Below are positions 1 through 50,460 of a DNA stretch of 50,460 nt, piece by piece. The first letter of the stretch is position 1. Each line of letters opens with the position of its first letter. The position numbers were made by a program, and so were the translations under genes. The DNA lies in assembly GCA_903885565.1 (NCBI GenBank), contig CAISJI010000196.1:1-50460 (forward strand). Direction: 5' to 3'. This stretch comes from an uncultured Planctomycetaceae bacterium (lineage in GTDB: Bacteria > Planctomycetota > Planctomycetia > Pirellulales > UBA1268). The notes under the pieces were generated by a model. It had not been told where the DNA came from. It saw only the letters and a program-made list of their open reading frames with translations, and ran no database searches.

Positions 1-368
1 ACAAATGCCTCCGCTTCGTCAAACGTCGGAATCCGTCCACCGAGGTCGAGATAGACGCGGCGCACAAACTGCTCGTCGGTCAGCTTCGCCCCCGGCTGCA
101 CGCCCCTCTCCGCATGCCGTTTCGCCAGCAGATTATCGAGCGCGGCAGCCGCCTGCTGCACACCTTCCCGGCGGTCGGGATCGATCGGCACAACCTCAAT
201 CGCAGTCTCCTCGGCCGGCTCAAGCACTGCTGCCGGAAGCCGAGGAGCGCTGCGGGCACGGGCTGCCATTGGCCGGTTTTTCCCCGCCCCGAGGGAGCAG
301 ATCAGCACCAAGCCGAGGGCGAAAGCGAGGGTCGCTCGAGGGGCCTTGCCAAGATATAATTTCGCCAT
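1..368 (-). CDS. DUF1549 (PSCyt2) protein, N-terminal part, runs off the window
   Basis: Only the first ~122 codons are present; the gene continues beyond position 1. The ATG at 368 is followed by a hydrophobic export segment (roughly residues 10-28), a Pro/Ala-rich stretch, then the opening of a DUF1549 domain: DEQFVRRVYLDLGGRIPT near residues 100-115. The other DUF1549 protein in this window has the matching RTFIRRVSLDLIGLLP. In planctomycetes this domain is usually followed by DUF1553 in a large exported protein with a DUF1501 partner. The start lies 8 bp after the stop of the EF-hand gene, so the two are probably one transcript; AAGGATGAG upstream can serve as ribosome binding site. No CxxCH motif is visible in the part present. 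The family call is fairly safe; molecular function is unknown. Confidence 0.75.
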   Translation of the reverse strand, partial: MAKLYLGKAPRATLAFALGLVLICSLGAGKNRPMAARARSAPRLPAAVLEPAEETAIEVVPIDPDRREGVQQAAAALDNLLAKRHAERGVQPGAKLTDEQFVRRVYLDLGGRIPTFDEAEAF

Positions 369-376
369 GAAAATTC

Positions 377-697
377 TCATCCTTTGGCGGTGCTAGCGGC
401 CTTGAATTCCTCGAGCGTCACCTTGCCGTCGCCATTGGCATCGGCCTTTTTGAAGCGCTTGTCGGCATTCTTGGCCCCCTTCTCTTTGTCTTTGCCCCCT
501 GCCTTGAATTCGTCCAGCGACAGCGACCCATCGTTATTGGTGTCCTTCCGCTTGAACATCTTCTCGGGATCGGCCTTCTTGGCCGCGCCATCGGCGGCGG
601 CACAGGCCGGCATCAGCAGAGCCACGCTCGCCAGCACCAGCCAGCCACAGAGGGAACGCCAAGCCGTACCGGATCGCACACAATTCTGCCGCATCAT
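377..697 (-). CDS. Exported EF-hand calcium-binding protein
   Basis: A ~106-residue protein with an N-terminal export signal ending near LLMPACAAADG, which could be a signal peptidase I site or a lipobox (PAC). Two canonical EF-hand loops follow: DTNNDGSLSLDEF and DANGDGKVTLEEF, each with acidic residues at positions 1, 3, 5 and 12. A Lys-rich linker (GGKDKEKGAKNADKRF) separates them. I chose the ATG at 697 over the longer frame from 742 because AAGGA (704-708) lies 6 nt upstream and the signal peptide then sits at the N-terminus. It precedes the DUF1549 gene by 8 bp. Small exported EF-hand proteins beside DUF1549/DUF1553 genes are common in planctomycetes. Calcium binding is well supported; the physiological role is not known. 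Confidence 0.8.
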   Translation of the reverse strand: MMRQNCVRSGTAWRSLCGWLVLASVALLMPACAAADGAAKKADPEKMFKRKDTNNDGSLSLDEFKAGGKDKEKGAKNADKRFKKADANGDGKVTLEEFKAASTAKG

Positions 698-815
698 TGG
701 AAGTCCTTCGGGTCGCGTAAAGAGAAAAGAAGCCAAGCCCATCAGAGGGAAATCGGCCAGCTATTCAACGGGTCTGAGGTGAAAAAGTTGCTCGCCGGCA
801 GGGGCGGGAAATAGG

Positions 816-2018
816 TCAATCCGTAGACAGCGCAGAAAAAGCGGTTTTTAACCGGGAAAGCCCCGTTTCCAGTCGGGAAGTCGGACAGGCGAAGTTGAGG
901 CGGATGAACCCCGCAGCGCCAAAATCGAGGCCATCGGAAGGCCCCAGTCCAGCCGCCAGACAGGCGGCAAAGGGATCGGCTACCCCGGTGCCCCGGCAGT
1001 CGATCCAGGCCAGATAGGTAGCGCGGGGGGGAAGCCACGCCAGCCCTGGAATCTGGCTGACTGCCGCCTCGACTCTGGCAGCATGCTCCCGCAGCAGGCC
1101 CAGCAGGCGCTGCCGCCACGGGTCGCCATGCCGCCAGGCGGCCTCCGCTGCCGCATATCCCAGCGGGTTCACCATCGGCACCAGTCCCCCTCCCGCCCCC
1201 CGCCACTGCCTGCGGAGATGAGCCTCGGGCACGATTCCAGCGGCGCACCCGAGGCCGGCGAGGTTCCATGTTTTGGAGGGGGCTACCAGCGTGATCGCCC
1301 GCCGGGCTGCCGGGTGATCGATGGCGGCGAGGGGCAGATGGCCGGCGGTCTCATCCAGAACGAGATCGGCCCAGATCTCATCGCTGACTATTCTCAGGCC
1401 ATGACGCTCGGCAAACTCCGCGAGGCCGAGCAGATCGTTGGGGCTGAAGACCATCCCGGTGGGATTGTGGGGATGGCAGAGCCAGAGGAGTTTTGTGGTG
1501 GGGGAGACCGCGGCGGCGAGGGCGTCCCAGTCGATCTCCCAGCGGTCCTGTCGGCGGGCCAATGCCACCTGCTTGCAGCGGCGACCGGCCAGGGCCGGCA
1601 GCGTGAGGAAGGGGGGATAGATCGGCGTGAAGGTGAGAATTTCATCTCCGGGCTCAGTCAGCAACCGGGCTGTGATCGCCAATCCATTCACGACCCCAGG
1701 CATGCCGACAACGCTGGCAGGATCGATCTGCCAGCCGTGCCGCTTGAGGAGATGCTCGGCGAGTGCCGGGGCGAAGCCGGGCGGTTCGTGCGTGTAGCCG
1801 AAAACGCCATGCTTAACCGCCCCGTGGATCGCCTCCAGGATCACTGGATCGGTCTGGAAATCCATGTCGGCCACCCACATCGGCAGGATCTCCTGACCTG
1901 CCCAGCGATCCCATTTCTCAGAGCCGGTGCCGCGCCGGTCGGGGCAGCTGGCAAAAAGGGGATCGGTGGCGAGCTTGGTCGAGAGCTTGGTGGAGCGTGG
2001 CGGGCGGGAGTCAAGCAT
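816..2018 (-). CDS. PLP-dependent C-S lyase (MalY/PatB-type aminotransferase fold)
   Basis: A 400-residue fold-type I PLP enzyme of the MalY/PatB group, which cleaves cystathionine or related C-S bonds to give pyruvate, ammonia and a thiol. Visible motifs are the N-terminal WVADMDF signature, GVFGYT, HPHNPTG (the aminotransferase NPTG element), DEIWADLVL (Asp contacting the pyridine nitrogen), and SKTWNLAGLGCA with the Schiff-base lysine at about residue 249. The C-terminal FIRLNFACP contains the substrate-carboxylate Arg. Length is normal for the family. The gene stands alone between the EF-hand gene and the lipoprotein gene. No clear Shine-Dalgarno sequence precedes the ATG. Substrate (cystathionine, cysteine conjugate or other) cannot be decided from sequence. 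It is cytoplasmic, with no signal peptide. Confidence 0.86.
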   Translation of the reverse strand: MLDSRPPRSTKLSTKLATDPLFASCPDRRGTGSEKWDRWAGQEILPMWVADMDFQTDPVILEAIHGAVKHGVFGYTHEPPGFAPALAEHLLKRHGWQIDPASVVGMPGVVNGLAITARLLTEPGDEILTFTPIYPPFLTLPALAGRRCKQVALARRQDRWEIDWDALAAAVSPTTKLLWLCHPHNPTGMVFSPNDLLGLAEFAERHGLRIVSDEIWADLVLDETAGHLPLAAIDHPAARRAITLVAPSKTWNLAGLGCAAGIVPEAHLRRQWRGAGGGLVPMVNPLGYAAAEAAWRHGDPWRQRLLGLLREHAARVEAAVSQIPGLAWLPPRATYLAWIDCRGTGVADPFAACLAAGLGPSDGLDFGAAGFIRLNFACPTSRLETGLSRLKTAFSALSTD

Positions 2019-2042
2019 GGCTGGAGAATGGCTCGGGGGACG

Positions 2043-2462
2043 CTATTCGTGGTGGCACTCGATGATCCGCGCCACGTAGGGGAGGGCGGCGAGAGACTCT
2101 AGCACTGCACAATAGTCTGGCTGATGCGTCGAACCGATGCAGAGAATTTCCCCGGGGCCAGAGCCGATGCGGCCCCGGGCGCCTGGCATCAGTTCCACGG
2201 TGTGATCGATTCGCACGACCTCATCCCGGCACTCAGGCCTGTCGGGGATCGAGAATTCATAAGCCACCGCCACCTTCCCGTCGGCCGGGCCGCGCAGGCC
2301 AGCGGCGTCGAGCGCCGTCAGATCGAGTTCGACCTTTGATTGCACAGGATTCACGGCCGCAACCCCAGGCACCGCCGGGGAGAGGAGCCGCGGCCCCTGC
2401 CGATCGCAGCCCGCCAGGCTGCCCCCGATAATCCCCCAGCAAACCACCCGCCAGAGGCTCAT
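2043..2462 (-). CDS. Small hypothetical lipoprotein
   Basis: A 139-residue protein I do not recognise. It starts with a short hydrophobic segment and a lipobox, GGSLAGC, with Cys near residue 19, so it is probably a lipidated envelope protein. The remainder has VELDLTALDAAGLRG, CRDEVVRIDHTVELMPGARGRIG and a C-terminal IIECHHE; three further Cys are present. Its ATG overlaps the TGA of the upstream DUF1501 gene (ATGA, 2459-2462), so translation is likely coupled and it belongs to the DUF1549/DUF1553-DUF1501 operon. No enzymatic motif is visible. It could be an accessory subunit for the exported partner proteins, which is an inference from the overlap alone. Confidence 0.65.
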   Translation of the reverse strand: MSLWRVVCWGIIGGSLAGCDRQGPRLLSPAVPGVAAVNPVQSKVELDLTALDAAGLRGPADGKVAVAYEFSIPDRPECRDEVVRIDHTVELMPGARGRIGSGPGEILCIGSTHQPDYCAVLESLAALPYVARIIECHHE

Positions 2463-3922
2463 GCAAAGATCGCCTCAACCGGCTTCCCCTTGCCATCCTC
2501 GGTGGCGTAGAAGGGCCGGTTCTCAATATCAAAGACCGTCTTTGGACTCAGGCCCATCGCGGTGAAGAGCGTGGCATGCAGATCGCTGATCGTCACCGGA
2601 TTCTCCACCGCCAGGCAGGGCCGCTCGTCGGCGGTTTTCCCGTAGACAAACCCCTTCTTCACGCCGCCCCCAAACAGCGCCACGGTCGACCCGCCGGTGA
2701 AGTGGCGGTGCTGGCCGTAGTGGTTGGGCAGCTGCAGGAAGTCTTTGGGAGAATTGGCCTGGTCATTTGCCTTCGAGCCGGGCCGCCCCTCGGTGATCAT
2801 GTCGCGGCTGAATTCGCTGGCAATCACCACCAGCGTGCGGTCGAGCAGCCCGCGCGCTTCCAGATCACGAATGAGCGTGGCGATCGGGCGGTCGATCTCC
2901 TTGTGCATCCGGTCGACGGTGGCATGGCCGTTGTCGTGGGTATCCCAGTGGAGAAACGGAACGTATTCAGTCGTCACCTCCACATAGCGGGCCCCATTTT
3001 CCACCAGCCGCCGCGCCAGCAGGCAGCCGCGGCCAAACCGGCCGGTGTCATACCGCTCCTGCACCTCCTTCGGCTCAAGGCCAATGTCAAACGCCTCCCG
3101 CTCTTTTGCGGAGAGGAGCCGGTGGGCATTTTCCAGGCTGCGGAGCATCGATTCCTGATGGTAGTCGCTGGTGAATTCACTCCCCGGCGACCCCGCCACC
3201 ATGCGCTTGAAGTGGGCGTAGCGGCTGGCAAACCGGCCGGGATCCATCCCCTTCGGCGGCCGTACGGCCAGCGCCGCCTCCTCGGGATAGGGGAGGTTCA
3301 TCGGCCCAAACTCGCTGCCGAAGAACCCGGCTGTCGTGAAGGCCTTGAGTTCCTCGTTCTCTCCCACTCCCTCCAGTCGCTGGCCGATGTTGATGAAGGC
3401 CGGCATCACCGCCTGCCGGGGGCCGAGCACCCGGCTCATCCAGGCGCCGATGTGCGGGCAGGCAACGGTCTGCGGCGGCACATAGCCGGTGTGCCAGTGG
3501 TATTGATGCCGCGAGTGGAGAATGCTCCCCAGATCGGGCTGCACGTGGGAGCGGATCAGCGTGCCCCGATCGAGCACTGAGGCGATCTCTTCGAGCCCCT
3601 GACAAATCTGCACGCCATCGACCGCCGTGGGGATCGCCGGGAAGGTGCTGATCACATCTGGCACCGCCAGCCCGGGCTCAAATGGCTTGTATTTTTTCGG
3701 ATCGAGATTGTCCGGTGCGGCCATGCCGCCAGCCATCCAGAGCACGATGATCGCATCGGCCCGCGCCGACGGATGCACAATTTCGCTGCCGGCGGTGCTG
3801 CCTTTGGCCCGCGGCTCAGGGAGACCGAGGGTGGCCGTCGCCGCTGCCGCCAGGCTCTTCACAAAGTCGCGGCGCGTCGCGGCCCGGCGGAGGGAATTGT
3901 GGTGGCGTGTGTCGTGGAGCAT
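2459..3922 (-). CDS. DUF1501 family protein, Tat-exported
   Basis: A 487-residue member of DUF1501, a large planctomycete family within the alkaline-phosphatase/sulfatase-like superfamily. The N-terminus has a twin-arginine signal (ATRRDFVKSLAAAATATLG). Family hallmarks are IVLWMAGGMAAPDNLDPKK, the long HSRHQYHWHTGY region, LLARRLVENGARYVEVT, HWDTHDNGH, VVIASEFSRDM and the HYGQHRHFTGGSTVALFGGGVKKGFVYG element. It has an excellent ribosome binding site (AGGAGGAG, 6 nt before the ATG). It lies 24 bp after the DUF1549/DUF1553 cytochrome gene, the usual arrangement in this phylum, so the two products are presumed to act together outside the cytoplasm. The reaction of DUF1501 proteins is not established; phosphatase/sulfatase-like chemistry is only suggested by the fold. 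Confidence 0.93.
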   Translation of the reverse strand: MLHDTRHHNSLRRAATRRDFVKSLAAAATATLGLPEPRAKGSTAGSEIVHPSARADAIIVLWMAGGMAAPDNLDPKKYKPFEPGLAVPDVISTFPAIPTAVDGVQICQGLEEIASVLDRGTLIRSHVQPDLGSILHSRHQYHWHTGYVPPQTVACPHIGAWMSRVLGPRQAVMPAFINIGQRLEGVGENEELKAFTTAGFFGSEFGPMNLPYPEEAALAVRPPKGMDPGRFASRYAHFKRMVAGSPGSEFTSDYHQESMLRSLENAHRLLSAKEREAFDIGLEPKEVQERYDTGRFGRGCLLARRLVENGARYVEVTTEYVPFLHWDTHDNGHATVDRMHKEIDRPIATLIRDLEARGLLDRTLVVIASEFSRDMITEGRPGSKANDQANSPKDFLQLPNHYGQHRHFTGGSTVALFGGGVKKGFVYGKTADERPCLAVENPVTISDLHATLFTAMGLSPKTVFDIENRPFYATEDGKGKPVEAIFA

Positions 3923-3946
3923 TGAGTTCTCCTCCTGGAGGGAAAA

Positions 3947-6406
3947 TCAGCGAACGAGTTGGAATTCGGGCAGCATGCAGACCGCCCACAGGCAATCGGC
4001 CACAGTTTGCGGCTTGGGTGTGGCAGTGAGAATCTCTTCTGCGGCCGCCGCTTCGGCGGGGGTCGGGCTGCGGGAGAGCGCCGCAGCAAAGATCCATTTT
4101 ACAAGGCTTTCCCGCTGGGGCCCGTGGGCGGCAAAAACATGCTCCCCGCCGCTGGAAAACCAGTCGGAGAGGGTCTGTTCGTTGGCCAGTTGGATTGCCT
4201 CAAGAGTTGTCAGATCACTCGGCCGCGACGTCACCACCTGATCCCGATTCGGCCGGCCGAGCGCCGCCATCAGGGCTGTGCCTTTGACCAGCGCCGCCCG
4301 CACCATCGGCAGCGCCCCGCCCGCCGCCTGACGCAGCCCCTCGGCAAACGCTGCATCGGCCCCCTGCCAGACCGTCTGATCGGCGATCACCACGGCCGGC
4401 TGCCAGTCGCCGGGGTCTTTGTTGTCGGGAAACTTCCCGTTGTCGATCGGCGTCTGCACCGACCACTGCCAGGTGGAGTCGGTCGAGAGGCCCGCCTCCG
4501 CGCCGTCGGCCAACCGGGCTCTGATCTCTGCCCGCAGAGCCCCCGGGCCGCCTGCCGCGCCGTTGGTGACCACCACGAGGATCGTGTTCTCTCCAACCGT
4601 GAGCGGCGCGGTGATCTGCTTGGCCAGCGGATGGGCCCAGTCTTCGCAGGCATCGATCCGTTTTCCGTTGACAAACATCACGGCCCGGTTGTCTCCCGAG
4701 AAGACTGCGACAGCATGCGCCGCTGCTGCGGCGAGCGTGAGCCGGGCGCGGAACGTGCGCTTCTCCCCAGGCTCGGCTGAGCCAGTCGGATTCGTCCACA
4801 CCCAGGTGGAGGGAGCGGGGCCCGCCGGAGTGGCGGCAGCATCAATGCGGGTCACTTCAGCATCGGCCTTGGGAGGGGCGGCACCGGTGAGCTGCCAGAG
4901 GGCGTCGGTGAACTGTTCGGCCGTCATGCGCCGGGAAAGCGGGCCGGCAAAGCGGTAGCTCTCTCCCACGGGCAGGCTGGCAAGCGCCGGCGTGGCCGCC
5001 CCATACGCTTCCGATGTGCAGATCACTTCCAGCAGTTGCTTGATATCCCAACCATGCGCGACCAGATCCCCTGCCAGCCAGTCGAGCAGATCCTCGCTCC
5101 AGGGGCGGCTGCGGAGGGCGTCGACCGGAGAAACGAGTCCCCGGCCCAAGAGCCGCTGCCAGAGCCGGTTGACGAGATTGCGCGACAGCCAGCCATTCTC
5201 CGGCTTGGTCATCAGCGTGGCCAGTTGCGCCAGTCGCTGCTCAGGAGTCGCCGCCGGATCGACCTGCCCCAGCTCGCCAAACATCCAGGCGGCTGTTGCC
5301 TTCGCGCCCGTTGCCTTGTCGCAGCGATAGAGCTCCAGTTCGGCTGGGGCCGCAATCGCCGCGAAATTGTACGTTTCCTGCAGCTTCCAGCGGTCGACGA
5401 AGCTGTCGTGGCAGCTGGCGCACTTGAGATTGATGCCGAGGAATGTCTGGCCGACGTTTTGCGCAAATTGAATCGGCACGGTTTGGCTGGCGTTCACCTC
5501 GCCCCGCCAGACGATGCCATCGATGAATCCCCGCGAAGCGTCGGTGGGGGCCACCAGCGCCCGCACAAACTGGTCGTAGGGGAGATTGTCGACCAGCGCC
5601 CGATGGAGCCAGCCGGTGATCTGCCGGCGACCACCAGTGATGAAGCCGGTGCCGCTGTAGTCGTTGCGCAACAGATCGTTCCAGAACGTCAGCCAGTGTT
5701 CGGCGTAGGAGAGCTTGTCGTCGAGCAGCGTGCGAACGAGTTGCTGCCGCTTCGTGGGGCTGGAGTCGGCGACAAACGCCTCGACGGCGTCGGGAGCGGG
5801 GAGCAGGCCGATCAGATCGAGGCTCACCCGGCGGATGAACGTGCGATCGTCACAGCGGGGGGCGGTGGGGATATTCTCGGTCGCTTGGTAGGCATCGATG
5901 ATGCTGTCGATCGGATTGGTGCGCCCAGGGCGGGGTGCCGGCAACGCCACCTGCCGCAACTGGAGCGGGGCTTCGTAGAGAGTTCCCTGAAACGAAAATC
6001 CCTCCGTCCAGGGCGCCTGCTCAGCGATCCAGTTTTTCAGCACGGCGATCGCCTCGGCCGGCAGCGGCTCGCCTTCGCTCGGCATCCGGTAATCGGGATC
6101 GCTGCTGGTGACGCGGGCGATCAGTTCGCTCTCGGCCGCCTTCCCCGCCACGAAGCCGGGAGTGCCAGTGTCGCCGCCGGCGAGCGTGGTCTCGCGGGTG
6201 TTGAGCGAGAAGCCCCCCTGCCGCGCCGCTCCGGTGTGGCACTTGCCACAGTGCACCCGCAGGATCGGCACCACGTCATGCGCGAAGTCGACGGCGCGGG
6301 CCGGCCCGGCGGCGAGGATCCCCCAGAGCGTGGCGGCCGTCAGCGCGAGGCCGCCGGAGAAACAGACGCGACGGGCCGGGAGGCAGGTGGTGGCAAGAGC
6401 ATGCAT
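3947..6406 (-). CDS. Planctomycete cytochrome C - DUF1549 - DUF1553 protein
   Basis: An exported 819-residue multidomain protein. After a signal peptide (MHALATTCLPARR..., cleavage near ARA-VDF) comes a planctomycete cytochrome domain (PSCyt1) with CGKCH at residues 53-57. A DUF1549/PSCyt2 domain with RTFIRRVSLDLIGLLP and a second haem-type site CASCH at 329-333 follows, then DUF1553 (WLSRNLVNRLWQRLLGRGLV, EDLLDWLAGDLVAHGWD). A beta-sandwich-like segment at about residues 530-690 (WVWTN..., VMFVNGKRIDACEDW, NTILVVVTNGA) resembles carbohydrate-binding or galactose-binding-like modules. I prefer the ATG at 6406 to the longer frame from 6541 because it places the signal peptide at the N-terminus. 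It heads the operon with DUF1501 and the lipoprotein. Electron transfer linked to sugar oxidation is a reasonable guess, not demonstrated. Confidence 0.92.
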   Translation of the reverse strand: MHALATTCLPARRVCFSGGLALTAATLWGILAAGPARAVDFAHDVVPILRVHCGKCHTGAARQGGFSLNTRETTLAGGDTGTPGFVAGKAAESELIARVTSSDPDYRMPSEGEPLPAEAIAVLKNWIAEQAPWTEGFSFQGTLYEAPLQLRQVALPAPRPGRTNPIDSIIDAYQATENIPTAPRCDDRTFIRRVSLDLIGLLPAPDAVEAFVADSSPTKRQQLVRTLLDDKLSYAEHWLTFWNDLLRNDYSGTGFITGGRRQITGWLHRALVDNLPYDQFVRALVAPTDASRGFIDGIVWRGEVNASQTVPIQFAQNVGQTFLGINLKCASCHDSFVDRWKLQETYNFAAIAAPAELELYRCDKATGAKATAAWMFGELGQVDPAATPEQRLAQLATLMTKPENGWLSRNLVNRLWQRLLGRGLVSPVDALRSRPWSEDLLDWLAGDLVAHGWDIKQLLEVICTSEAYGAATPALASLPVGESYRFAGPLSRRMTAEQFTDALWQLTGAAPPKADAEVTRIDAAATPAGPAPSTWVWTNPTGSAEPGEKRTFRARLTLAAAAAHAVAVFSGDNRAVMFVNGKRIDACEDWAHPLAKQITAPLTVGENTILVVVTNGAAGGPGALRAEIRARLADGAEAGLSTDSTWQWSVQTPIDNGKFPDNKDPGDWQPAVVIADQTVWQGADAAFAEGLRQAAGGALPMVRAALVKGTALMAALGRPNRDQVVTSRPSDLTTLEAIQLANEQTLSDWFSSGGEHVFAAHGPQRESLVKWIFAAALSRSPTPAEAAAAEEILTATPKPQTVADCLWAVCMLPEFQLVR

Positions 6407-6746
6407 GGCGAAAGTGATCTTGGTTTGGCGTAGAGTTTTTCTGGTCCTTCTCCAGGCACCTCTCGAACGGAGGCGCCTGAGTGACCGCTCATAGCATGAT
6501 AGCCCCGGGGATGGCTCTGGCGGCAGCCATCTTTCCACCATCTCCTCCGCGTGTATTTAGGGAAAATGGACAGTTTTTTCCCAGGAAGAGCTGTCGAATA
6601 TCGGGCCGGGATCAAAAGCGGAGGGGGTGGCCATCACACGGCACTTCATCAACCGGCGGACGAAGCACGCATGGGCGCTCACGAGAGGGGCGGGGTTACA
6701 CTCATACCCGGTGGGGCATCGGGACCGCGTTGCGAGCGGCGGAGAG
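6407..6746. other. Intergenic region, 340 bp, no supported gene
   Basis: This gap separates the nucleotidyltransferase gene from the start of the DUF1549/DUF1553 operon, both on the minus strand, so it should hold the operon promoter. An AT-richer patch around 6550-6600 is the likeliest promoter area, but I cannot identify convincing -35/-10 boxes. Short open frames here lack family features. A possible 13-residue leader (ATG at 6530, minus strand) follows a purine-rich stretch, but nothing else supports it. Confidence 0.5.
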
Positions 6747-7307
6747 TCAGACCGTCCGCCGCATGGTAGCCAGCCGCTGAAGTATCTCGGGTTCCTCCTT
6801 GAGTTCGGCGAGTGGTCGCAACTGCGACTCGACATACGCCCAGTCGAGGCGTGCCCCCTGTCGGATCAAGATCCCCTCCAGATCGACCCAGTCCTTCGGT
6901 CGGGACGCGAAGGCCTTCATGATGATGAGGTCTTCCGCCGATGCGGTCGGCAACAGGATTCCCGGCGCGAACTCGTAGAGCGTTGACCGAGCTACGGCCG
7001 ACTCCTCAAAAGGCATCCCGCCCAGAGCGATATCGATGCCCACGCCGGAGGTCGCCTGCACGAGAAGCACCCGGTTTTCGAGCGCAAAATTGGCGGGATT
7101 GGCGACTCGAGGCTGGTACCACGTGAGAATTTCGCGGACGAACGCCTCCTCGCCACCGAAGCCGGTGAGCAACGTCACATCGACGTCGATCGTCTCCCGC
7201 GGTTCACCCCAGCGTTGCAGGGCCAGCCCGCCAATCAGGCAGAACCGCCAGCCCCGCGTCTGGAACCGTTGACGCAGGTCGTCTCCCGCTCGGTAGACCT
7301 CAAGCAT
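6747..7307 (-). CDS. AbiEii-like nucleotidyltransferase (MNT fold)
   Basis: A 186-residue stand-alone nucleotidyltransferase-fold protein. The motif FCLIGGLALQRWG followed by RETIDVDVTLL gives the GG...TxDxD signature, with Thr39, Asp41 and Asp43 in place. A third acidic residue is plausible in GVGIDIALGG. The C-terminal half contains SAEDLIIMKAFASRPKDWVDLEGIL, a helical element typical of AbiEii-like and related toxins. The ATG lies inside the end of the upstream 72-residue gene (8-bp overlap), indicating coupled translation. AbiEii toxins act by nucleotidyl transfer, known for tRNA in some members, and are paired with an antitoxin. Here the partner is not a recognisable AbiEi, so a toxin role is an inference. 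Confidence 0.8.
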   Translation of the reverse strand: MLEVYRAGDDLRQRFQTRGWRFCLIGGLALQRWGEPRETIDVDVTLLTGFGGEEAFVREILTWYQPRVANPANFALENRVLLVQATSGVGIDIALGGMPFEESAVARSTLYEFAPGILLPTASAEDLIIMKAFASRPKDWVDLEGILIRQGARLDWAYVESQLRPLAELKEEPEILQRLATMRRTV

Positions 7308-7518
7308 TGCTACGGGCTTTCATGAACCACCGCTGCTGCTCGACGAGTCCGGAAGACTCCCGCGGCTTCCGCGGCTCATTTCTGTAATCGGCCGGGCCGG
7401 TCAGCAGGGCCAGCGCTTTGTGACCATCGATGGCACGAAGCTCCGCGCGGCGAACCTGTTCGAGCGCCGCGCCGGCTGATCGCCACGCCCGCATCCACTC
7501 CTTGGCGTTCTCTGTCAT
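7300..7518 (-). CDS. Small partner protein of the nucleotidyltransferase
   Basis: A 72-residue protein beginning MTENAKEWMRAWRSAGAALEQVRR. The first half looks helical and the C-terminus (PRESSGLVEQQRWFMKARSNA) is charged. I chose the ATG at 7518 because GGAG lies 5 nt upstream and the longer frame from 7599 adds an unlikely leader. Its stop overlaps the start of the nucleotidyltransferase by 8 bp. Small helical proteins encoded directly before AbiEii-like nucleotidyltransferases form a recurrent gene pair in many bacteria, so an antitoxin or accessory role is plausible. No DNA-binding or HEPN motif can be seen. Function is unassigned. Confidence 0.62.
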   Translation of the reverse strand: MTENAKEWMRAWRSAGAALEQVRRAELRAIDGHKALALLTGPADYRNEPRKPRESSGLVEQQRWFMKARSNA

Positions 7519-7627
7519 GGTGGCTCCACTCTTCACGGGCAACGACCGCTCCTCAGGCCATGGACGCCATTCGATAGCACTTATTGTATGGTACTGCATG
7601 TTCCTAGCGGACGCAGCGGCCGATCCT

Positions 7628-10600
7628 CTATTGTTCGGCCTGTGGCGCTGCGGCCTGCCCCGGCTTGCCCAACTCCGCGCAAAATCTGATCAGATCGAGC
7701 AGGTCGCCCGGCGGAAGCGGGTCGGTCAGCCCCGCGGGCATCATCGAGCCGGCGGAGGTGCGCTGCTCGATCGCTGTCTTCGCCAGCCTGATCTCCTCTC
7801 CCTTGGCATCGCGCAGCACAAGTTCTGATTCGGTGTCGCTCACCGGCAGGCCGAGGTGCTGGCGGCCATCGTCAGTCACCACCAACAGCGCGGTGTAGCC
7901 CTCCTTCACGGCGGCCCCCGGCGTGAGCAGCGATTCGACGATGTAGTCCAAGGGGGCGCTGGCGCCGATTGTGCCGAGATCGGGGCCGACCTTGCCTCCG
8001 ACCCCTCTGATCGCATGGCAGCCGACGCAGCCCAGCGTCTCGCGGCGGTAGACCAGCTCCCCGCGAGCGGCGTCTCCCTGCTGCATCGCCCGGGTGGCGA
8101 GCTGGTGGTAGTCGCCCCAGCCGTAGGCTGGGGGCGGAATGCCCGACTTCGTCGCCAGCAGCCGGCGGAGTTCCGCGTCGCCGATATTGGCCGACTGCAT
8201 CTGGCGAAACCCTGCGGCGAGCACCTCTGCCGGCAGTTCAGCGGGGGCGACCAGCTCCCGCAGTCGGGCCACGATTTTCGAATAGCGGAGCAGTTCCTGC
8301 CAGAGCTCTGGTGCCTCGGCCGCCGACGTATCGCGCAGCAGTGCCACTACCGCAGGGTCGCCCGCTGCGGGATTACCACTGGCCAGTGTGAAGGCGGCGC
8401 GGCGCCGGAGGAAAGCAGGAGTGCCGGGAGCCGCCAGCGCCAGCAGGCCTGGCTCTCCGCTTCCCCCGCCGCAGGCAAGCAGGCTGTCGAAGGCGGCTGC
8501 GCGCAGCGGCTCGGAAGAGTCGGCCGCGGCGGCCAACGCCACCAGCGCGTCGCCGAGATCACCCTCCCGCCATGCTCCCGCCAGCCGCACGGCCGCCAAC
8601 TGCACGGAGTGATTGCTGCCGGAGAGAAGATGGCGCAGCTCGCCGCGACGGTCGCTGGGGCGCACGCCGCGCAGCCGGGCCGCCTCGGCGAGCGCCTCCA
8701 GCACAGCTGGAACGGCCTGCACGTCAAACCCGCTGCCAGCTGCGCCGGTGGATTGAGCAGCAGACGGTTCGGGCGAGCCGAGCAGTTGGAAATAGAGCCG
8801 GTCCACCGCCTGACTATCACCGGCCCGGCCAATCAGCTCCAGCCACGGCCCACTGCCGTCACGGGCGAGCGATCTTCCTTGGAGAAGATGGGCGAGCGCC
8901 TCGGCGGCATAGCGGGGCTCGATCGCACCGAGTCCAAAGGCCAACTGTTTTTCGCGGCCCTCCGGCGACCACGCCCCGCTCGTCACGGCCTGCACCCAAA
9001 CCGGGGCCAGCTCCCTCATGCTCAACCAAAGCGCGTAGTCGAGATCGGCATCGAGGGGCATCTCGAGCATGGCGAGCACGGCCTCAGCCGACTCAGCCGA
9101 GGGCACCAGCGCCAACCCCCGCGCCGCCTCCAGCCGCACCCGCGGATGGGCGTCCTTGGCCAGCGTAAAGAGAAGCTCGACGTTCGTCGGCCGCGTGGCG
9201 AGCGAACGGAGAATCGTCCGCGTGGCGGCGGCGCGGATGCGGCCGTCGCTGGCCCGCAGATTTCTCGCGAGTAATTCTTGATCCCACTCGTTGAGCGATT
9301 CACAGACCCACAGCGCCTCAAGCCCCGCCATCTCGTCTGGGTTGTGGGCTGCCCAGTCGAGAACCGTCGGCAGCACACCAATTCCCTGTTCCTTGGGCCC
9401 CTGTTCCTTGAGCCCCTGTTCCTTGAGCCCCTGTTCCTTGAGCAGCCGGCGGGCCTGGGAGCGGGCCCAGGGATTGGGCGCCGTGAGCTGAGCGCAGAGC
9501 TGTTGGGCGGTCAGACCGGTCAGGGGTTGCCAGCGGGCCGGTGGCCGATCGCTCATACTCACCCGCCAGATCCGGCCATGCACCAGATCGCGTCTCGGGT
9601 CGCGGAAATCGACCTCGCCATGGTTGATGATCGGGTTGGTCCAGTCGGCCACATAGAGGGCGCCATCGGGCCCGAGCCGCACGTCAACCGGCCGGAATGA
9701 GCTGTCCTGGCTCCGCACGAGATCGGGGAGTTGCGTGGCGCCAAATCCTGCCCCGCGGTCAGCGACTGCATAGTGCAGCAGTGCGAGGCCGGTGTGGGAG
9801 CCGGCGATCATGTGGCCCTGCCACGAAGCGGGAAAATGTTCTCCTTCGATCACCTCCAGACCGCACAGCTTGGGCGAACCCTCCGGGCCGGCGGCGGGGG
9901 CCATGCGCGGAGCCGAACCGAGATCGTGGACCGAATCCCGGAACGTCCACATGATGCCGCGGCCGGCGTTGTCGTCGGTAAAATAGTTGCCGTGGGCATC
10001 GACCGCCCGCGACCAGGGATTGATCCAGCCGTGGGCCACTGTGCCGAGGCTGCCGTTGCGGGGATCAAACCGCCACACATGCGCCCGCTCGGCCCGCACG
10101 ATGCCCTGCGGCGTTTCAATATTCGTGCGGATGAAGAGCGACTGGTTGAAAGAGAGACAGCCGTCGGGCTCCCAGCGGAGCGAGTGGATGAGATGATGCG
10201 TGTCGTCGGTGCCGAAGCCGCTGAGCACAACGCGGCGGGAATCTGCCTTGCCATCGCCATCGGTGTCTTTGAGAAACAGCAGCTCTGTGCTGGCGGCCAC
10301 ATAACAGCCTCCATCGGCAGGCTCTGCTCCGCAGGGGATTGTGAGGCCATCGGCAAACAGCGTGGAGGTGTCGGCCACGCCGTCGCGGTCGGTGTCTTCG
10401 AGCACATAGATCCGGTCGTCGGGCAGTGCGTTGGGGCTGGCCTGCGGATAGGACGAGGAACAGACAACCCACATCCGCCCGCGCTCGTCAAAGGAAATCT
10501 GCACCGGCTTGCCGATCAGCGGATTTTCGGCAAACAGTCCAATCTGCACTCCGTCTGCGAGCTGAAACTCAGGCAGTGGCCGCTGCGGCTCAAGCGCCTC

Positions 10601-12256
10601 CGGCCGCTGGGGCTCAGCGGCCACCGCCACCTCGCCGCAGCGGGCGAGCGTGGCGATACGGGCTTCGGCTGATGCGATCGATGCATCGAAGAGCGGCAGT
10701 TCCGTTGTCATGCGCCCCTGTTCCGCCCGGCGCGATCCGGCCAAATACATCCAGTTCTGAAACCGCCACTGGAAAAAATGGAATTTGTTTTTGGCGACGA
10801 TCGCCTCCCGCAGCGTCTGCTGTTGAGCGGCGCTGAGCACCGTGGCGGGCAGGGCGAGTTGCTCCGCCATGATCGCGGCGCCCCGGTCGTAGCCCTCGGC
10901 ATTCCAATGGATGCCGTTGTCGGTGAGCCCGCGTTCTCCGGCTGGCACACCGTCAAAAAAGGAAACAATTGGCACCGCAAGTTCCACAGCGATGCGTTGC
11001 AGTTCGGCCGTGGCCGCAGCCGCTGCGGTTGTGCGTGGCGCCATGTCGGGCCAGGGGGAACCGAGCACCTCTGGCCGGATCGGTGAAAAAAGCACGCAGC
11101 GGACCGAGGGTTCGATCTCGTGGGCGGCGGCAATGAGCGGACGGATGCCGGCAGTGTCGGAGTAGCCGACGAAGAGCACTGTCGGCCGGGCGGCAGCGAG
11201 TTGGCTCTTCAGAACGGCGAATCGGTCGGGGCCGGTTTCGATCGACCCGCGTGACAGGCCGCTCGGTGTGTCACCGCTCCAGCCGAGGTTGCGGAATGTG
11301 GCCTGCACATGGGGATTCGCGGCGATGAGTCGGGCCTCCAGGGCACCGAAACTCCCTTCGCGTTCGATGAGCGTGTCGCCAATGAACACCACCCGGTCGC
11401 CATCCCGCAGTGCCAATGGTGTTGCGATCGGCTTGGCTGGAGCCGTCTGCTGGCCGAGCGGAGTGTCGCGGCCGGCTGCCCAGGCGAGCCCCCGCGCCAG
11501 CAACTCCTGATAGGGAAGCGTGTCGGCTGTCTTGAGATCGTGGCCCAGCGATGTGCCAAACACCCGGCCCTGGCCGTAGCGGTGTGTCCAGGCCACGACA
11601 TGCTCGGCCTGCCGCTCCACGCTGTAGGCTTGCAGCAGCGGCGCGACTCCCTCGCGGAGGGCATCGTGGGGATAGAGTTCGTCCCCGTCGGTGTGCCAGT
11701 TGGCAGAAAGATCGCTGAAAAAAGCGGGGCGATCGGCAGGAGCCGTGAGTTCTAAGCCCCGGTAGCCATCGTGCGTGATCGTGCGCACGCCCACGAGGTT
11801 CGTCCATTCCTGGACATGGCGAAACGTGTGCATCGCGCAGTGAACAAGCACGGTGCCGACGCCGCTGTTGGCAGTGGCCAGCGCCCGATTGACCAGCTCC
11901 ATGTCGCGGCATTCAGGATCGCACGGCGAATAGATCACGGCAGCGAAGCCAGTTGCGAAATCGGGCTCGCGCAGGGCCTGCTGCCAGTCCTGCCTGACGA
12001 CGATCTCGCAGTCGAGATGGCGTTTGATCCGCTCGACGAGCATTTCAGGCGTGACATCGGCATGCGGCACCCCCAGCCAGAGCGCGCGGATCGGCCGGTC
12101 GCCGGCGGCGGGCTCCGGTTCAGCGGCCACGGCCGGCAGGCAGGTCATCATCAGGACGAGTCTGGCGAAGAGAGCCAGGCCACGCCCAACCCACACCAGC
12201 CACAGAAGACGAAGAGGGTTCATAGAGCTCTGTTCCACATGCATCACACAACTCAT
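7628..12256 (-). CDS. Giant PVC-type protein: ThuA, SGNH-like, beta-propeller, HEAT, cytochrome c
   Basis: A 1542-residue exported protein. Order: signal peptide; ThuA-like domain (~50-270; IRALWLGVPHADVTPEML, VLVHCAMHTFR, YGQGRVFGTSLGHD); SGNH/GDSL-like domain (~280-530; FIGDTLIEREGSFG, NLGWSGDTPSG, DNGIHWNAEGYDRG); PVC-type membrane-bound dehydrogenase beta-propeller (~565-880; ISFDERGRMWVV, DTDGDGKAD, TDDNAGRG); HEAT-like repeats (~930-1370); and a C-terminal cytochrome c with CVGCH near residue 1410 and a distal Met in SMMPAGL. In the SGNH block I the nucleophile Ser is Thr (GDT, ~295), so esterase activity is doubtful. The ATG at 12256 shares its A with the upstream TGA (TGATG). An alternative ATG at 12223 puts the signal peptide exactly at the N-terminus. 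Presumed periplasmic sugar oxidation; unproven. Confidence 0.9.
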   Translation of the reverse strand: MSCVMHVEQSSMNPLRLLWLVWVGRGLALFARLVLMMTCLPAVAAEPEPAAGDRPIRALWLGVPHADVTPEMLVERIKRHLDCEIVVRQDWQQALREPDFATGFAAVIYSPCDPECRDMELVNRALATANSGVGTVLVHCAMHTFRHVQEWTNLVGVRTITHDGYRGLELTAPADRPAFFSDLSANWHTDGDELYPHDALREGVAPLLQAYSVERQAEHVVAWTHRYGQGRVFGTSLGHDLKTADTLPYQELLARGLAWAAGRDTPLGQQTAPAKPIATPLALRDGDRVVFIGDTLIEREGSFGALEARLIAANPHVQATFRNLGWSGDTPSGLSRGSIETGPDRFAVLKSQLAAARPTVLFVGYSDTAGIRPLIAAAHEIEPSVRCVLFSPIRPEVLGSPWPDMAPRTTAAAAATAELQRIAVELAVPIVSFFDGVPAGERGLTDNGIHWNAEGYDRGAAIMAEQLALPATVLSAAQQQTLREAIVAKNKFHFFQWRFQNWMYLAGSRRAEQGRMTTELPLFDASIASAEARIATLARCGEVAVAAEPQRPEALEPQRPLPEFQLADGVQIGLFAENPLIGKPVQISFDERGRMWVVCSSSYPQASPNALPDDRIYVLEDTDRDGVADTSTLFADGLTIPCGAEPADGGCYVAASTELLFLKDTDGDGKADSRRVVLSGFGTDDTHHLIHSLRWEPDGCLSFNQSLFIRTNIETPQGIVRAERAHVWRFDPRNGSLGTVAHGWINPWSRAVDAHGNYFTDDNAGRGIMWTFRDSVHDLGSAPRMAPAAGPEGSPKLCGLEVIEGEHFPASWQGHMIAGSHTGLALLHYAVADRGAGFGATQLPDLVRSQDSSFRPVDVRLGPDGALYVADWTNPIINHGEVDFRDPRRDLVHGRIWRVSMSDRPPARWQPLTGLTAQQLCAQLTAPNPWARSQARRLLKEQGLKEQGLKEQGPKEQGIGVLPTVLDWAAHNPDEMAGLEALWVCESLNEWDQELLARNLRASDGRIRAAATRTILRSLATRPTNVELLFTLAKDAHPRVRLEAARGLALVPSAESAEAVLAMLEMPLDADLDYALWLSMRELAPVWVQAVTSGAWSPEGREKQLAFGLGAIEPRYAAEALAHLLQGRSLARDGSGPWLELIGRAGDSQAVDRLYFQLLGSPEPSAAQSTGAAGSGFDVQAVPAVLEALAEAARLRGVRPSDRRGELRHLLSGSNHSVQLAAVRLAGAWREGDLGDALVALAAAADSSEPLRAAAFDSLLACGGGSGEPGLLALAAPGTPAFLRRRAAFTLASGNPAAGDPAVVALLRDTSAAEAPELWQELLRYSKIVARLRELVAPAELPAEVLAAGFRQMQSANIGDAELRRLLATKSGIPPPAYGWGDYHQLATRAMQQGDAARGELVYRRETLGCVGCHAIRGVGGKVGPDLGTIGASAPLDYIVESLLTPGAAVKEGYTALLVVTDDGRQHLGLPVSDTESELVLRDAKGEEIRLAKTAIEQRTSAGSMMPAGLTDPLPPGDLLDLIRFCAELGKPGQAAAPQAEQ
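9384..9443 (-). repeat. In-frame 15-bp tandem repeat (4 copies) coding Leu-Lys-Glu-Gln-Gly
   Basis: Four consecutive 15-bp units, CCCTGTTCCTTGAGC on the plus strand; the lowest-coordinate copy has G for A near its end. They read on the minus strand as LKEQG-LKEQG-LKEQG-PKEQG. They sit near residues 938-957 of the PVC megaprotein, between the propeller and the HEAT-like section, just after ARRL. Near-identity of the copies points to recent slippage expansion. The repeat keeps frame and probably makes a flexible or helical linker. Confidence 0.93.
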
Positions 12257-13575
12257 CAGACCAGCTTGAACACGCCCGGAACGGGCAGTGTGTATTGACC
12301 ATCGGCATTGGGCACGACCGGCGGAAGAGTCTCCCAGGAGAGGTTCTCGGGCATCGTCCGGTGTGGCAGCGCCAGCGCCTCATCCCAGCGCATCTCCTCG
12401 CCGGTGAGCGCCGCATACATCCCCAGCACGGCAGTAAAACTGCTGGTGGCGCCGTAGTGGCCGTTATTGAGCGGCTGGCCGTTGCGGATCGCCGCATGGA
12501 GCAGGTCGTGCTCAATCTGATAGGGGTTGGGCGTTTTCCCCGGCGCCGGTTCATAGCGCCAGATCAGATTGCCGGAATAGTCTCGCATCTCCCCCATCGG
12601 CGCCCGCAGAATGCCCTTGGTGCCGCGGTATTCCTCCCGCACATCGTTCTTGCAGCCGGGCATCTGCCGCGACTGGCTGTTGACCACCACGTCGTTGGGA
12701 TAGCGATACTCGATCGAGAAGTGATCAAACACCTCGCTGGGGAGATCGCGGGGCTGTCCCTGCTGCCCTCCCATTCCAGAGGCGCTCAAGCAATGGGCGT
12801 CGAGCACCCAGTTGACGATGTCGAGTTCGTGGACATGCCCCTCCACCTGCACGCCTGGGCAGAGCCAGTTGAAGTGCGTCCAGTTGTTCACCTGGAATTG
12901 CAGCTCACTGGCCCCCGCCTCGCGCGTCTTGTACCACATCGGTCCGGCCATCCGGTAGACCTGGGCGCTGATGATCGCGCCGATCGCCCCGTCGCGCACC
13001 CGCTTGATTGTTTCCTGATACCAGGGCTCATACCGCTTCTGCAGCCCGACCACAACCTTGAGGTTTTTGCGATCGGCTTCCGCGGCGGCGGCCAGTGCCA
13101 TTCTGGCCCCGTGGGCATCGACGCAGATCGGCTTCTCCATGAAGACATGCTTGCCTGCTTCCACGGCGGCCTGAAATTGAAACGGCCGAAACGACGGTGG
13201 CGTGCAGAGGAGCACCAGATCGCAGTGTTCGAGCAGTTGCCGATGGGCATCAAACCCAAAAAAGCGCCGCTCGGTTGGCACATCAACCTGCTCGCCATGC
13301 ATTCCCTGAAGACCCTCGGGTGCCGCCAACGCCCGCTGCTCAAAGGCATCGGCCACCGCAGTGAGCACGACGTTTGACCCTGCGACGCTGAGCGTTTGGC
13401 TCGCAGCCCCCATCCCCCGGCCGCCACAGCCGACGAGCCCCACGCGGATGCGGTCGTCCCCGGCCGCGTGAACGGCTGGGAGGCTGAGCAGGTGTGGGGC
13501 GGCAAGCGCCGTGCCGATGGCGGCGGTGTGTGTCAGCCATGCTCGACGCGTCGAGCGATTCGGTGTGCTGGGCAT
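12256..13575 (-). CDS. Gfo/Idh/MocA family oxidoreductase, Tat-exported
   Basis: A 439-residue NAD(P)-dependent oxidoreductase-like protein. The N-terminus has a twin-arginine-type signal (STRRAWLTHTAAIGTALAAP). A Rossmann fold follows with RVGLVGCGGRGMGAA near residues 43-57. The family EKP motif is present in FMEKPICVDAHGA, and VVGLQKRYEPWYQE and HVHELDIVNWVLDAHC match the GFO_IDH_MocA C-terminal domain. I set the start at 13575, not 13590, because AAGGAG lies 5 nt before it. The TGA overlaps the ATG of the PVC megaprotein gene by one base, so the two are likely translationally coupled. Exported Gfo/Idh/MocA enzymes are typical of planctomycetes and act on sugars or their derivatives; the exact substrate is unknown. 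Confidence 0.92.
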   Translation of the reverse strand: MPSTPNRSTRRAWLTHTAAIGTALAAPHLLSLPAVHAAGDDRIRVGLVGCGGRGMGAASQTLSVAGSNVVLTAVADAFEQRALAAPEGLQGMHGEQVDVPTERRFFGFDAHRQLLEHCDLVLLCTPPSFRPFQFQAAVEAGKHVFMEKPICVDAHGARMALAAAAEADRKNLKVVVGLQKRYEPWYQETIKRVRDGAIGAIISAQVYRMAGPMWYKTREAGASELQFQVNNWTHFNWLCPGVQVEGHVHELDIVNWVLDAHCLSASGMGGQQGQPRDLPSEVFDHFSIEYRYPNDVVVNSQSRQMPGCKNDVREEYRGTKGILRAPMGEMRDYSGNLIWRYEPAPGKTPNPYQIEHDLLHAAIRNGQPLNNGHYGATSSFTAVLGMYAALTGEEMRWDEALALPHRTMPENLSWETLPPVVPNADGQYTLPVPGVFKLV

Positions 13576-13666
13576 TGATACTCCTTGCACAGTGAGATGA
13601 AAAAGGTTTCAAAATGCCGCCGCAGGCATTGGCGGCGGGATCAGTCAGATGGCAAGTGTGGTTCGC

Positions 13667-15061
13667 TCATTCCACATAAACATCGAACTCCCCATAAAAA
13701 GTGCCGTCTTCCACCGGTTGCGTGCCGCTGCGGCTGGGGCGGACATCCCACAGCAGATGGCGGTAGCTGCCGATCGGGCCGCGGGCAGCGGTGATCGACG
13801 TGGCCTGCTGCTCGGGTCTGGTGCGGGGGAGCGAAACGTCGAAAAATTCGTCAGTGTTCACCCGGCCCAGCAGCACCCAGCCCTGTTCGGCAAGCGGGCC
13901 ACCAGTGCCGGGGGGCTCGGCTGCCGCCGAGCCATAAAGGTAAAACTTCTGCGTGGCCCGGATCCGGTTGGTGTCGGAGCCCCGGTCCTGATGCCAGCTG
14001 TACGTATTGATGCGGGTGATCGGCAGAGGGCTGCCGAGATCGAGCAGTACCAGCCCCTGTTGATCGGTGCTGAAAAATGCGCTCTGGTCGGGGGCATCAG
14101 CCTGCGATTGCCCCTGGCCGTCGGTGAGCACCCCAAGAGAGCCGCTGCGCTCGTTGAGCTGGCCCCTCAGGCAATTGATCGTTGCTCGCCCCTGGGCGTT
14201 GTCGGCATGGTCGCGATTGGAGGGGGGCTCGATCGAGGGAAACCGAAACGCCGCAGTGCCGTCGCCGCTTTCGATACGCGTGGTCACGACCGACTGTCCC
14301 GGTTCGATCCCCATCGATTCCCCCGCTCGCAGCATGTGGCGGGCCGCCGTGCCCCCCAACTGCACCTCCACCATGCCGGAGGTGACATCGACCCGGCTGT
14401 GGCCATCGGCAGCGGCGCTGGCAGAGAAGGCAGTGCCAAAGTCGACGAACCGGGCGGTGCGGGTGCGAACGCAGAACCCGTGCGCCGCCTCGGTGCTGGC
14501 CTCCGCCTGCAATTGCCCCAGCAGCAGGAACGTTTCGTGTGACGACACGAGATCGAAAATAGCCGGCGCCGAGAGAACCACCACCGCGCCGTGATCAAAT
14601 TCGATCCGCGCTTCCCCCGCAGCCAGTTCCAGTCGCTGCCCCGCCGCCAGCCGGTCGCCGGCGGAGAATTCTGTCTGCGGGCTGACCCACCGGCAGTTTT
14701 TCAATTCGGTCAGCTGGGCGATCGTTGCCGCAAGGGGAAGGCTTTCCGGGGACCGTGGCGGTGGCCCTCCCCGCCACATCACCAGCAGCAGCCCGGCCAG
14801 CACCAATCCTGCCAGCGGCACCGCCAGCCTGCCGGCACGCGAGGCCCTGCTGGTGGAGGCAGGGAGCGGGGCGGCGCTTTCAGCAATCGCTCCCGCGACA
14901 GCCAGCCCGGCGAGGCTGGCGTGGAGATGGGCCAGCCGCAGGTAGATTTTCCGCGCCTCCCCATCCTCCTCGAGCCTGCGTGAGAGCCGCTCCACATCGG
15001 CGGTGTGTGCGCGGCCGTCGAGGTGGCTTTGAATCAGCGTTTCAAGGTCGGTCGGGGTCAT
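13667..15061 (-). CDS. FecR-like membrane protein with C-terminal discoidin-like domain
   Basis: A 464-residue protein. An N-terminal cytoplasmic helical part (TDLETLIQSHLDGRAHTADVERLSRRL) is followed by one membrane segment (RLAVPLAGLVLAGLLLVMW, ~75-95). A FecR domain (~110-240) shows AGDRLAAGQRLELAAGEARIEFDHGAVVVLSAP-type repeats and RFVDFGTAF. The C-terminal third (~315-464) reads like an F5/8-type (discoidin) carbohydrate-binding domain: VLLDLGSPLPITRINTYSWH, YRHLLWDV, GEFDVYVE. The ATG at 15061 overlaps the sigma gene TGA (ATGA), so the pair is coupled. The topology suits a regulator that senses an external glycan and controls the ECF sigma factor. That is inference; no classical zinc-finger anti-sigma motif is present. 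Confidence 0.85.
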   Translation of the reverse strand: MTPTDLETLIQSHLDGRAHTADVERLSRRLEEDGEARKIYLRLAHLHASLAGLAVAGAIAESAAPLPASTSRASRAGRLAVPLAGLVLAGLLLVMWRGGPPPRSPESLPLAATIAQLTELKNCRWVSPQTEFSAGDRLAAGQRLELAAGEARIEFDHGAVVVLSAPAIFDLVSSHETFLLLGQLQAEASTEAAHGFCVRTRTARFVDFGTAFSASAAADGHSRVDVTSGMVEVQLGGTAARHMLRAGESMGIEPGQSVVTTRIESGDGTAAFRFPSIEPPSNRDHADNAQGRATINCLRGQLNERSGSLGVLTDGQGQSQADAPDQSAFFSTDQQGLVLLDLGSPLPITRINTYSWHQDRGSDTNRIRATQKFYLYGSAAAEPPGTGGPLAEQGWVLLGRVNTDEFFDVSLPRTRPEQQATSITAARGPIGSYRHLLWDVRPSRSGTQPVEDGTFYGEFDVYVE

Positions 15062-15597
15062 GTATCGATTCCACTGCGATCTGTGCGGGCAAGCTTGCGG
15101 GCGATGCAATCAAGCAGGTTGCGTCTGACCCGCTGCAGCGCTTTGTAAATGGCGTCGACCGAGCGGGCTTGAGCTGCAGCAATCGCTGCCACATCCATCT
15201 CGTCGCTGTAGTAGGCGTGGATCATGCTGCGCTGCCGGGAGGGAAGGTGGGCGAGGCACTCGCGCAGGTGCTCTGTGCGGTCATCCAGTTCTGCCGCCAT
15301 CTCCTCTTCGGTCGTGGCCAGAAGTTCCAGCGCCTGCTCCGAGAGGGCTGGCCGGCGGCCCCGTTTTCGTCTGAAGCGCAGCACCTCAATCCGCACAAAG
15401 CCTTGGGCCCACTGCCCGAATGACCGCCGCGTCGGGTCGTAGCTGGCAAATTTTTTCCAGAGGGCAAGCGACGTCTCCTGCACGATCTCCTGAGCATCGG
15501 CGGCATGCGGCACCCTCATGCGCACCGCGCGCAGGATCTCGGGCTGGTGGTGGAACAGCAGCCGGGCGAATCGGGCGTGGGCGTTGGAATCGTCCAT
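15058..15597 (-). CDS. ECF-type RNA polymerase sigma factor (planctomycete group)
   Basis: A 179-residue ECF sigma factor. Region 2 spans about residues 5-90: FARLLFHHQPEILRAVRMRV, DAQEIVQETSLALWKKFASYD and FGQWAQGFVRIEVLRFRRKRGR. Region 4 spans about 110-170: LAHLPSRQRSMIHAYYSDEM, VAAIAAAQARSVDAIYKALQRVRRNLLDCI, the helix-turn-helix that reads the -35 box. There is no region 1 or 3 and no long C-terminal extension. It resembles the sigma factors found in planctomycetes and Verrucomicrobia beside FecR-type proteins. Its stop overlaps the FecR gene start by 4 bp. The downstream oxidoreductase and PVC megaprotein are candidate co-transcribed targets; actual targets cannot be read from this window. 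Confidence 0.9.
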   Translation of the reverse strand: MDDSNAHARFARLLFHHQPEILRAVRMRVPHAADAQEIVQETSLALWKKFASYDPTRRSFGQWAQGFVRIEVLRFRRKRGRRPALSEQALELLATTEEEMAAELDDRTEHLRECLAHLPSRQRSMIHAYYSDEMDVAAIAAAQARSVDAIYKALQRVRRNLLDCIARKLARTDRSGIDT

Positions 15598-15943
15598 GGT
15601 TCTCTTGAGAGTATTCCGCTCCCGGGGCGGAAACTTGGACTTTTTCTTTGTGGCCCGGAAAAGAGGCTCCTCAAGAGAGTCTGCAGGTGAATTCCGGCTC
15701 TGACAGGCCCGGCAGGCGTTCCTCGCCTGGCGCGAGCATCAGGATGCCGAACGCACGGCCGTCAAGGCTCGCATGCTCAGGGGAAGAAGACGGGGGCCGT
15801 GCGATGGCCAGTGAGGGTGTGCTGGCCACGTTGCAGGCGGGCTGGCAGGCAATCAGTTCACTCGGGGCGGCGCAGGGGGTGATTGGCGGGGTTGGCGTCG
15901 ATCGGCTATCGACTCCACGGTGGTCTCCGCCGCAGTGGGCGAA
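15598..15943. other. Intergenic region, 346 bp, with inverted repeats
   Basis: No supported gene. It lies downstream of the 15944-17737 gene and upstream of the ECF sigma gene, so it should hold a terminator and the sigma promoter. Two simple hairpins are visible: CAGGCG/CGCCTG (15713-15729, 5-nt loop) and TGGCCAG/CTGGCCA (15804-15827), neither with a T-run. TCTCTTGAG (from 15601) recurs inverted near 15671-15679, flanking the probable sigma promoter, and could be an operator. No clear -35/-10 pair was found. Confidence 0.5.
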
Positions 15944-17737
15944 TCACTCCGGCCCGGGGGCGGTCCAGTCGACCACGATCCCGTCGGCCAGAAACCGGCC
16001 GGCCTGATTGGAAAGCGTGGCCGACGCCGGAATCTTCACCGCCACCACCGCCGTCTGTCCTGGCAGATGGATCTGGCAGGAGCCTGCTGCGTTGCGGGCC
16101 AGAAATTGCCGCGACACCAGATCGTAGATATCGACAGGGACGCGATCGGCAGCCTCACCCTCCGGCGGCAGGTGGACATCCCGACTGTCGGCATAGGGAT
16201 TCCAGAGCAGGAGCGTGGGGAAGGCGGGCGGGTGGAACCAGTCGCTGGCAACGCAGTCCCAGGCGAGGATGCCGGGCACATCGGTGGCCTGGACGATCCC
16301 TCCCAGAAAGCCGACCGAATTTCCCATGTAGAGCGCGATGTTGTAGGGCTTGTCGCCAAACCAGTTGCCCCGCTCGGCGAGATATTCCTCCCGACCCACT
16401 CCCGGGTGCCCCGTGCCGGTCCAGCCGCAGCGCACCGGATCACCCGTGGCATAGGGACCACCTGAAGCGCCATCAGCCTGCGGGGCTGACATCAGGCCTT
16501 CGTAGAAAAACAGATTGCCGGGATCGTGTTGCTCCTTCCAGACGGCATGGTCCTGCTGGTCGGCCGGCAGATCGACCCCCTGCAGCAGCCGGCAGGAGTT
16601 GGCGGCATGCAAGGCGAGCCGGCCGATGGCGGCGGCGTAGCTTGGCTCGTAGCGCACCACCGGCACGAGCCAGGCTGGATTCTGCAGGCTTCCCATCGTG
16701 AAGGCATAGAAGCCAGCCCCCTCATGCGCCGCGTCGAGGCCGTCGCAGGTGAGGCCGGAAAGACGGGTGCCCGCTGTGACACACCAGCTGTGCCGCGAGA
16801 TCGCTCCATCTCCCAGCCACGCCCGCAGCACGGCATCGAGATCGATGCGCTGGTCGTCGGCATCGGCCAGCACATTGAGCCGGGCGGCCGTCAGCGGGCC
16901 CATCATGTGGGTCGTTTCATAGCGGCCGGGATGATCGGCATACCAAGCCAGCGTCTCCCGCGACAGGGCGAGCATCTCCTCGTCGCCGGTTTGGGCGTGG
17001 CCCGCCAGCAGCGCCCAAGCAACGGTCGGCGCGTGGCCGAGACGGTTCATCGGCTCCTGGCGACCATCGCGGGCATGGAGCTGGAAATTCCAGCCGAGGC
17101 TGTCGAAATCGGGGGTGTGCGGCACGCCGGCGCCGCGGGCGATCTCGCGGAAGGCGGCAAACGTGGTGGTGGCGGCTGCGCGAAGGGGGGCGTTGTCGGG
17201 ATGCTGGTCGGCGAGGATCAGCCCCAGCACCGCCGGCCAATAACCGTAGATGTCGGCACTGACGACGGGGCCCCGCTGGCCGGCACGGTGGCGGAAAAGC
17301 CCGATCTCGGGGTCGTACCAGGCGGCAGTGCGGGCGAGATAGTCGGTGCCGTGGAGCGCCTGCGGATCGAGGCCGACCAGCTCGGCTCCGGCCACGGCGG
17401 CCAGGCAGCAGAAGGCCTCGGTATCGAACTGGAGCCCCAGATACGACTTCATCCGGAAGTGGTCGGCATCGACCTGCACGGCCGGAAAACCCTCCCCCGC
17501 ACACGCCGGATCAAACACCGTCTGGTAGTAGTCGCGGGCCACACTCCGCCAGTCGCGCACCGCCAGCGGTTCCGGCAGGCTCGGCATCCGCTCGATGGCC
17601 GTCGGCCCCGGGGCGGGCAGGCATTCAGCCAGTTCGATCCGGTCGGCTCGCGCCGGCACCGCCACAAACACCAGCGCAGCCAACCAGCCCAGCCGGTGAG
17701 GCCCTCGTCTGCCAGCAATGGCTCGGCCGTCGGCCAT
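15944..17737 (-). CDS. Exported protein of unknown function, probably alpha/alpha-toroid-like
   Basis: A 597-residue protein I cannot place in a named family. It has an N-terminal signal peptide (HRLGWLAALVFVAVPARA). Its body has many evenly spaced helices with aromatic and acidic patches (DYYQTVFDPACAGEGFPAVQ, MKSYLGLQFDTEAFCCLAAVAG, RTAAWYDPEIGLFRHR, DIYGYWPAVLGLI, WNFQLHARDGRQEPMNRLGHAPTVAWALLAG), like (alpha/alpha)6-toroid glycosidases or polysaccharide lyases. The C-terminal ~110 residues (LLLWNPYADSRDVHLPPE..., DIYDLVSRQFLARNAAG...CQIHLPGQTAVVAVKIPA) look like a beta-sandwich, as in such lyases. It starts 3 bp after the stop of the PVC cytochrome gene, so they form one operon. A role in glycan breakdown is inference from fold impression and context. 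Confidence 0.72.
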   Translation of the reverse strand: MADGRAIAGRRGPHRLGWLAALVFVAVPARADRIELAECLPAPGPTAIERMPSLPEPLAVRDWRSVARDYYQTVFDPACAGEGFPAVQVDADHFRMKSYLGLQFDTEAFCCLAAVAGAELVGLDPQALHGTDYLARTAAWYDPEIGLFRHRAGQRGPVVSADIYGYWPAVLGLILADQHPDNAPLRAAATTTFAAFREIARGAGVPHTPDFDSLGWNFQLHARDGRQEPMNRLGHAPTVAWALLAGHAQTGDEEMLALSRETLAWYADHPGRYETTHMMGPLTAARLNVLADADDQRIDLDAVLRAWLGDGAISRHSWCVTAGTRLSGLTCDGLDAAHEGAGFYAFTMGSLQNPAWLVPVVRYEPSYAAAIGRLALHAANSCRLLQGVDLPADQQDHAVWKEQHDPGNLFFYEGLMSAPQADGASGGPYATGDPVRCGWTGTGHPGVGREEYLAERGNWFGDKPYNIALYMGNSVGFLGGIVQATDVPGILAWDCVASDWFHPPAFPTLLLWNPYADSRDVHLPPEGEAADRVPVDIYDLVSRQFLARNAAGSCQIHLPGQTAVVAVKIPASATLSNQAGRFLADGIVVDWTAPGPE

Positions 17738-17740
17738 GGG

Positions 17741-20700
17741 CTACTTCTTGAACCGGCTGTCTTTGCGGTTGCCGCGGGAGAGCGTGTAGGCGAGGAGATC
17801 GAGCACCTCCGACTCGCTCAGCGTATTGAGCAGCCCCTTGGGCATCAGCGATTCACTCGCCGGCACAATCTCCTCGATGTCAGACCGCTTGATCTCGAGA
17901 AACTTCGTCGCATCCTCAGGATCGGTCACCAGCACGATGCGTTCGGCATTCTCGCTGACAATCCGCCCGCCAGAAGCCTTGCCGTCGGTTGTCAGCACGG
18001 TGCTCCCCTTGTATTGATCCGAGACCACCTTGCTCGGCAGCACGATCGCCTCGATCAGATCCTTCAATTGGAAGCGGCCCGCCGCCTGCGTCAGATCGGG
18101 GCCGGTGGCGCCGCCATCCTCACCGTAGCGGTGGCAGACGATGCAGCGGGCGGCTGCAAACGTCCGCTTGCCCCGGTCGAAGTCGCGTTCTTCCTTCCCC
18201 ATGTGGGCCTCGGCGGTGGCGAGCACCTCGTCGACCGTCCATTCCTTGCCCGGACCCTCGGGCTTCGGCAGCGGAGGAGGCACGTAGGCCTTGCGGGCCC
18301 CGAGCGTTTCCAACGCCAGTTTGTCGTTTTCGGAGAGGCCGGCGAGGCTATCGGTCTCGATATTGGTGAGAAACTTCTGGAAGCTGGCCCCACCGGCCCA
18401 TCCGCGGGCCCGGCCAAACCATTCATAGAATCCCTTGCGGTCGGCGATGGTCCAAGCGTCCTTCTCATTGACGGTGCGGAGCACATAGGCATAGTGCACA
18501 TGCAGCAGATCGGCCCGCTTCTCAAGCGCATCCCGCACAGCGCTGCCGTAGCCGGAATTGCGGGCGATCAGCTTCTTGAGTTCTTCCTCATTGGGAGCGA
18601 TGTTGATTGCCCGACCAGAGCCACTCTCGGCCGAGAGCATCCCGACGAGCTTGGTGACGATTCCTGGCGCCCGCACCGCCACCAGCAGGCTGGAGAGTTC
18701 GCGGTCGAGGTCGTAGCTGCCTGAGGGAAACAGCGGCGCAAACCGGGTGGCGATGCGGGAGGCCACGGCCCGCTCAGGGGCCCCCAGCCGGATCAGCGCG
18801 AGCTGATAGGCCCGCACGAGATCAATGGTTGCTGCCGTGTCGAGCGCTTTCAGATCAAGAGCGTCCAGTGCCGCCAGCACCGCAGGCTGGGCTGCCGGCT
18901 CGGCCTGATGGGCGACTGCAATCGCCGCTGTGGTCCGGCCACGCGGGCTGGCTACAGCCAGTGCCTTCTGCTGCCAGAGGTCGATCGGCTGATGCTCCAG
19001 AGCAACGCGGGCGGCATACCGCAGGAAGCGGTCGGGGCTGGAGAGGGCCGGCAGCGCCAGCGCGATCGCCGCCTGTGGATCGGCCGCCGGCCGATGGAAC
19101 TTTTCCAGGGCCTGACGGGCCTGGCGGGCCTCGGCTCCGGTGCTGTCGTGGGCGTTGGCGGGCGCCGTTGACTCAGGGCCTGAGTAGGTGACGCGGTAGA
19201 GTTCGCCCTGGCCGCCCCGGCCCCCCACCGTGAAATAGAGGGCGCCGTCCTTGCCGACCGTGACGTCGGTCAGCGGCAGTGGCGTGCGCGAGACGAATTC
19301 TTCTTTCACAGCCTTATAGCTCGAGCCCTCCGGCTCCAGATGGATGGCGCACATCGTGCCGAACGTCCAATCGCAGATGTAGAGAGCGTGCTGATATTTG
19401 GCGGGGAACTTCGTGCCATAGCCAAAGGCCACGCCAACAGGCGAGCCGGGCCCGATGTCGGATAGCGCCGGCAGGCTGTCGGGGAAACTGGCGGGCCACT
19501 TGCCGGCGCCGCTGCGCCAGCCGAGTTCGCTGCCGCTGGTGGCATGGTTGACACGTGTGGGCCGGTACCAGGGGGTGCCGAAATCCCATTCCATGTCGGC
19601 GTCGTAGACAAACATCTCGCCGTCGGCATTGAAGGCGAAGTCGTAGGGATTGCGATAGCCGCCGGTCCACACCTCCCACGCCTTTCCGTCGGGATCGGTG
19701 CTGACGACATAGCCGCCCGGCGCGAGGATGCCGACGGCATGGCCGTTGGCGTCCCATAGCCGAGGAATGAGCAGGTCTTCATCCCAGTTGGCGGGCAGCC
19801 GGCTGCTCGCCTCGGGGGGCAGTTCCACGCGGCGCTGGTTGGAACGCATGCCACCGAGCGTCTGCGGTTCGGTGATGTTTTTCATCTCAAACGGAACCTG
19901 CGTGTGGTTGCCGCAGATGATGAACAGCTTCTTGCCATCGGGGGAGAGCTGGATGTTGTGCGGCCCATGCTCGCCGCCCCCTTTGAATTCGCGCAGCTTT
20001 TCCACGCTGTCGAGCGTGTCATCGCCGTTGGTGTCGCGCACGCGATAGAGGCCGCTGCCCGGGCCGCCGTTGCAGACGACATAGAGCGAATCAAAGGCCC
20101 ACAAGAGTCCTTGGGCGGACGTGAGCGGCACGGGGATTTTTTCCACGATCGTCGGTTGCGAGCCGTCGAGCGGCGCGGGGGTGATCCGCACCAGCCCCTT
20201 GTTCTCCTGATCGCTGGCGATGAGCCGGCCCTTGTTGTCGGTCGTGAGGCAAACCCACGAGCCAAGTTCCCCCGTGGGAGTGACAAACAGCCGCTCCACC
20301 TGGAATCCCGGCGGAACTGCGAAGGGAGCTGCCTGCCGGGTGGTCGATCGGCCGCCGTCGAGCGCATCGCCCCAGGGGCCCTCGCCCCCCTTGGCCACGA
20401 CCTTCGTCGCCACCGGCTTGGCGGGATTGTCAGCCTCCACGGCGGTCCAGTTTTTGCCGCTGGCGACCGTGCGCTTGGTGCCATCGGCGCTGAGAATTGT
20501 GACGCGGCAGGAAAACCCGGCCGATCCCCCGGCGTTGGCCACCACGGCAGCCAGTTCGTTGTCGCCGTCGCGGAGCAGGTCGGTGATATCGACGGAGACC
20601 GGATTCTCCCAGGAATCGCTCTGCGCTACCTGCGTGCCATTGACCATCACGGTCATCGAGTTGTCGGCCGTGGCGACGAGGATGGCCGACTTGGCTCCTC

Positions 20701-20938
20701 CCTGAAACTCGGTGCTGAGCTTGTAGCTGCGATCTTCGTCAGGTCCCCAGATCCAGGGGGCGAGTCGGGTGTGCGCTGCTGGGTCGGGAGTGGCAACGGC
20801 CGCGTCGGCCCCGCCGACGGGCATTTTCTCCACAGTCTGCCGCCAGATTGCTGCCGGCTCGGCAGCGGCATCCATCTGCATTCCCACGCTGCCGACAAGG
20901 ACCAGAAGCCACGCTCGTACGCAAGCAGAACAACGCAT
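17741..20938 (-). CDS. PVC-type haem-binding CxxCH protein with N-terminal beta-sandwich
   Basis: A ~1065-residue exported protein. After a signal peptide (MRCSACVRAWLLVLVGSVG...) comes a galactose-binding-like beta-sandwich at ~55-175 (WIWGPDEDRSYKLSTEF, MTVMVNGTQVAQSDSWENP, DNELAAVVANAGG). A PVC-type dehydrogenase beta-propeller spans ~205-585 (PGFQVERLFV, NGGPGSGLYRVRDTNGDD, GGEHGPHNIQLSPDGKKLFI, GYRNPYDFAFNADGEMFVYD). A HEAT-like helical part spans ~600-880, and a C-terminal cytochrome c has CIVCH near 931-935, GATGPDLT and a distal Met in SLMPKGL. I start at the ATG at 20938, with GAGG 8 nt upstream, because the longer frame lacks a signal at its N-terminus. It is co-transcribed with the unknown 15944-17737 gene. 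The family is assumed to oxidise sugars or alcohols; the substrate is unknown. Confidence 0.9.
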   Translation of the reverse strand: MRCSACVRAWLLVLVGSVGMQMDAAAEPAAIWRQTVEKMPVGGADAAVATPDPAAHTRLAPWIWGPDEDRSYKLSTEFQGGAKSAILVATADNSMTVMVNGTQVAQSDSWENPVSVDITDLLRDGDNELAAVVANAGGSAGFSCRVTILSADGTKRTVASGKNWTAVEADNPAKPVATKVVAKGGEGPWGDALDGGRSTTRQAAPFAVPPGFQVERLFVTPTGELGSWVCLTTDNKGRLIASDQENKGLVRITPAPLDGSQPTIVEKIPVPLTSAQGLLWAFDSLYVVCNGGPGSGLYRVRDTNGDDTLDSVEKLREFKGGGEHGPHNIQLSPDGKKLFIICGNHTQVPFEMKNITEPQTLGGMRSNQRRVELPPEASSRLPANWDEDLLIPRLWDANGHAVGILAPGGYVVSTDPDGKAWEVWTGGYRNPYDFAFNADGEMFVYDADMEWDFGTPWYRPTRVNHATSGSELGWRSGAGKWPASFPDSLPALSDIGPGSPVGVAFGYGTKFPAKYQHALYICDWTFGTMCAIHLEPEGSSYKAVKEEFVSRTPLPLTDVTVGKDGALYFTVGGRGGQGELYRVTYSGPESTAPANAHDSTGAEARQARQALEKFHRPAADPQAAIALALPALSSPDRFLRYAARVALEHQPIDLWQQKALAVASPRGRTTAAIAVAHQAEPAAQPAVLAALDALDLKALDTAATIDLVRAYQLALIRLGAPERAVASRIATRFAPLFPSGSYDLDRELSSLLVAVRAPGIVTKLVGMLSAESGSGRAINIAPNEEELKKLIARNSGYGSAVRDALEKRADLLHVHYAYVLRTVNEKDAWTIADRKGFYEWFGRARGWAGGASFQKFLTNIETDSLAGLSENDKLALETLGARKAYVPPPLPKPEGPGKEWTVDEVLATAEAHMGKEERDFDRGKRTFAAARCIVCHRYGEDGGATGPDLTQAAGRFQLKDLIEAIVLPSKVVSDQYKGSTVLTTDGKASGGRIVSENAERIVLVTDPEDATKFLEIKRSDIEEIVPASESLMPKGLLNTLSESEVLDLLAYTLSRGNRKDSRFKK

Positions 20939-20964
20939 CAAAAAAACCTCAGAGGGAAAGCGGT

Positions 20965-20994
20965 GGGGATTGGTGCCTCGGGCACACCATCCCC
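20965..20994. promoter_or_regulatory. Strong imperfect hairpin in the divergent promoter region
   Basis: GGGGATTGGTGCC (20965-20977) can pair with GGCACACCATCCCC (20981-20994) around a TCG loop; the inner GTGCC-TCG-GGCAC stem is perfect. It lies 27 nt upstream of the PVC cytochrome start at 20938 (-), and about 145 nt before the sulfatase start at 21139 (+). It could be a structured leader for the minus-strand message or an operator shared by both. There is no T-run, so a terminator is less likely. Confidence 0.4.
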
Positions 20995-21138
20995 GCCCGA
21001 GGCCAACTTCAGGCACTCGAGGGTCAGCAGACTATGATAGTCACCACGGTGGCAGGGTTGAAACGCTGGTTGCCGCAGGCATTTGCGTTGGGGAACAAAA
21101 ATGGTGGATTGGTTTCACGCAGGAGAGAGTTTTCCTCC

Positions 21139-22551
21139 ATGAACAACTGGCGGCTCGCAACGGCCCTGAGAGCGATTTTTTCCCCGCTGGCGGTGTGTCT
21201 GCCGCTGCTGGGCAACCCGGCGGCGGTGGCTGAGACATCGCTCCGGCCGTCCAATGTGGTGCTGATCATCGCCGATGATCTCCACTGGGGAGACGCTGCC
21301 TTCATGGGGCATCCTCATCTGCGCACCCCTCACCTCGATCGGCTGGCGCGGGAGAGCCTGCTGTTTGGGCGCGGGTATGTCACCAGCAGCCTCTGCTGCC
21401 CCAGTCTCGCGTCCATCATCACCGGCCGCTATCCGCACGAGCACAAGATCGTGGGGAACGATCCTCCCGAACGGCCCGACGTGCCGCGACAGTCTCCAGC
21501 TGGCCAGCAGCTCTTTGCCGCGGGCCGCGAGGCGCTGAACCGGCATCTCGATGCCTGGCCGACCATGCCCACGTTGCTCTCCGGTGCGGGCTACAAAAGC
21601 CTGCAAACCGGCAAGTGGTGGCAGGGGGATTTTCAGCGCGGGGGCTTCACCAGCGGGATGACGCGTGGGGAGCGGCATGGCGACGAGGGCTTGGTGATCG
21701 GGCGGAAGACGATGCAGCCGATAGAAGACTTTGTGCGGGGCTGCCGGGCCGAGCAGACGCCGTTTCTGGTCTGGTATGCGCCGCTGTTGCCGCACGACCC
21801 GCACGATCCTGCGGCAGACCTCGTCGAGCACTACAAGACGCTTGCCCCGAGCCTGCCTGTGGCCCGATACTGGGCCAACATCGAGCGTTTCGACGCCACC
21901 GTGGGCGAACTGCTCCGGTTCCTCGACACCGAGGGGCTCGCCGCCGACACGCTGGTGGTGTTTGTCACCGACAACGGCTGGATTCAGGATCCCGACCGGC
22001 CCCGCTTCGCTCCCCGCTCCAAGCTCTCCCCGTATGATGGCGGCCTGCGCACGGCGATCATGCTCCGGCAGCCGGGCCGGATTGAGCCGGCTGTCAGCAG
22101 AGCTCTGGCGAGCAGTCTTGATATTCTGCCGACGGTGCTGGCGGCCTGCAGCGTGGAGCCCCCGGCGGGCCTGCCGGGGATCGATCTCCTCAACGCCCAA
22201 GCGGTGGCACAGCGGCGGCAGATTTTCGGGGAGTGTTACACCCACACGATCGTCGATCTGGATGACCCGGCGAAAAGCCTGCTGTGGCGCTTTTCGGTGC
22301 GCGACGACTGGAAGCTGATCGTGCCGGTGACTGCGGACACACCAGAGGGGGAGCCACGGCGCGGGTTCGCCCGCTTGCAGCGGCCGCCCGACCGAGCGCT
22401 CCCCCCGGAGGGCCTCGGCAGGTTTGAACGGGGCGAACCGGAACTTTACAACCTCGCGGAAGACCCCCATGAACAGGTCAATCTGGCCGACAAACACCCC
22501 GCTTTGGTCGGGGAGTTGCATAAGAGCCTTGATGTGTGGTGGACTCCCTGA
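21139..22551 (+). CDS. Sulfatase family protein with atypical CxPSL active-site motif
   Basis: A 470-residue exported S1-type sulfatase-fold protein. The ATG at 21139 follows AGGAGAGAG and starts a signal peptide (MNNWRLATALRAIFSPLAV...AVAE). The metal-binding element is NVVLIIADDLHWGD, and the C-terminal metal site is VFVTDNGW. A TGKWWQGD segment stands where GKWH is usual. The formylglycine region reads SSLCCPSLASIITGRYP, with Cys86-Cys87-Pro88-Ser89-Leu90, so the Arg of the C-x-P-S-R core is Leu. The C-terminus has FERGEPELYNLAEDPHEQVNLA. A PQQ-like gene follows 33 bp later. It may be a sulfatase matured by a relaxed route, or a related hydrolase without formylglycine. Substrate is unknown. 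Confidence 0.88.
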   Translation: MNNWRLATALRAIFSPLAVCLPLLGNPAAVAETSLRPSNVVLIIADDLHWGDAAFMGHPHLRTPHLDRLARESLLFGRGYVTSSLCCPSLASIITGRYPHEHKIVGNDPPERPDVPRQSPAGQQLFAAGREALNRHLDAWPTMPTLLSGAGYKSLQTGKWWQGDFQRGGFTSGMTRGERHGDEGLVIGRKTMQPIEDFVRGCRAEQTPFLVWYAPLLPHDPHDPAADLVEHYKTLAPSLPVARYWANIERFDATVGELLRFLDTEGLAADTLVVFVTDNGWIQDPDRPRFAPRSKLSPYDGGLRTAIMLRQPGRIEPAVSRALASSLDILPTVLAACSVEPPAGLPGIDLLNAQAVAQRRQIFGECYTHTIVDLDDPAKSLLWRFSVRDDWKLIVPVTADTPEGEPRRGFARLQRPPDRALPPEGLGRFERGEPELYNLAEDPHEQVNLADKHPALVGELHKSLDVWWTP

Positions 22552-22584
22552 ATCCCTCTGCTGCTTACTTCGGAGAATAGATCG

Positions 22585-23868
22585 ATGCACCGCACACTGC
22601 GTCTGGCTGTCTGTGGCTGGCTCCTCTGCACTGCGGCGGCGATGGCCGACAACTGGCCCAACTGGCGCGGACCGAGCTTGGATGGGGCGGCTGTCGGGAG
22701 CGGCTATGCCACCTCCTGGAGCCCCACTGAAAATGTGCTGTGGCGGGTAGCGCTGCCGGGATTGGGCGCCAGCACGCCGGCGATCTGGGGCGACCGGGTG
22801 GTAGTGACCTGCGCGATCGACGATCGCGACGCCGTGATCTGCTTCGACCGGGCGGGGAAGGAACTCTGGCGACAGTCGCTGGGAGCGGTCAAACCGGGCA
22901 AGCATAAAAAAGCGACCGGCTGCAATCCTTCGCCAGTGACCGATGGCACGCATGTGTGGGTCTATTTCAAGAGCGGCGAGTTGGCGGCGCTCCGGCTGGC
23001 CGACGGCGGCGTGGTCTGGAAGACGAACCTGCAGGAACAGTTTGGCGAAAACACGCTGTGGTGGGATCTGGGCACGTCGCCGGTGCTCTCCGCCAAGGGG
23101 GTGATCGTGGCGGTGATGCAGACCGGGCCGAGCTATCTCGCGGCGTTTGACCAGACGACGGGGCAACTCCTCTGGAAGCAGGATCGGATGCTTGAGGCAC
23201 CGGAGGAAGCGGCGCAGAGTTATTCCACGCCGCTGGTGATCCCGGGGGAGAAGGGGAAGGGGGAGCCGGAGGAAATGCTCATCGTGCTCGGCTCCGACCA
23301 TGTAACAGCCCACGACGCCACCACCGGCAAAGAACTGTGGCGGGTCGGCGGCCTCAATCCTTCGGGCAACAAATTTTTTCGCTCGATCTCCTCTCCCGTC
23401 GTGGCCGGCGATATCGTGGTCGCCCCCTATGCCCGCGGGGAATCGATCACGGGGATCCGTCGCGGGGGCTCTGGCGACGTGACCAAAACGCACGTTGCCT
23501 GGACGCGCACCGGCATCGGCGCCGATGTGCCGACGCCGTCGGTGCAGGGCAACCGTGTCGTGGTCTGCACAGATAAAGGAACGGTGGCCTGCCTCGATGC
23601 CGCCAGCGGCGACACGCTCTGGAGCGGAGAACTGCCCAAAAATCGCAATGCGTACAGCAGTTCGCCGGTGCTGGTCGAGGGCCGGATCGTCGTCACCCGC
23701 GAGGATGGCCAGTCGAGCATTCTGGCCGGCCCCACCGCCGCCGGCGGTGAGTTCAGCGTCGTTGGCAGCGGGAGCGTGGAGGAGATGACGGTGGCCACGC
23801 CGGTGTGCGTCGACGGCCGCATCTATCTCCGCACGCACGACAGCTTGTGGTGCCTCGGCAAACAATAA
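22585..23868 (+). CDS. PQQ-like beta-propeller repeat protein
   Basis: A 427-residue exported protein. A signal peptide (LRLAVCGWLLCTAAAMA-DN) is followed by NWPNWRGPSLDGAA, a common opening of planctomycete PQQ-binding-like propellers. Repeats of the type VICFDRAGKELWRQSLG, LRLADGGVVWKTNL, FDQTTGQLLWKQD, HDATTGKELWRVGG and LDAASGDTLWSGEL mark successive blades, as in BamB and quinoprotein dehydrogenases. No CxxCH or catalytic dehydrogenase signature is visible, so it is more likely a structural or binding propeller than an enzyme. It is 33 bp downstream of the sulfatase and probably co-transcribed. It converges with the nucleotidyltransferase gene 12 bp away. Confidence 0.88.
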   Translation: MHRTLRLAVCGWLLCTAAAMADNWPNWRGPSLDGAAVGSGYATSWSPTENVLWRVALPGLGASTPAIWGDRVVVTCAIDDRDAVICFDRAGKELWRQSLGAVKPGKHKKATGCNPSPVTDGTHVWVYFKSGELAALRLADGGVVWKTNLQEQFGENTLWWDLGTSPVLSAKGVIVAVMQTGPSYLAAFDQTTGQLLWKQDRMLEAPEEAAQSYSTPLVIPGEKGKGEPEEMLIVLGSDHVTAHDATTGKELWRVGGLNPSGNKFFRSISSPVVAGDIVVAPYARGESITGIRRGGSGDVTKTHVAWTRTGIGADVPTPSVQGNRVVVCTDKGTVACLDAASGDTLWSGELPKNRNAYSSSPVLVEGRIVVTREDGQSSILAGPTAAGGEFSVVGSGSVEEMTVATPVCVDGRIYLRTHDSLWCLGKQ

Positions 23869-23880
23869 CGGCGTGCTCGC

Positions 23881-24468
23881 TCACCCATCGGGCGTGTCGA
23901 TGAGGTGCTGGAGGCGGGTGGCCAGCACGGCGGGCAACTTCTTGGTCCAGATGACGTCGAGGAGACCGATGCCGAGCATGTCGCGCAGGTGCGTGCGATC
24001 CTTGTCGCGGTAGGACGTCAGCTTCATTTGCACCAGTGCCTCCAGGCTCAGCACCCGGTAGGGTCCAAACGACACATGCTCCGCCACGTCGGGGACGGCG
24101 GTGGCATAGTCGGGCCGGACCTTCTCTCCCGAAAAAAGCACATGCACTGCGTCGCGGGCTTTTGCCTCCGGGCCATCGAGAAACATGTCGATGCTGGCCG
24201 AGTGGCGATGGACAAAGCCGGCCTTGGCCAACGCCTCCCCGGCCCGCGGCAGATCTTCTCGCCGCAGCACGAGATTGACGTCCTGCGTGAACCGCACCGC
24301 CGCCTCGTCGACCTGCTCCACCCAAGCCATCACGGCGTTGCCACCGATCACCGCATAGGGCACTCCCGCTGCCTCGAGCGCCGCAGTGGAACGCAACAAT
24401 CGCCCCCGCACTTTTTCCACGGCCTGCTCCAGTCGGTTGAGCGCCAGCAGTCCATCAAATTCAGGCAT
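23881..24468 (-). CDS. Nucleotidyltransferase-fold protein with altered TxDxD motif
   Basis: A 195-residue stand-alone member of the nucleotidyltransferase family seen widely as an orphan gene. The GG motif is in PYAVIGGNAVMAWV, and the metal motif reads FTQDVNLVLRRED, with Thr61, Asp63 and Asn65. The second Asp of TxDxD is therefore Asn. Later family features are present: GLxMFLDGP-like DMFLDGPEAKARDAVHVLFSGEKVRPDY and LSLEALVQMKLTSYRDKDRTHLRDML. I chose the ATG at 24468 (MPEFDGLL) because AGGA precedes it by 5 nt; the frame is open upstream to 24711 without support. With one ligand missing, catalysis is doubtful. It is not in an operon. Role unknown. Confidence 0.82.
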   Translation of the reverse strand: MPEFDGLLALNRLEQAVEKVRGRLLRSTAALEAAGVPYAVIGGNAVMAWVEQVDEAAVRFTQDVNLVLRREDLPRAGEALAKAGFVHRHSASIDMFLDGPEAKARDAVHVLFSGEKVRPDYATAVPDVAEHVSFGPYRVLSLEALVQMKLTSYRDKDRTHLRDMLGIGLLDVIWTKKLPAVLATRLQHLIDTPDG

Positions 24469-24553
24469 GTGAATCCTCGGGTGGGTTGCCATGAAAAAGT
24501 GTACACCGTGCGCAGGATGGCTGAATGATGGCGGGGAGAGGGGAGCCGGGCTG

Positions 24554-25888
24554 TTAATTCCCCGGCAGCAACCGGTCGGCGAAGTCGGCAAACCGCAACC
24601 AATCGTATTCGAGGAGATCGTGCTTGCCGCTGCGCAGGTGGTAGCCGATCTGGCGGCCGATCGGGGTATCAACCGGCGGCCACTGCGTTGTGCCGAGGCC
24701 CTCGAGGCCAAACAGCTTCCAGGCAGGCTCTGCGGCCACGGCGCCTAAAAACTCGCCACGCGGATCGGCCCATCGATCCTCCACGGCACTGGCCACATAG
24801 AGCGGCCGCGGAGCGACCATCGCCAGCAGCGTGTGCTGATCGACCGGCAGATCGACCTCGCGGTCGCCATACGTGGCCAGCGTTGGGCAAAACCAATGGG
24901 GAAAGCGGGTGGTGATCTTGGCCACCGTTTCGCCGAAGTTGCGCCGCTCAAGCGCCGCTCCGCCGCAGCCGGAATTGTTTGACACGACCATGGCAAAGCG
25001 CTCGTCGCCGGCACCGGCCCATAAGGCCGCCTTGCCCAGCCGCGAGTGCCCCACCACGATCACGCGCGACGCATCGATCTCCGGCAGCGTCACAAGCCAG
25101 TCGAGAATCCGCGACAGCCCCCAGGCCCAGGCCCCCAAGCTCCCCGGCTCATCGGCGGCGCGCTGGGCAACCGTATCGGCATAGCCGAGGCCGGGCAGCA
25201 CGCTCTGCGCCTGCCCATCCTTGTTGTCGGGATAAAAGTCAGCCGAGGTGGCGGTGGCGGTGGCGTATCCCCGCTCGAGAATCTTTTGAATCGGCCAGCC
25301 GACCGCTTTCGTGCCGCGGGCTGCCTCTGCCGCCGTCACCGCTTCGGGCGTGGCCTGTGGCGCGGAAATATGGAGCGGCAAGCGAATATCGGCGTCAGCA
25401 CTCTCGGCATGGTTCCCGGCGAAATTCAGATGGAGAAACACCGGGAACTTTTTCGGTGCCGAGGCTGTCGCGGGGGAGGTGGGGATCGCGGGGGATGTAG
25501 GGATATAAAGCAATACCTCGGTGGCATGGGCATCGGGCCTGTTCCCCAGCCGCAGCCGCGCCTGCACGCGGGTCGCCCGGCCATCAAAGGCGCTTTCCCG
25601 TTCGACCATCTCGGCCACCACCGGCACAGCTGCCGGCCGCCGCCCATACACAAACTGCTCGAGCAATCGCAGCTGGTGGGGCCGCACCTCGGCCCGCCAC
25701 TGCTGCGGTGTCGTGGCCGGCGTTTGGTTGGGGCCGGCGAGCAGGTCGGGCAGCGTGTAGCTGCGCACCAGAGCCTCGTCGTAGTTGGTGGGCACCGGTT
25801 CCGCTGCCGCTGAGCCGGTCGTCAGCGCCAGGCAGACTCCTCCTGCCATGGCCACCACAGATCCCCACCACAAGCCCTCTGCGTTCAT
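24554..25888 (-). CDS. Glucuronoyl esterase-like (CE15) exported hydrolase
   Basis: A 444-residue alpha/beta-hydrolase. The signal peptide is VVAMAGGVCLALTTGSAAA. The CE15 signature VVGHSRLGKAALWAGAGDERF contains the catalytic Ser at ~282. SNNSGCGGAALERRNFGETV, PHWFC and the C-terminal GKHDLLEYDWLRFADF (catalytic His region) also match bacterial 4-O-methyl-glucuronoyl methylesterases, which split ester links between uronic acids and alcohols in plant and algal polysaccharides. LLYIPTSPAIPTSPATA is a short local duplication. The ATG at 25888 has GGGGAG 8 nt upstream. It is divergent from the ThuA gene. Some CE15 homologues lack measurable glucuronoyl activity, so substrate remains open. Confidence 0.87.
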   Translation of the reverse strand: MNAEGLWWGSVVAMAGGVCLALTTGSAAAEPVPTNYDEALVRSYTLPDLLAGPNQTPATTPQQWRAEVRPHQLRLLEQFVYGRRPAAVPVVAEMVERESAFDGRATRVQARLRLGNRPDAHATEVLLYIPTSPAIPTSPATASAPKKFPVFLHLNFAGNHAESADADIRLPLHISAPQATPEAVTAAEAARGTKAVGWPIQKILERGYATATATSADFYPDNKDGQAQSVLPGLGYADTVAQRAADEPGSLGAWAWGLSRILDWLVTLPEIDASRVIVVGHSRLGKAALWAGAGDERFAMVVSNNSGCGGAALERRNFGETVAKITTRFPHWFCPTLATYGDREVDLPVDQHTLLAMVAPRPLYVASAVEDRWADPRGEFLGAVAAEPAWKLFGLEGLGTTQWPPVDTPIGRQIGYHLRSGKHDLLEYDWLRFADFADRLLPGN

Positions 25889-26031
25889 CGCTTTTTCTCC
25901 CCTCAGGAACAGGCGCACACGGAGGGTGAACGCCACTGCCCAAGCTCTGAGAGTACGCCTTGGGGCTGTGGTAGGCTACTGGGCTGGGGGATGCGATGTG
26001 CCCCCGTGTCGTCTTTTTCCTGAGGTGCTGC

Positions 26032-27177
26032 ATGCGAACTGTGCGTGGGATGCTGGCTGTTGCGGTGACCGGTTGGGTGGGGTTCGTGGCGGGCGGGGCC
26101 TGCGCCGCCGAACCGCTGAAGCCAGCCCGTCTGCTGGTGGTGACGGTTACCGCCGGCTTCCGGCACGGTTCGATCGGCACCGCCGAGCCGGTGCTCGAGG
26201 AGCTGGGGCGCACCAGCGGGCTCTACCACTGCGACTACCTCCGTGTGCCGGAGGGCAAGCCGGCGCAGCCGCGGGCCCCCAAACGCAAGGAAGGCACTAC
26301 CGACGAGGAGTGGCAGAAGCAGGAGGCGGAGTTCAAGGCCGAGGATGAAAAATTCCGGGCTGCCGATGCCCTCTGGCAGAAGGTGCTGCAGGAGCAGTTT
26401 GCTCTCGTCTTTGCTCCGGAGGCTCTCGCTGCCTTCGATGGCGTGATCTTCTGCAACACCACCGGCGATCTGCCGATCCCCGATCTCGCTGCCTTTCTGG
26501 CCTGGCTGAAAACAGGCAAGGCCTTCATCGGCATGCACGCCGCCACCGACACGCTCAAGAGCGACGACCGCTACCGCGATCTGGTGGGGGGCATTTTTGC
26601 CGGCCATCCCTGGAATGGAAATGGCGAGCATGCGTTTGTCGTCCACGAGCCGGGCCATCCGCTATCCCGCATGCTGCCGGAGCGGTTTCGCTGGCAGGAT
26701 GAGATCTATCAATACGACACCCGGTTTGATCCGGGCACGGTGCGGGTGCTCGTGAGCCTCGACATGGCCGCCAGCTTTCCCAGGGAGCCGTGGCATGTGC
26801 CGGTGTCGTGGATCCGCGACTATGGTCAGGGGCGCGTCTTCTACACCAACTTTGGCCACAACGACGTCACCTGGAAAACGCCGATGTTCCGCCAGCATAT
26901 GCAGGAGGGGATGACGTGGGCACTCAAGCGTTCAGAGGCGGTTGCCACGCCCAATCCTGAGGTGCAGGCGGCGGAATATCTGCGCAGTGTCGTGGCTGCT
27001 GCGGCGAGCGCCAGCGGTGGCAATGCCGACGAGATGCTCGCCAAGGCAACGGCGAAAATTGCCCGCGATCCCGGTTGGGCCGTGGCCCTGCGGCCGATGC
27101 TCCTGAAGCTGCGCGAAGCCGATGCCGCCGGCCGCAGCGAACTCTATACCACCCTGCGGGGAGAGTTGGACAAATAA
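26032..27177 (+). CDS. ThuA domain protein, exported
   Basis: A 381-residue protein with a signal peptide (MLAVAVTGWVGFVAGGACAAE) and a ThuA-like class I glutamine-amidotransferase fold: ARLLVVTVTAGFRHGSIGTAEPVLEELG, DGVIFCNTTGDLP, GKAFIGMHAATDTL, VGGIFAGHPWNG and GQGRVFYTNFGHNDVTW. A charged, Lys/Glu-rich insertion (~80-130; KRKEGTTDEEWQKQEAEFKAEDEKF) interrupts the fold after the second strand. The last ~60 residues form a helical tail. The ATG at 26032 is preceded by GAGGTG at 5 nt. The stop is 23 bp before the multi-sulfatase gene, so they are probably co-transcribed. ThuA proteins are linked to disaccharide (trehalose-type) oxidation in rhizobia; here the sugar is unknown. Confidence 0.88.
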   Translation: MRTVRGMLAVAVTGWVGFVAGGACAAEPLKPARLLVVTVTAGFRHGSIGTAEPVLEELGRTSGLYHCDYLRVPEGKPAQPRAPKRKEGTTDEEWQKQEAEFKAEDEKFRAADALWQKVLQEQFALVFAPEALAAFDGVIFCNTTGDLPIPDLAAFLAWLKTGKAFIGMHAATDTLKSDDRYRDLVGGIFAGHPWNGNGEHAFVVHEPGHPLSRMLPERFRWQDEIYQYDTRFDPGTVRVLVSLDMAASFPREPWHVPVSWIRDYGQGRVFYTNFGHNDVTWKTPMFRQHMQEGMTWALKRSEAVATPNPEVQAAEYLRSVVAAAASASGGNADEMLAKATAKIARDPGWAVALRPMLLKLREADAAGRSELYTTLRGELDK

Positions 27178-27200
27178 TACCTGGCAAGGAAGAGTGACTC

Positions 27201-30200
27201 ATGCGTCTGTGTGCGCTGATTTTCCGGCGGTGGTTCGCGATGAGGGTGCTGGTGCTTCTGGTGCTCTTGGCCGGTTGGCCGGCAGGGGCAGCCGAACCGC
27301 CGGCCGGCCGGCCCAACGTTTTATTGGTGATGTGCGATGACCTTCGCCCAGCGCTGCATTGCTATGGGGATACCACCGCCAGTTCGCCCAATATCGACGC
27401 GCTGGCCGCCCGGGGCGTGCGATTCTCCAAAGCCTATTGCCAGTTTCCGCTGTGCAATCCGAGTCGCGCAAGCCTCCTCACCGGCCGCCGGCCGGGCCAC
27501 ACGCAGGTGCGCAACAACGGCCGGCATTTCCGCGCCGTTGCTCCCGATGTGGTGACGCTGCCGCAGGCATTCCGGCAGGCTGGCTACCGGGTGGAGCGGG
27601 TGGGGAAGCTCTATCACTACGGCGTGCCAGCCCAGATCGGCACCGATGGCCTCGATGATCCCCCCAGCTGGGATGCGGTGTTCAATCCCCGCGGCCGCGA
27701 TGCGACCGAGGAGCCGCTGATTTTCTCGCTCGAGCCGGGCAAGTTTGGCGGCACAGTGAGCTGGCTGGCGGCGGAGGGGAGCGATGCCGAGCAGACCGAT
27801 GGCATCGGTGCCGCGCGCGCCGTGGAGTTGCTGGAGGGCTTTGCCGAAACGCACGTGCCGTTCTTTCTGGCAGTCGGCTTCTACCGGCCGCACACGCCGT
27901 ATGTGTCGCCCCGCAGCTGGTTTGGCCAACACCCGTCAGAGCAGATCGAACTGCCCCAGCTGCCGGCCGACCACGATGCGCAGCTCCCCGCAGCGGCACT
28001 CCAGATGCGCGACAAAGAGGAGCAGCGGCTGGTGGGGCCGCTGGGCCGCGAGGCGGTGCAGGCCTATCGGGCGGCCGTGTCGTTTGTCGATGCGCAGGTC
28101 GGCAGCGTGCTCGACGCCCTCCGGCGACTCAAGCTCGACGACAACACGATCATCGTCTTCACCAGCGACCATGGCTACCACCTCGGCGAGCATGGCCTGT
28201 GGCAGAAGCGAACGCTCTTTGAGGAGAGCGCACGGGTGCCGCTGGTGATCGTGCCGCCGCCAGGAACGGTGCCAGCCGGCGTGGGCGGGGCGGGAGTGGT
28301 CGAACATCCGGTGGAACTGATCGACATCCTGCCAACGGTGTGCAGCCTGGCGGGCGTGCCGACCCCCGCCGGCGTGGATGGCCGCAGCCTCGTGGCTGAC
28401 ATCCACGCCGCCTATGACGTAGCTGACGTGAAGCTGGCGACGCGGCCAGCGCTCACGGAAGTTGAATATCCCGGACTGCGGGGCGTCAGCATGCGAACAG
28501 AGCGCCACCGCTACACGCTGTGGAATGGAGGGCAGGCGGGGCGGCAGCTCTACGACCACGACACCGATCCCCACGAATTCCATAATCTGGCTGACAAGCC
28601 GGAACAGGCCGCCACTGTGGCCCAGCTCGACCGACAGCTGCGCGAACTCTACGGTACAGATCTCGCGGCTCCCCCCCGGGAAAAGCCGGATACTTCCGCC
28701 CCATCAGGATCGACTGCGACTCCCGCCAAGGCCGCCGCCCTCCCTGCTCCCACCCGGCCGAATGTGCTGATGATCCTCGCCGATGATCTGGGCTACTCCG
28801 ATCTGGGCTGTTATGGCGGCGAGATCGACACGCCCCATCTGGATGCCCTCGCCGCTGGCGGACTGCGTTTCACGCAGGGCTACAACACCGCCCGCTGCTG
28901 GCCCAGCCGCGCAGCGCTTTTGACGGGATTTTATCCGCAGGCGATCGGGCGCGATGCTCTGCCCGCTGCCGGTTCCCTGCCGGCGCTATCAGGAGGGGGC
29001 GGTGGCCGCCGTCCCTCTTGGGCGAAGCTTCTCCCGGAGTTGCTCACAAGCGCCGGCTACCGCAGCTATCACTCGGGCAAGTGGCACATCGACGGCGCGG
29101 CACTGGAGCAGGGTTTTTGCCGATCGCTGACCGTGAATGCCACTGGAGAAAACAATTTCTTCGATCCGATGGGCGTGGATGATCCCACCGGCCCACCACC
29201 GGCTCAGCAGGATTTCTATCTCACCCGCGCAATTGGCGACCATGCGATCGCCTCTCTGGCGGAGCATGCCCGCAACCATCAGGGCAACCCCTTCTTTCAG
29301 TATCTGGCCTTCACCGCCCCGCATTTCCCGATCCAGGCGCCGGCCGATCTGATCGCGAAATACCGCGAGCGTTATCGGGCCGGCTGGGATGCGGTGCGGC
29401 AGGCACGCTACCGGCGGCTCACAGAGACTGGGTTGGTCACCGGCACTCTTTCGGCGCTGGAAGAGGAGCGCGGTCCCTCCTATCCACCCCCCGCTGAGAC
29501 GCTCGCGCTACTTGGCCCCGGCGAGGTGAATAGACCGCTGCCGTGGCAGTCGCTCACGCCCCAGCAGCAGGCCTTTCAGACTGAAAAAATGGCGATCTAT
29601 GCGGCGATGGTGGAGGCGCTCGATCAGGAGGTGGGACGCGTGATTGAGCAGATCCGCGCGATGGGCGCCTGGAACAACACGGTGATCCTCTTTGCCAGCG
29701 ACAATGGCTCCTCGTCTGAAATCATGGTGCGTGGCGGGGGGCACGATCCGACCGCCGCCCCCGGCTCGGCGCAGAGCTTTCTCTGCCTGGGGCCCGGTTG
29801 GTCGACCGCGGCCAATACCCCCTTTCGCCGCCACAAGGCGTGGGCGCACGAAGGGGGCATTGCCACGCCCTGGATCGTCCACTGGCCGGCCGGGATTCAA
29901 GCGCGGGGAGAGCTGCGCCAGCAACCGGTCCATCTCATCGATGTGACCCCCACGGTGTTGGAGTTGGCAGGTGTGGCACCCCCACGCGAACTGGCTGGTC
30001 GTGCCGTGCCGCCGATGCAGGGGCGCAGCTTCGCAGCCCTGCTGAACGATCCGGCCGCTGCGCCGCCACAGGAAACGCTCTGGTGGTGCCATGAGGAGCA
30101 TCGGGCGGTGCGGGAGGGGAACTGGAAGCTGGTCTCCGACCCCGGCCAGCCCTGGGAGCTTTACAACCTCGCCTCCGATCGCAGCGAGACGGTCGATCTG

Positions 30201-33200
30201 GCGGGGCAGGATTCGGGCCGCGTGGCTGCTCTCGAGGCGCAGTGGCTGAAAACGGCTGCTACCTGCCGGGAACTTGCCGCGGCCGATTCGCCAGTCTCCA
30301 CCGCATCACCGGTTTCCCGCCCCAGCCGGCCGCCCAATGTGGTGATCCTGTTTGCCGATGATCTCGGCTACGGCGATCCCGGGTGTTACGGCGGCAGGGC
30401 GGCTGCCACGCCCAACATCGACCGGCTGGCTCGCCAAGGGGTGCGGTTCACCGATTTTTATGTGGCCCAGCCGGTCTGTTCGGCGTCGCGGGCGGCCCTG
30501 CTCACCGGCTGCTATCCCAACCGGCTCTCGATCCAGGGGGCGCTGATGCCGGAGGATCGGTACGGACTCTCAGCGGCGGAAACGACGCTGGCGGAACTGT
30601 TGCGCAGCCGGGGTTACCGCACGGCCGCTGTGGGCAAATGGCATCTGGGCCATCGCCCTCCCTTTCTCCCGACCCGCCAGGGCTTTGATTCGTATTTCGG
30701 CCTGCCCTATTCCAACGACATGTGGCCCTTTCATCCCGAGACACACCCCGGCCACTTTCCCGACCTGCCGCTGTTGGATGGGGAGAGGGTGATCAACCCC
30801 GCTGTGACGCCCGCAGATCAGGCCAAACTCACCGCCGCCTACACGCAACGGGCGGTGTCGTTTGTCGAAGCCTCTGCCCACAATGAGCAGCCCTTCTTCC
30901 TCTATCTGGCCCATTCGATGCCCCATGTGCCGCTCTTTGCCGGTGAGGCTTTTCAAGGGAAATCGCCGGGGGGAGTCTATGGGGATGTGCTCAGTGAAAT
31001 CGACGCCTCGCTGGGCGCCGTGCTGGCGGCGCTGGAGCGCACCGGCCATGCCGACGACACGCTGGTGATTTTTTCCAGCGACAATGGCCCGTGGCTTTCC
31101 TATGGCAACCATGCCGGCAGTGCCGGCGATCTCCGCGAGGGGAAGGGAACAGTATTTGAGGGGGGCGTGCGGGTGCCCTGTGTGGCCCGCCTGAGCGGTG
31201 TCATTCCCGCTGGGCAGGTCTGCCGCGAGCCGGCGATGACGATCGATCTGCTTCCCACGCTTGCCCGTCTCACTGGCGAGCCCCTGGCAGAGGACTCCAC
31301 CGGCCACTGCCTGGTGGAGGGACGACCGATCGACGGCCACAACATCACTCCCCTGTTCACCGGGCGGCCGGAGGCCGGGCCGAGCCCCGAGCGGGCCTAC
31401 GGCTTTTGGTATCTCGATAACCAGTTGCAGGGGGTGCGTCGCGGCCGCTGGAAGCTGCTTCTGCCACACACCGCCCGCACGATGGCCGGACAGGCTCCCG
31501 GCGCCGATGGAAGGCCGGGAACCTATGCACCCCTGGAAGTGGAAAAGTCGCTCTACGATCTGGTGGCCGATCCGGGTGAGCTGCAGGAGATCTCCGCTGC
31601 CCATCCCGAGGTGGTGGCCCAACTGGAGCAGGTGGCGGAGGAGTTTCGGGCCGAACTCGGCGACACGCTCACTCAAACCCGCGGTTCCGCTGCGCGGCCA
31701 GCCGACAGACTGCCGGAGGAATCGCCGCCTGCCAGCGGGAAGAAGCTGAAGGCCCCCCCCAACATCATCTATGTGATGACCGACGATCAGGGCTATGGCG
31801 ATCTCTCCGCCCACGGCAACCCGGTCCTTCGCACGCCCCACCTCGACCGCCTCCACAGCCAAAGCGTTCGCTTCACCGAGTTTCATGCCAGCCCCACCTG
31901 TGCCCCCACCCGATCGGCGCTGTTGACCGGGCGACATGAATTCCGCTCGGGAGTCACCCACACGATCCACGAACGGGAACGGCTGGCACTCTCCGCGACC
32001 ACACTCCCTCAGCGTCTCTCTTCAGCCGGCTACTCCAGCGGCATCTTCGGCAAGTGGCACTTGGGAGACGAAGACGCCTACCAGCCGCTGCGGCGTGGCT
32101 TCGACCGGGCGTTCATCCACGGGGCTGGCGGGATCGGGCAATCGTTCCCCGGCAGCTGTGGCGATGTGCCGGACAACAGCTATTTCGATCCCTGGGTGCG
32201 TAGCGACGGCATATTTCAAAAAACGCAGGGCTACTGCACCGACGTTTTCTTCACCGCCGCCCTCGCTTGGATCGACCAGTGCCGGCAGGCTGACCGCCCC
32301 TTTTTCTGCATGATCACCCCCAACGCGCCGCACGGGCCCTTGGATTGTCCGCCGGGGAGCGATCGGCAGTATCTTGAGCCGCTTGCCGCCGCGGGCATTG
32401 CCGATCCGCAGGAGCGGGGCAATATCGCCAAGTTCTACGGAATGATCCGCAATATCGACGACAACGTCGGCCGGTTGCTTGAGCGTCTCGAGGCCTGGGG
32501 GCTGGCGGAGAACACGCTGGTGGTCTTCACGACCGATAATGGCACAGCCACCGGTGAAGCAGTCTTCAACGACCAGATGCGGGGCAAGAAGGGAACGCCT
32601 TGGCGGGGGGGCACGCGGGTGCCGAGCTTGTGGCGCTTGCCAGGCGAGTTTCCCGCCGGGGTCGATGTGGCGGCTGTGACGGCGCATATCGATGTGCTTC
32701 CCACGCTCTGCGAACTCGCTGGCGTCGGGCTGCCGGCCGAGGCGCTTGTCGAGGGGCGGAGTCTCGTCCCGCTGCTGCGAGACAAGCATGCCCCCTGGCC
32801 CACGCGCTCCCTCTATACGCATGTCGGCCGGTGGGGACGCGGCCAGGCGGCTCAGGCCAAGTGGGCCAACTGCCGGGTCCGCCGCGATCAGTGGAGCTTC
32901 GTCAACGTGCAGAACCGGGAGACCGGCTGGGAGCTCTACGACATCGCCAGCGATCCGGGAGAAACCCGTAACGTGGCCGCTGACCACCCCCAGATCGTGG
33001 CGCAGTTGAGAAGTGAGTACGACACCTGGTGGCAGCAGTTGCAGCCCGATCTGGTGAATGAAAACCTTGATGGACCGGTCGAAAACCCATTCAAGACCGC
33101 ATTCCAGCGGCAGACAGGCGAGGAGAAGATGGCGCCAGGAGGCAAACGCAAGAAAAAGTTGGAGGCGGCCACTGCCGTTCAGCTCCCGCCGCCGACGCTT

Positions 33201-34052
33201 GTTGATGTCCCCTACGGACTCCACCCCAAGCAGGTGCTCCATTTCTGGAAGGCGGCAGATGCCACTGCAGAGCATCCGTCACCCCTTCTCTTTTTCATCC
33301 ATGGCGGCGGCTGGAACGCAGGCGACCGCGCATCGGTTGGGGATCTGCTGCCCACGCTGCTCGCTCAGGGCATCTCCGTGGTCTCGATCGAATACCGATT
33401 CATCGCTGAGGCGATGGCCGCCGGCATCGATCCTCCGGTAAAGGCGCCGCTCTCCGATGCTGCCCGAGCCCTGCAGATGGTACGCAGCCGCGCCGCCGAA
33501 TGGCATTTCGACCCCACGCGGGTCATTGCCAGCGGCGCCTCTGCAGGCGCCTGCTCAAGTTTGTGGCTGGCTTTCCACGACGACATGGCCGACCCCACCA
33601 GCACCGACCCAGTGGCCCGCCAATCGACACGGCTGCTGGCGGCGGCGGTGACCATCGCCCAGACAACGCTCGACCCGGCTCAGATGCTCGAGTGGACGCC
33701 CAACAGCCGCTACGGCGGCCATGCCTTTGGATTTTTTCGCGATCCCAACGAGCGGGACAGCCAATTTGCGGAGTTTCTCGCTGCCCGCGACAGGCTTCTT
33801 CCGGTGATCAACCAGTATTCCCCCTACGCGCTGGTAACGGCCGATGATCCGCCGGTGCAGCTGGTCTACCGCCGCCCCCCAGCCCTCGGACAGCCGGAGA
33901 AAGATCCCACCCACACCGCAAACTTCGGGGTCAAATTGCAGGAGCGGCTCGCTGCGGTGGGCGTGCCCTGCGAACTTGTCTATCCCGGCGCACCAGACGT
34001 GCGGCATACAAACGTCGCGGAGTATGTGGTCGATACACTGCAGGGAAAGTAG
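27201..34052 (+). CDS. Four-sulfatase plus esterase fusion protein (2283 residues)
   Basis: One open frame with five catalytic modules. An export signal (VLVLLVLLAGWPAGA) lies in residues 1-32. Sulfatase 1 (~36-486): VMCDD, Cys85 in CNPSR, FTSDHGYHLGEH; iduronate-2-sulfatase-like. Sulfatase 2 (~519-1030): LADDLGYSD, Cys566 in CWPSR, FASDNGSS. Sulfatase 3 (~1044-1500): FADDLGYGD, Cys1093 in CSASR, GKWHLGH, FSSDNGPW. Sulfatase 4 (~1519-1953): MTDDQGYGD, Cys1567 in CAPTR, GKWHLGD, FTTDNGTA. Esterase (~1990-2283): HGGGW oxyanion hole at 2034, GASAG with Ser2114, candidate His2269. Each module appears catalytically complete. Linkers of about 25-35 residues are rich in Pro, Ala, Ser, Thr or Lys and carry no internal signal peptide. 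AAGGA precedes the ATG; a second ATG at 27240 is possible. Desulfation plus deacylation of a complex polysaccharide is the inferred role. Confidence 0.93.
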   Translation: MRLCALIFRRWFAMRVLVLLVLLAGWPAGAAEPPAGRPNVLLVMCDDLRPALHCYGDTTASSPNIDALAARGVRFSKAYCQFPLCNPSRASLLTGRRPGHTQVRNNGRHFRAVAPDVVTLPQAFRQAGYRVERVGKLYHYGVPAQIGTDGLDDPPSWDAVFNPRGRDATEEPLIFSLEPGKFGGTVSWLAAEGSDAEQTDGIGAARAVELLEGFAETHVPFFLAVGFYRPHTPYVSPRSWFGQHPSEQIELPQLPADHDAQLPAAALQMRDKEEQRLVGPLGREAVQAYRAAVSFVDAQVGSVLDALRRLKLDDNTIIVFTSDHGYHLGEHGLWQKRTLFEESARVPLVIVPPPGTVPAGVGGAGVVEHPVELIDILPTVCSLAGVPTPAGVDGRSLVADIHAAYDVADVKLATRPALTEVEYPGLRGVSMRTERHRYTLWNGGQAGRQLYDHDTDPHEFHNLADKPEQAATVAQLDRQLRELYGTDLAAPPREKPDTSAPSGSTATPAKAAALPAPTRPNVLMILADDLGYSDLGCYGGEIDTPHLDALAAGGLRFTQGYNTARCWPSRAALLTGFYPQAIGRDALPAAGSLPALSGGGGGRRPSWAKLLPELLTSAGYRSYHSGKWHIDGAALEQGFCRSLTVNATGENNFFDPMGVDDPTGPPPAQQDFYLTRAIGDHAIASLAEHARNHQGNPFFQYLAFTAPHFPIQAPADLIAKYRERYRAGWDAVRQARYRRLTETGLVTGTLSALEEERGPSYPPPAETLALLGPGEVNRPLPWQSLTPQQQAFQTEKMAIYAAMVEALDQEVGRVIEQIRAMGAWNNTVILFASDNGSSSEIMVRGGGHDPTAAPGSAQSFLCLGPGWSTAANTPFRRHKAWAHEGGIATPWIVHWPAGIQARGELRQQPVHLIDVTPTVLELAGVAPPRELAGRAVPPMQGRSFAALLNDPAAAPPQETLWWCHEEHRAVREGNWKLVSDPGQPWELYNLASDRSETVDLAGQDSGRVAALEAQWLKTAATCRELAAADSPVSTASPVSRPSRPPNVVILFADDLGYGDPGCYGGRAAATPNIDRLARQGVRFTDFYVAQPVCSASRAALLTGCYPNRLSIQGALMPEDRYGLSAAETTLAELLRSRGYRTAAVGKWHLGHRPPFLPTRQGFDSYFGLPYSNDMWPFHPETHPGHFPDLPLLDGERVINPAVTPADQAKLTAAYTQRAVSFVEASAHNEQPFFLYLAHSMPHVPLFAGEAFQGKSPGGVYGDVLSEIDASLGAVLAALERTGHADDTLVIFSSDNGPWLSYGNHAGSAGDLREGKGTVFEGGVRVPCVARLSGVIPAGQVCREPAMTIDLLPTLARLTGEPLAEDSTGHCLVEGRPIDGHNITPLFTGRPEAGPSPERAYGFWYLDNQLQGVRRGRWKLLLPHTARTMAGQAPGADGRPGTYAPLEVEKSLYDLVADPGELQEISAAHPEVVAQLEQVAEEFRAELGDTLTQTRGSAARPADRLPEESPPASGKKLKAPPNIIYVMTDDQGYGDLSAHGNPVLRTPHLDRLHSQSVRFTEFHASPTCAPTRSALLTGRHEFRSGVTHTIHERERLALSATTLPQRLSSAGYSSGIFGKWHLGDEDAYQPLRRGFDRAFIHGAGGIGQSFPGSCGDVPDNSYFDPWVRSDGIFQKTQGYCTDVFFTAALAWIDQCRQADRPFFCMITPNAPHGPLDCPPGSDRQYLEPLAAAGIADPQERGNIAKFYGMIRNIDDNVGRLLERLEAWGLAENTLVVFTTDNGTATGEAVFNDQMRGKKGTPWRGGTRVPSLWRLPGEFPAGVDVAAVTAHIDVLPTLCELAGVGLPAEALVEGRSLVPLLRDKHAPWPTRSLYTHVGRWGRGQAAQAKWANCRVRRDQWSFVNVQNRETGWELYDIASDPGETRNVAADHPQIVAQLRSEYDTWWQQLQPDLVNENLDGPVENPFKTAFQRQTGEEKMAPGGKRKKKLEAATAVQLPPPTLVDVPYGLHPKQVLHFWKAADATAEHPSPLLFFIHGGGWNAGDRASVGDLLPTLLAQGISVVSIEYRFIAEAMAAGIDPPVKAPLSDAARALQMVRSRAAEWHFDPTRVIASGASAGACSSLWLAFHDDMADPTSTDPVARQSTRLLAAAVTIAQTTLDPAQMLEWTPNSRYGGHAFGFFRDPNERDSQFAEFLAARDRLLPVINQYSPYALVTADDPPVQLVYRRPPALGQPEKDPTHTANFGVKLQERLAAVGVPCELVYPGAPDVRHTNVAEYVVDTLQGK

Positions 34053-34152
34053 TGTCTTCAACTCCGAACTGAGAGCCCTTCGCTTGTTCCGCTCCCTCAC
34101 GTTTCTCTTCAAACGCCTGTTCATAGCCTCATTCGCGCCTGCGGAGGCGGAC

Positions 34153-35406
34153 ATGGACTTTTTCCACCGCGCCCAGCGGCAGGAAAATGCTTACGCCGAG
34201 GTGCTGGCAGCGGTTCCAGGCCCCCGGGAGGCGGCGCGGATCTTCGGCGCATCGGTCACATCGCGGGGGATCCAGCCGCTGTTTGTGCGGATCACCAATC
34301 GCTCGGAGGTGCCGCTGCGGCTGAAGGTGGTGGGAATTGATCCCAACTACTTCAGCCCTTTGGAGGCAGCCGCCGCCAATCATTTTTCCATCTTCAGTCG
34401 GCTCACCGCCTACGGCCTCGTCGGCTGGGTGTTTTTTCACGTCCTCCTGCTGATGCTCCCCTCGAAAATCATCACCGGACTGTGGGCCAACCAGCGGATG
34501 GACGAGTATTTTCTCAAGCGGGCATTCCGGTTGCGGCCGATCCCACCCGGTGCAACGAGCGAGGGCTTCATCTACACGCAGTTCAGTGCCGGCACGAAAG
34601 TGTTTCTGGTCAGCCTGTTCACCACGCGCCGCTCGGCGGGGGCAACCACCGAGGCTACGCCGGTGATCGATTTTTCCTTCTCGATTCCTGTTCCCGGCAT
34701 TGCGGTGGATTATCTCAGACGCGATTTCGCGGCGATTGCCTCGGGCGAAAGCGTTGTGAATTGCGCTGTGGCCGAGATGGCCCGCCGCATCGAGGGGCTG
34801 CCAGCGGCCACCACGAATCGCTTGGGAAACCGTGAGGGTGATCCTGTCAATCTGGTTGTGGTGGGCGACTTCGACCAGATTGTGGGCAGTTTCGTGGGCC
34901 GCTGGGACGAGACCGAGACGATCACGCTGGCGAGTTGCTGGCGAACTGTGAAGGCCTTCCTGCTCGGCTCGGAATACCGCTATTCCCCGATCAGCCCGCT
35001 CTATCTCTTTGGCCGCAGCCAGGATGTCGCTCTGCAGCGCATCCGCCATTCGATCAACGAACGGCTCCACCTGCGCCTGTGGATGGCGCCGCTGCGATTC
35101 CAGCAGCAGCCGGTGTGGGTGGGGCAGGTGAGCCGCGACATTGGCGTGCGGTTCACGACGAAGGTCTGGAATCTCACCACCCACCGGATTGATCCCGACG
35201 TCGATGAGGCACGCGACTATGTCGTCGAGGATCTGCTCGAGGCGGAGCATGTGACGTCCGTGGCCTATCTGCCAGGCGTGGGAGCCTGCACCCCGGCGAC
35301 GCCGCGGCACAACCTCACCGGCGATCCGTACAGCACCGATGGGATGCGGGCGGTGATTCTGCTCGACAGCGGCCGCCGGCAGCCGGAGTTCATCGACTGG
35401 AGTTGA
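34153..35406 (+). CDS. LssY_C domain membrane protein
   Basis: A 417-residue protein. One clear membrane segment (TAYGLVGWVFFHVLLLMLPSKI, ~80-105) follows an N-terminal beta-rich part (ARIFGASVTSRGIQPLFVRITNRSEVPLRLKVVGIDP). The C-terminal half is an LssY_C domain: DPVNLVVVGDFDQIVGSF, WDETETITLASCWRTVKAFLLGSEYRYSPISPLYLFGR, QDVALQRIRHSINERLHLRLW, WVGQVSRDIGVRF. LssY was named in the Legionella type I secretion locus, but the domain is widespread and its function is not settled. The ATG at 34153 has GGAGG 5 nt upstream. It begins 100 bp after the multi-sulfatase gene and might be co-transcribed with it. Confidence 0.85.
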   Translation: MDFFHRAQRQENAYAEVLAAVPGPREAARIFGASVTSRGIQPLFVRITNRSEVPLRLKVVGIDPNYFSPLEAAAANHFSIFSRLTAYGLVGWVFFHVLLLMLPSKIITGLWANQRMDEYFLKRAFRLRPIPPGATSEGFIYTQFSAGTKVFLVSLFTTRRSAGATTEATPVIDFSFSIPVPGIAVDYLRRDFAAIASGESVVNCAVAEMARRIEGLPAATTNRLGNREGDPVNLVVVGDFDQIVGSFVGRWDETETITLASCWRTVKAFLLGSEYRYSPISPLYLFGRSQDVALQRIRHSINERLHLRLWMAPLRFQQQPVWVGQVSRDIGVRFTTKVWNLTTHRIDPDVDEARDYVVEDLLEAEHVTSVAYLPGVGACTPATPRHNLTGDPYSTDGMRAVILLDSGRRQPEFIDWS

Positions 35407-35518
35407 TGAGGCTTTCGGGGGGCTGCCGCGGCCACCCAAGGAAATGATGGTACAACTGCTGCCTGAGGGGCCGGAGGGCAACGTGGCAACTTTTGGCAGT
35501 GGATGACAGGGGGATAGC

Positions 35519-35788
35519 ATGACACCGAGCGACGATTCACCACCGCGTTGTGAGCCGGCGGTCAGCCGCAGTGCGCGCATCGGCTTCGGCCTGTTTTGGA
35601 TCTATGTGGCCTGCTACGGGGGGTTCATCGCGCTTGTTCTCTTCGCCCCCGGCCTGCTCTCGGCCCGCCCCTTCGGCGGCGTCAATCTGGCTATCGCCTG
35701 CGGCCTGGGGCTGATCGTGGCGGCGCTTGTGCTGGCAGTGGTCTATATGGTCGCCTGCCGGGTCGTGGAGGGAGCGTCCCACGACTGA
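35519..35788 (+). CDS. DUF485 small membrane protein
   Basis: An 89-residue protein with two membrane segments: IGFGLFWIYVACYGGFIALVLF and IACGLGLIVAALVLAVVYMVACRV. Size, topology and position directly before a solute:sodium symporter match DUF485 (YjcH-type) proteins, which accompany ActP acetate permeases. A purine-rich GGGGG lies 5-9 nt before the ATG. The stop is 43 bp before the symporter start, so the two are surely one unit. DUF485 is thought to be an accessory subunit or assembly factor of the transporter; its mechanism is not known. Confidence 0.87.
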   Translation: MTPSDDSPPRCEPAVSRSARIGFGLFWIYVACYGGFIALVLFAPGLLSARPFGGVNLAIACGLGLIVAALVLAVVYMVACRVVEGASHD

Positions 35789-35831
35789 CGGCTCCGCTGT
35801 TTTTCCCCCGCCACCAGAGAAAACCTGCTCC

Positions 35832-37565
35832 ATGCTCTACGAAACCTCCCTGGCCGCCATTGCGATCTTTGCCGCCTTCGTGCTGAGCGTGGTGGGGCTG
35901 TCGTTTTATCTCGGCCGCAAGGCCCAGTCGGCCCAGGGCTACTATGCGGCCCACGGCGAGATCCACTGGTTCGTCAACGGCATCGCCTTCGCGGGCGACT
36001 ATCTCTCGGCCGCCTCGTTTCTGGGCATCTGCGGCATGATCGCCTTCTACGGCTACGACGGCTTCCTCTATTCGATCGGCTTTCTGGCCGGCTGGATCGT
36101 GGCGCTGTTTGTGATTGCTGAGCCGATCAAGAAACTGGGTAAGTTCACGTTCGCCGATGCCCTCGACAGCCGGTTTCACAGCCGGGGCATCAAGCTGGCC
36201 GTGGCGATCTCGACGTTGGTGGTGAGCATTTTCTATCTCATCCCGCAGATGGTCGGGGCGGGGGATCTGATCGTGCCACTGCTGGGCCTGCCGCATGCGG
36301 TGGGGGTGATTCTGGTGGGCGTGGCGGTCACGCTCATCGTGGTTACCGCAGGCATGGTGTCGACGACGTGGGTCCAGTTCATCAAGGGATCTTTGCTGGT
36401 CTTCTTCTGCGGCGTGCTCACGGTCATGATCCTCAACCGCGGGTTGGTGGTCGGCACCGGCAGCCTTGCCCCGCAGGTGCGCACGGTTGCGCCCGATGGC
36501 ACGGTGCTGGTGGATGGCGCGCCCCAGTCGAAATCACACGATCTCCGCCCGGTGGGAACGATTGCCGCCCTGCCCGCCCGCTACGGCGACGCGATTTCCA
36601 CAGGACCGCTCGGGCCATGGGAATATTTGAGCGCCCTTGAAGACTCTCGCATCGTCACCTGGGCGCCGAAAAAACAGACCGACGCCGCCGGCACCCACAC
36701 CACCTATTCCCCCACGGAACGCCTCGGCAGCGATCTGCTCAAGCCGGGCGGCTACTTCAAGGGGCTCACCACCGGGAATCTGGCCGACAAGCTCGATTTT
36801 GTCAGCCTCATGCTGGCGCTGTTCTGCGGCACCGCCTCCCTGCCACATATCCTGATTCGCTACTACACCGTCAAGGATCAGGCCGCCGCCCGCAAGAGCA
36901 CGGTGGTGGGGATCGCCGCGATCGGCGCTTTCTATGTGCTGACGCTCTTTCTGGGGCTCGGCGCCATGACCAGTGGCGCCCTCGATCCCACCAGCAGCAA
37001 CATGGCTGCGCCGCTGTTGGCCAAATCGTTCAACACCACGCTCTTTGCGATCATCTCGGCGATCGCCTTCACCACGGTGCTCGGCACGGTGAGCGGCCTG
37101 ATCATGGCCGGCAGCGGTGCGGTGGCCCACGATCTGGTGGAGAATGTGCTGCGCATCCCGATGACCGATCATGAGAAGGTGCGCTGCGGGAAAATTGCCG
37201 CTGTGGGGCTGGGGATTGTGGCGATGGCGCTGGGCATCCTCTTTCGCAATTTCAATGTCAGTTTTTTGGTCGGCTGGGCATTCAATATCGCGGCCTCGGC
37301 CAATCTGCCGGCGCTGGTGATGCTGCTGTTCTGGCCGCGGACGACGAAAGAGGGGATCATCGCGGCGGTGACGGTGGGGATGCTCGCATCACTCGGCTGG
37401 ATTCTCCTCTCGGCCGACACGTTTGAAAAAGTCTACGGATTGCCCCGCGACGCATCATGGATGCCGTTCAGCCAACCGGGGCTGGTGACGATTCCGCTGG
37501 GCTTTCTCGTGCTGGTGGTGGTGTCGCTGCTCACCCCCCGGCCGGCCGGCGCGGAGGCTCGATAA
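35832..37565 (+). CDS. actP: Solute:sodium symporter, acetate permease ActP-like
   Basis: A 577-residue SSS-family transporter with about 13 membrane segments. Signatures are GYYAAHGEIHWFVNGIAFAGDYLSAASFLG, GYDGFLYSIGFLAGWIVALF, KKLGKFTFADAL, FCGTASLPHILIRYYTVKDQAAARKS and GLIMAGSGAVAHDLVENVL, all characteristic of ActP. A soluble insertion of ~90 residues (about 205-295; VRTVAPDGTVLVDGAPQSKSHD... to LKPGGYFKGL) sits between helices and is likely periplasmic; ActP-type carriers vary here. It pairs with DUF485 upstream and a GNAT gene 2 bp downstream. It probably carries out Na+-coupled uptake of acetate or another short monocarboxylate. No clear Shine-Dalgarno sequence precedes the ATG at 35832; the longer frame is rejected because it overlaps DUF485. 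Confidence 0.9.
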   Translation: MLYETSLAAIAIFAAFVLSVVGLSFYLGRKAQSAQGYYAAHGEIHWFVNGIAFAGDYLSAASFLGICGMIAFYGYDGFLYSIGFLAGWIVALFVIAEPIKKLGKFTFADALDSRFHSRGIKLAVAISTLVVSIFYLIPQMVGAGDLIVPLLGLPHAVGVILVGVAVTLIVVTAGMVSTTWVQFIKGSLLVFFCGVLTVMILNRGLVVGTGSLAPQVRTVAPDGTVLVDGAPQSKSHDLRPVGTIAALPARYGDAISTGPLGPWEYLSALEDSRIVTWAPKKQTDAAGTHTTYSPTERLGSDLLKPGGYFKGLTTGNLADKLDFVSLMLALFCGTASLPHILIRYYTVKDQAAARKSTVVGIAAIGAFYVLTLFLGLGAMTSGALDPTSSNMAAPLLAKSFNTTLFAIISAIAFTTVLGTVSGLIMAGSGAVAHDLVENVLRIPMTDHEKVRCGKIAAVGLGIVAMALGILFRNFNVSFLVGWAFNIAASANLPALVMLLFWPRTTKEGIIAAVTVGMLASLGWILLSADTFEKVYGLPRDASWMPFSQPGLVTIPLGFLVLVVVSLLTPRPAGAEAR

Positions 37566-37567
37566 GC

Positions 37568-38098
37568 ATGGCCGGCTGGGGTCCTGTGATGCGTTGTCGC
37601 GAGGTGCATCTGGAGCCGATCCGGCAGATCTACAACGACTGCATCCTCACCACCACCGCGCTCTACGAATACCAGCCGCGCAGCAGCGAGGTGATGGAGG
37701 CTTGGTGGGCGGCCAAGCAGGCAGCGGGGCTGCCGGTGCTGGGCATTGAGGCTCCCGGCGGAACGCTTGCCGGCTTTGCCACCTGGGGCCCGTTTCGCCA
37801 CTTTCCAGCCTACAAATACTCTGCCGAGCATTCGGTGTATGTTGCGGCTGATTGCCGGGGGCAGGGGATCGGTCGCCGCTTGCTCGCAGCGATCATCGAG
37901 GAGGCGCAGGCCCGCGATCTGCACCTACTGGTGGGCGCCATCGACGCTTCCAACGCCGCCAGCATTGCCCTGCACAGGCAAGCGGGCTTTGTGCTGTCGG
38001 GCCGGCTGCCTGAGGCAGGATTTAAATTTGGCCGCTGGCTCGATCTCGAATTCTGGCATCGCCGGCTCGCTGGCCCGGCAGCGCCTGTGGATGGTTGA
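37568..38098 (+). CDS. GNAT acetyltransferase, phosphinothricin acetyltransferase-like
   Basis: A 176-residue GNAT protein of the PAT/BAR/MnaT type: REVHLEPIRQIYNDCILTTTALYEYQPRS, GFATWGPFRHFPAYKYSAEHSVYV, CRGQGIGRRLLAAIIEEAQ (acetyl-CoA pyrophosphate loop), DASNAASIALHRQAGFVLSGRLPEAGFKFGRWLDLEFW. All hallmarks of the amino-acid N-acetyltransferase branch (acting on methionine derivatives or phosphinothricin) are present. The ATG at 37568 is 2 bp after the symporter stop, with GGAGG 10 nt upstream; MRCREV at 37589 is an alternative. Linkage to the transporter suggests co-transcription, but no metabolic link is evident. True substrate cannot be told from sequence. Confidence 0.88.
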   Translation: MAGWGPVMRCREVHLEPIRQIYNDCILTTTALYEYQPRSSEVMEAWWAAKQAAGLPVLGIEAPGGTLAGFATWGPFRHFPAYKYSAEHSVYVAADCRGQGIGRRLLAAIIEEAQARDLHLLVGAIDASNAASIALHRQAGFVLSGRLPEAGFKFGRWLDLEFWHRRLAGPAAPVDG

Positions 38099-38100
38099 GC

Positions 38101-38125
38101 GTTCGCCGATCCCTCCGCCTCCGTC
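38101..38125. repeat. Dispersed intergenic repeat, copy 1 (25 bp)
   Basis: A 25-bp sequence starting GTTCGCCGATCCCTCCGCCT that recurs at 42291-42315 with one mismatch; in both places GGGCTCA follows 8-10 bp later. This copy lies in the 53-bp gap between the convergent GNAT and Gfo genes, directly after the GNAT stop. TTGAGC just before it pairs with GCTCAA just after it, so it could form the loop of a long stem. It may be a small interspersed element. Confidence 0.6.
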
Positions 38126-38151
38126 GCTCGGTGGGCTCAATGCTCAAGCTG

Positions 38152-39621
38152 TCACACTCTTGGCAGCTCAAAGCCCTTGCGATAGGTGCCGGTGAAGAGC
38201 GCCGTGGCGGCCGGATCGGAGGCTTTTTCCGTAAGGGGATCGATGGTGAGTTCGCGGCCGAGCGACAGCTTGGTAGCGCCAAAATCGACGTTGTTTTCCC
38301 GCAGGTGCGATTCAAAGCTGTCAAAAGTCGTGGTCACCCGCGGATCGTCGGAGGCCAGCGCCGGCCGAGTGCCCAGTGGCACGCTCTCACCGAGGCGCCA
38401 CGAGACGTTGCCCAGATGAGCCAGCGCACTGGAAAAATGACCGTCCTCGATGTCGAGGTTCAGATCGGTGTAATTGCGACTGCGGATGGCCGTCACGAGG
38501 TTGGCAAAGTGGGCCTGCGATTTGCCACCCTTCCACCAGTTGAGCACGTTCCCGTCGTAGTCAAACGCGATGCCGGAACTGTAGCTCGGGGCGACAACAT
38601 AGCCCTTGGTCCCCCACCAGATATTCCCCACCCGCAGCGGCCCCGTTTTGAGTCCCATCGTGACCGGCGACTTCATCTCCAGCCCCCGCACATCGGAGAT
38701 CAGCAGGGCATCGTCCCACTGGAAGAGCGTCACCTGACTGTTGGCGACATTGCCGTTATCGATGTATCCGAGGCGACCTCCGAGGCTCACCACCCGCTTG
38801 GGCAGTTCCTGCTTGCCGAGGCCCCAGCGACCCTTGTCGAGTTCGTGGGGATTCTGGTTGCCCAGATCGCCGTTGCCGGTTTGGTTGTTCCAGTGCCAGT
38901 CGTAGTGGAGTTTCTGGCGGATCGGCACCACATCGGGAGCAGGGCCAGCCCAGAGGTTGAAATCGAGGCCGGGGGGGAGCGGGGCTGGCGTATCGACAAG
39001 CCCGATGCTCGGCCGCCGCTTGTAGCAGACAGCATGGGCCACCTTCACGGCGCCAATCTCGCCACTTTGTACGTAGTCGATCGCCTCGCGCATGGCAGTC
39101 ATGCTGCGGCTCTGCGCTCCCATCTGGCACATCCGGCCGAGTTTGCGGGCCCACTGCGTCATCACCCGCCCCTCGTCCACAGTGAAGCTGCAAGGCTTCT
39201 CGATGTAGACATCCTTGCCCGCCTGCATCGCCCAGATCGTCATCAGCGCATGCCAGTGGTTGGGCGTGGCGATCGAGACGACGTCGATATCTTTGCGGTC
39301 GAGGAGTTTCCGAAAATCTTTTTCGTAAGCAGGCTTGCGCTTCAGGTCCTGGAACGTCTTCTCATGCTTGCCGAAGGCGGCGGGGTCGCAGTCGCAGATC
39401 GCCACCAGCTCTGCATCGGGGTTGGCCATCCACTGTTCGATGTGCTCGGCACCGCGGCTGTTGGTGCCGACGACGGCCACGCGCAGGGTGTCGCTGGAGC
39501 CAGCGGAGGAAGGGGCGGCCGGCTCGGCCGCCGCTGCAGGTCCGCTGCCAATTGCCCCAGTCAGGGCGGCGCCGGCGAGGGCAAAGGCAGTTTCAACAAA
39601 ATCGCGACGCGTGACAGGCAT
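38152..39621 (-). CDS. Gfo/Idh/MocA family oxidoreductase, Tat-exported (second copy)
   Basis: A 489-residue protein. The N-terminal MPVTRRDFVETAFALAGAALTGAIG is a twin-arginine signal. The nucleotide-binding fold starts at LRVAVVGTNSRGAEHIEQW; the usual GxGxxG is relaxed to GTNSRG, which is common in exported planctomycete members. YIEKPCSFTVDEGRVM holds the EKP motif. GNGDLGNQNPHELDKGRWGLG and HYDWHWNNQTG are typical of the bacterial oxidoreductase C-terminal domain. The ATG at 39621 has GGAG 9 nt upstream; the frame from 39669 would bury the Tat motif. It shares little sequence with the copy at 12256-13575, so it is a separate subfamily. Likely a periplasmic sugar or inositol-type oxidoreductase. 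Confidence 0.92.
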   Translation of the reverse strand: MPVTRRDFVETAFALAGAALTGAIGSGPAAAAEPAAPSSAGSSDTLRVAVVGTNSRGAEHIEQWMANPDAELVAICDCDPAAFGKHEKTFQDLKRKPAYEKDFRKLLDRKDIDVVSIATPNHWHALMTIWAMQAGKDVYIEKPCSFTVDEGRVMTQWARKLGRMCQMGAQSRSMTAMREAIDYVQSGEIGAVKVAHAVCYKRRPSIGLVDTPAPLPPGLDFNLWAGPAPDVVPIRQKLHYDWHWNNQTGNGDLGNQNPHELDKGRWGLGKQELPKRVVSLGGRLGYIDNGNVANSQVTLFQWDDALLISDVRGLEMKSPVTMGLKTGPLRVGNIWWGTKGYVVAPSYSSGIAFDYDGNVLNWWKGGKSQAHFANLVTAIRSRNYTDLNLDIEDGHFSSALAHLGNVSWRLGESVPLGTRPALASDDPRVTTTFDSFESHLRENNVDFGATKLSLGRELTIDPLTEKASDPAATALFTGTYRKGFELPRV

Positions 39622-39796
39622 GGCAAGGGGCTCCGGAAGAGGTTGAGCGGACGCGTGGGGAACCATCACCGGCTCCCGCTCCCCTCAACAGCCGTCATGA
39701 TACCTCGCGGAACGCGCGCGTCACACGCCCCGCGCAAAGCCGCCGGTTTCAGGGAGATTGATCGACTGCCAGCCGTTTCGCGGCCGGCACGCGGCA

Positions 39797-40453
39797 TCAA
39801 TGGCCCGACTTGCGTTTTGCGATCGGCGTCGCGAGGGGGCTGGCTGAGTGGTTTCCGCTGCCAGCCCGGTTGGGCAATTCGTAGCCAACGCTCAGCACCT
39901 TGACCGGCAGGCGGCCGGCAGGCAGAAGGGTGTGAGAAATCGCTGCGTAGATGTAGATGCTGTCGCCCGGTTCCATCAGGATCAGTTCGTCCCCATACTC
40001 CAGACGCAGGGTTCCTTCCAGCACCAGGAGAAACCGTTCGCCGTCGTGATTGTCTGGCGTTCCCCGGTTGCCCTGACCTGTCAGGTAGAGGATTTTGGGG
40101 TCCATCGCCCGATTGCGCCATTGATCGGCCAGGTGCTCAACCACCATGCCCGATTTCCTGGAGCCCATTTCCTCAATGCGGCCCTCCGACTTCTTCACCA
40201 GCACATGCTGGGGGGGCACGGAGAGCCCCTGCACGAGGGTCTCAATTCCGCACTCCAGCACATCGGCCAGGCGCACCAAGCCGTCGAGCGAAGGAGAGAG
40301 TTGGCCGTTCTCCAGTTTGGAGAGCCAACTCACGGTGAAGTTTGCCCGCTTGACGACCTCATCGAGCGTCAGGTGACGCGCGTTTCGGGCGGCTCGGACG
40401 CGTCTACCGAGGTCGACGAGATTCACCTGGTGGGCTGGCGGCATTGATGACAT
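39797..40453 (-). CDS. XRE-family regulator with C-terminal cupin sensor
   Basis: A 218-residue transcription factor. The XRE helix-turn-helix spans ~12-70 (LGRRVRAARNARHLTLDEVVKRANFTVSWLSKLENGQLSPSLDGLVRLADVL). A cupin_2 domain spans ~135-200 (NHDGERFLLVLEGTLRLEYGDELILMEPGDSIYIYAAISHTLLP), ending in a basic tail. Such regulators bind a small ligand in the cupin and control nearby genes for amine, sugar or sulfur metabolism. The start at 40453 has AGGA very close (3 nt); MPPAHQ at 40444 is an equally good start. It lies upstream of the Gfo oxidoreductase on the same strand, 175 bp away. That gene is a possible target, but no operator was identified. Confidence 0.9.
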   Translation of the reverse strand: MSSMPPAHQVNLVDLGRRVRAARNARHLTLDEVVKRANFTVSWLSKLENGQLSPSLDGLVRLADVLECGIETLVQGLSVPPQHVLVKKSEGRIEEMGSRKSGMVVEHLADQWRNRAMDPKILYLTGQGNRGTPDNHDGERFLLVLEGTLRLEYGDELILMEPGDSIYIYAAISHTLLPAGRLPVKVLSVGYELPNRAGSGNHSASPLATPIAKRKSGH

Positions 40454-40577
40454 ATCCTAGGAGCAGGGGATCGGGGCACTGACCAACCAGGATCAGTCGT
40501 CGCCCGAGCCAGCAGGGTGATGGCTCCGAGATCATCCCAACGTGAGTCGGGAGGTTTCGGGGCAGGCACCCCTCTAA

Positions 40578-40605
40578 AGGATACATCACCCACTCCAATT
40601 TACAA
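40578..40605 (-). promoter_or_regulatory. Candidate sigma-70 promoter for the XRE-cupin gene
   Basis: On the minus strand TTGTAA (40600-40605) and TATCCT (40578-40583) are separated by 16 bp and face the XRE-cupin gene. They lie in a locally AT-richer patch just downstream of the 82-residue gene. The implied leader would be about 115 nt. Match to consensus is only moderate. Confidence 0.3.
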
Positions 40606-40621
40606 TGCTTTTCAGCGACAT

Positions 40622-40870
40622 TCAGGCGCTCGGGCGGCGGAAATGCCGGTAGGCCTGCAGAACGTCGAACAAATCGGTGGAGATCGTCATATCGTCTGCT
40701 GCGAAGTCGGTCAGCCAGGTGCGCTGGCTGGCGACGGCATCTGCCAACAGCGGCAGGATGTCGCCCAGCGTGACCTGCACAGTATTGGCAGGAAGCGCTG
40801 TCTGCATCAGCGAGCAGGATTTCTGTTCAGCGTCAGGGCCGGTATAGACGCGCAGTTTACGCATTGCCAT
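40622..40870 (-). CDS. Small conserved-looking protein of unknown function (82 residues)
   Basis: An acidic 82-residue protein, MAMRKLRVYTGPDAEQKSC... with VTLGDILPLLADAVASQRTWLTDFAADDMTISTDLFDVLQAYRHFRRPSA. It has no signal peptide or membrane segment, and the second half looks amphipathic-helical. Gene quality is good: GGGAG lies 7 nt before the ATG and the frame is compact. I have an impression of similar small proteins in other planctomycetes but cannot name a family. It is flanked by the XRE-cupin gene and floA on the same strand, with gaps of 168 and 214 bp, so it is probably transcribed alone. No function is offered. Confidence 0.65.
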   Translation of the reverse strand: MAMRKLRVYTGPDAEQKSCSLMQTALPANTVQVTLGDILPLLADAVASQRTWLTDFAADDMTISTDLFDVLQAYRHFRRPSA

Positions 40871-41084
40871 GGGCAGACTCCCTTGCCTGAGGACTTGGAA
40901 TGAAGCGGCCGGAGGGCCGCCCGGTCGCCGCCATCATCATGACGCAGCGAACCGTACACACCTTCTATCGGCACTGTTGGCCCGCAAGGTTTGGTCAAAT
41001 CACCGATGCCGCCATCGGTAGGCCATGGCTTGGCGAACCGGGGTAAACTGGGAGGATTCTGCCCGGCAGAAACGGAGCGGATTG

Positions 41085-42044
41085 TCAGTCTGGGCGCCCG
41101 TTGCTTCCGGCGACACTCGCCATGCGGCCCGCCCGGAAGGCCTCGCCCATGGCCTTGGGCACCAACGCCTCTGCCCTGAGCACCTGCGAGCGATTTTCGG
41201 CAGTGGAAGCCTTCATTTCCTGCTCGCGGGCAATGGCGAAACTGCGGCGTTCTTCCGCCTTGGCCCTGGCCACACGGGTGTCGGCCTCGGCCTGATCGGC
41301 CTGCAGTCGCGCGCCGATGTTCTCCCCCACCTCAATGTCGGCGATATCGATGGAGACAATCTGAAAGGCGGTTTGGGCGTCGAGTCCGCGTTGCAACACC
41401 GCCTTGGAGATCGTATCGGGGTGCTCCATCACCTCAAAGTGGCTCTCGGCAGAGCCTATTGAAGTGATGATCCCTTCGCCGACGCGGGCGATGATTGTTT
41501 CCTCGGTGGCGCCGCCGATGAGTTGCTGCAGGTTGGTGCGCACCGTCACGCGGGCCCGGATTTTCAATTCCACGCCGTTTTTGGCGACGGCTGAGAGCGT
41601 CGTTTTGCCGCTCACGCCCTCGGGGCAGTCGATCACCTTGGGATTGACGCTCGTCTGCACAGCATCGAGCACATCCCGGCCGGCCAGATCGATCGCGCAG
41701 GCCCGATCGAAGTCGAGATCGATGTCGGCGCGCTGGGCGGCGATGAGGGCGCGAATCACGCGGGGCACATCGCCGCCGGCGAGGGAATGGGCTTCCAGAC
41801 GCCGGGCTGAGATTTCTCTGCCGAGCCCTGCCTGGGTCGCCATGATCTGCGCCTGCACGATCGTGCGGGCGTTGACTTGGCGGAGGCTCATGCCGAGCAA
41901 TTCCAGAAACGTGACGGGGGCCTTTGACCAGTAGGACTGAAACCAGAGTTGACCGTAGTTGAAAATGAGCAGCAGCATCGACAGCGCGACCAGCGCCAGT
42001 ACGATGCCGGCCACGACCATCACGGAAAGCGGCAGGGAATCCAC
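41085..42044 (-). CDS. floA: Flotillin-like protein FloA
   Basis: A 319-residue SPFH-family membrane scaffold protein. An N-terminal membrane hairpin ([23 protein letters not shown]) is followed by the FloA signature: [82 protein letters not shown]. Next come the SPFH core ([46 protein letters not shown]) and the EA-rich coiled coil ([26 protein letters not shown]). FloA organises membrane microdomains. The start is a GTG at 42044 with GAGG 7 nt upstream. The NfeD-type partner often encoded beside floA is not seen here. Length is typical. Confidence 0.94.
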
Positions 42045-42160
42045 GCGGAAGCCTCAAAGCAAGGGGGAGGGCCGGATTGGGCCGGCCAGAAGCGAATCTC
42101 TCTACAAGAGTAGTTTGGCGCTTCGTCGGCTGAAAGCGCCGGTGGCGGGCTTTTCAAAAC

Positions 42161-42180
42161 GGCTGAAACAGCCCTTTTTT
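42161..42180 (-). terminator. Hairpin with T-runs, probable apt terminator
   Basis: The plus strand has GGCTG-AAA-CAGCC followed by CTTTTTTT. The minus strand reads GGCTG-TTT-CAGCC followed by GTTTTG. A compact 5-bp stem with a triloop and flanking T-runs on both sides could terminate in either direction. The only likely user is the apt transcript, coming from the right on the minus strand. The stem is short, so strength is uncertain. Confidence 0.55.
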
Positions 42181-42290
42181 TGCCGGTCGGGCTGAGAGGC
42201 GTCCGGTGCCGGCCGGCTGCGGGGCCCACCTGCGGGGAGCGATCGCCGGTTGCGGGACGGTACAAGTTTCGTCGCCTGCACGCACAAAAA

Positions 42291-42315
42291 GTTCGCCGAT
42301 CCCTCCGCCTCTGTC
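42291..42315. repeat. Dispersed intergenic repeat, copy 2 (25 bp)
   Basis: Matches 38101-38125 at 24 of 25 positions (T for C near the end) and is likewise followed by GGGCTCA after a short spacer that differs between copies. This copy lies between apt and floA. Two copies in two intergenic gaps 4.2 kb apart and none seen in genes suggests a small dispersed element. Confidence 0.6.
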
Positions 42316-42395
42316 CACCGAGTTGGGCTCAGGGATTGGTCGGCCGCCGCCGCACGCCCCAAGGCCGTCTGGAGGACGGCCCGCGCCGCGTAAAG

Positions 42396-42923
42396 CTAAT
42401 ACGTCAGCACACACTCCACGCGGACAGGCGCCAGCCGCTGCCGACCTTCAAGCGCGGCCAGTTCCAGCAGGAATGCCGCCCCCACCACCGTGCCGCCGCC
42501 CGCTTCCACGAGGCGCACGCAGGCCTCCGCCGTGCCGCCGGTGGCCAGCACATCATCCACCACCAGCACCCGCGCGCCGGGAGTCAGCACGCCGGCATGC
42601 ATCTGCAGCCGGTCGCTGCCATATTCCAGCGCATACTCATACTCAATCGTCTTGGCGGGCAGCTTGCCCGGCTTGCGCACAGGGATCACCCCGATGCCCA
42701 ACGCCAGCGCCAGGGGCGTGGCAAAGAGGAAGCCACGGGCCTCCACCGCGGCGATGGCATCCAGTTGCGTCGACCGCCAGGGCGCCGCCAGGAGGTCGAT
42801 GGCGGTGGCCAGGGCCGCGGGATCGGCCAGCAGGGGAGTGATGTCGCGAAACAGGATGCCCGGCTTGGGGAAGTCGGGAATCGGACGAATGAAGCTGGCC
42901 AGATCGACAGGAGGAGTATTCAT
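42396..42923 (-). CDS. apt: Adenine phosphoribosyltransferase
   Basis: A 175-residue purine salvage enzyme converting adenine and PRPP to AMP and pyrophosphate. Signatures are FIRPIPDFPKPGILFRDITPLLADP at the N-terminus, DAIAAVEARGFLFATPLALALGIGVIPVRKPGKLP (flexible loop region), EYEYALEYGSDRLQMH, and the PRPP-binding loop RVLVVDDVLATGGTAEA at about residues 115-132. Length is normal and the protein is cytoplasmic. It lies 51 bp downstream of the sigma factor gene on the same strand, so co-transcription is possible. The Shine-Dalgarno sequence is weak. Confidence 0.96.
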   Translation of the reverse strand: MNTPPVDLASFIRPIPDFPKPGILFRDITPLLADPAALATAIDLLAAPWRSTQLDAIAAVEARGFLFATPLALALGIGVIPVRKPGKLPAKTIEYEYALEYGSDRLQMHAGVLTPGARVLVVDDVLATGGTAEACVRLVEAGGGTVVGAAFLLELAALEGRQRLAPVRVECVLTY

Positions 42924-42974
42924 GTCTGGAGACTCAGGGTGGTGGTGGGGCTGCTGGTCAGAAGCGTATGGCCG

Positions 42975-43847
42975 TCAGGCCCCCTGCCGCAACTGAATCT
43001 TGACGCGGGGAGCCCCGTCCAGCTCAAGGGCCAGGTTGGCCAGCGTTTCGGCCTCGATCTGCCGCACCCGCTCCCGAGTGAGGCCGAGGATCACGCCGAT
43101 CTCCTTGAGTGTCATCGGCTCCCCTCCGCCGAGGCCAAAGCGCAGCTTCAGGATCGTGCCGGCACGCGGGTCGAGCGATTCAATCCGTTTGAGAACGTGA
43201 TGCATGGTGTCTGCATCAAGCATCACCTCGGCCGGACAGCGGGTGTTTTCGTCGCGCAGCACATCCCCCAGCGACCATCCTCCCTCCGCCTGATCGGTTT
43301 GTGGAGAGGCATGGTGGACATGGATTGCCTTCTTGATGATCGGGAGTTTCTTACGGGCCAGACCCAGCATCCGCGCGATCTCCTCGTGGGTCGGTGCGCG
43401 GCCGAGCGAGTCGACCAGCCGGGCCGTGGCCCGCCGCCATTTGGAGAGCAGTTCCACCATATAGGCCGGAATACGGATCGTCTTGCCGGAGTTGATCAGC
43501 GCCCGCTTGATCGACTGCTTGATCCAATAGCTGGCGTAGGTGCTGAAGCGGGTGCCCACCTTCGGATCGAAACCCTCAACCGCCCGGAGCAGTCCCAGAT
43601 TTCCCTCCTCGATCAGGTCGGGGAGGAGCAGGCCGCGGTTGGCATAGCCCCGCGCGATGTTCACCACCAGCCGCAGATTGGCTCGCACCATGTGGTCGCG
43701 GGCCTCGGCATCGCCGCCGGCAATCGCCACTGCCAGCCGTTTTTCGTCATCAGCGGTCAGGAGAGACGTGCCGTTGATGTCGCGCAGATAGGTTTCGAGT
43801 GGATTCTGCACAGCTGACGACGATGGCTTGCGGCGTGATCCTTGCAT
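42975..43847 (-). CDS. Sigma-70 family factor, group 2 (RpoD/RpoS-like)
   Basis: A 290-residue sigma factor with regions 1.2 to 4 but no region 1.1. Region 1.2: NPLETYLRDINGTSLLTADDEKRLAVAI. Region 2: ARDHMVRANLRLVVNIARGYANRGLLLPDLIEEGNLGLLRAVEGFDP and RFSTYASYWIKQSIKRAL (-10 recognition). Region 3: PTHEEIARMLGL. Region 4: SLDPRAGTILKLRFGL and MTLKEIGVILGLTRERVRQIEAETLANL (-35 recognition helix). Size and the lack of region 1.1 fit an alternative group 2 factor rather than the housekeeping one, which is usually longer. I start at the ATG at 43847 (MQGSRRKPSSS); the frame is open to 44171 but upstream codons show no sigma features. The ribosome binding site is weak. Confidence 0.92.
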   Translation of the reverse strand: MQGSRRKPSSSAVQNPLETYLRDINGTSLLTADDEKRLAVAIAGGDAEARDHMVRANLRLVVNIARGYANRGLLLPDLIEEGNLGLLRAVEGFDPKVGTRFSTYASYWIKQSIKRALINSGKTIRIPAYMVELLSKWRRATARLVDSLGRAPTHEEIARMLGLARKKLPIIKKAIHVHHASPQTDQAEGGWSLGDVLRDENTRCPAEVMLDADTMHHVLKRIESLDPRAGTILKLRFGLGGGEPMTLKEIGVILGLTRERVRQIEAETLANLALELDGAPRVKIQLRQGA

Positions 43848-44043
43848 GGTGTGGCAACAATCCTGAAAAAGGTGATGGTGGTTGAGGCTTGAGGAAAGAT
43901 GGAGGGGGCGGAGGGGCGGCCGGCGTCTGCTGCAACGTCGGGCCTGATTGTCCCGCCCGAGAGTTATCGACGGCCCCCCGGGCCAACTGCACAAGCGGGG
44001 GAAGAAAGGCGCCTTGTAGCGGCTGTAGCGGCCGTGGCGGCGG

Positions 44044-44886
44044 TTAGCCGAGGTGCCAGTCGATGCAGGCCAATTCGGGGGTCGACCCCAGGCGGATCGG
44101 AACGCCCGAGGTTCCCAGCCCACGTGAGATATAGAGTGGCGGTCCTCCGTCGCGATACCAGCCCGCGACATACCGTCCGCTGCCTGGCGGCAGGACGATT
44201 GCCTGGCCCAAGGGGGCGATCTGTCCGCCGTGGGTGTGGCCGGCCAGCACCAGATCGACAGAGTGGCCGGGGGGAAGTTGCAGTCGGTCGCGAATGACCG
44301 GGCAGTGGATCAGCATGAGGTGGTGGGCGGCAGGGGGCAGGTCTGCCAGCGCCAGCAGGGGGTTGGGGTTGCCGCCGCGCAGGGCGTCGAGCCCCGTCAC
44401 CCGTAGTTGCACACCGTTCTTCTCCACCGTGACGGCCTGATTGATCAGCAGTTCGACGCCATGGCGTTCGTAGCAGCTGCGCAGGGTGGCGCTGCTGATC
44501 TTCGCCCGGTATTCCCAGTTGCCGGGAATGGCCAGCACGCGGGGCCCGCGGGGGCATTCCTGCAGGAGTGTTTCCAGCGTCGCAAGTCCTGCCGGCCTGT
44601 CGACAGAGTCTCCCGTCAGCACCACCAGATCAGGCCGGGACTCATGCAATTGCTCTAAGATGCACTGCTCAAGTTTTCCCATACCATGCAGATGCAGGTC
44701 GCTTACATGCATCACGCGCAACGGTTCCCGACCTGCGGCCGGTTCGCCGCCGAAGGCATGGTGCGTGGTGACAAGCCGGCGCGGCGTGGTCCACATCCCA
44801 TCCACGGCCAGCGCAGTCAGCGGCACAGAGGCTGCCATAAGGCCGGCCCGCTGGAGCAGGGCGCGGCGGTGGAGAGTCTGCTTCAT
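44044..44886 (-). CDS. Exported metallophosphoesterase (calcineurin-like)
   Basis: A 280-residue protein with a Tat-like N-terminus (HRRALLQRAGLMAASVPLTAL). Metallophosphoesterase motifs appear in order: MHVSDLHLHG (DxH), VVLTGDSVD (GD..D), IPGNWEY (GNH[DE] position), IHCPVI and AGHTHGGQIAP (GHxH). The GNHE His is Trp (~124). C-terminal SRGLGTSGVPIRLGSTPELACIDWHL is typical of the YkuE/YaeI-like branch, which acts on lipid or envelope phosphoesters in some bacteria. It is a single gene between the sigma factor (196 bp away) and a hairpin-containing gap. No good Shine-Dalgarno sequence is seen. Substrate unknown. Confidence 0.88.
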   Translation of the reverse strand: MKQTLHRRALLQRAGLMAASVPLTALAVDGMWTTPRRLVTTHHAFGGEPAAGREPLRVMHVSDLHLHGMGKLEQCILEQLHESRPDLVVLTGDSVDRPAGLATLETLLQECPRGPRVLAIPGNWEYRAKISSATLRSCYERHGVELLINQAVTVEKNGVQLRVTGLDALRGGNPNPLLALADLPPAAHHLMLIHCPVIRDRLQLPPGHSVDLVLAGHTHGGQIAPLGQAIVLPPGSGRYVAGWYRDGGPPLYISRGLGTSGVPIRLGSTPELACIDWHLG

Positions 44887-44948
44887 ACCGGTGGTGGGGA
44901 GCCTTTTCCGGCGGTGGGGAGGCGGGTGGCCGGAGTGCTGCCGGCCCA

Positions 44949-44979
44949 GCCCCCGGGTTCTATGACAGAACCGGGGGCC
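44949..44979. terminator. Strong GC-rich hairpin between YidB-like and phosphoesterase genes
   Basis: GCCCCCGGGTTC (44949-44960) and GAACCGGGGGCC (44968-44979) form a long stem with one bulged G and a 7-nt loop. It lies between the stop of the YidB-like gene (45027) and the start of the phosphoesterase (44886), both minus strand. There is no T-run, so it may act as a Rho-independent-like pause, an mRNA-stabilising stem, or a regulatory structure. Confidence 0.5.
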
Positions 44980-45026
44980 GGGCGCAGCAGGGGAGGGAGA
45001 ATCATAGAATCAGCGGTCGACGCCAG

Positions 45027-45476
45027 TTAGCGGCGGCTGGCCACTTGGCCGGTCGGCGTGAGTTCGTCGATGATCTTGGGAATGTAGCGACTGAGCACCT
45101 CAGCGAGCTGGTCGCGGTCGATGTTGCGCTTCTTGGCCAGTTCGTCCATCTCGCGGCTGCCAAAGACATCCTCAATCTGGCGGCGATCGACCGGCTTGTT
45201 CGGGCCGGTGCGAACCCAGGAATCGACCTCCTCGCGCAGGCCTTTCTCCTCAAATTGCTTCACAACCTCAGGCAGCTTCTGGGCATCGTTGCCCCCGAAA
45301 ATCTGCTTGAAGATCTCTGACAGATCGTTGGAGGAGGGCATCTCCTGCGGGCCCCGCTGTTGGGGAGCGGGGGCTCGCTGCTGGGGCGCCGGGGCCCGCT
45401 GCTGCTGAGGCGGCTGTTGCTGCTGCTGTGCCGCACCTTCCAGAACCTGTTTCAGAATCTCGCCCAGAATGTCCAT
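45027..45476 (-). CDS. YidB-like (DUF937) protein with Gln/Pro/Ala-rich segment
   Basis: A 149-residue protein. The N-terminal helix MDILGEILKQVLEGAA leads into a low-complexity segment (~17-45) of poly-Gln and repeated APAPQQR units. The C-terminal domain is of the YidB/DUF937 type: LPEVVKQFEEKGLREEVDSWVRTGPNKPVDRRQIEDVFG, then ELAKKRNIDRDQLAEVLSRYIPKIIDELTPTG. I chose the ATG at 45476 (GGAG 6 nt upstream) over 45488. It is cytoplasmic by sequence. YidB proteins have no settled function. It is divergent from the glycosidase-like gene at 45628. The Q/P/A repeats look like recent expansion in a tolerant linker. Confidence 0.82.
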   Translation of the reverse strand: MDILGEILKQVLEGAAQQQQQPPQQQRAPAPQQRAPAPQQRGPQEMPSSNDLSEIFKQIFGGNDAQKLPEVVKQFEEKGLREEVDSWVRTGPNKPVDRRQIEDVFGSREMDELAKKRNIDRDQLAEVLSRYIPKIIDELTPTGQVASRR

Positions 45477-45627
45477 GCCACGCTCCATGTCTCAAAAAAA
45501 AATGGTTCCACGCCAGTCGCCGATTTTAGGCGGTCGTCTGCCCAAAAGAAAGCAATGGGCGGCCACATGTTGGCTCAGCCCGTCTGCAGGGGTGCGGCGT
45601 GAGCCTGAGTCTGGGTATGATCAGGCC

Positions 45628-46680
45628 ATGATTGCGTTCACTTTTTGGCATCCAACGGCGCGACGCTGGCTGGGGAAAAAGCCCTCCCTGACCTCTCTGG
45701 TGGTGGCGGCCGCGGTCCGGGCCAGCCTGTGGGGGCTGGCCGTTTGCTGGGTAACTGCAACGCTGCAGGCGGACGAGCCAACTCCCCGCCCGCTCCCGTT
45801 TCCGAGCGAACTTGTCGAGTTTGGCCCGGCGTCGCGCGTGCCGCTCTTTACCGGCGGCGGCGCAGAGGCATGGGACCGCGATCTCCGCGAGCGTGGCTGG
45901 ATCATGCGCGAAGGGGGGCGGTGGCACCTCTGGTACACCGGCTACAACCGCGCCGCCAACTCGCCGCGCCTGCTGGGATATGCCAGCAGTGCCGATGGCC
46001 TCAACTGGACCCGCAGCCCAGCCAATCCGCTGATCGGGGATGCCTGGGTGGAGGATATGTGCGTGGTGCGCGAAGGGGGCCGCTATGTGATGGTGGCCGA
46101 GGGGGAACAGGACATCGCCCACCTCCTCACCTCCGCCGACCGGGTTCACTGGCAGCGCCATGGCCCGCTCGATATTCGCCTCTCGACAGGGGCGCCGATC
46201 GCCGACGGCCCACGGGGCACTCCGGTGTTATGGCGGGAGCATGGGCTGTGGCATCTGTTCTATGAGCGGATCGATAAGGGGATCTGGCTGGCCACCTCCA
46301 GCGATCTCAAGGTTTGGACCAACGTGCAGGATGATCCGGTGATGGAATGCGGCCCCGCGGAGCATGACTCGCGCGAGATCGCATTCAATCAGATCGTCAA
46401 GCACTGCGGCCACTACTACGCCTACTACCACGCCAGCGCCCGGCCGGGGCAGTGGTGCAGCTGCATTGCCGCCAGCGACGATCTGCGGCACTGGCAGAAG
46501 TATTCTGGCAACCCGGTGCTCCCGGTCGATCCCGCCGTGCCAGCCGCCAGCAGCCCGCTCTTGGTGCCCGACGGCAACCGCCACCGGCTGTACACCACGC
46601 ACCCCGATGTGCGAGTGCGGTTTTCGGTGTTGCCGGTGACGGGCGCTGCGGCAACGGTCGGCTCCGCTGCCGGCAGGTGA
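45628..46680 (+). CDS. Exported five-bladed-propeller glycosidase-like protein
   Basis: A 350-residue protein. A long hydrophobic N-terminus (SLTSLVVAAAVRASLWGLAVCWVTATLQA) precedes repeated blade motifs typical of GH32/43/117/130-like propellers: WIMREGGRWHLWYTGYNR, LLGYASSADGLNWTRSPANPLIGDAWVEDMCVVREGGRYVMVAEG, LTSADRVHWQRHGPLD, GTPVLWREHGLWHLFYER, IWLATSSDLKVWTNVQDDPVM and SCIAASDDLRHWQKYSGNPVLP. Asp/Glu residues suitable for catalysis recur (WVEDMC, HDSREIAFNQI), but I cannot assign a GH number. The ATG at 45628 has a poor Shine-Dalgarno sequence; upstream in-frame codons lack a signal. A role in trimming exported or environmental glycans is plausible. Confidence 0.8.
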   Translation: MIAFTFWHPTARRWLGKKPSLTSLVVAAAVRASLWGLAVCWVTATLQADEPTPRPLPFPSELVEFGPASRVPLFTGGGAEAWDRDLRERGWIMREGGRWHLWYTGYNRAANSPRLLGYASSADGLNWTRSPANPLIGDAWVEDMCVVREGGRYVMVAEGEQDIAHLLTSADRVHWQRHGPLDIRLSTGAPIADGPRGTPVLWREHGLWHLFYERIDKGIWLATSSDLKVWTNVQDDPVMECGPAEHDSREIAFNQIVKHCGHYYAYYHASARPGQWCSCIAASDDLRHWQKYSGNPVLPVDPAVPAASSPLLVPDGNRHRLYTTHPDVRVRFSVLPVTGAAATVGSAAGR

Positions 46681-46814
46681 AGCCCCTGTTTTGCCCCACT
46701 TCCCCATCTCCCGTCGGGGCGTCGCTGGGGGATGAAGGAAGCGGAAATTTTGCCCGCGGCGAACTTCGCGGAGTCGGCCTGCGTAGAGTGAATCAACCAA
46801 GGAGGGTTGTGATC

Positions 46815-47027
46815 ATGGATGCACATTTTCGCGAATATCTGGGGGCGATCGCCGGCATGCAGGAACTCTACGGCGATCGGCCCGATGACTGTCCCAGCGA
46901 TTTTCACCTGCCTGAAGCGCCTGTGGCTGCCGCTGGGGACCCAACCGCCGTCGCCACCGCGGCTGCGGCCGCCCCGGAGGTTGTGCCGGCTGTTGGTGTG
47001 GGGCCGATGAACGCCACCTCGGCGTGA
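46815..47027 (+). CDS. Small hypothetical protein (70 residues) with strong ribosome binding site
   Basis: MDAHFREYLGAIAGMQELYGDRPDDCPSDFHL-type start followed by an Ala/Val/Pro-rich tail with no charge (VAAAGDPTAVATAAAAAPEVV...). A near-perfect AAGGAGG lies about 8 nt upstream of the ATG, which is better than for most genes here, and 134 bp of non-coding sequence precedes it. No domain, signal peptide or membrane segment is recognised. It may be a real small gene. It converges with rtcB, 44 bp apart. It is not in a visible operon. Confidence 0.55.
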   Translation: MDAHFREYLGAIAGMQELYGDRPDDCPSDFHLPEAPVAAAGDPTAVATAAAAAPEVVPAVGVGPMNATSA

Positions 47028-47071
47028 TGTCTCGGCTGCCGATCCTGTGGCTGGCTGATGGCGTGGGCTGC

Positions 47072-48517
47072 TCAGTCCTCCGCTTTCTCCCCCTCGGGGG
47101 CCATCTTCACCAGACGCGGATCGAACCGGCCGAGCGTCTCCACCAGATCGGCCTGCGCGGCCATCACGGCATGGATGTCTTTGTAGGCCAGCGGCACTTC
47201 ATCAATGCCGGCGCTGAGCAGGTCGACTCCCTGCTGTGATAATTCTGCCCGCACCTGCGGCCAGCGGAAGCTCTGGCGGGCCTGCGTTCGGCTCATTTTC
47301 CGGCCTGCTCCGTGGCTGGCCGAATGGAGCGATGCCGCGACGCCGCGACCGCGCACAATAAATCCCGGCGCCGCCATCGACCCCGGGATGATGCCGAGGA
47401 TGCCGGCCCCGGCAGGCGTGGCCCCCTTGCGATGCACGATCAGGCGCTGCGCCACCCCATCGATCTGGTGCTCCTCCTCCCAGGCGAAGTTGTGGTGGTT
47501 TTCGATGTCGAGGATCACTTCCGCGCCGAGGTGACGCACGATCTGGCGGTGGATCACGGCATGGTTGGCGGCGGCATAGCGGCCCATCAGGTTCATAGCC
47601 CGCCAGTATTCCTGCCCGGCAGGGGAATCGAGCGGCAGCCAGGCGAGCTGCCGCAGTTCGCGGGGCAGACCGGGGCAGAGGGTCATCGCCAGTCGGGAAT
47701 AGTGGTCGCAGACCGAGGCGCCGGTGCCGCGCGAACCGGAATGGGAGAGCAAGGCCAGGAAGACACCAGCTCCAGCCAGCCCGAGCGCCCGGGCCTGCGC
47801 CGCATCCACGCTGAGCGTGCCAAACTCCACAAAATGGTTGCCGCTGCCGCTGGTGCCCAACTGCAGCCGGGCCTTGTCGCGATGGCGGAGCGTGATCGGG
47901 GAAACGGTCCAATCCTCGTCGAGCACCGGATGCTCGCGGGGGGGAGTAGCCTGCGGATCGCCGCGGCGGCCAAACTCCGCGCCGATGCCAAACCGGGTTT
48001 CCACTTCCAGCGCCCGGGCCAGCCGATCGCGCTTGGACTGGAGCCAGCCGGTCGGCAGGTCGAGCACTGAGAGCTTCATCCGGCAGGCGATATCGACTCC
48101 CACGGCGTAGGGCACGACGGCGTTCGCTGTCGCCAGCACCCCGCCGATCGGCAGTCCGTAGCCGACATGGGCGTCGGGCATCAGCGCCGCCGCCACCGCC
48201 ACCGGCAATTGCACCGCCTGCCGCATCTGCCCCAGCGCCTGTTCGTCGATATCACTCCCCCATTGCCGCCAAGGGGCAGGGTCTCGGCGGGGGGAGAAGC
48301 TCGGCGTGCCGGCGGCCCGCTGCTGCACCAGGTCGCGGGCCAGCCGGCCGAAGTGGGGATCGGCTGTGCACTGCTCGGGAGCCGACACAAGCGCCGCGAG
48401 CTGGCCGCGGATCTCCTGCTGCCCAACGCCCGCCCGCCGCGCCTCGGCCACAAGCTGCTTGGCCAGTGGCACAAGCGCCGACGGCAGGCCGATTTTTTCC
48501 AGTGCCCGGCTATTCAT
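47072..48517 (-). CDS. rtcB: RNA-splicing ligase RtcB
   Basis: A 481-residue RtcB-family protein, the GTP-dependent ligase joining 2',3'-cyclic phosphate or 3'-phosphate and 5'-OH RNA ends. Key elements are MPDAHVGYGLPIGGVLAT, AVGVDIACRM (Mn ligands Asp and Cys145), LGTSGSGNHFVEF, LLSHSGSRGTG, ENHHNFAWEEE, VHRKGATPAG and HSASHGAGRKMSR with the candidate guanylylated His at ~402. All expected metal ligands and the nucleotidyl His are visible. A helical N-terminal ~90 residues precede the core. The ATG at 48517 lacks a clear Shine-Dalgarno sequence. No archease gene is nearby. It is divergent from the SDR gene 79 bp away. Confidence 0.94.
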   Translation of the reverse strand: MNSRALEKIGLPSALVPLAKQLVAEARRAGVGQQEIRGQLAALVSAPEQCTADPHFGRLARDLVQQRAAGTPSFSPRRDPAPWRQWGSDIDEQALGQMRQAVQLPVAVAAALMPDAHVGYGLPIGGVLATANAVVPYAVGVDIACRMKLSVLDLPTGWLQSKRDRLARALEVETRFGIGAEFGRRGDPQATPPREHPVLDEDWTVSPITLRHRDKARLQLGTSGSGNHFVEFGTLSVDAAQARALGLAGAGVFLALLSHSGSRGTGASVCDHYSRLAMTLCPGLPRELRQLAWLPLDSPAGQEYWRAMNLMGRYAAANHAVIHRQIVRHLGAEVILDIENHHNFAWEEEHQIDGVAQRLIVHRKGATPAGAGILGIIPGSMAAPGFIVRGRGVAASLHSASHGAGRKMSRTQARQSFRWPQVRAELSQQGVDLLSAGIDEVPLAYKDIHAVMAAQADLVETLGRFDPRLVKMAPEGEKAED

Positions 48518-48596
48518 GATGCGACTGGTTTTACCATGATGGATGCCTCCGCCGTGGCTCCGCCCTCCCCCCACTCATTCCAGGCTCATCCTCCCG

Positions 48597-49421
48597 ATGC
48601 CCCCGCGCCGCACTGCCATAGTCACCGGGGGAGCCAGCGGGCTGGGCCGCGCCCTCTGCCGGCGGCTGGCCCGCGATGGCTGGGAGATCGCCATCTGCGA
48701 TATCGACGAGACAGGCGCCGCCGAGACGCTGCAACTGGTGCGGGAGGCTGGCGGAGAGGGGCGTGTCGAGCGGCTCGATGTGACCGATGCCGCCGCCTGG
48801 AGCAGCCTGCGGACGCGGCTGGAGACAGACTGGCCGCAACTCGACTTGCTTGTCAATAATGCCGGCGTGGCGGTGTCGGGGGAGGTGGGGCAGTGTGCCC
48901 TTGAAGATTGGCACTGGATCGTGAATGTCAACATCTGGAACGCGATCCATGGCTGCCACACGTTTGTCGAGTGGCTGAAGCGGAATCCGCGTGGCGGTCA
49001 TCTGATCAACACCGCGTCGCTGGCCGCCTTCGGAAGTTTTCCGGGGATGGCGGCCTACAATCTCACCAAGGCGGCGGTGGTGTCGCTCTCCGAAACGCTC
49101 CATGCGGAACTGCGACCGCATGGGGTTGGGGTGACGGTGCTCTGCCCGTCATTCTTCCCCACGGCGCTCCTCGATTCGGCCCGGTTTGCCACCGAGCACG
49201 ACCGGCGTGTTGCCCGCAGCGAGTTTCTTCAGTCGCGGCTCACCGCCGACGCCGTGGCCGATGCGGCGGTGGCGGCGATGCATGCCAGACGGCTGTATGT
49301 GGTGCTGCCGGCGAAGGGGCGGTGGATCTGGTGGCTCAAGCGGCTGTCGCCGCCGCTGTTGTTTTGGGCGGTGGCACGGGAGATGAACCGGCGCACGGCA
49401 CGGGCTTTACTGCCGAAGTGA
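48597..49421 (+). CDS. Short-chain dehydrogenase/reductase
   Basis: A 274-residue classical SDR. The cofactor loop is VTGGASGLGRAL and the structural NNAG is in LLVNNAGVAVSG. The catalytic Ser141 (NTASLAAFGSFPG), Tyr154 and Lys158 (YNLTK) are all in place. ICDIDETGAAE after strand 2 favours NAD+. The last ~45 residues (RLYVVLPAKGRWIWWLKRLSPPLLFWAV) are aromatic and basic, so the protein may associate with membranes. The start at 48597 has no good Shine-Dalgarno sequence but begins directly before the first strand. It converges with the cation diffusion gene. Substrate unknown. Confidence 0.92.
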   Translation: MPPRRTAIVTGGASGLGRALCRRLARDGWEIAICDIDETGAAETLQLVREAGGEGRVERLDVTDAAAWSSLRTRLETDWPQLDLLVNNAGVAVSGEVGQCALEDWHWIVNVNIWNAIHGCHTFVEWLKRNPRGGHLINTASLAAFGSFPGMAAYNLTKAAVVSLSETLHAELRPHGVGVTVLCPSFFPTALLDSARFATEHDRRVARSEFLQSRLTADAVADAAVAAMHARRLYVVLPAKGRWIWWLKRLSPPLLFWAVAREMNRRTARALLPK

Positions 49422-49440
49422 CTCGCTGTCCGTGGGAAAA

Positions 49441-50370
49441 TCATCCATGCCCTTTTTCCACGGGCGGCTGGAGCGGTGCCATGCAGGTGGTGTGCGGCTC
49501 AATATGGATGAACGCATCGTTGATGCGGAGCGGCGAATTCCGCAGCGTGCTGCGCACCCGGCCCCCGATATCGTGCCCTTCCTGCACGGTCGCTTCTCCA
49601 TCCACCTCAACGTGCAGTTCCACAAAATAGGCGGTGCCGCTTTTGCGGATCCGACATTTTTCAACCGCCCGCACCCCCTCCAGCCCCACGGCAAGGGCCC
49701 GCACCTGCTCCTCAAACTGCTTGGGAGGCGCGGCGTCGAGCAGTTCGCGAACGGCCAGCAGCATCACATGCACGCCACTGGTGGCGATGATGAGGCAGGC
49801 CACCAATGCCGCCCAGTCGTCGGCCGGTTCGTAGCCCGGTCCGCCAATCAGCGCGATCGAAATTCCGATGAAGGCGGCGATCGAGGTGATGGCGTCGGCC
49901 CGGTGGTGCCAGGCATCGGCCTTGAGGGCGGTGCTGTCAGCTGCGGCGCCGATGCCGCCCACCCAGCGGGCCAGCGCCTCTTTCGTCGCAACCACGAGCA
50001 CGAGCACCAGCAGTGTCGACCAGTGGGGCAGGTGATGCGGTGTGAAAATCTCGCGGATGCTCTGGATGGCGATCACCACCGCCGCCCCGAGCAGGGCCAG
50101 CGCCGCCACGATCCCGGCCAACGCCTCGGCCTTGCCGTAGCCATAGGGATGCCGGTCGTCGGCCGGAGCACCCGCCACCCGCAGCCCGCCCCAGACGATC
50201 AGCGAGGTCACGATGTCGGAGGTCGACTCAATACCGTCGGCGATGAGCGCGTAGGAGTTGCCGAAGAATCCGGCCAGGATTTTGACCGTGGCCAGTGCCG
50301 CATTGACCGCCACGCCCACCAGCGGCACCGCCGAGAGGGAGGGCAGGAACGGGTCATCATCGACTGTCAT
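49441..50370 (-). CDS. Cation diffusion facilitator family transporter
   Basis: A 309-residue CDF transporter with about six membrane segments. The first helix pair includes VGVAVNAALATVKILAGFFGNSYALIADGIESTSDI, with Asp45 and nearby acidic residues forming the TM2 metal site. The TM5 site is His155-x-x-x-Asp159 (WHHRADAITS). DDRHPYGYGKAEAL is the usual loop. The C-terminal cytoplasmic domain (ALAVGLEGVRAVEKCRIRKSGTAYFVELHVEVDGEATVQEGHDIG) has the CDF dimerisation fold. I start at the ATG at 50370; a GTG at 50430 opens a longer frame but adds an Arg/Gly leader without family character. Export of Zn2+, Fe2+ or Mn2+ is expected; the metal is not fixed by sequence. Confidence 0.93.
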   Translation of the reverse strand: MTVDDDPFLPSLSAVPLVGVAVNAALATVKILAGFFGNSYALIADGIESTSDIVTSLIVWGGLRVAGAPADDRHPYGYGKAEALAGIVAALALLGAAVVIAIQSIREIFTPHHLPHWSTLLVLVLVVATKEALARWVGGIGAAADSTALKADAWHHRADAITSIAAFIGISIALIGGPGYEPADDWAALVACLIIATSGVHVMLLAVRELLDAAPPKQFEEQVRALAVGLEGVRAVEKCRIRKSGTAYFVELHVEVDGEATVQEGHDIGGRVRSTLRNSPLRINDAFIHIEPHTTCMAPLQPPVEKGHG

Positions 50371-50460
50371 GAATCGTCCCACCCCAGCATGCCATTGCCC
50401 CCGCAACCAGCGGCGGCCGACTGAATCCACAGCCTGTTAACCTACCCTCTCCCTGTGAGC

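Follow-up and report, generated by a model that had tools for sequence, protein, structure and literature searches.

The window, a stretch of 50,460 nucleotides from an uncultured Planctomycetaceae bacterium, contains one long open reading frame whose chain consists of four formylglycine-type sulfatases, termed here S1–S4, followed by an alpha/beta-hydrolase esterase, E (Table 1). The original prediction of a single uninterrupted frame with four different sulfatases and an esterase is borne out: the chain is 2283 residues long and has no internal stop codon. In a Pfam search of the chain, PF00884 appears as four stretches (713 bits in all), and each match covers the 301-position profile from its first position to position 300 or 301. 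SGSH_C is found in three stretches and Sulfatase_C in one. The C-terminal region matches BD-FAE (aa 2021-2222) and Abhydrolase_3 as well. There is no NCBIfam match above the curated cut-off for any module. The chain without its first 31 residues has a mass of ~244 kDa. The bounds of the sulfatase modules are those of an own domain model, and those of the esterase were set by the author.

Table 1. Features of the locus (positions are those of the window; aa numbers are those of the 2283-residue chain)
Feature	Position	Strand	Details
Further sulfatase gene	20848..22551		window neighbourhood
Glucuronyl-esterase-like gene	24554..25936		window neighbourhood
ThuA-domain gene, 393 aa	25996..27177	+	PF06283 2.8e-42; 23 bp upstream of the 2283-aa frame; first gene of the conserved operon
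S1-S2-S3-S4-E single frame	27201..34052	+	ATG start, 2283 aa, no internal stop
N-terminal signal peptide-like segment (aa 1-31)	27201..27293	+	maximum mean hydropathy over 9 residues 3.71; alternative start Met14
Sulfatase S1 (aa 38-484)	27312..28652	+	PF00884 at 27312-28358; nearest structures 6hhm arylsulfatase, iduronate-2-sulfatase 5fql
S1 formylglycine-precursor Cys85 (CNPSR)	27453..27455	+	identical in 18/19 rows, 1 gap
Sulfatase S2 (aa 520-1026)	28758..30278	+	PF00884 at 28758-29975; Pseudomonas arylsulfatase-like; 7all 8.3e-81, 4cxk/1hdh
S2 formylglycine-precursor Cys566 (CWPSR)	28896..28898	+	CWP[ST]R in 60/60 rows
Sulfatase S3 (aa 1045-1492)	30333..31676	+	PF00884 at 30333-31277; arylsulfatase A / GALNS-like; 1e33, 1auk, 4fdi
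S3 formylglycine-precursor Cys1093 (CSASR)	30477..30479	+	identical in 28/29 rows, 1 gapped there
Sulfatase S4 (aa 1520-1952)	31758..33056	+	PF00884 at 31758-32726; nearest 7stt, 3ed4, carrageenan sulfatases (6prm); 6bia first by fold
S4 formylglycine-precursor Cys1567 (CAPTR)	31899..31901	+	C[AS]PTR in 51/52 rows, 1 gap
Esterase E (aa 1985-2283)	33153..34049	+	BD-FAE / HSL-like; PF20434 4e-17; 1evq/1qz3 4.5e-10 (esterase EST2)

The four sulfatase modules are all full-length and display only ~24-33% pairwise identity in local alignments; thus, they are different enzymes and not recent copies. A recent tandem duplication of one sulfatase was rejected on the basis of this low identity, and each module has its own orthologs. 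Solved sulfatases of family S1 resemble the modules in sequence (6hhm/5fql for S1, 7all/1hdh for S2, 1auk for S3 and 7stt/6bia for S4), in the case of S4 also in fold. The solved chains are ~450-540 residues long, which is the size of one module of the 2283-residue chain. The nearest-structure matches of S1–S4 and of E are similarities at the sequence level and not proven substrates.

At the active-site level, the expected residues are found in every module. DD is at aa 46, 528, 1053 and 1528 in S1 to S4, GK at aa 135, 626, 1145 and 1617, PH at aa 230, 707, 1241 and 1710, and DH or DN at aa 323, 834, 1294 and 1779. Together with the formylglycine-precursor Cys, we take these positions to be the known catalytic and metal sites of sulfatases. 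To read conservation, every module was aligned to its orthologs from the family, the window included (mean identity to the window 63-69%). DD, GK, PH and DH/DN are kept in these alignments as is the Cys motif, with gaps in a few truncated rows. Having a full-length domain, C/S-x-P/A-S/T-R, DD, GK, H and D-N/H, all four modules are predicted to be PF00884 sulfatases of family S1. The motif of S3 has Ala where the other three modules have Pro. In the available part of a classification of these enzymes, this Pro is stated to be present in 87% of sequences, with Ala as its main substitute (PMC5066984).

The esterase carries HGGGW at aa 2034 and GASAG at aa 2112. An alignment of 29 rows shows no variation in HGGGW, in G-x-SAG or in a C-terminal His (alignment residue 758). 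With its HGGG oxyanion motif, G-x-S-x-G nucleophile and C-terminal His, E is a putative esterase of the BD-FAE/HSL type. Thus the catalytic motifs that had been listed for the four sulfatases (DD, Cys and DN/DH) and for the esterase (HGGGW and GASAG) are all found and are conserved in orthologs. Decay of modules was also considered and rejected, since catalytic motifs are conserved in the orthologs of all modules. For maturation of the Cys residues, the genome has nine PF03781 matches, the best at 2.6e-80. This match contains a two-Cys stretch, GGSFLCTEQYC, which resembles the active-site motif of the formylglycine-generating enzyme (FGE) and makes it an FGE candidate. An anSME was looked for with TIGR03942 and no match was found in the genome.

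Fusions were sought in 72 genomes from 12 genera of the window's own family, 65 of which match the protein at 1e-180 or better. Loci were fetched for 64 of the 72 (the window included), and fusions were read from stop-to-stop open reading frames. S1-S2-S3-S4 is found in one open reading frame in three other genomes, G006, G047 and G050, at 64-71% identity per module. In G006 the same 2698-aa frame also has a fifth sulfatase. Other combinations are S1-S2-S3 fused up to the contig end (G016), S1-S2-S4 plus another sulfatase with the 5′ end off the contig (G014), and S2-S4 plus two other sulfatases (G061). S2-S3-S4 is fused in 18 of the 64 genomes, S1-S2 in seven and S4-E in 32, and the order S2-(S3)-S4-E is kept across genera. 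Counting the window, 59 of the 64 have an open reading frame with at least two sulfatases, 28 with at least three and six with at least four. The original prediction would have been undermined by homologues that are always separate genes; these 59 genomes speak to the contrary. The exact S1-S2-S3-S4-E arrangement is present in none of the other 63 family genomes. In relatives, S1, S3 or E is either missing or encoded apart, and therefore the full fusion is not essential.

These comparisons bear on whether an assembly or consensus error has joined separate genes. The genome is a draft in 279 contigs, and GC at third codon positions is 0.59-0.74 in the linkers, four in number, vs 0.76 over the whole frame, so that codon composition gives no proof of linker coding. 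However, the same junctions recur in other assemblies at ~60-70% protein identity, without stops, and the linkers are in frame and have no hydrophobic starts; the window chain likewise has no internal signal-like segments. Homology extends along the entire chain, and together with the recurring module order this puts the arrangement beyond chance. An artefact is practically refuted. The frame has the marks of a multi-sulfatase fusion, i.e. four diverged modules which in relatives occur as adjacent separate genes.

The genes around the frame include those for the ThuA-domain protein and GFO/IDH/MocA proteins, and a sodium-solute symporter is encoded downstream. This neighbourhood fits polysaccharide use. 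Among 20 of the 102 window open reading frames of at least 150 aa that were scanned, no lyase was detected, and the sole glycoside hydrolase match, to GH32/GH43, was weak. Besides the window, 45 family genomes have ThuA homologs at their loci, which gives 47 loci when the window is counted. In 39 of these 47 the ThuA open reading frame ends no more than 400 nt from one that begins with S1 or S2, or is fused to it. In the other eight, the stop-to-stop frames of ThuA and the sulfatase overlap by 421-627 nt, and they are therefore neighbours there too. ThuA is fused to S1 in G019, G043 and G044. Separate S1 and S2 genes are paired in eight genomes. In G007, G017, G041 and G042 there is a 4-nt overlap between the end of S1 and the guessed start of S2, and the distance is 10 nt in G040, 36 nt in G019 and G044, and 151 nt in G072. 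The varying borders between ThuA, S1 and S2 point to one operon that has been cut into chains at different places, by genus.

Fusion is not general in these genomes. The window's own genome has multi-sulfatase frames in three of 23 cases, all three confirmed as open reading frames, and the other 20 are single. Counts by hand from search-derived frames are 1/14 in G006, 2/16 in G061 and 3/74 in G012. Search-derived frames run across stops in places (2736 residues in G019 vs open reading frames of 891 and 1844 aa; 1271 in G028 vs 732 and 513 aa), and the cluster fusions described above rest on stop-to-stop frames. The small number of multi-sulfatase frames genome-wide indicates that fusion does not extend to all sulfatases of the lineage. 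It is found mostly at this operon and is the norm there. Accordingly, the earlier statement that sulfatases are normally encoded singly is correct genome-wide, in the window's genome and similarly in three relatives, but fails at this cluster, where 91 of 175 sulfatase open reading frames of the family loci have at least two modules. The corresponding figure is 2 of 117 in 79 other loci retrieved with the same query protein (L022–L100), a contrast that is biased, as the family loci centre on this cluster and 38 family open reading frames are cut by the end of the stretch. The taxonomic family of the 79 loci was judged by best module identity only, which reaches at least 60% in three of them, for S3 only.

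Outside the family, no frame with two of the modules was present among the matches listed for genomes of the order (57, including five from the family) and of the phylum (79, including the window's own). These searches were cut at 1e-150 and ranked by match to the window protein; multi-sulfatase genes of other origin and relatives with weaker matches could have escaped them, and this reading does not extend into long frames like G120:C209 (943 aa). Doubles of another kind do occur outside the family, one each in L027 and L031 and two, both confirmed, in G028, a closed genome with 134 PF00884 matches. G025 shows no double sulfatase frame among the matches listed. In two genomes of family f19, G122 and G089, the relatives of S3 and S4 (54-56% identical) are adjacent separate genes, each with its own signal-like segment. 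The relatives of S1 and S4 adjoin in G035, also in separate open reading frames.

The distribution of signal peptide-like segments is informative on export. A segment was called signal-like when mean hydropathy over 9 residues was at least 2.2, which is the author's own cut-off and not that of a trained predictor, and modules without a recognisable anchor were left unscored in the counts. In the window chain only S1 is preceded by such a segment; the maximum values before S2, S3 and S4 are 0.73, 1.03 and -0.04. In the family loci, a signal-like segment precedes S2 in 50 of 52 cases where S2 opens the chain vs none of seven where it is internal. For S4 the numbers are two of three when first and none of 46 when internal. 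Internal S3 has one in 27 cases, and the other sulfatases show 65/75 when first vs 2/40 when internal. S1 in first position is preceded by one in 13 of 16, and the three misses, from one genus, have ThuA ahead in the same open reading frame. Since the segment is found at the start of chains and hardly ever internally, the chain is most likely exported whole. Of the evidence for the fusions being real proteins, exported as one chain, this pattern is the strongest.

What becomes of the chain after export is a further question. One proposal is that of a polyprotein, in which the whole chain is exported and proteases then cut exposed linkers, freeing five independent enzymes. The linkers are rich in Pro, Ala, Ser and Lys and are variable, and in a structure model of S4-E (mean pLDDT 80.8, pTM 0.58) the linker has a pLDDT of only ~30-41 between two better modelled domains, properties that would suit exposed cleavage sites. 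On the other hand, the linkers do not share any motif across genomes, which might be expected of a site for a dedicated protease. There is no invariant column in alignments of the S4-E linker (29 rows) or the S1-S2 linker, and the sequence data hold no sign of cleavage. Processing into separate enzymes is thus considered unlikely.

The same linkers bear on the opposite proposal, that of a true processive or substrate-channelling desulfation machine with a defined architecture between modules. Four types of sulfatase and an esterase in one chain, and an order of modules that persists across genera, would be in keeping with such a machine. However, many genomes have S2 joined to S4 with no S3 in between, and in some another sulfatase takes the place of E, which makes a strict geometry between modules unlikely. 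In addition, the S4-E linker looks flexible and is unconserved, and this speaks more for simple tethering than for a rigid assembly or a processive machine. The latter appears quite improbable. The model of S1-S2 (pLDDT 54.7, pTM 0.45, seven alignment rows) is not good enough for conclusions on packing, probably because the aligned sequences lacked diversity.

The history of the fusions was followed on a midpoint-rooted tree of 59 S2 domains, which is a tree of one gene and not of species. S1-S2 fusion requires six changes among 58 scorable tips, seven of them fused, and label shuffles give a mean of 6.7 and a minimum of 5. The number of changes is thus within the shuffle range and indicates that S1 fusion was gained or lost repeatedly. 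What follows S2 needs 10 changes, where shuffling gives 22.4 on average. Of the 57 S2 genes of the family that could be scored, 52 are fused downstream. In genus g7, nearly the same signal peptide is found in four S1-first chains and in five of seven S2-first chains, which indicates loss or gain of an entire module after this signal peptide. G016 shows both S1-first and S2-first forms, and its S2-first start is identical to that of G053; the presence of both forms could also be contamination.

Perhaps fusion at this operon has little consequence. Tightly packed genes of secreted sulfatases might fuse and split almost neutrally, with small gain and with modules that work independently. Fusion borders that vary widely between and within genera are consistent with this, as are the shuffle-like distribution of S1-S2 fusion, the 4-nt gene overlaps in several relatives and the low level of fusion genome-wide in G012, which is like that of the non-family genome G028. 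Against it are the near-constant fusion downstream of S2, the absence of internal signal segments, the retention of active sites and the rarity of doubles in the other loci, although the last contrast carries the bias towards cluster-centred family loci described above. Near-neutral compaction is regarded as a somewhat unlikely explanation.

The evidence favours, with a probability of roughly 0.7, a genuine exported multi-enzyme in a single chain that would have arisen when neighbouring genes in a conserved ThuA-S1-S2-S3-S4-esterase operon became fused in frame. The proposed sequence of events is as follows. Adjacent genes of the operon would be joined in frame to encode one chain, and the whole chain would be exported by Sec. 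The FGE candidate in the genome would activate the four Cys sites. The four sulfatases might then take sulfates off different positions or sugars, and the esterase may take acyl groups off the same decorated, perhaps uronic acid-containing, polysaccharide, with the modules held together by flexible Pro/Ala-rich linkers. The gain would be a fixed 1:1:1:1:1 dosage, a single export event and a high local concentration, and not a rigid processive assembly.

A broader interpretation can be put forward tentatively, and is perhaps somewhat doubtful. The family may have turned a sulfatase operon into combinatorial desulfating megaproteins, with modules fused, deleted or inserted in frame behind one signal peptide and up to five sulfatases per chain, where the tethered chain would clearly outperform separate enzymes in removing several kinds of sulfate and acyl group from one polymer.

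Sulfated polysaccharides are hard for microbes to degrade, since their breakdown calls for the joint action of many different sulfatases. The chain of four sulfatases and an esterase may be looked upon as a natural prediction of the desulfation steps that go together. The main interest lies in the split, partly fused and fully fused relatives, which provide a natural series for enzyme tethering and operon fusion with which the benefit of tethering can be tested. The locus would also be a clear case of multi-enzyme evolution through repeated in-frame operon fusion. At such clusters, counts of sulfatase genes underestimate the number of active sites.

Multi-sulfatase fusion as such is known already; four or five modules, the esterase and the family-wide series are not described as far as the open-access literature goes. 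The multimodular sulfatase of Formosa agariphila is, we assume, a sulfatase joined to a GH78 rhamnosidase and not several sulfatases, and the molecule name of 6hr5 agrees. The open-access literature searched yielded no protein reported to carry three or more sulfatases, and to this extent the earlier view that no four-sulfatase protein had been described is upheld. It needs qualification in that a planctomycete gene with two sulfatase domains was described in 2016, in planctomycetes P1 and P2 from Porphyra (Kim et al., 2016; PMC4807772). The accessible part of that paper notes, too, genes in which a sulfatase is combined with esterase/lipase and other domains; it describes two sulfatases in the P1/P2 gene, vs four or five here, and no series of operon fusions (PMC4807772). 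Proteins with several sulfatase modules are mentioned, without numbers, in the methods of the S1 sulfatase classification, and are multi-module S1 sulfatases as here; module number, taxa and architecture are not stated in the portion available (PMC5066984). The Formosa protein, termed a 'multimodular sulfatase' in the available account of ulvan degradation, resembles the window chain in having a sulfatase within a multi-domain polysaccharide-active chain (PMC8511951). Fusions of S1_7 sulfatases to glycoside hydrolases are reported for Kiritimatiellales in the accessible text of another study (PMC6388578). These differ from the sulfatases plus esterase of the window, but both fuse polysaccharide-active domains.

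Frames with several sulfatases are also found in relatives of the same family. One genome, G006, has a single 2698-aa stop-to-stop frame with five sulfatases, which is the maximum per frame encountered in this analysis. In G061, a 2070-aa frame carries S2-S4 plus two more sulfatases, and a double-sulfatase frame adjoins it. At three loci of genus g11, one stop codon alone separates ThuA-S1 (the upstream operon gene's ThuA domain and the first sulfatase module) from S2-S3-S4-E, and both parts are in the same reading frame. The genome of the window has two further double-sulfatase frames (see table).

Within the family, the number of sulfatases differs strongly between genomes: there are 18-28 matches to the Pfam Sulfatase domain (PF00884) per genome in G006, G061 and the window's own genome, whereas G012, a 3.5 Mb genome, has 82. 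G028, a single contig of 6.6 Mb from a different family of the same order, displays 134 matches, and two double-sulfatase frames were confirmed in it.

Close to the S1-S2-S3-S4-E fusion are a glucuronyl-esterase-like gene and a separate sulfatase gene. A weak GH32/GH43-like match is the sole glycoside-hydrolase hint among the window ORFs scanned (20 of the 102 of at least 150 aa). The window also encodes a second multi-domain chain besides the sulfatase fusion, as well as RtcB and FloA.

Multi-sulfatase frames in relatives and in the window's own genome, and other genes in the window
Feature	Location	Strand
Five-sulfatase frame	L101 5492-13585	+
S2-S4 plus two sulfatases	L190 4197-10406	-
ThuA-S1 / S2-S3-S4-E, g11, stop-to-stop frames	L103 4497-12704	+
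Same, g11, stop-to-stop frames	L164 5963-14311	-
Same, g11, stop-to-stop frames	L165 6211-14340	-
Double-sulfatase frame, own genome, 971 aa	G000:C92:27264-29534	
Double-sulfatase frame, own genome, 1026 aa	G000:C130:10926-13253	
ThuA, GDSL lipase, DUF7133 and HEAT domains, one 1542-aa chain	window 7628-12256	-
Separate sulfatase	window 20848-22551	+
Glucuronyl-esterase-like	window 24554-25936	-
FloA flotillin	window 41085-42044	-
Weak GH32/GH43-like match	window 45469-46680	+
RtcB RNA ligase	window 47072-48574	-
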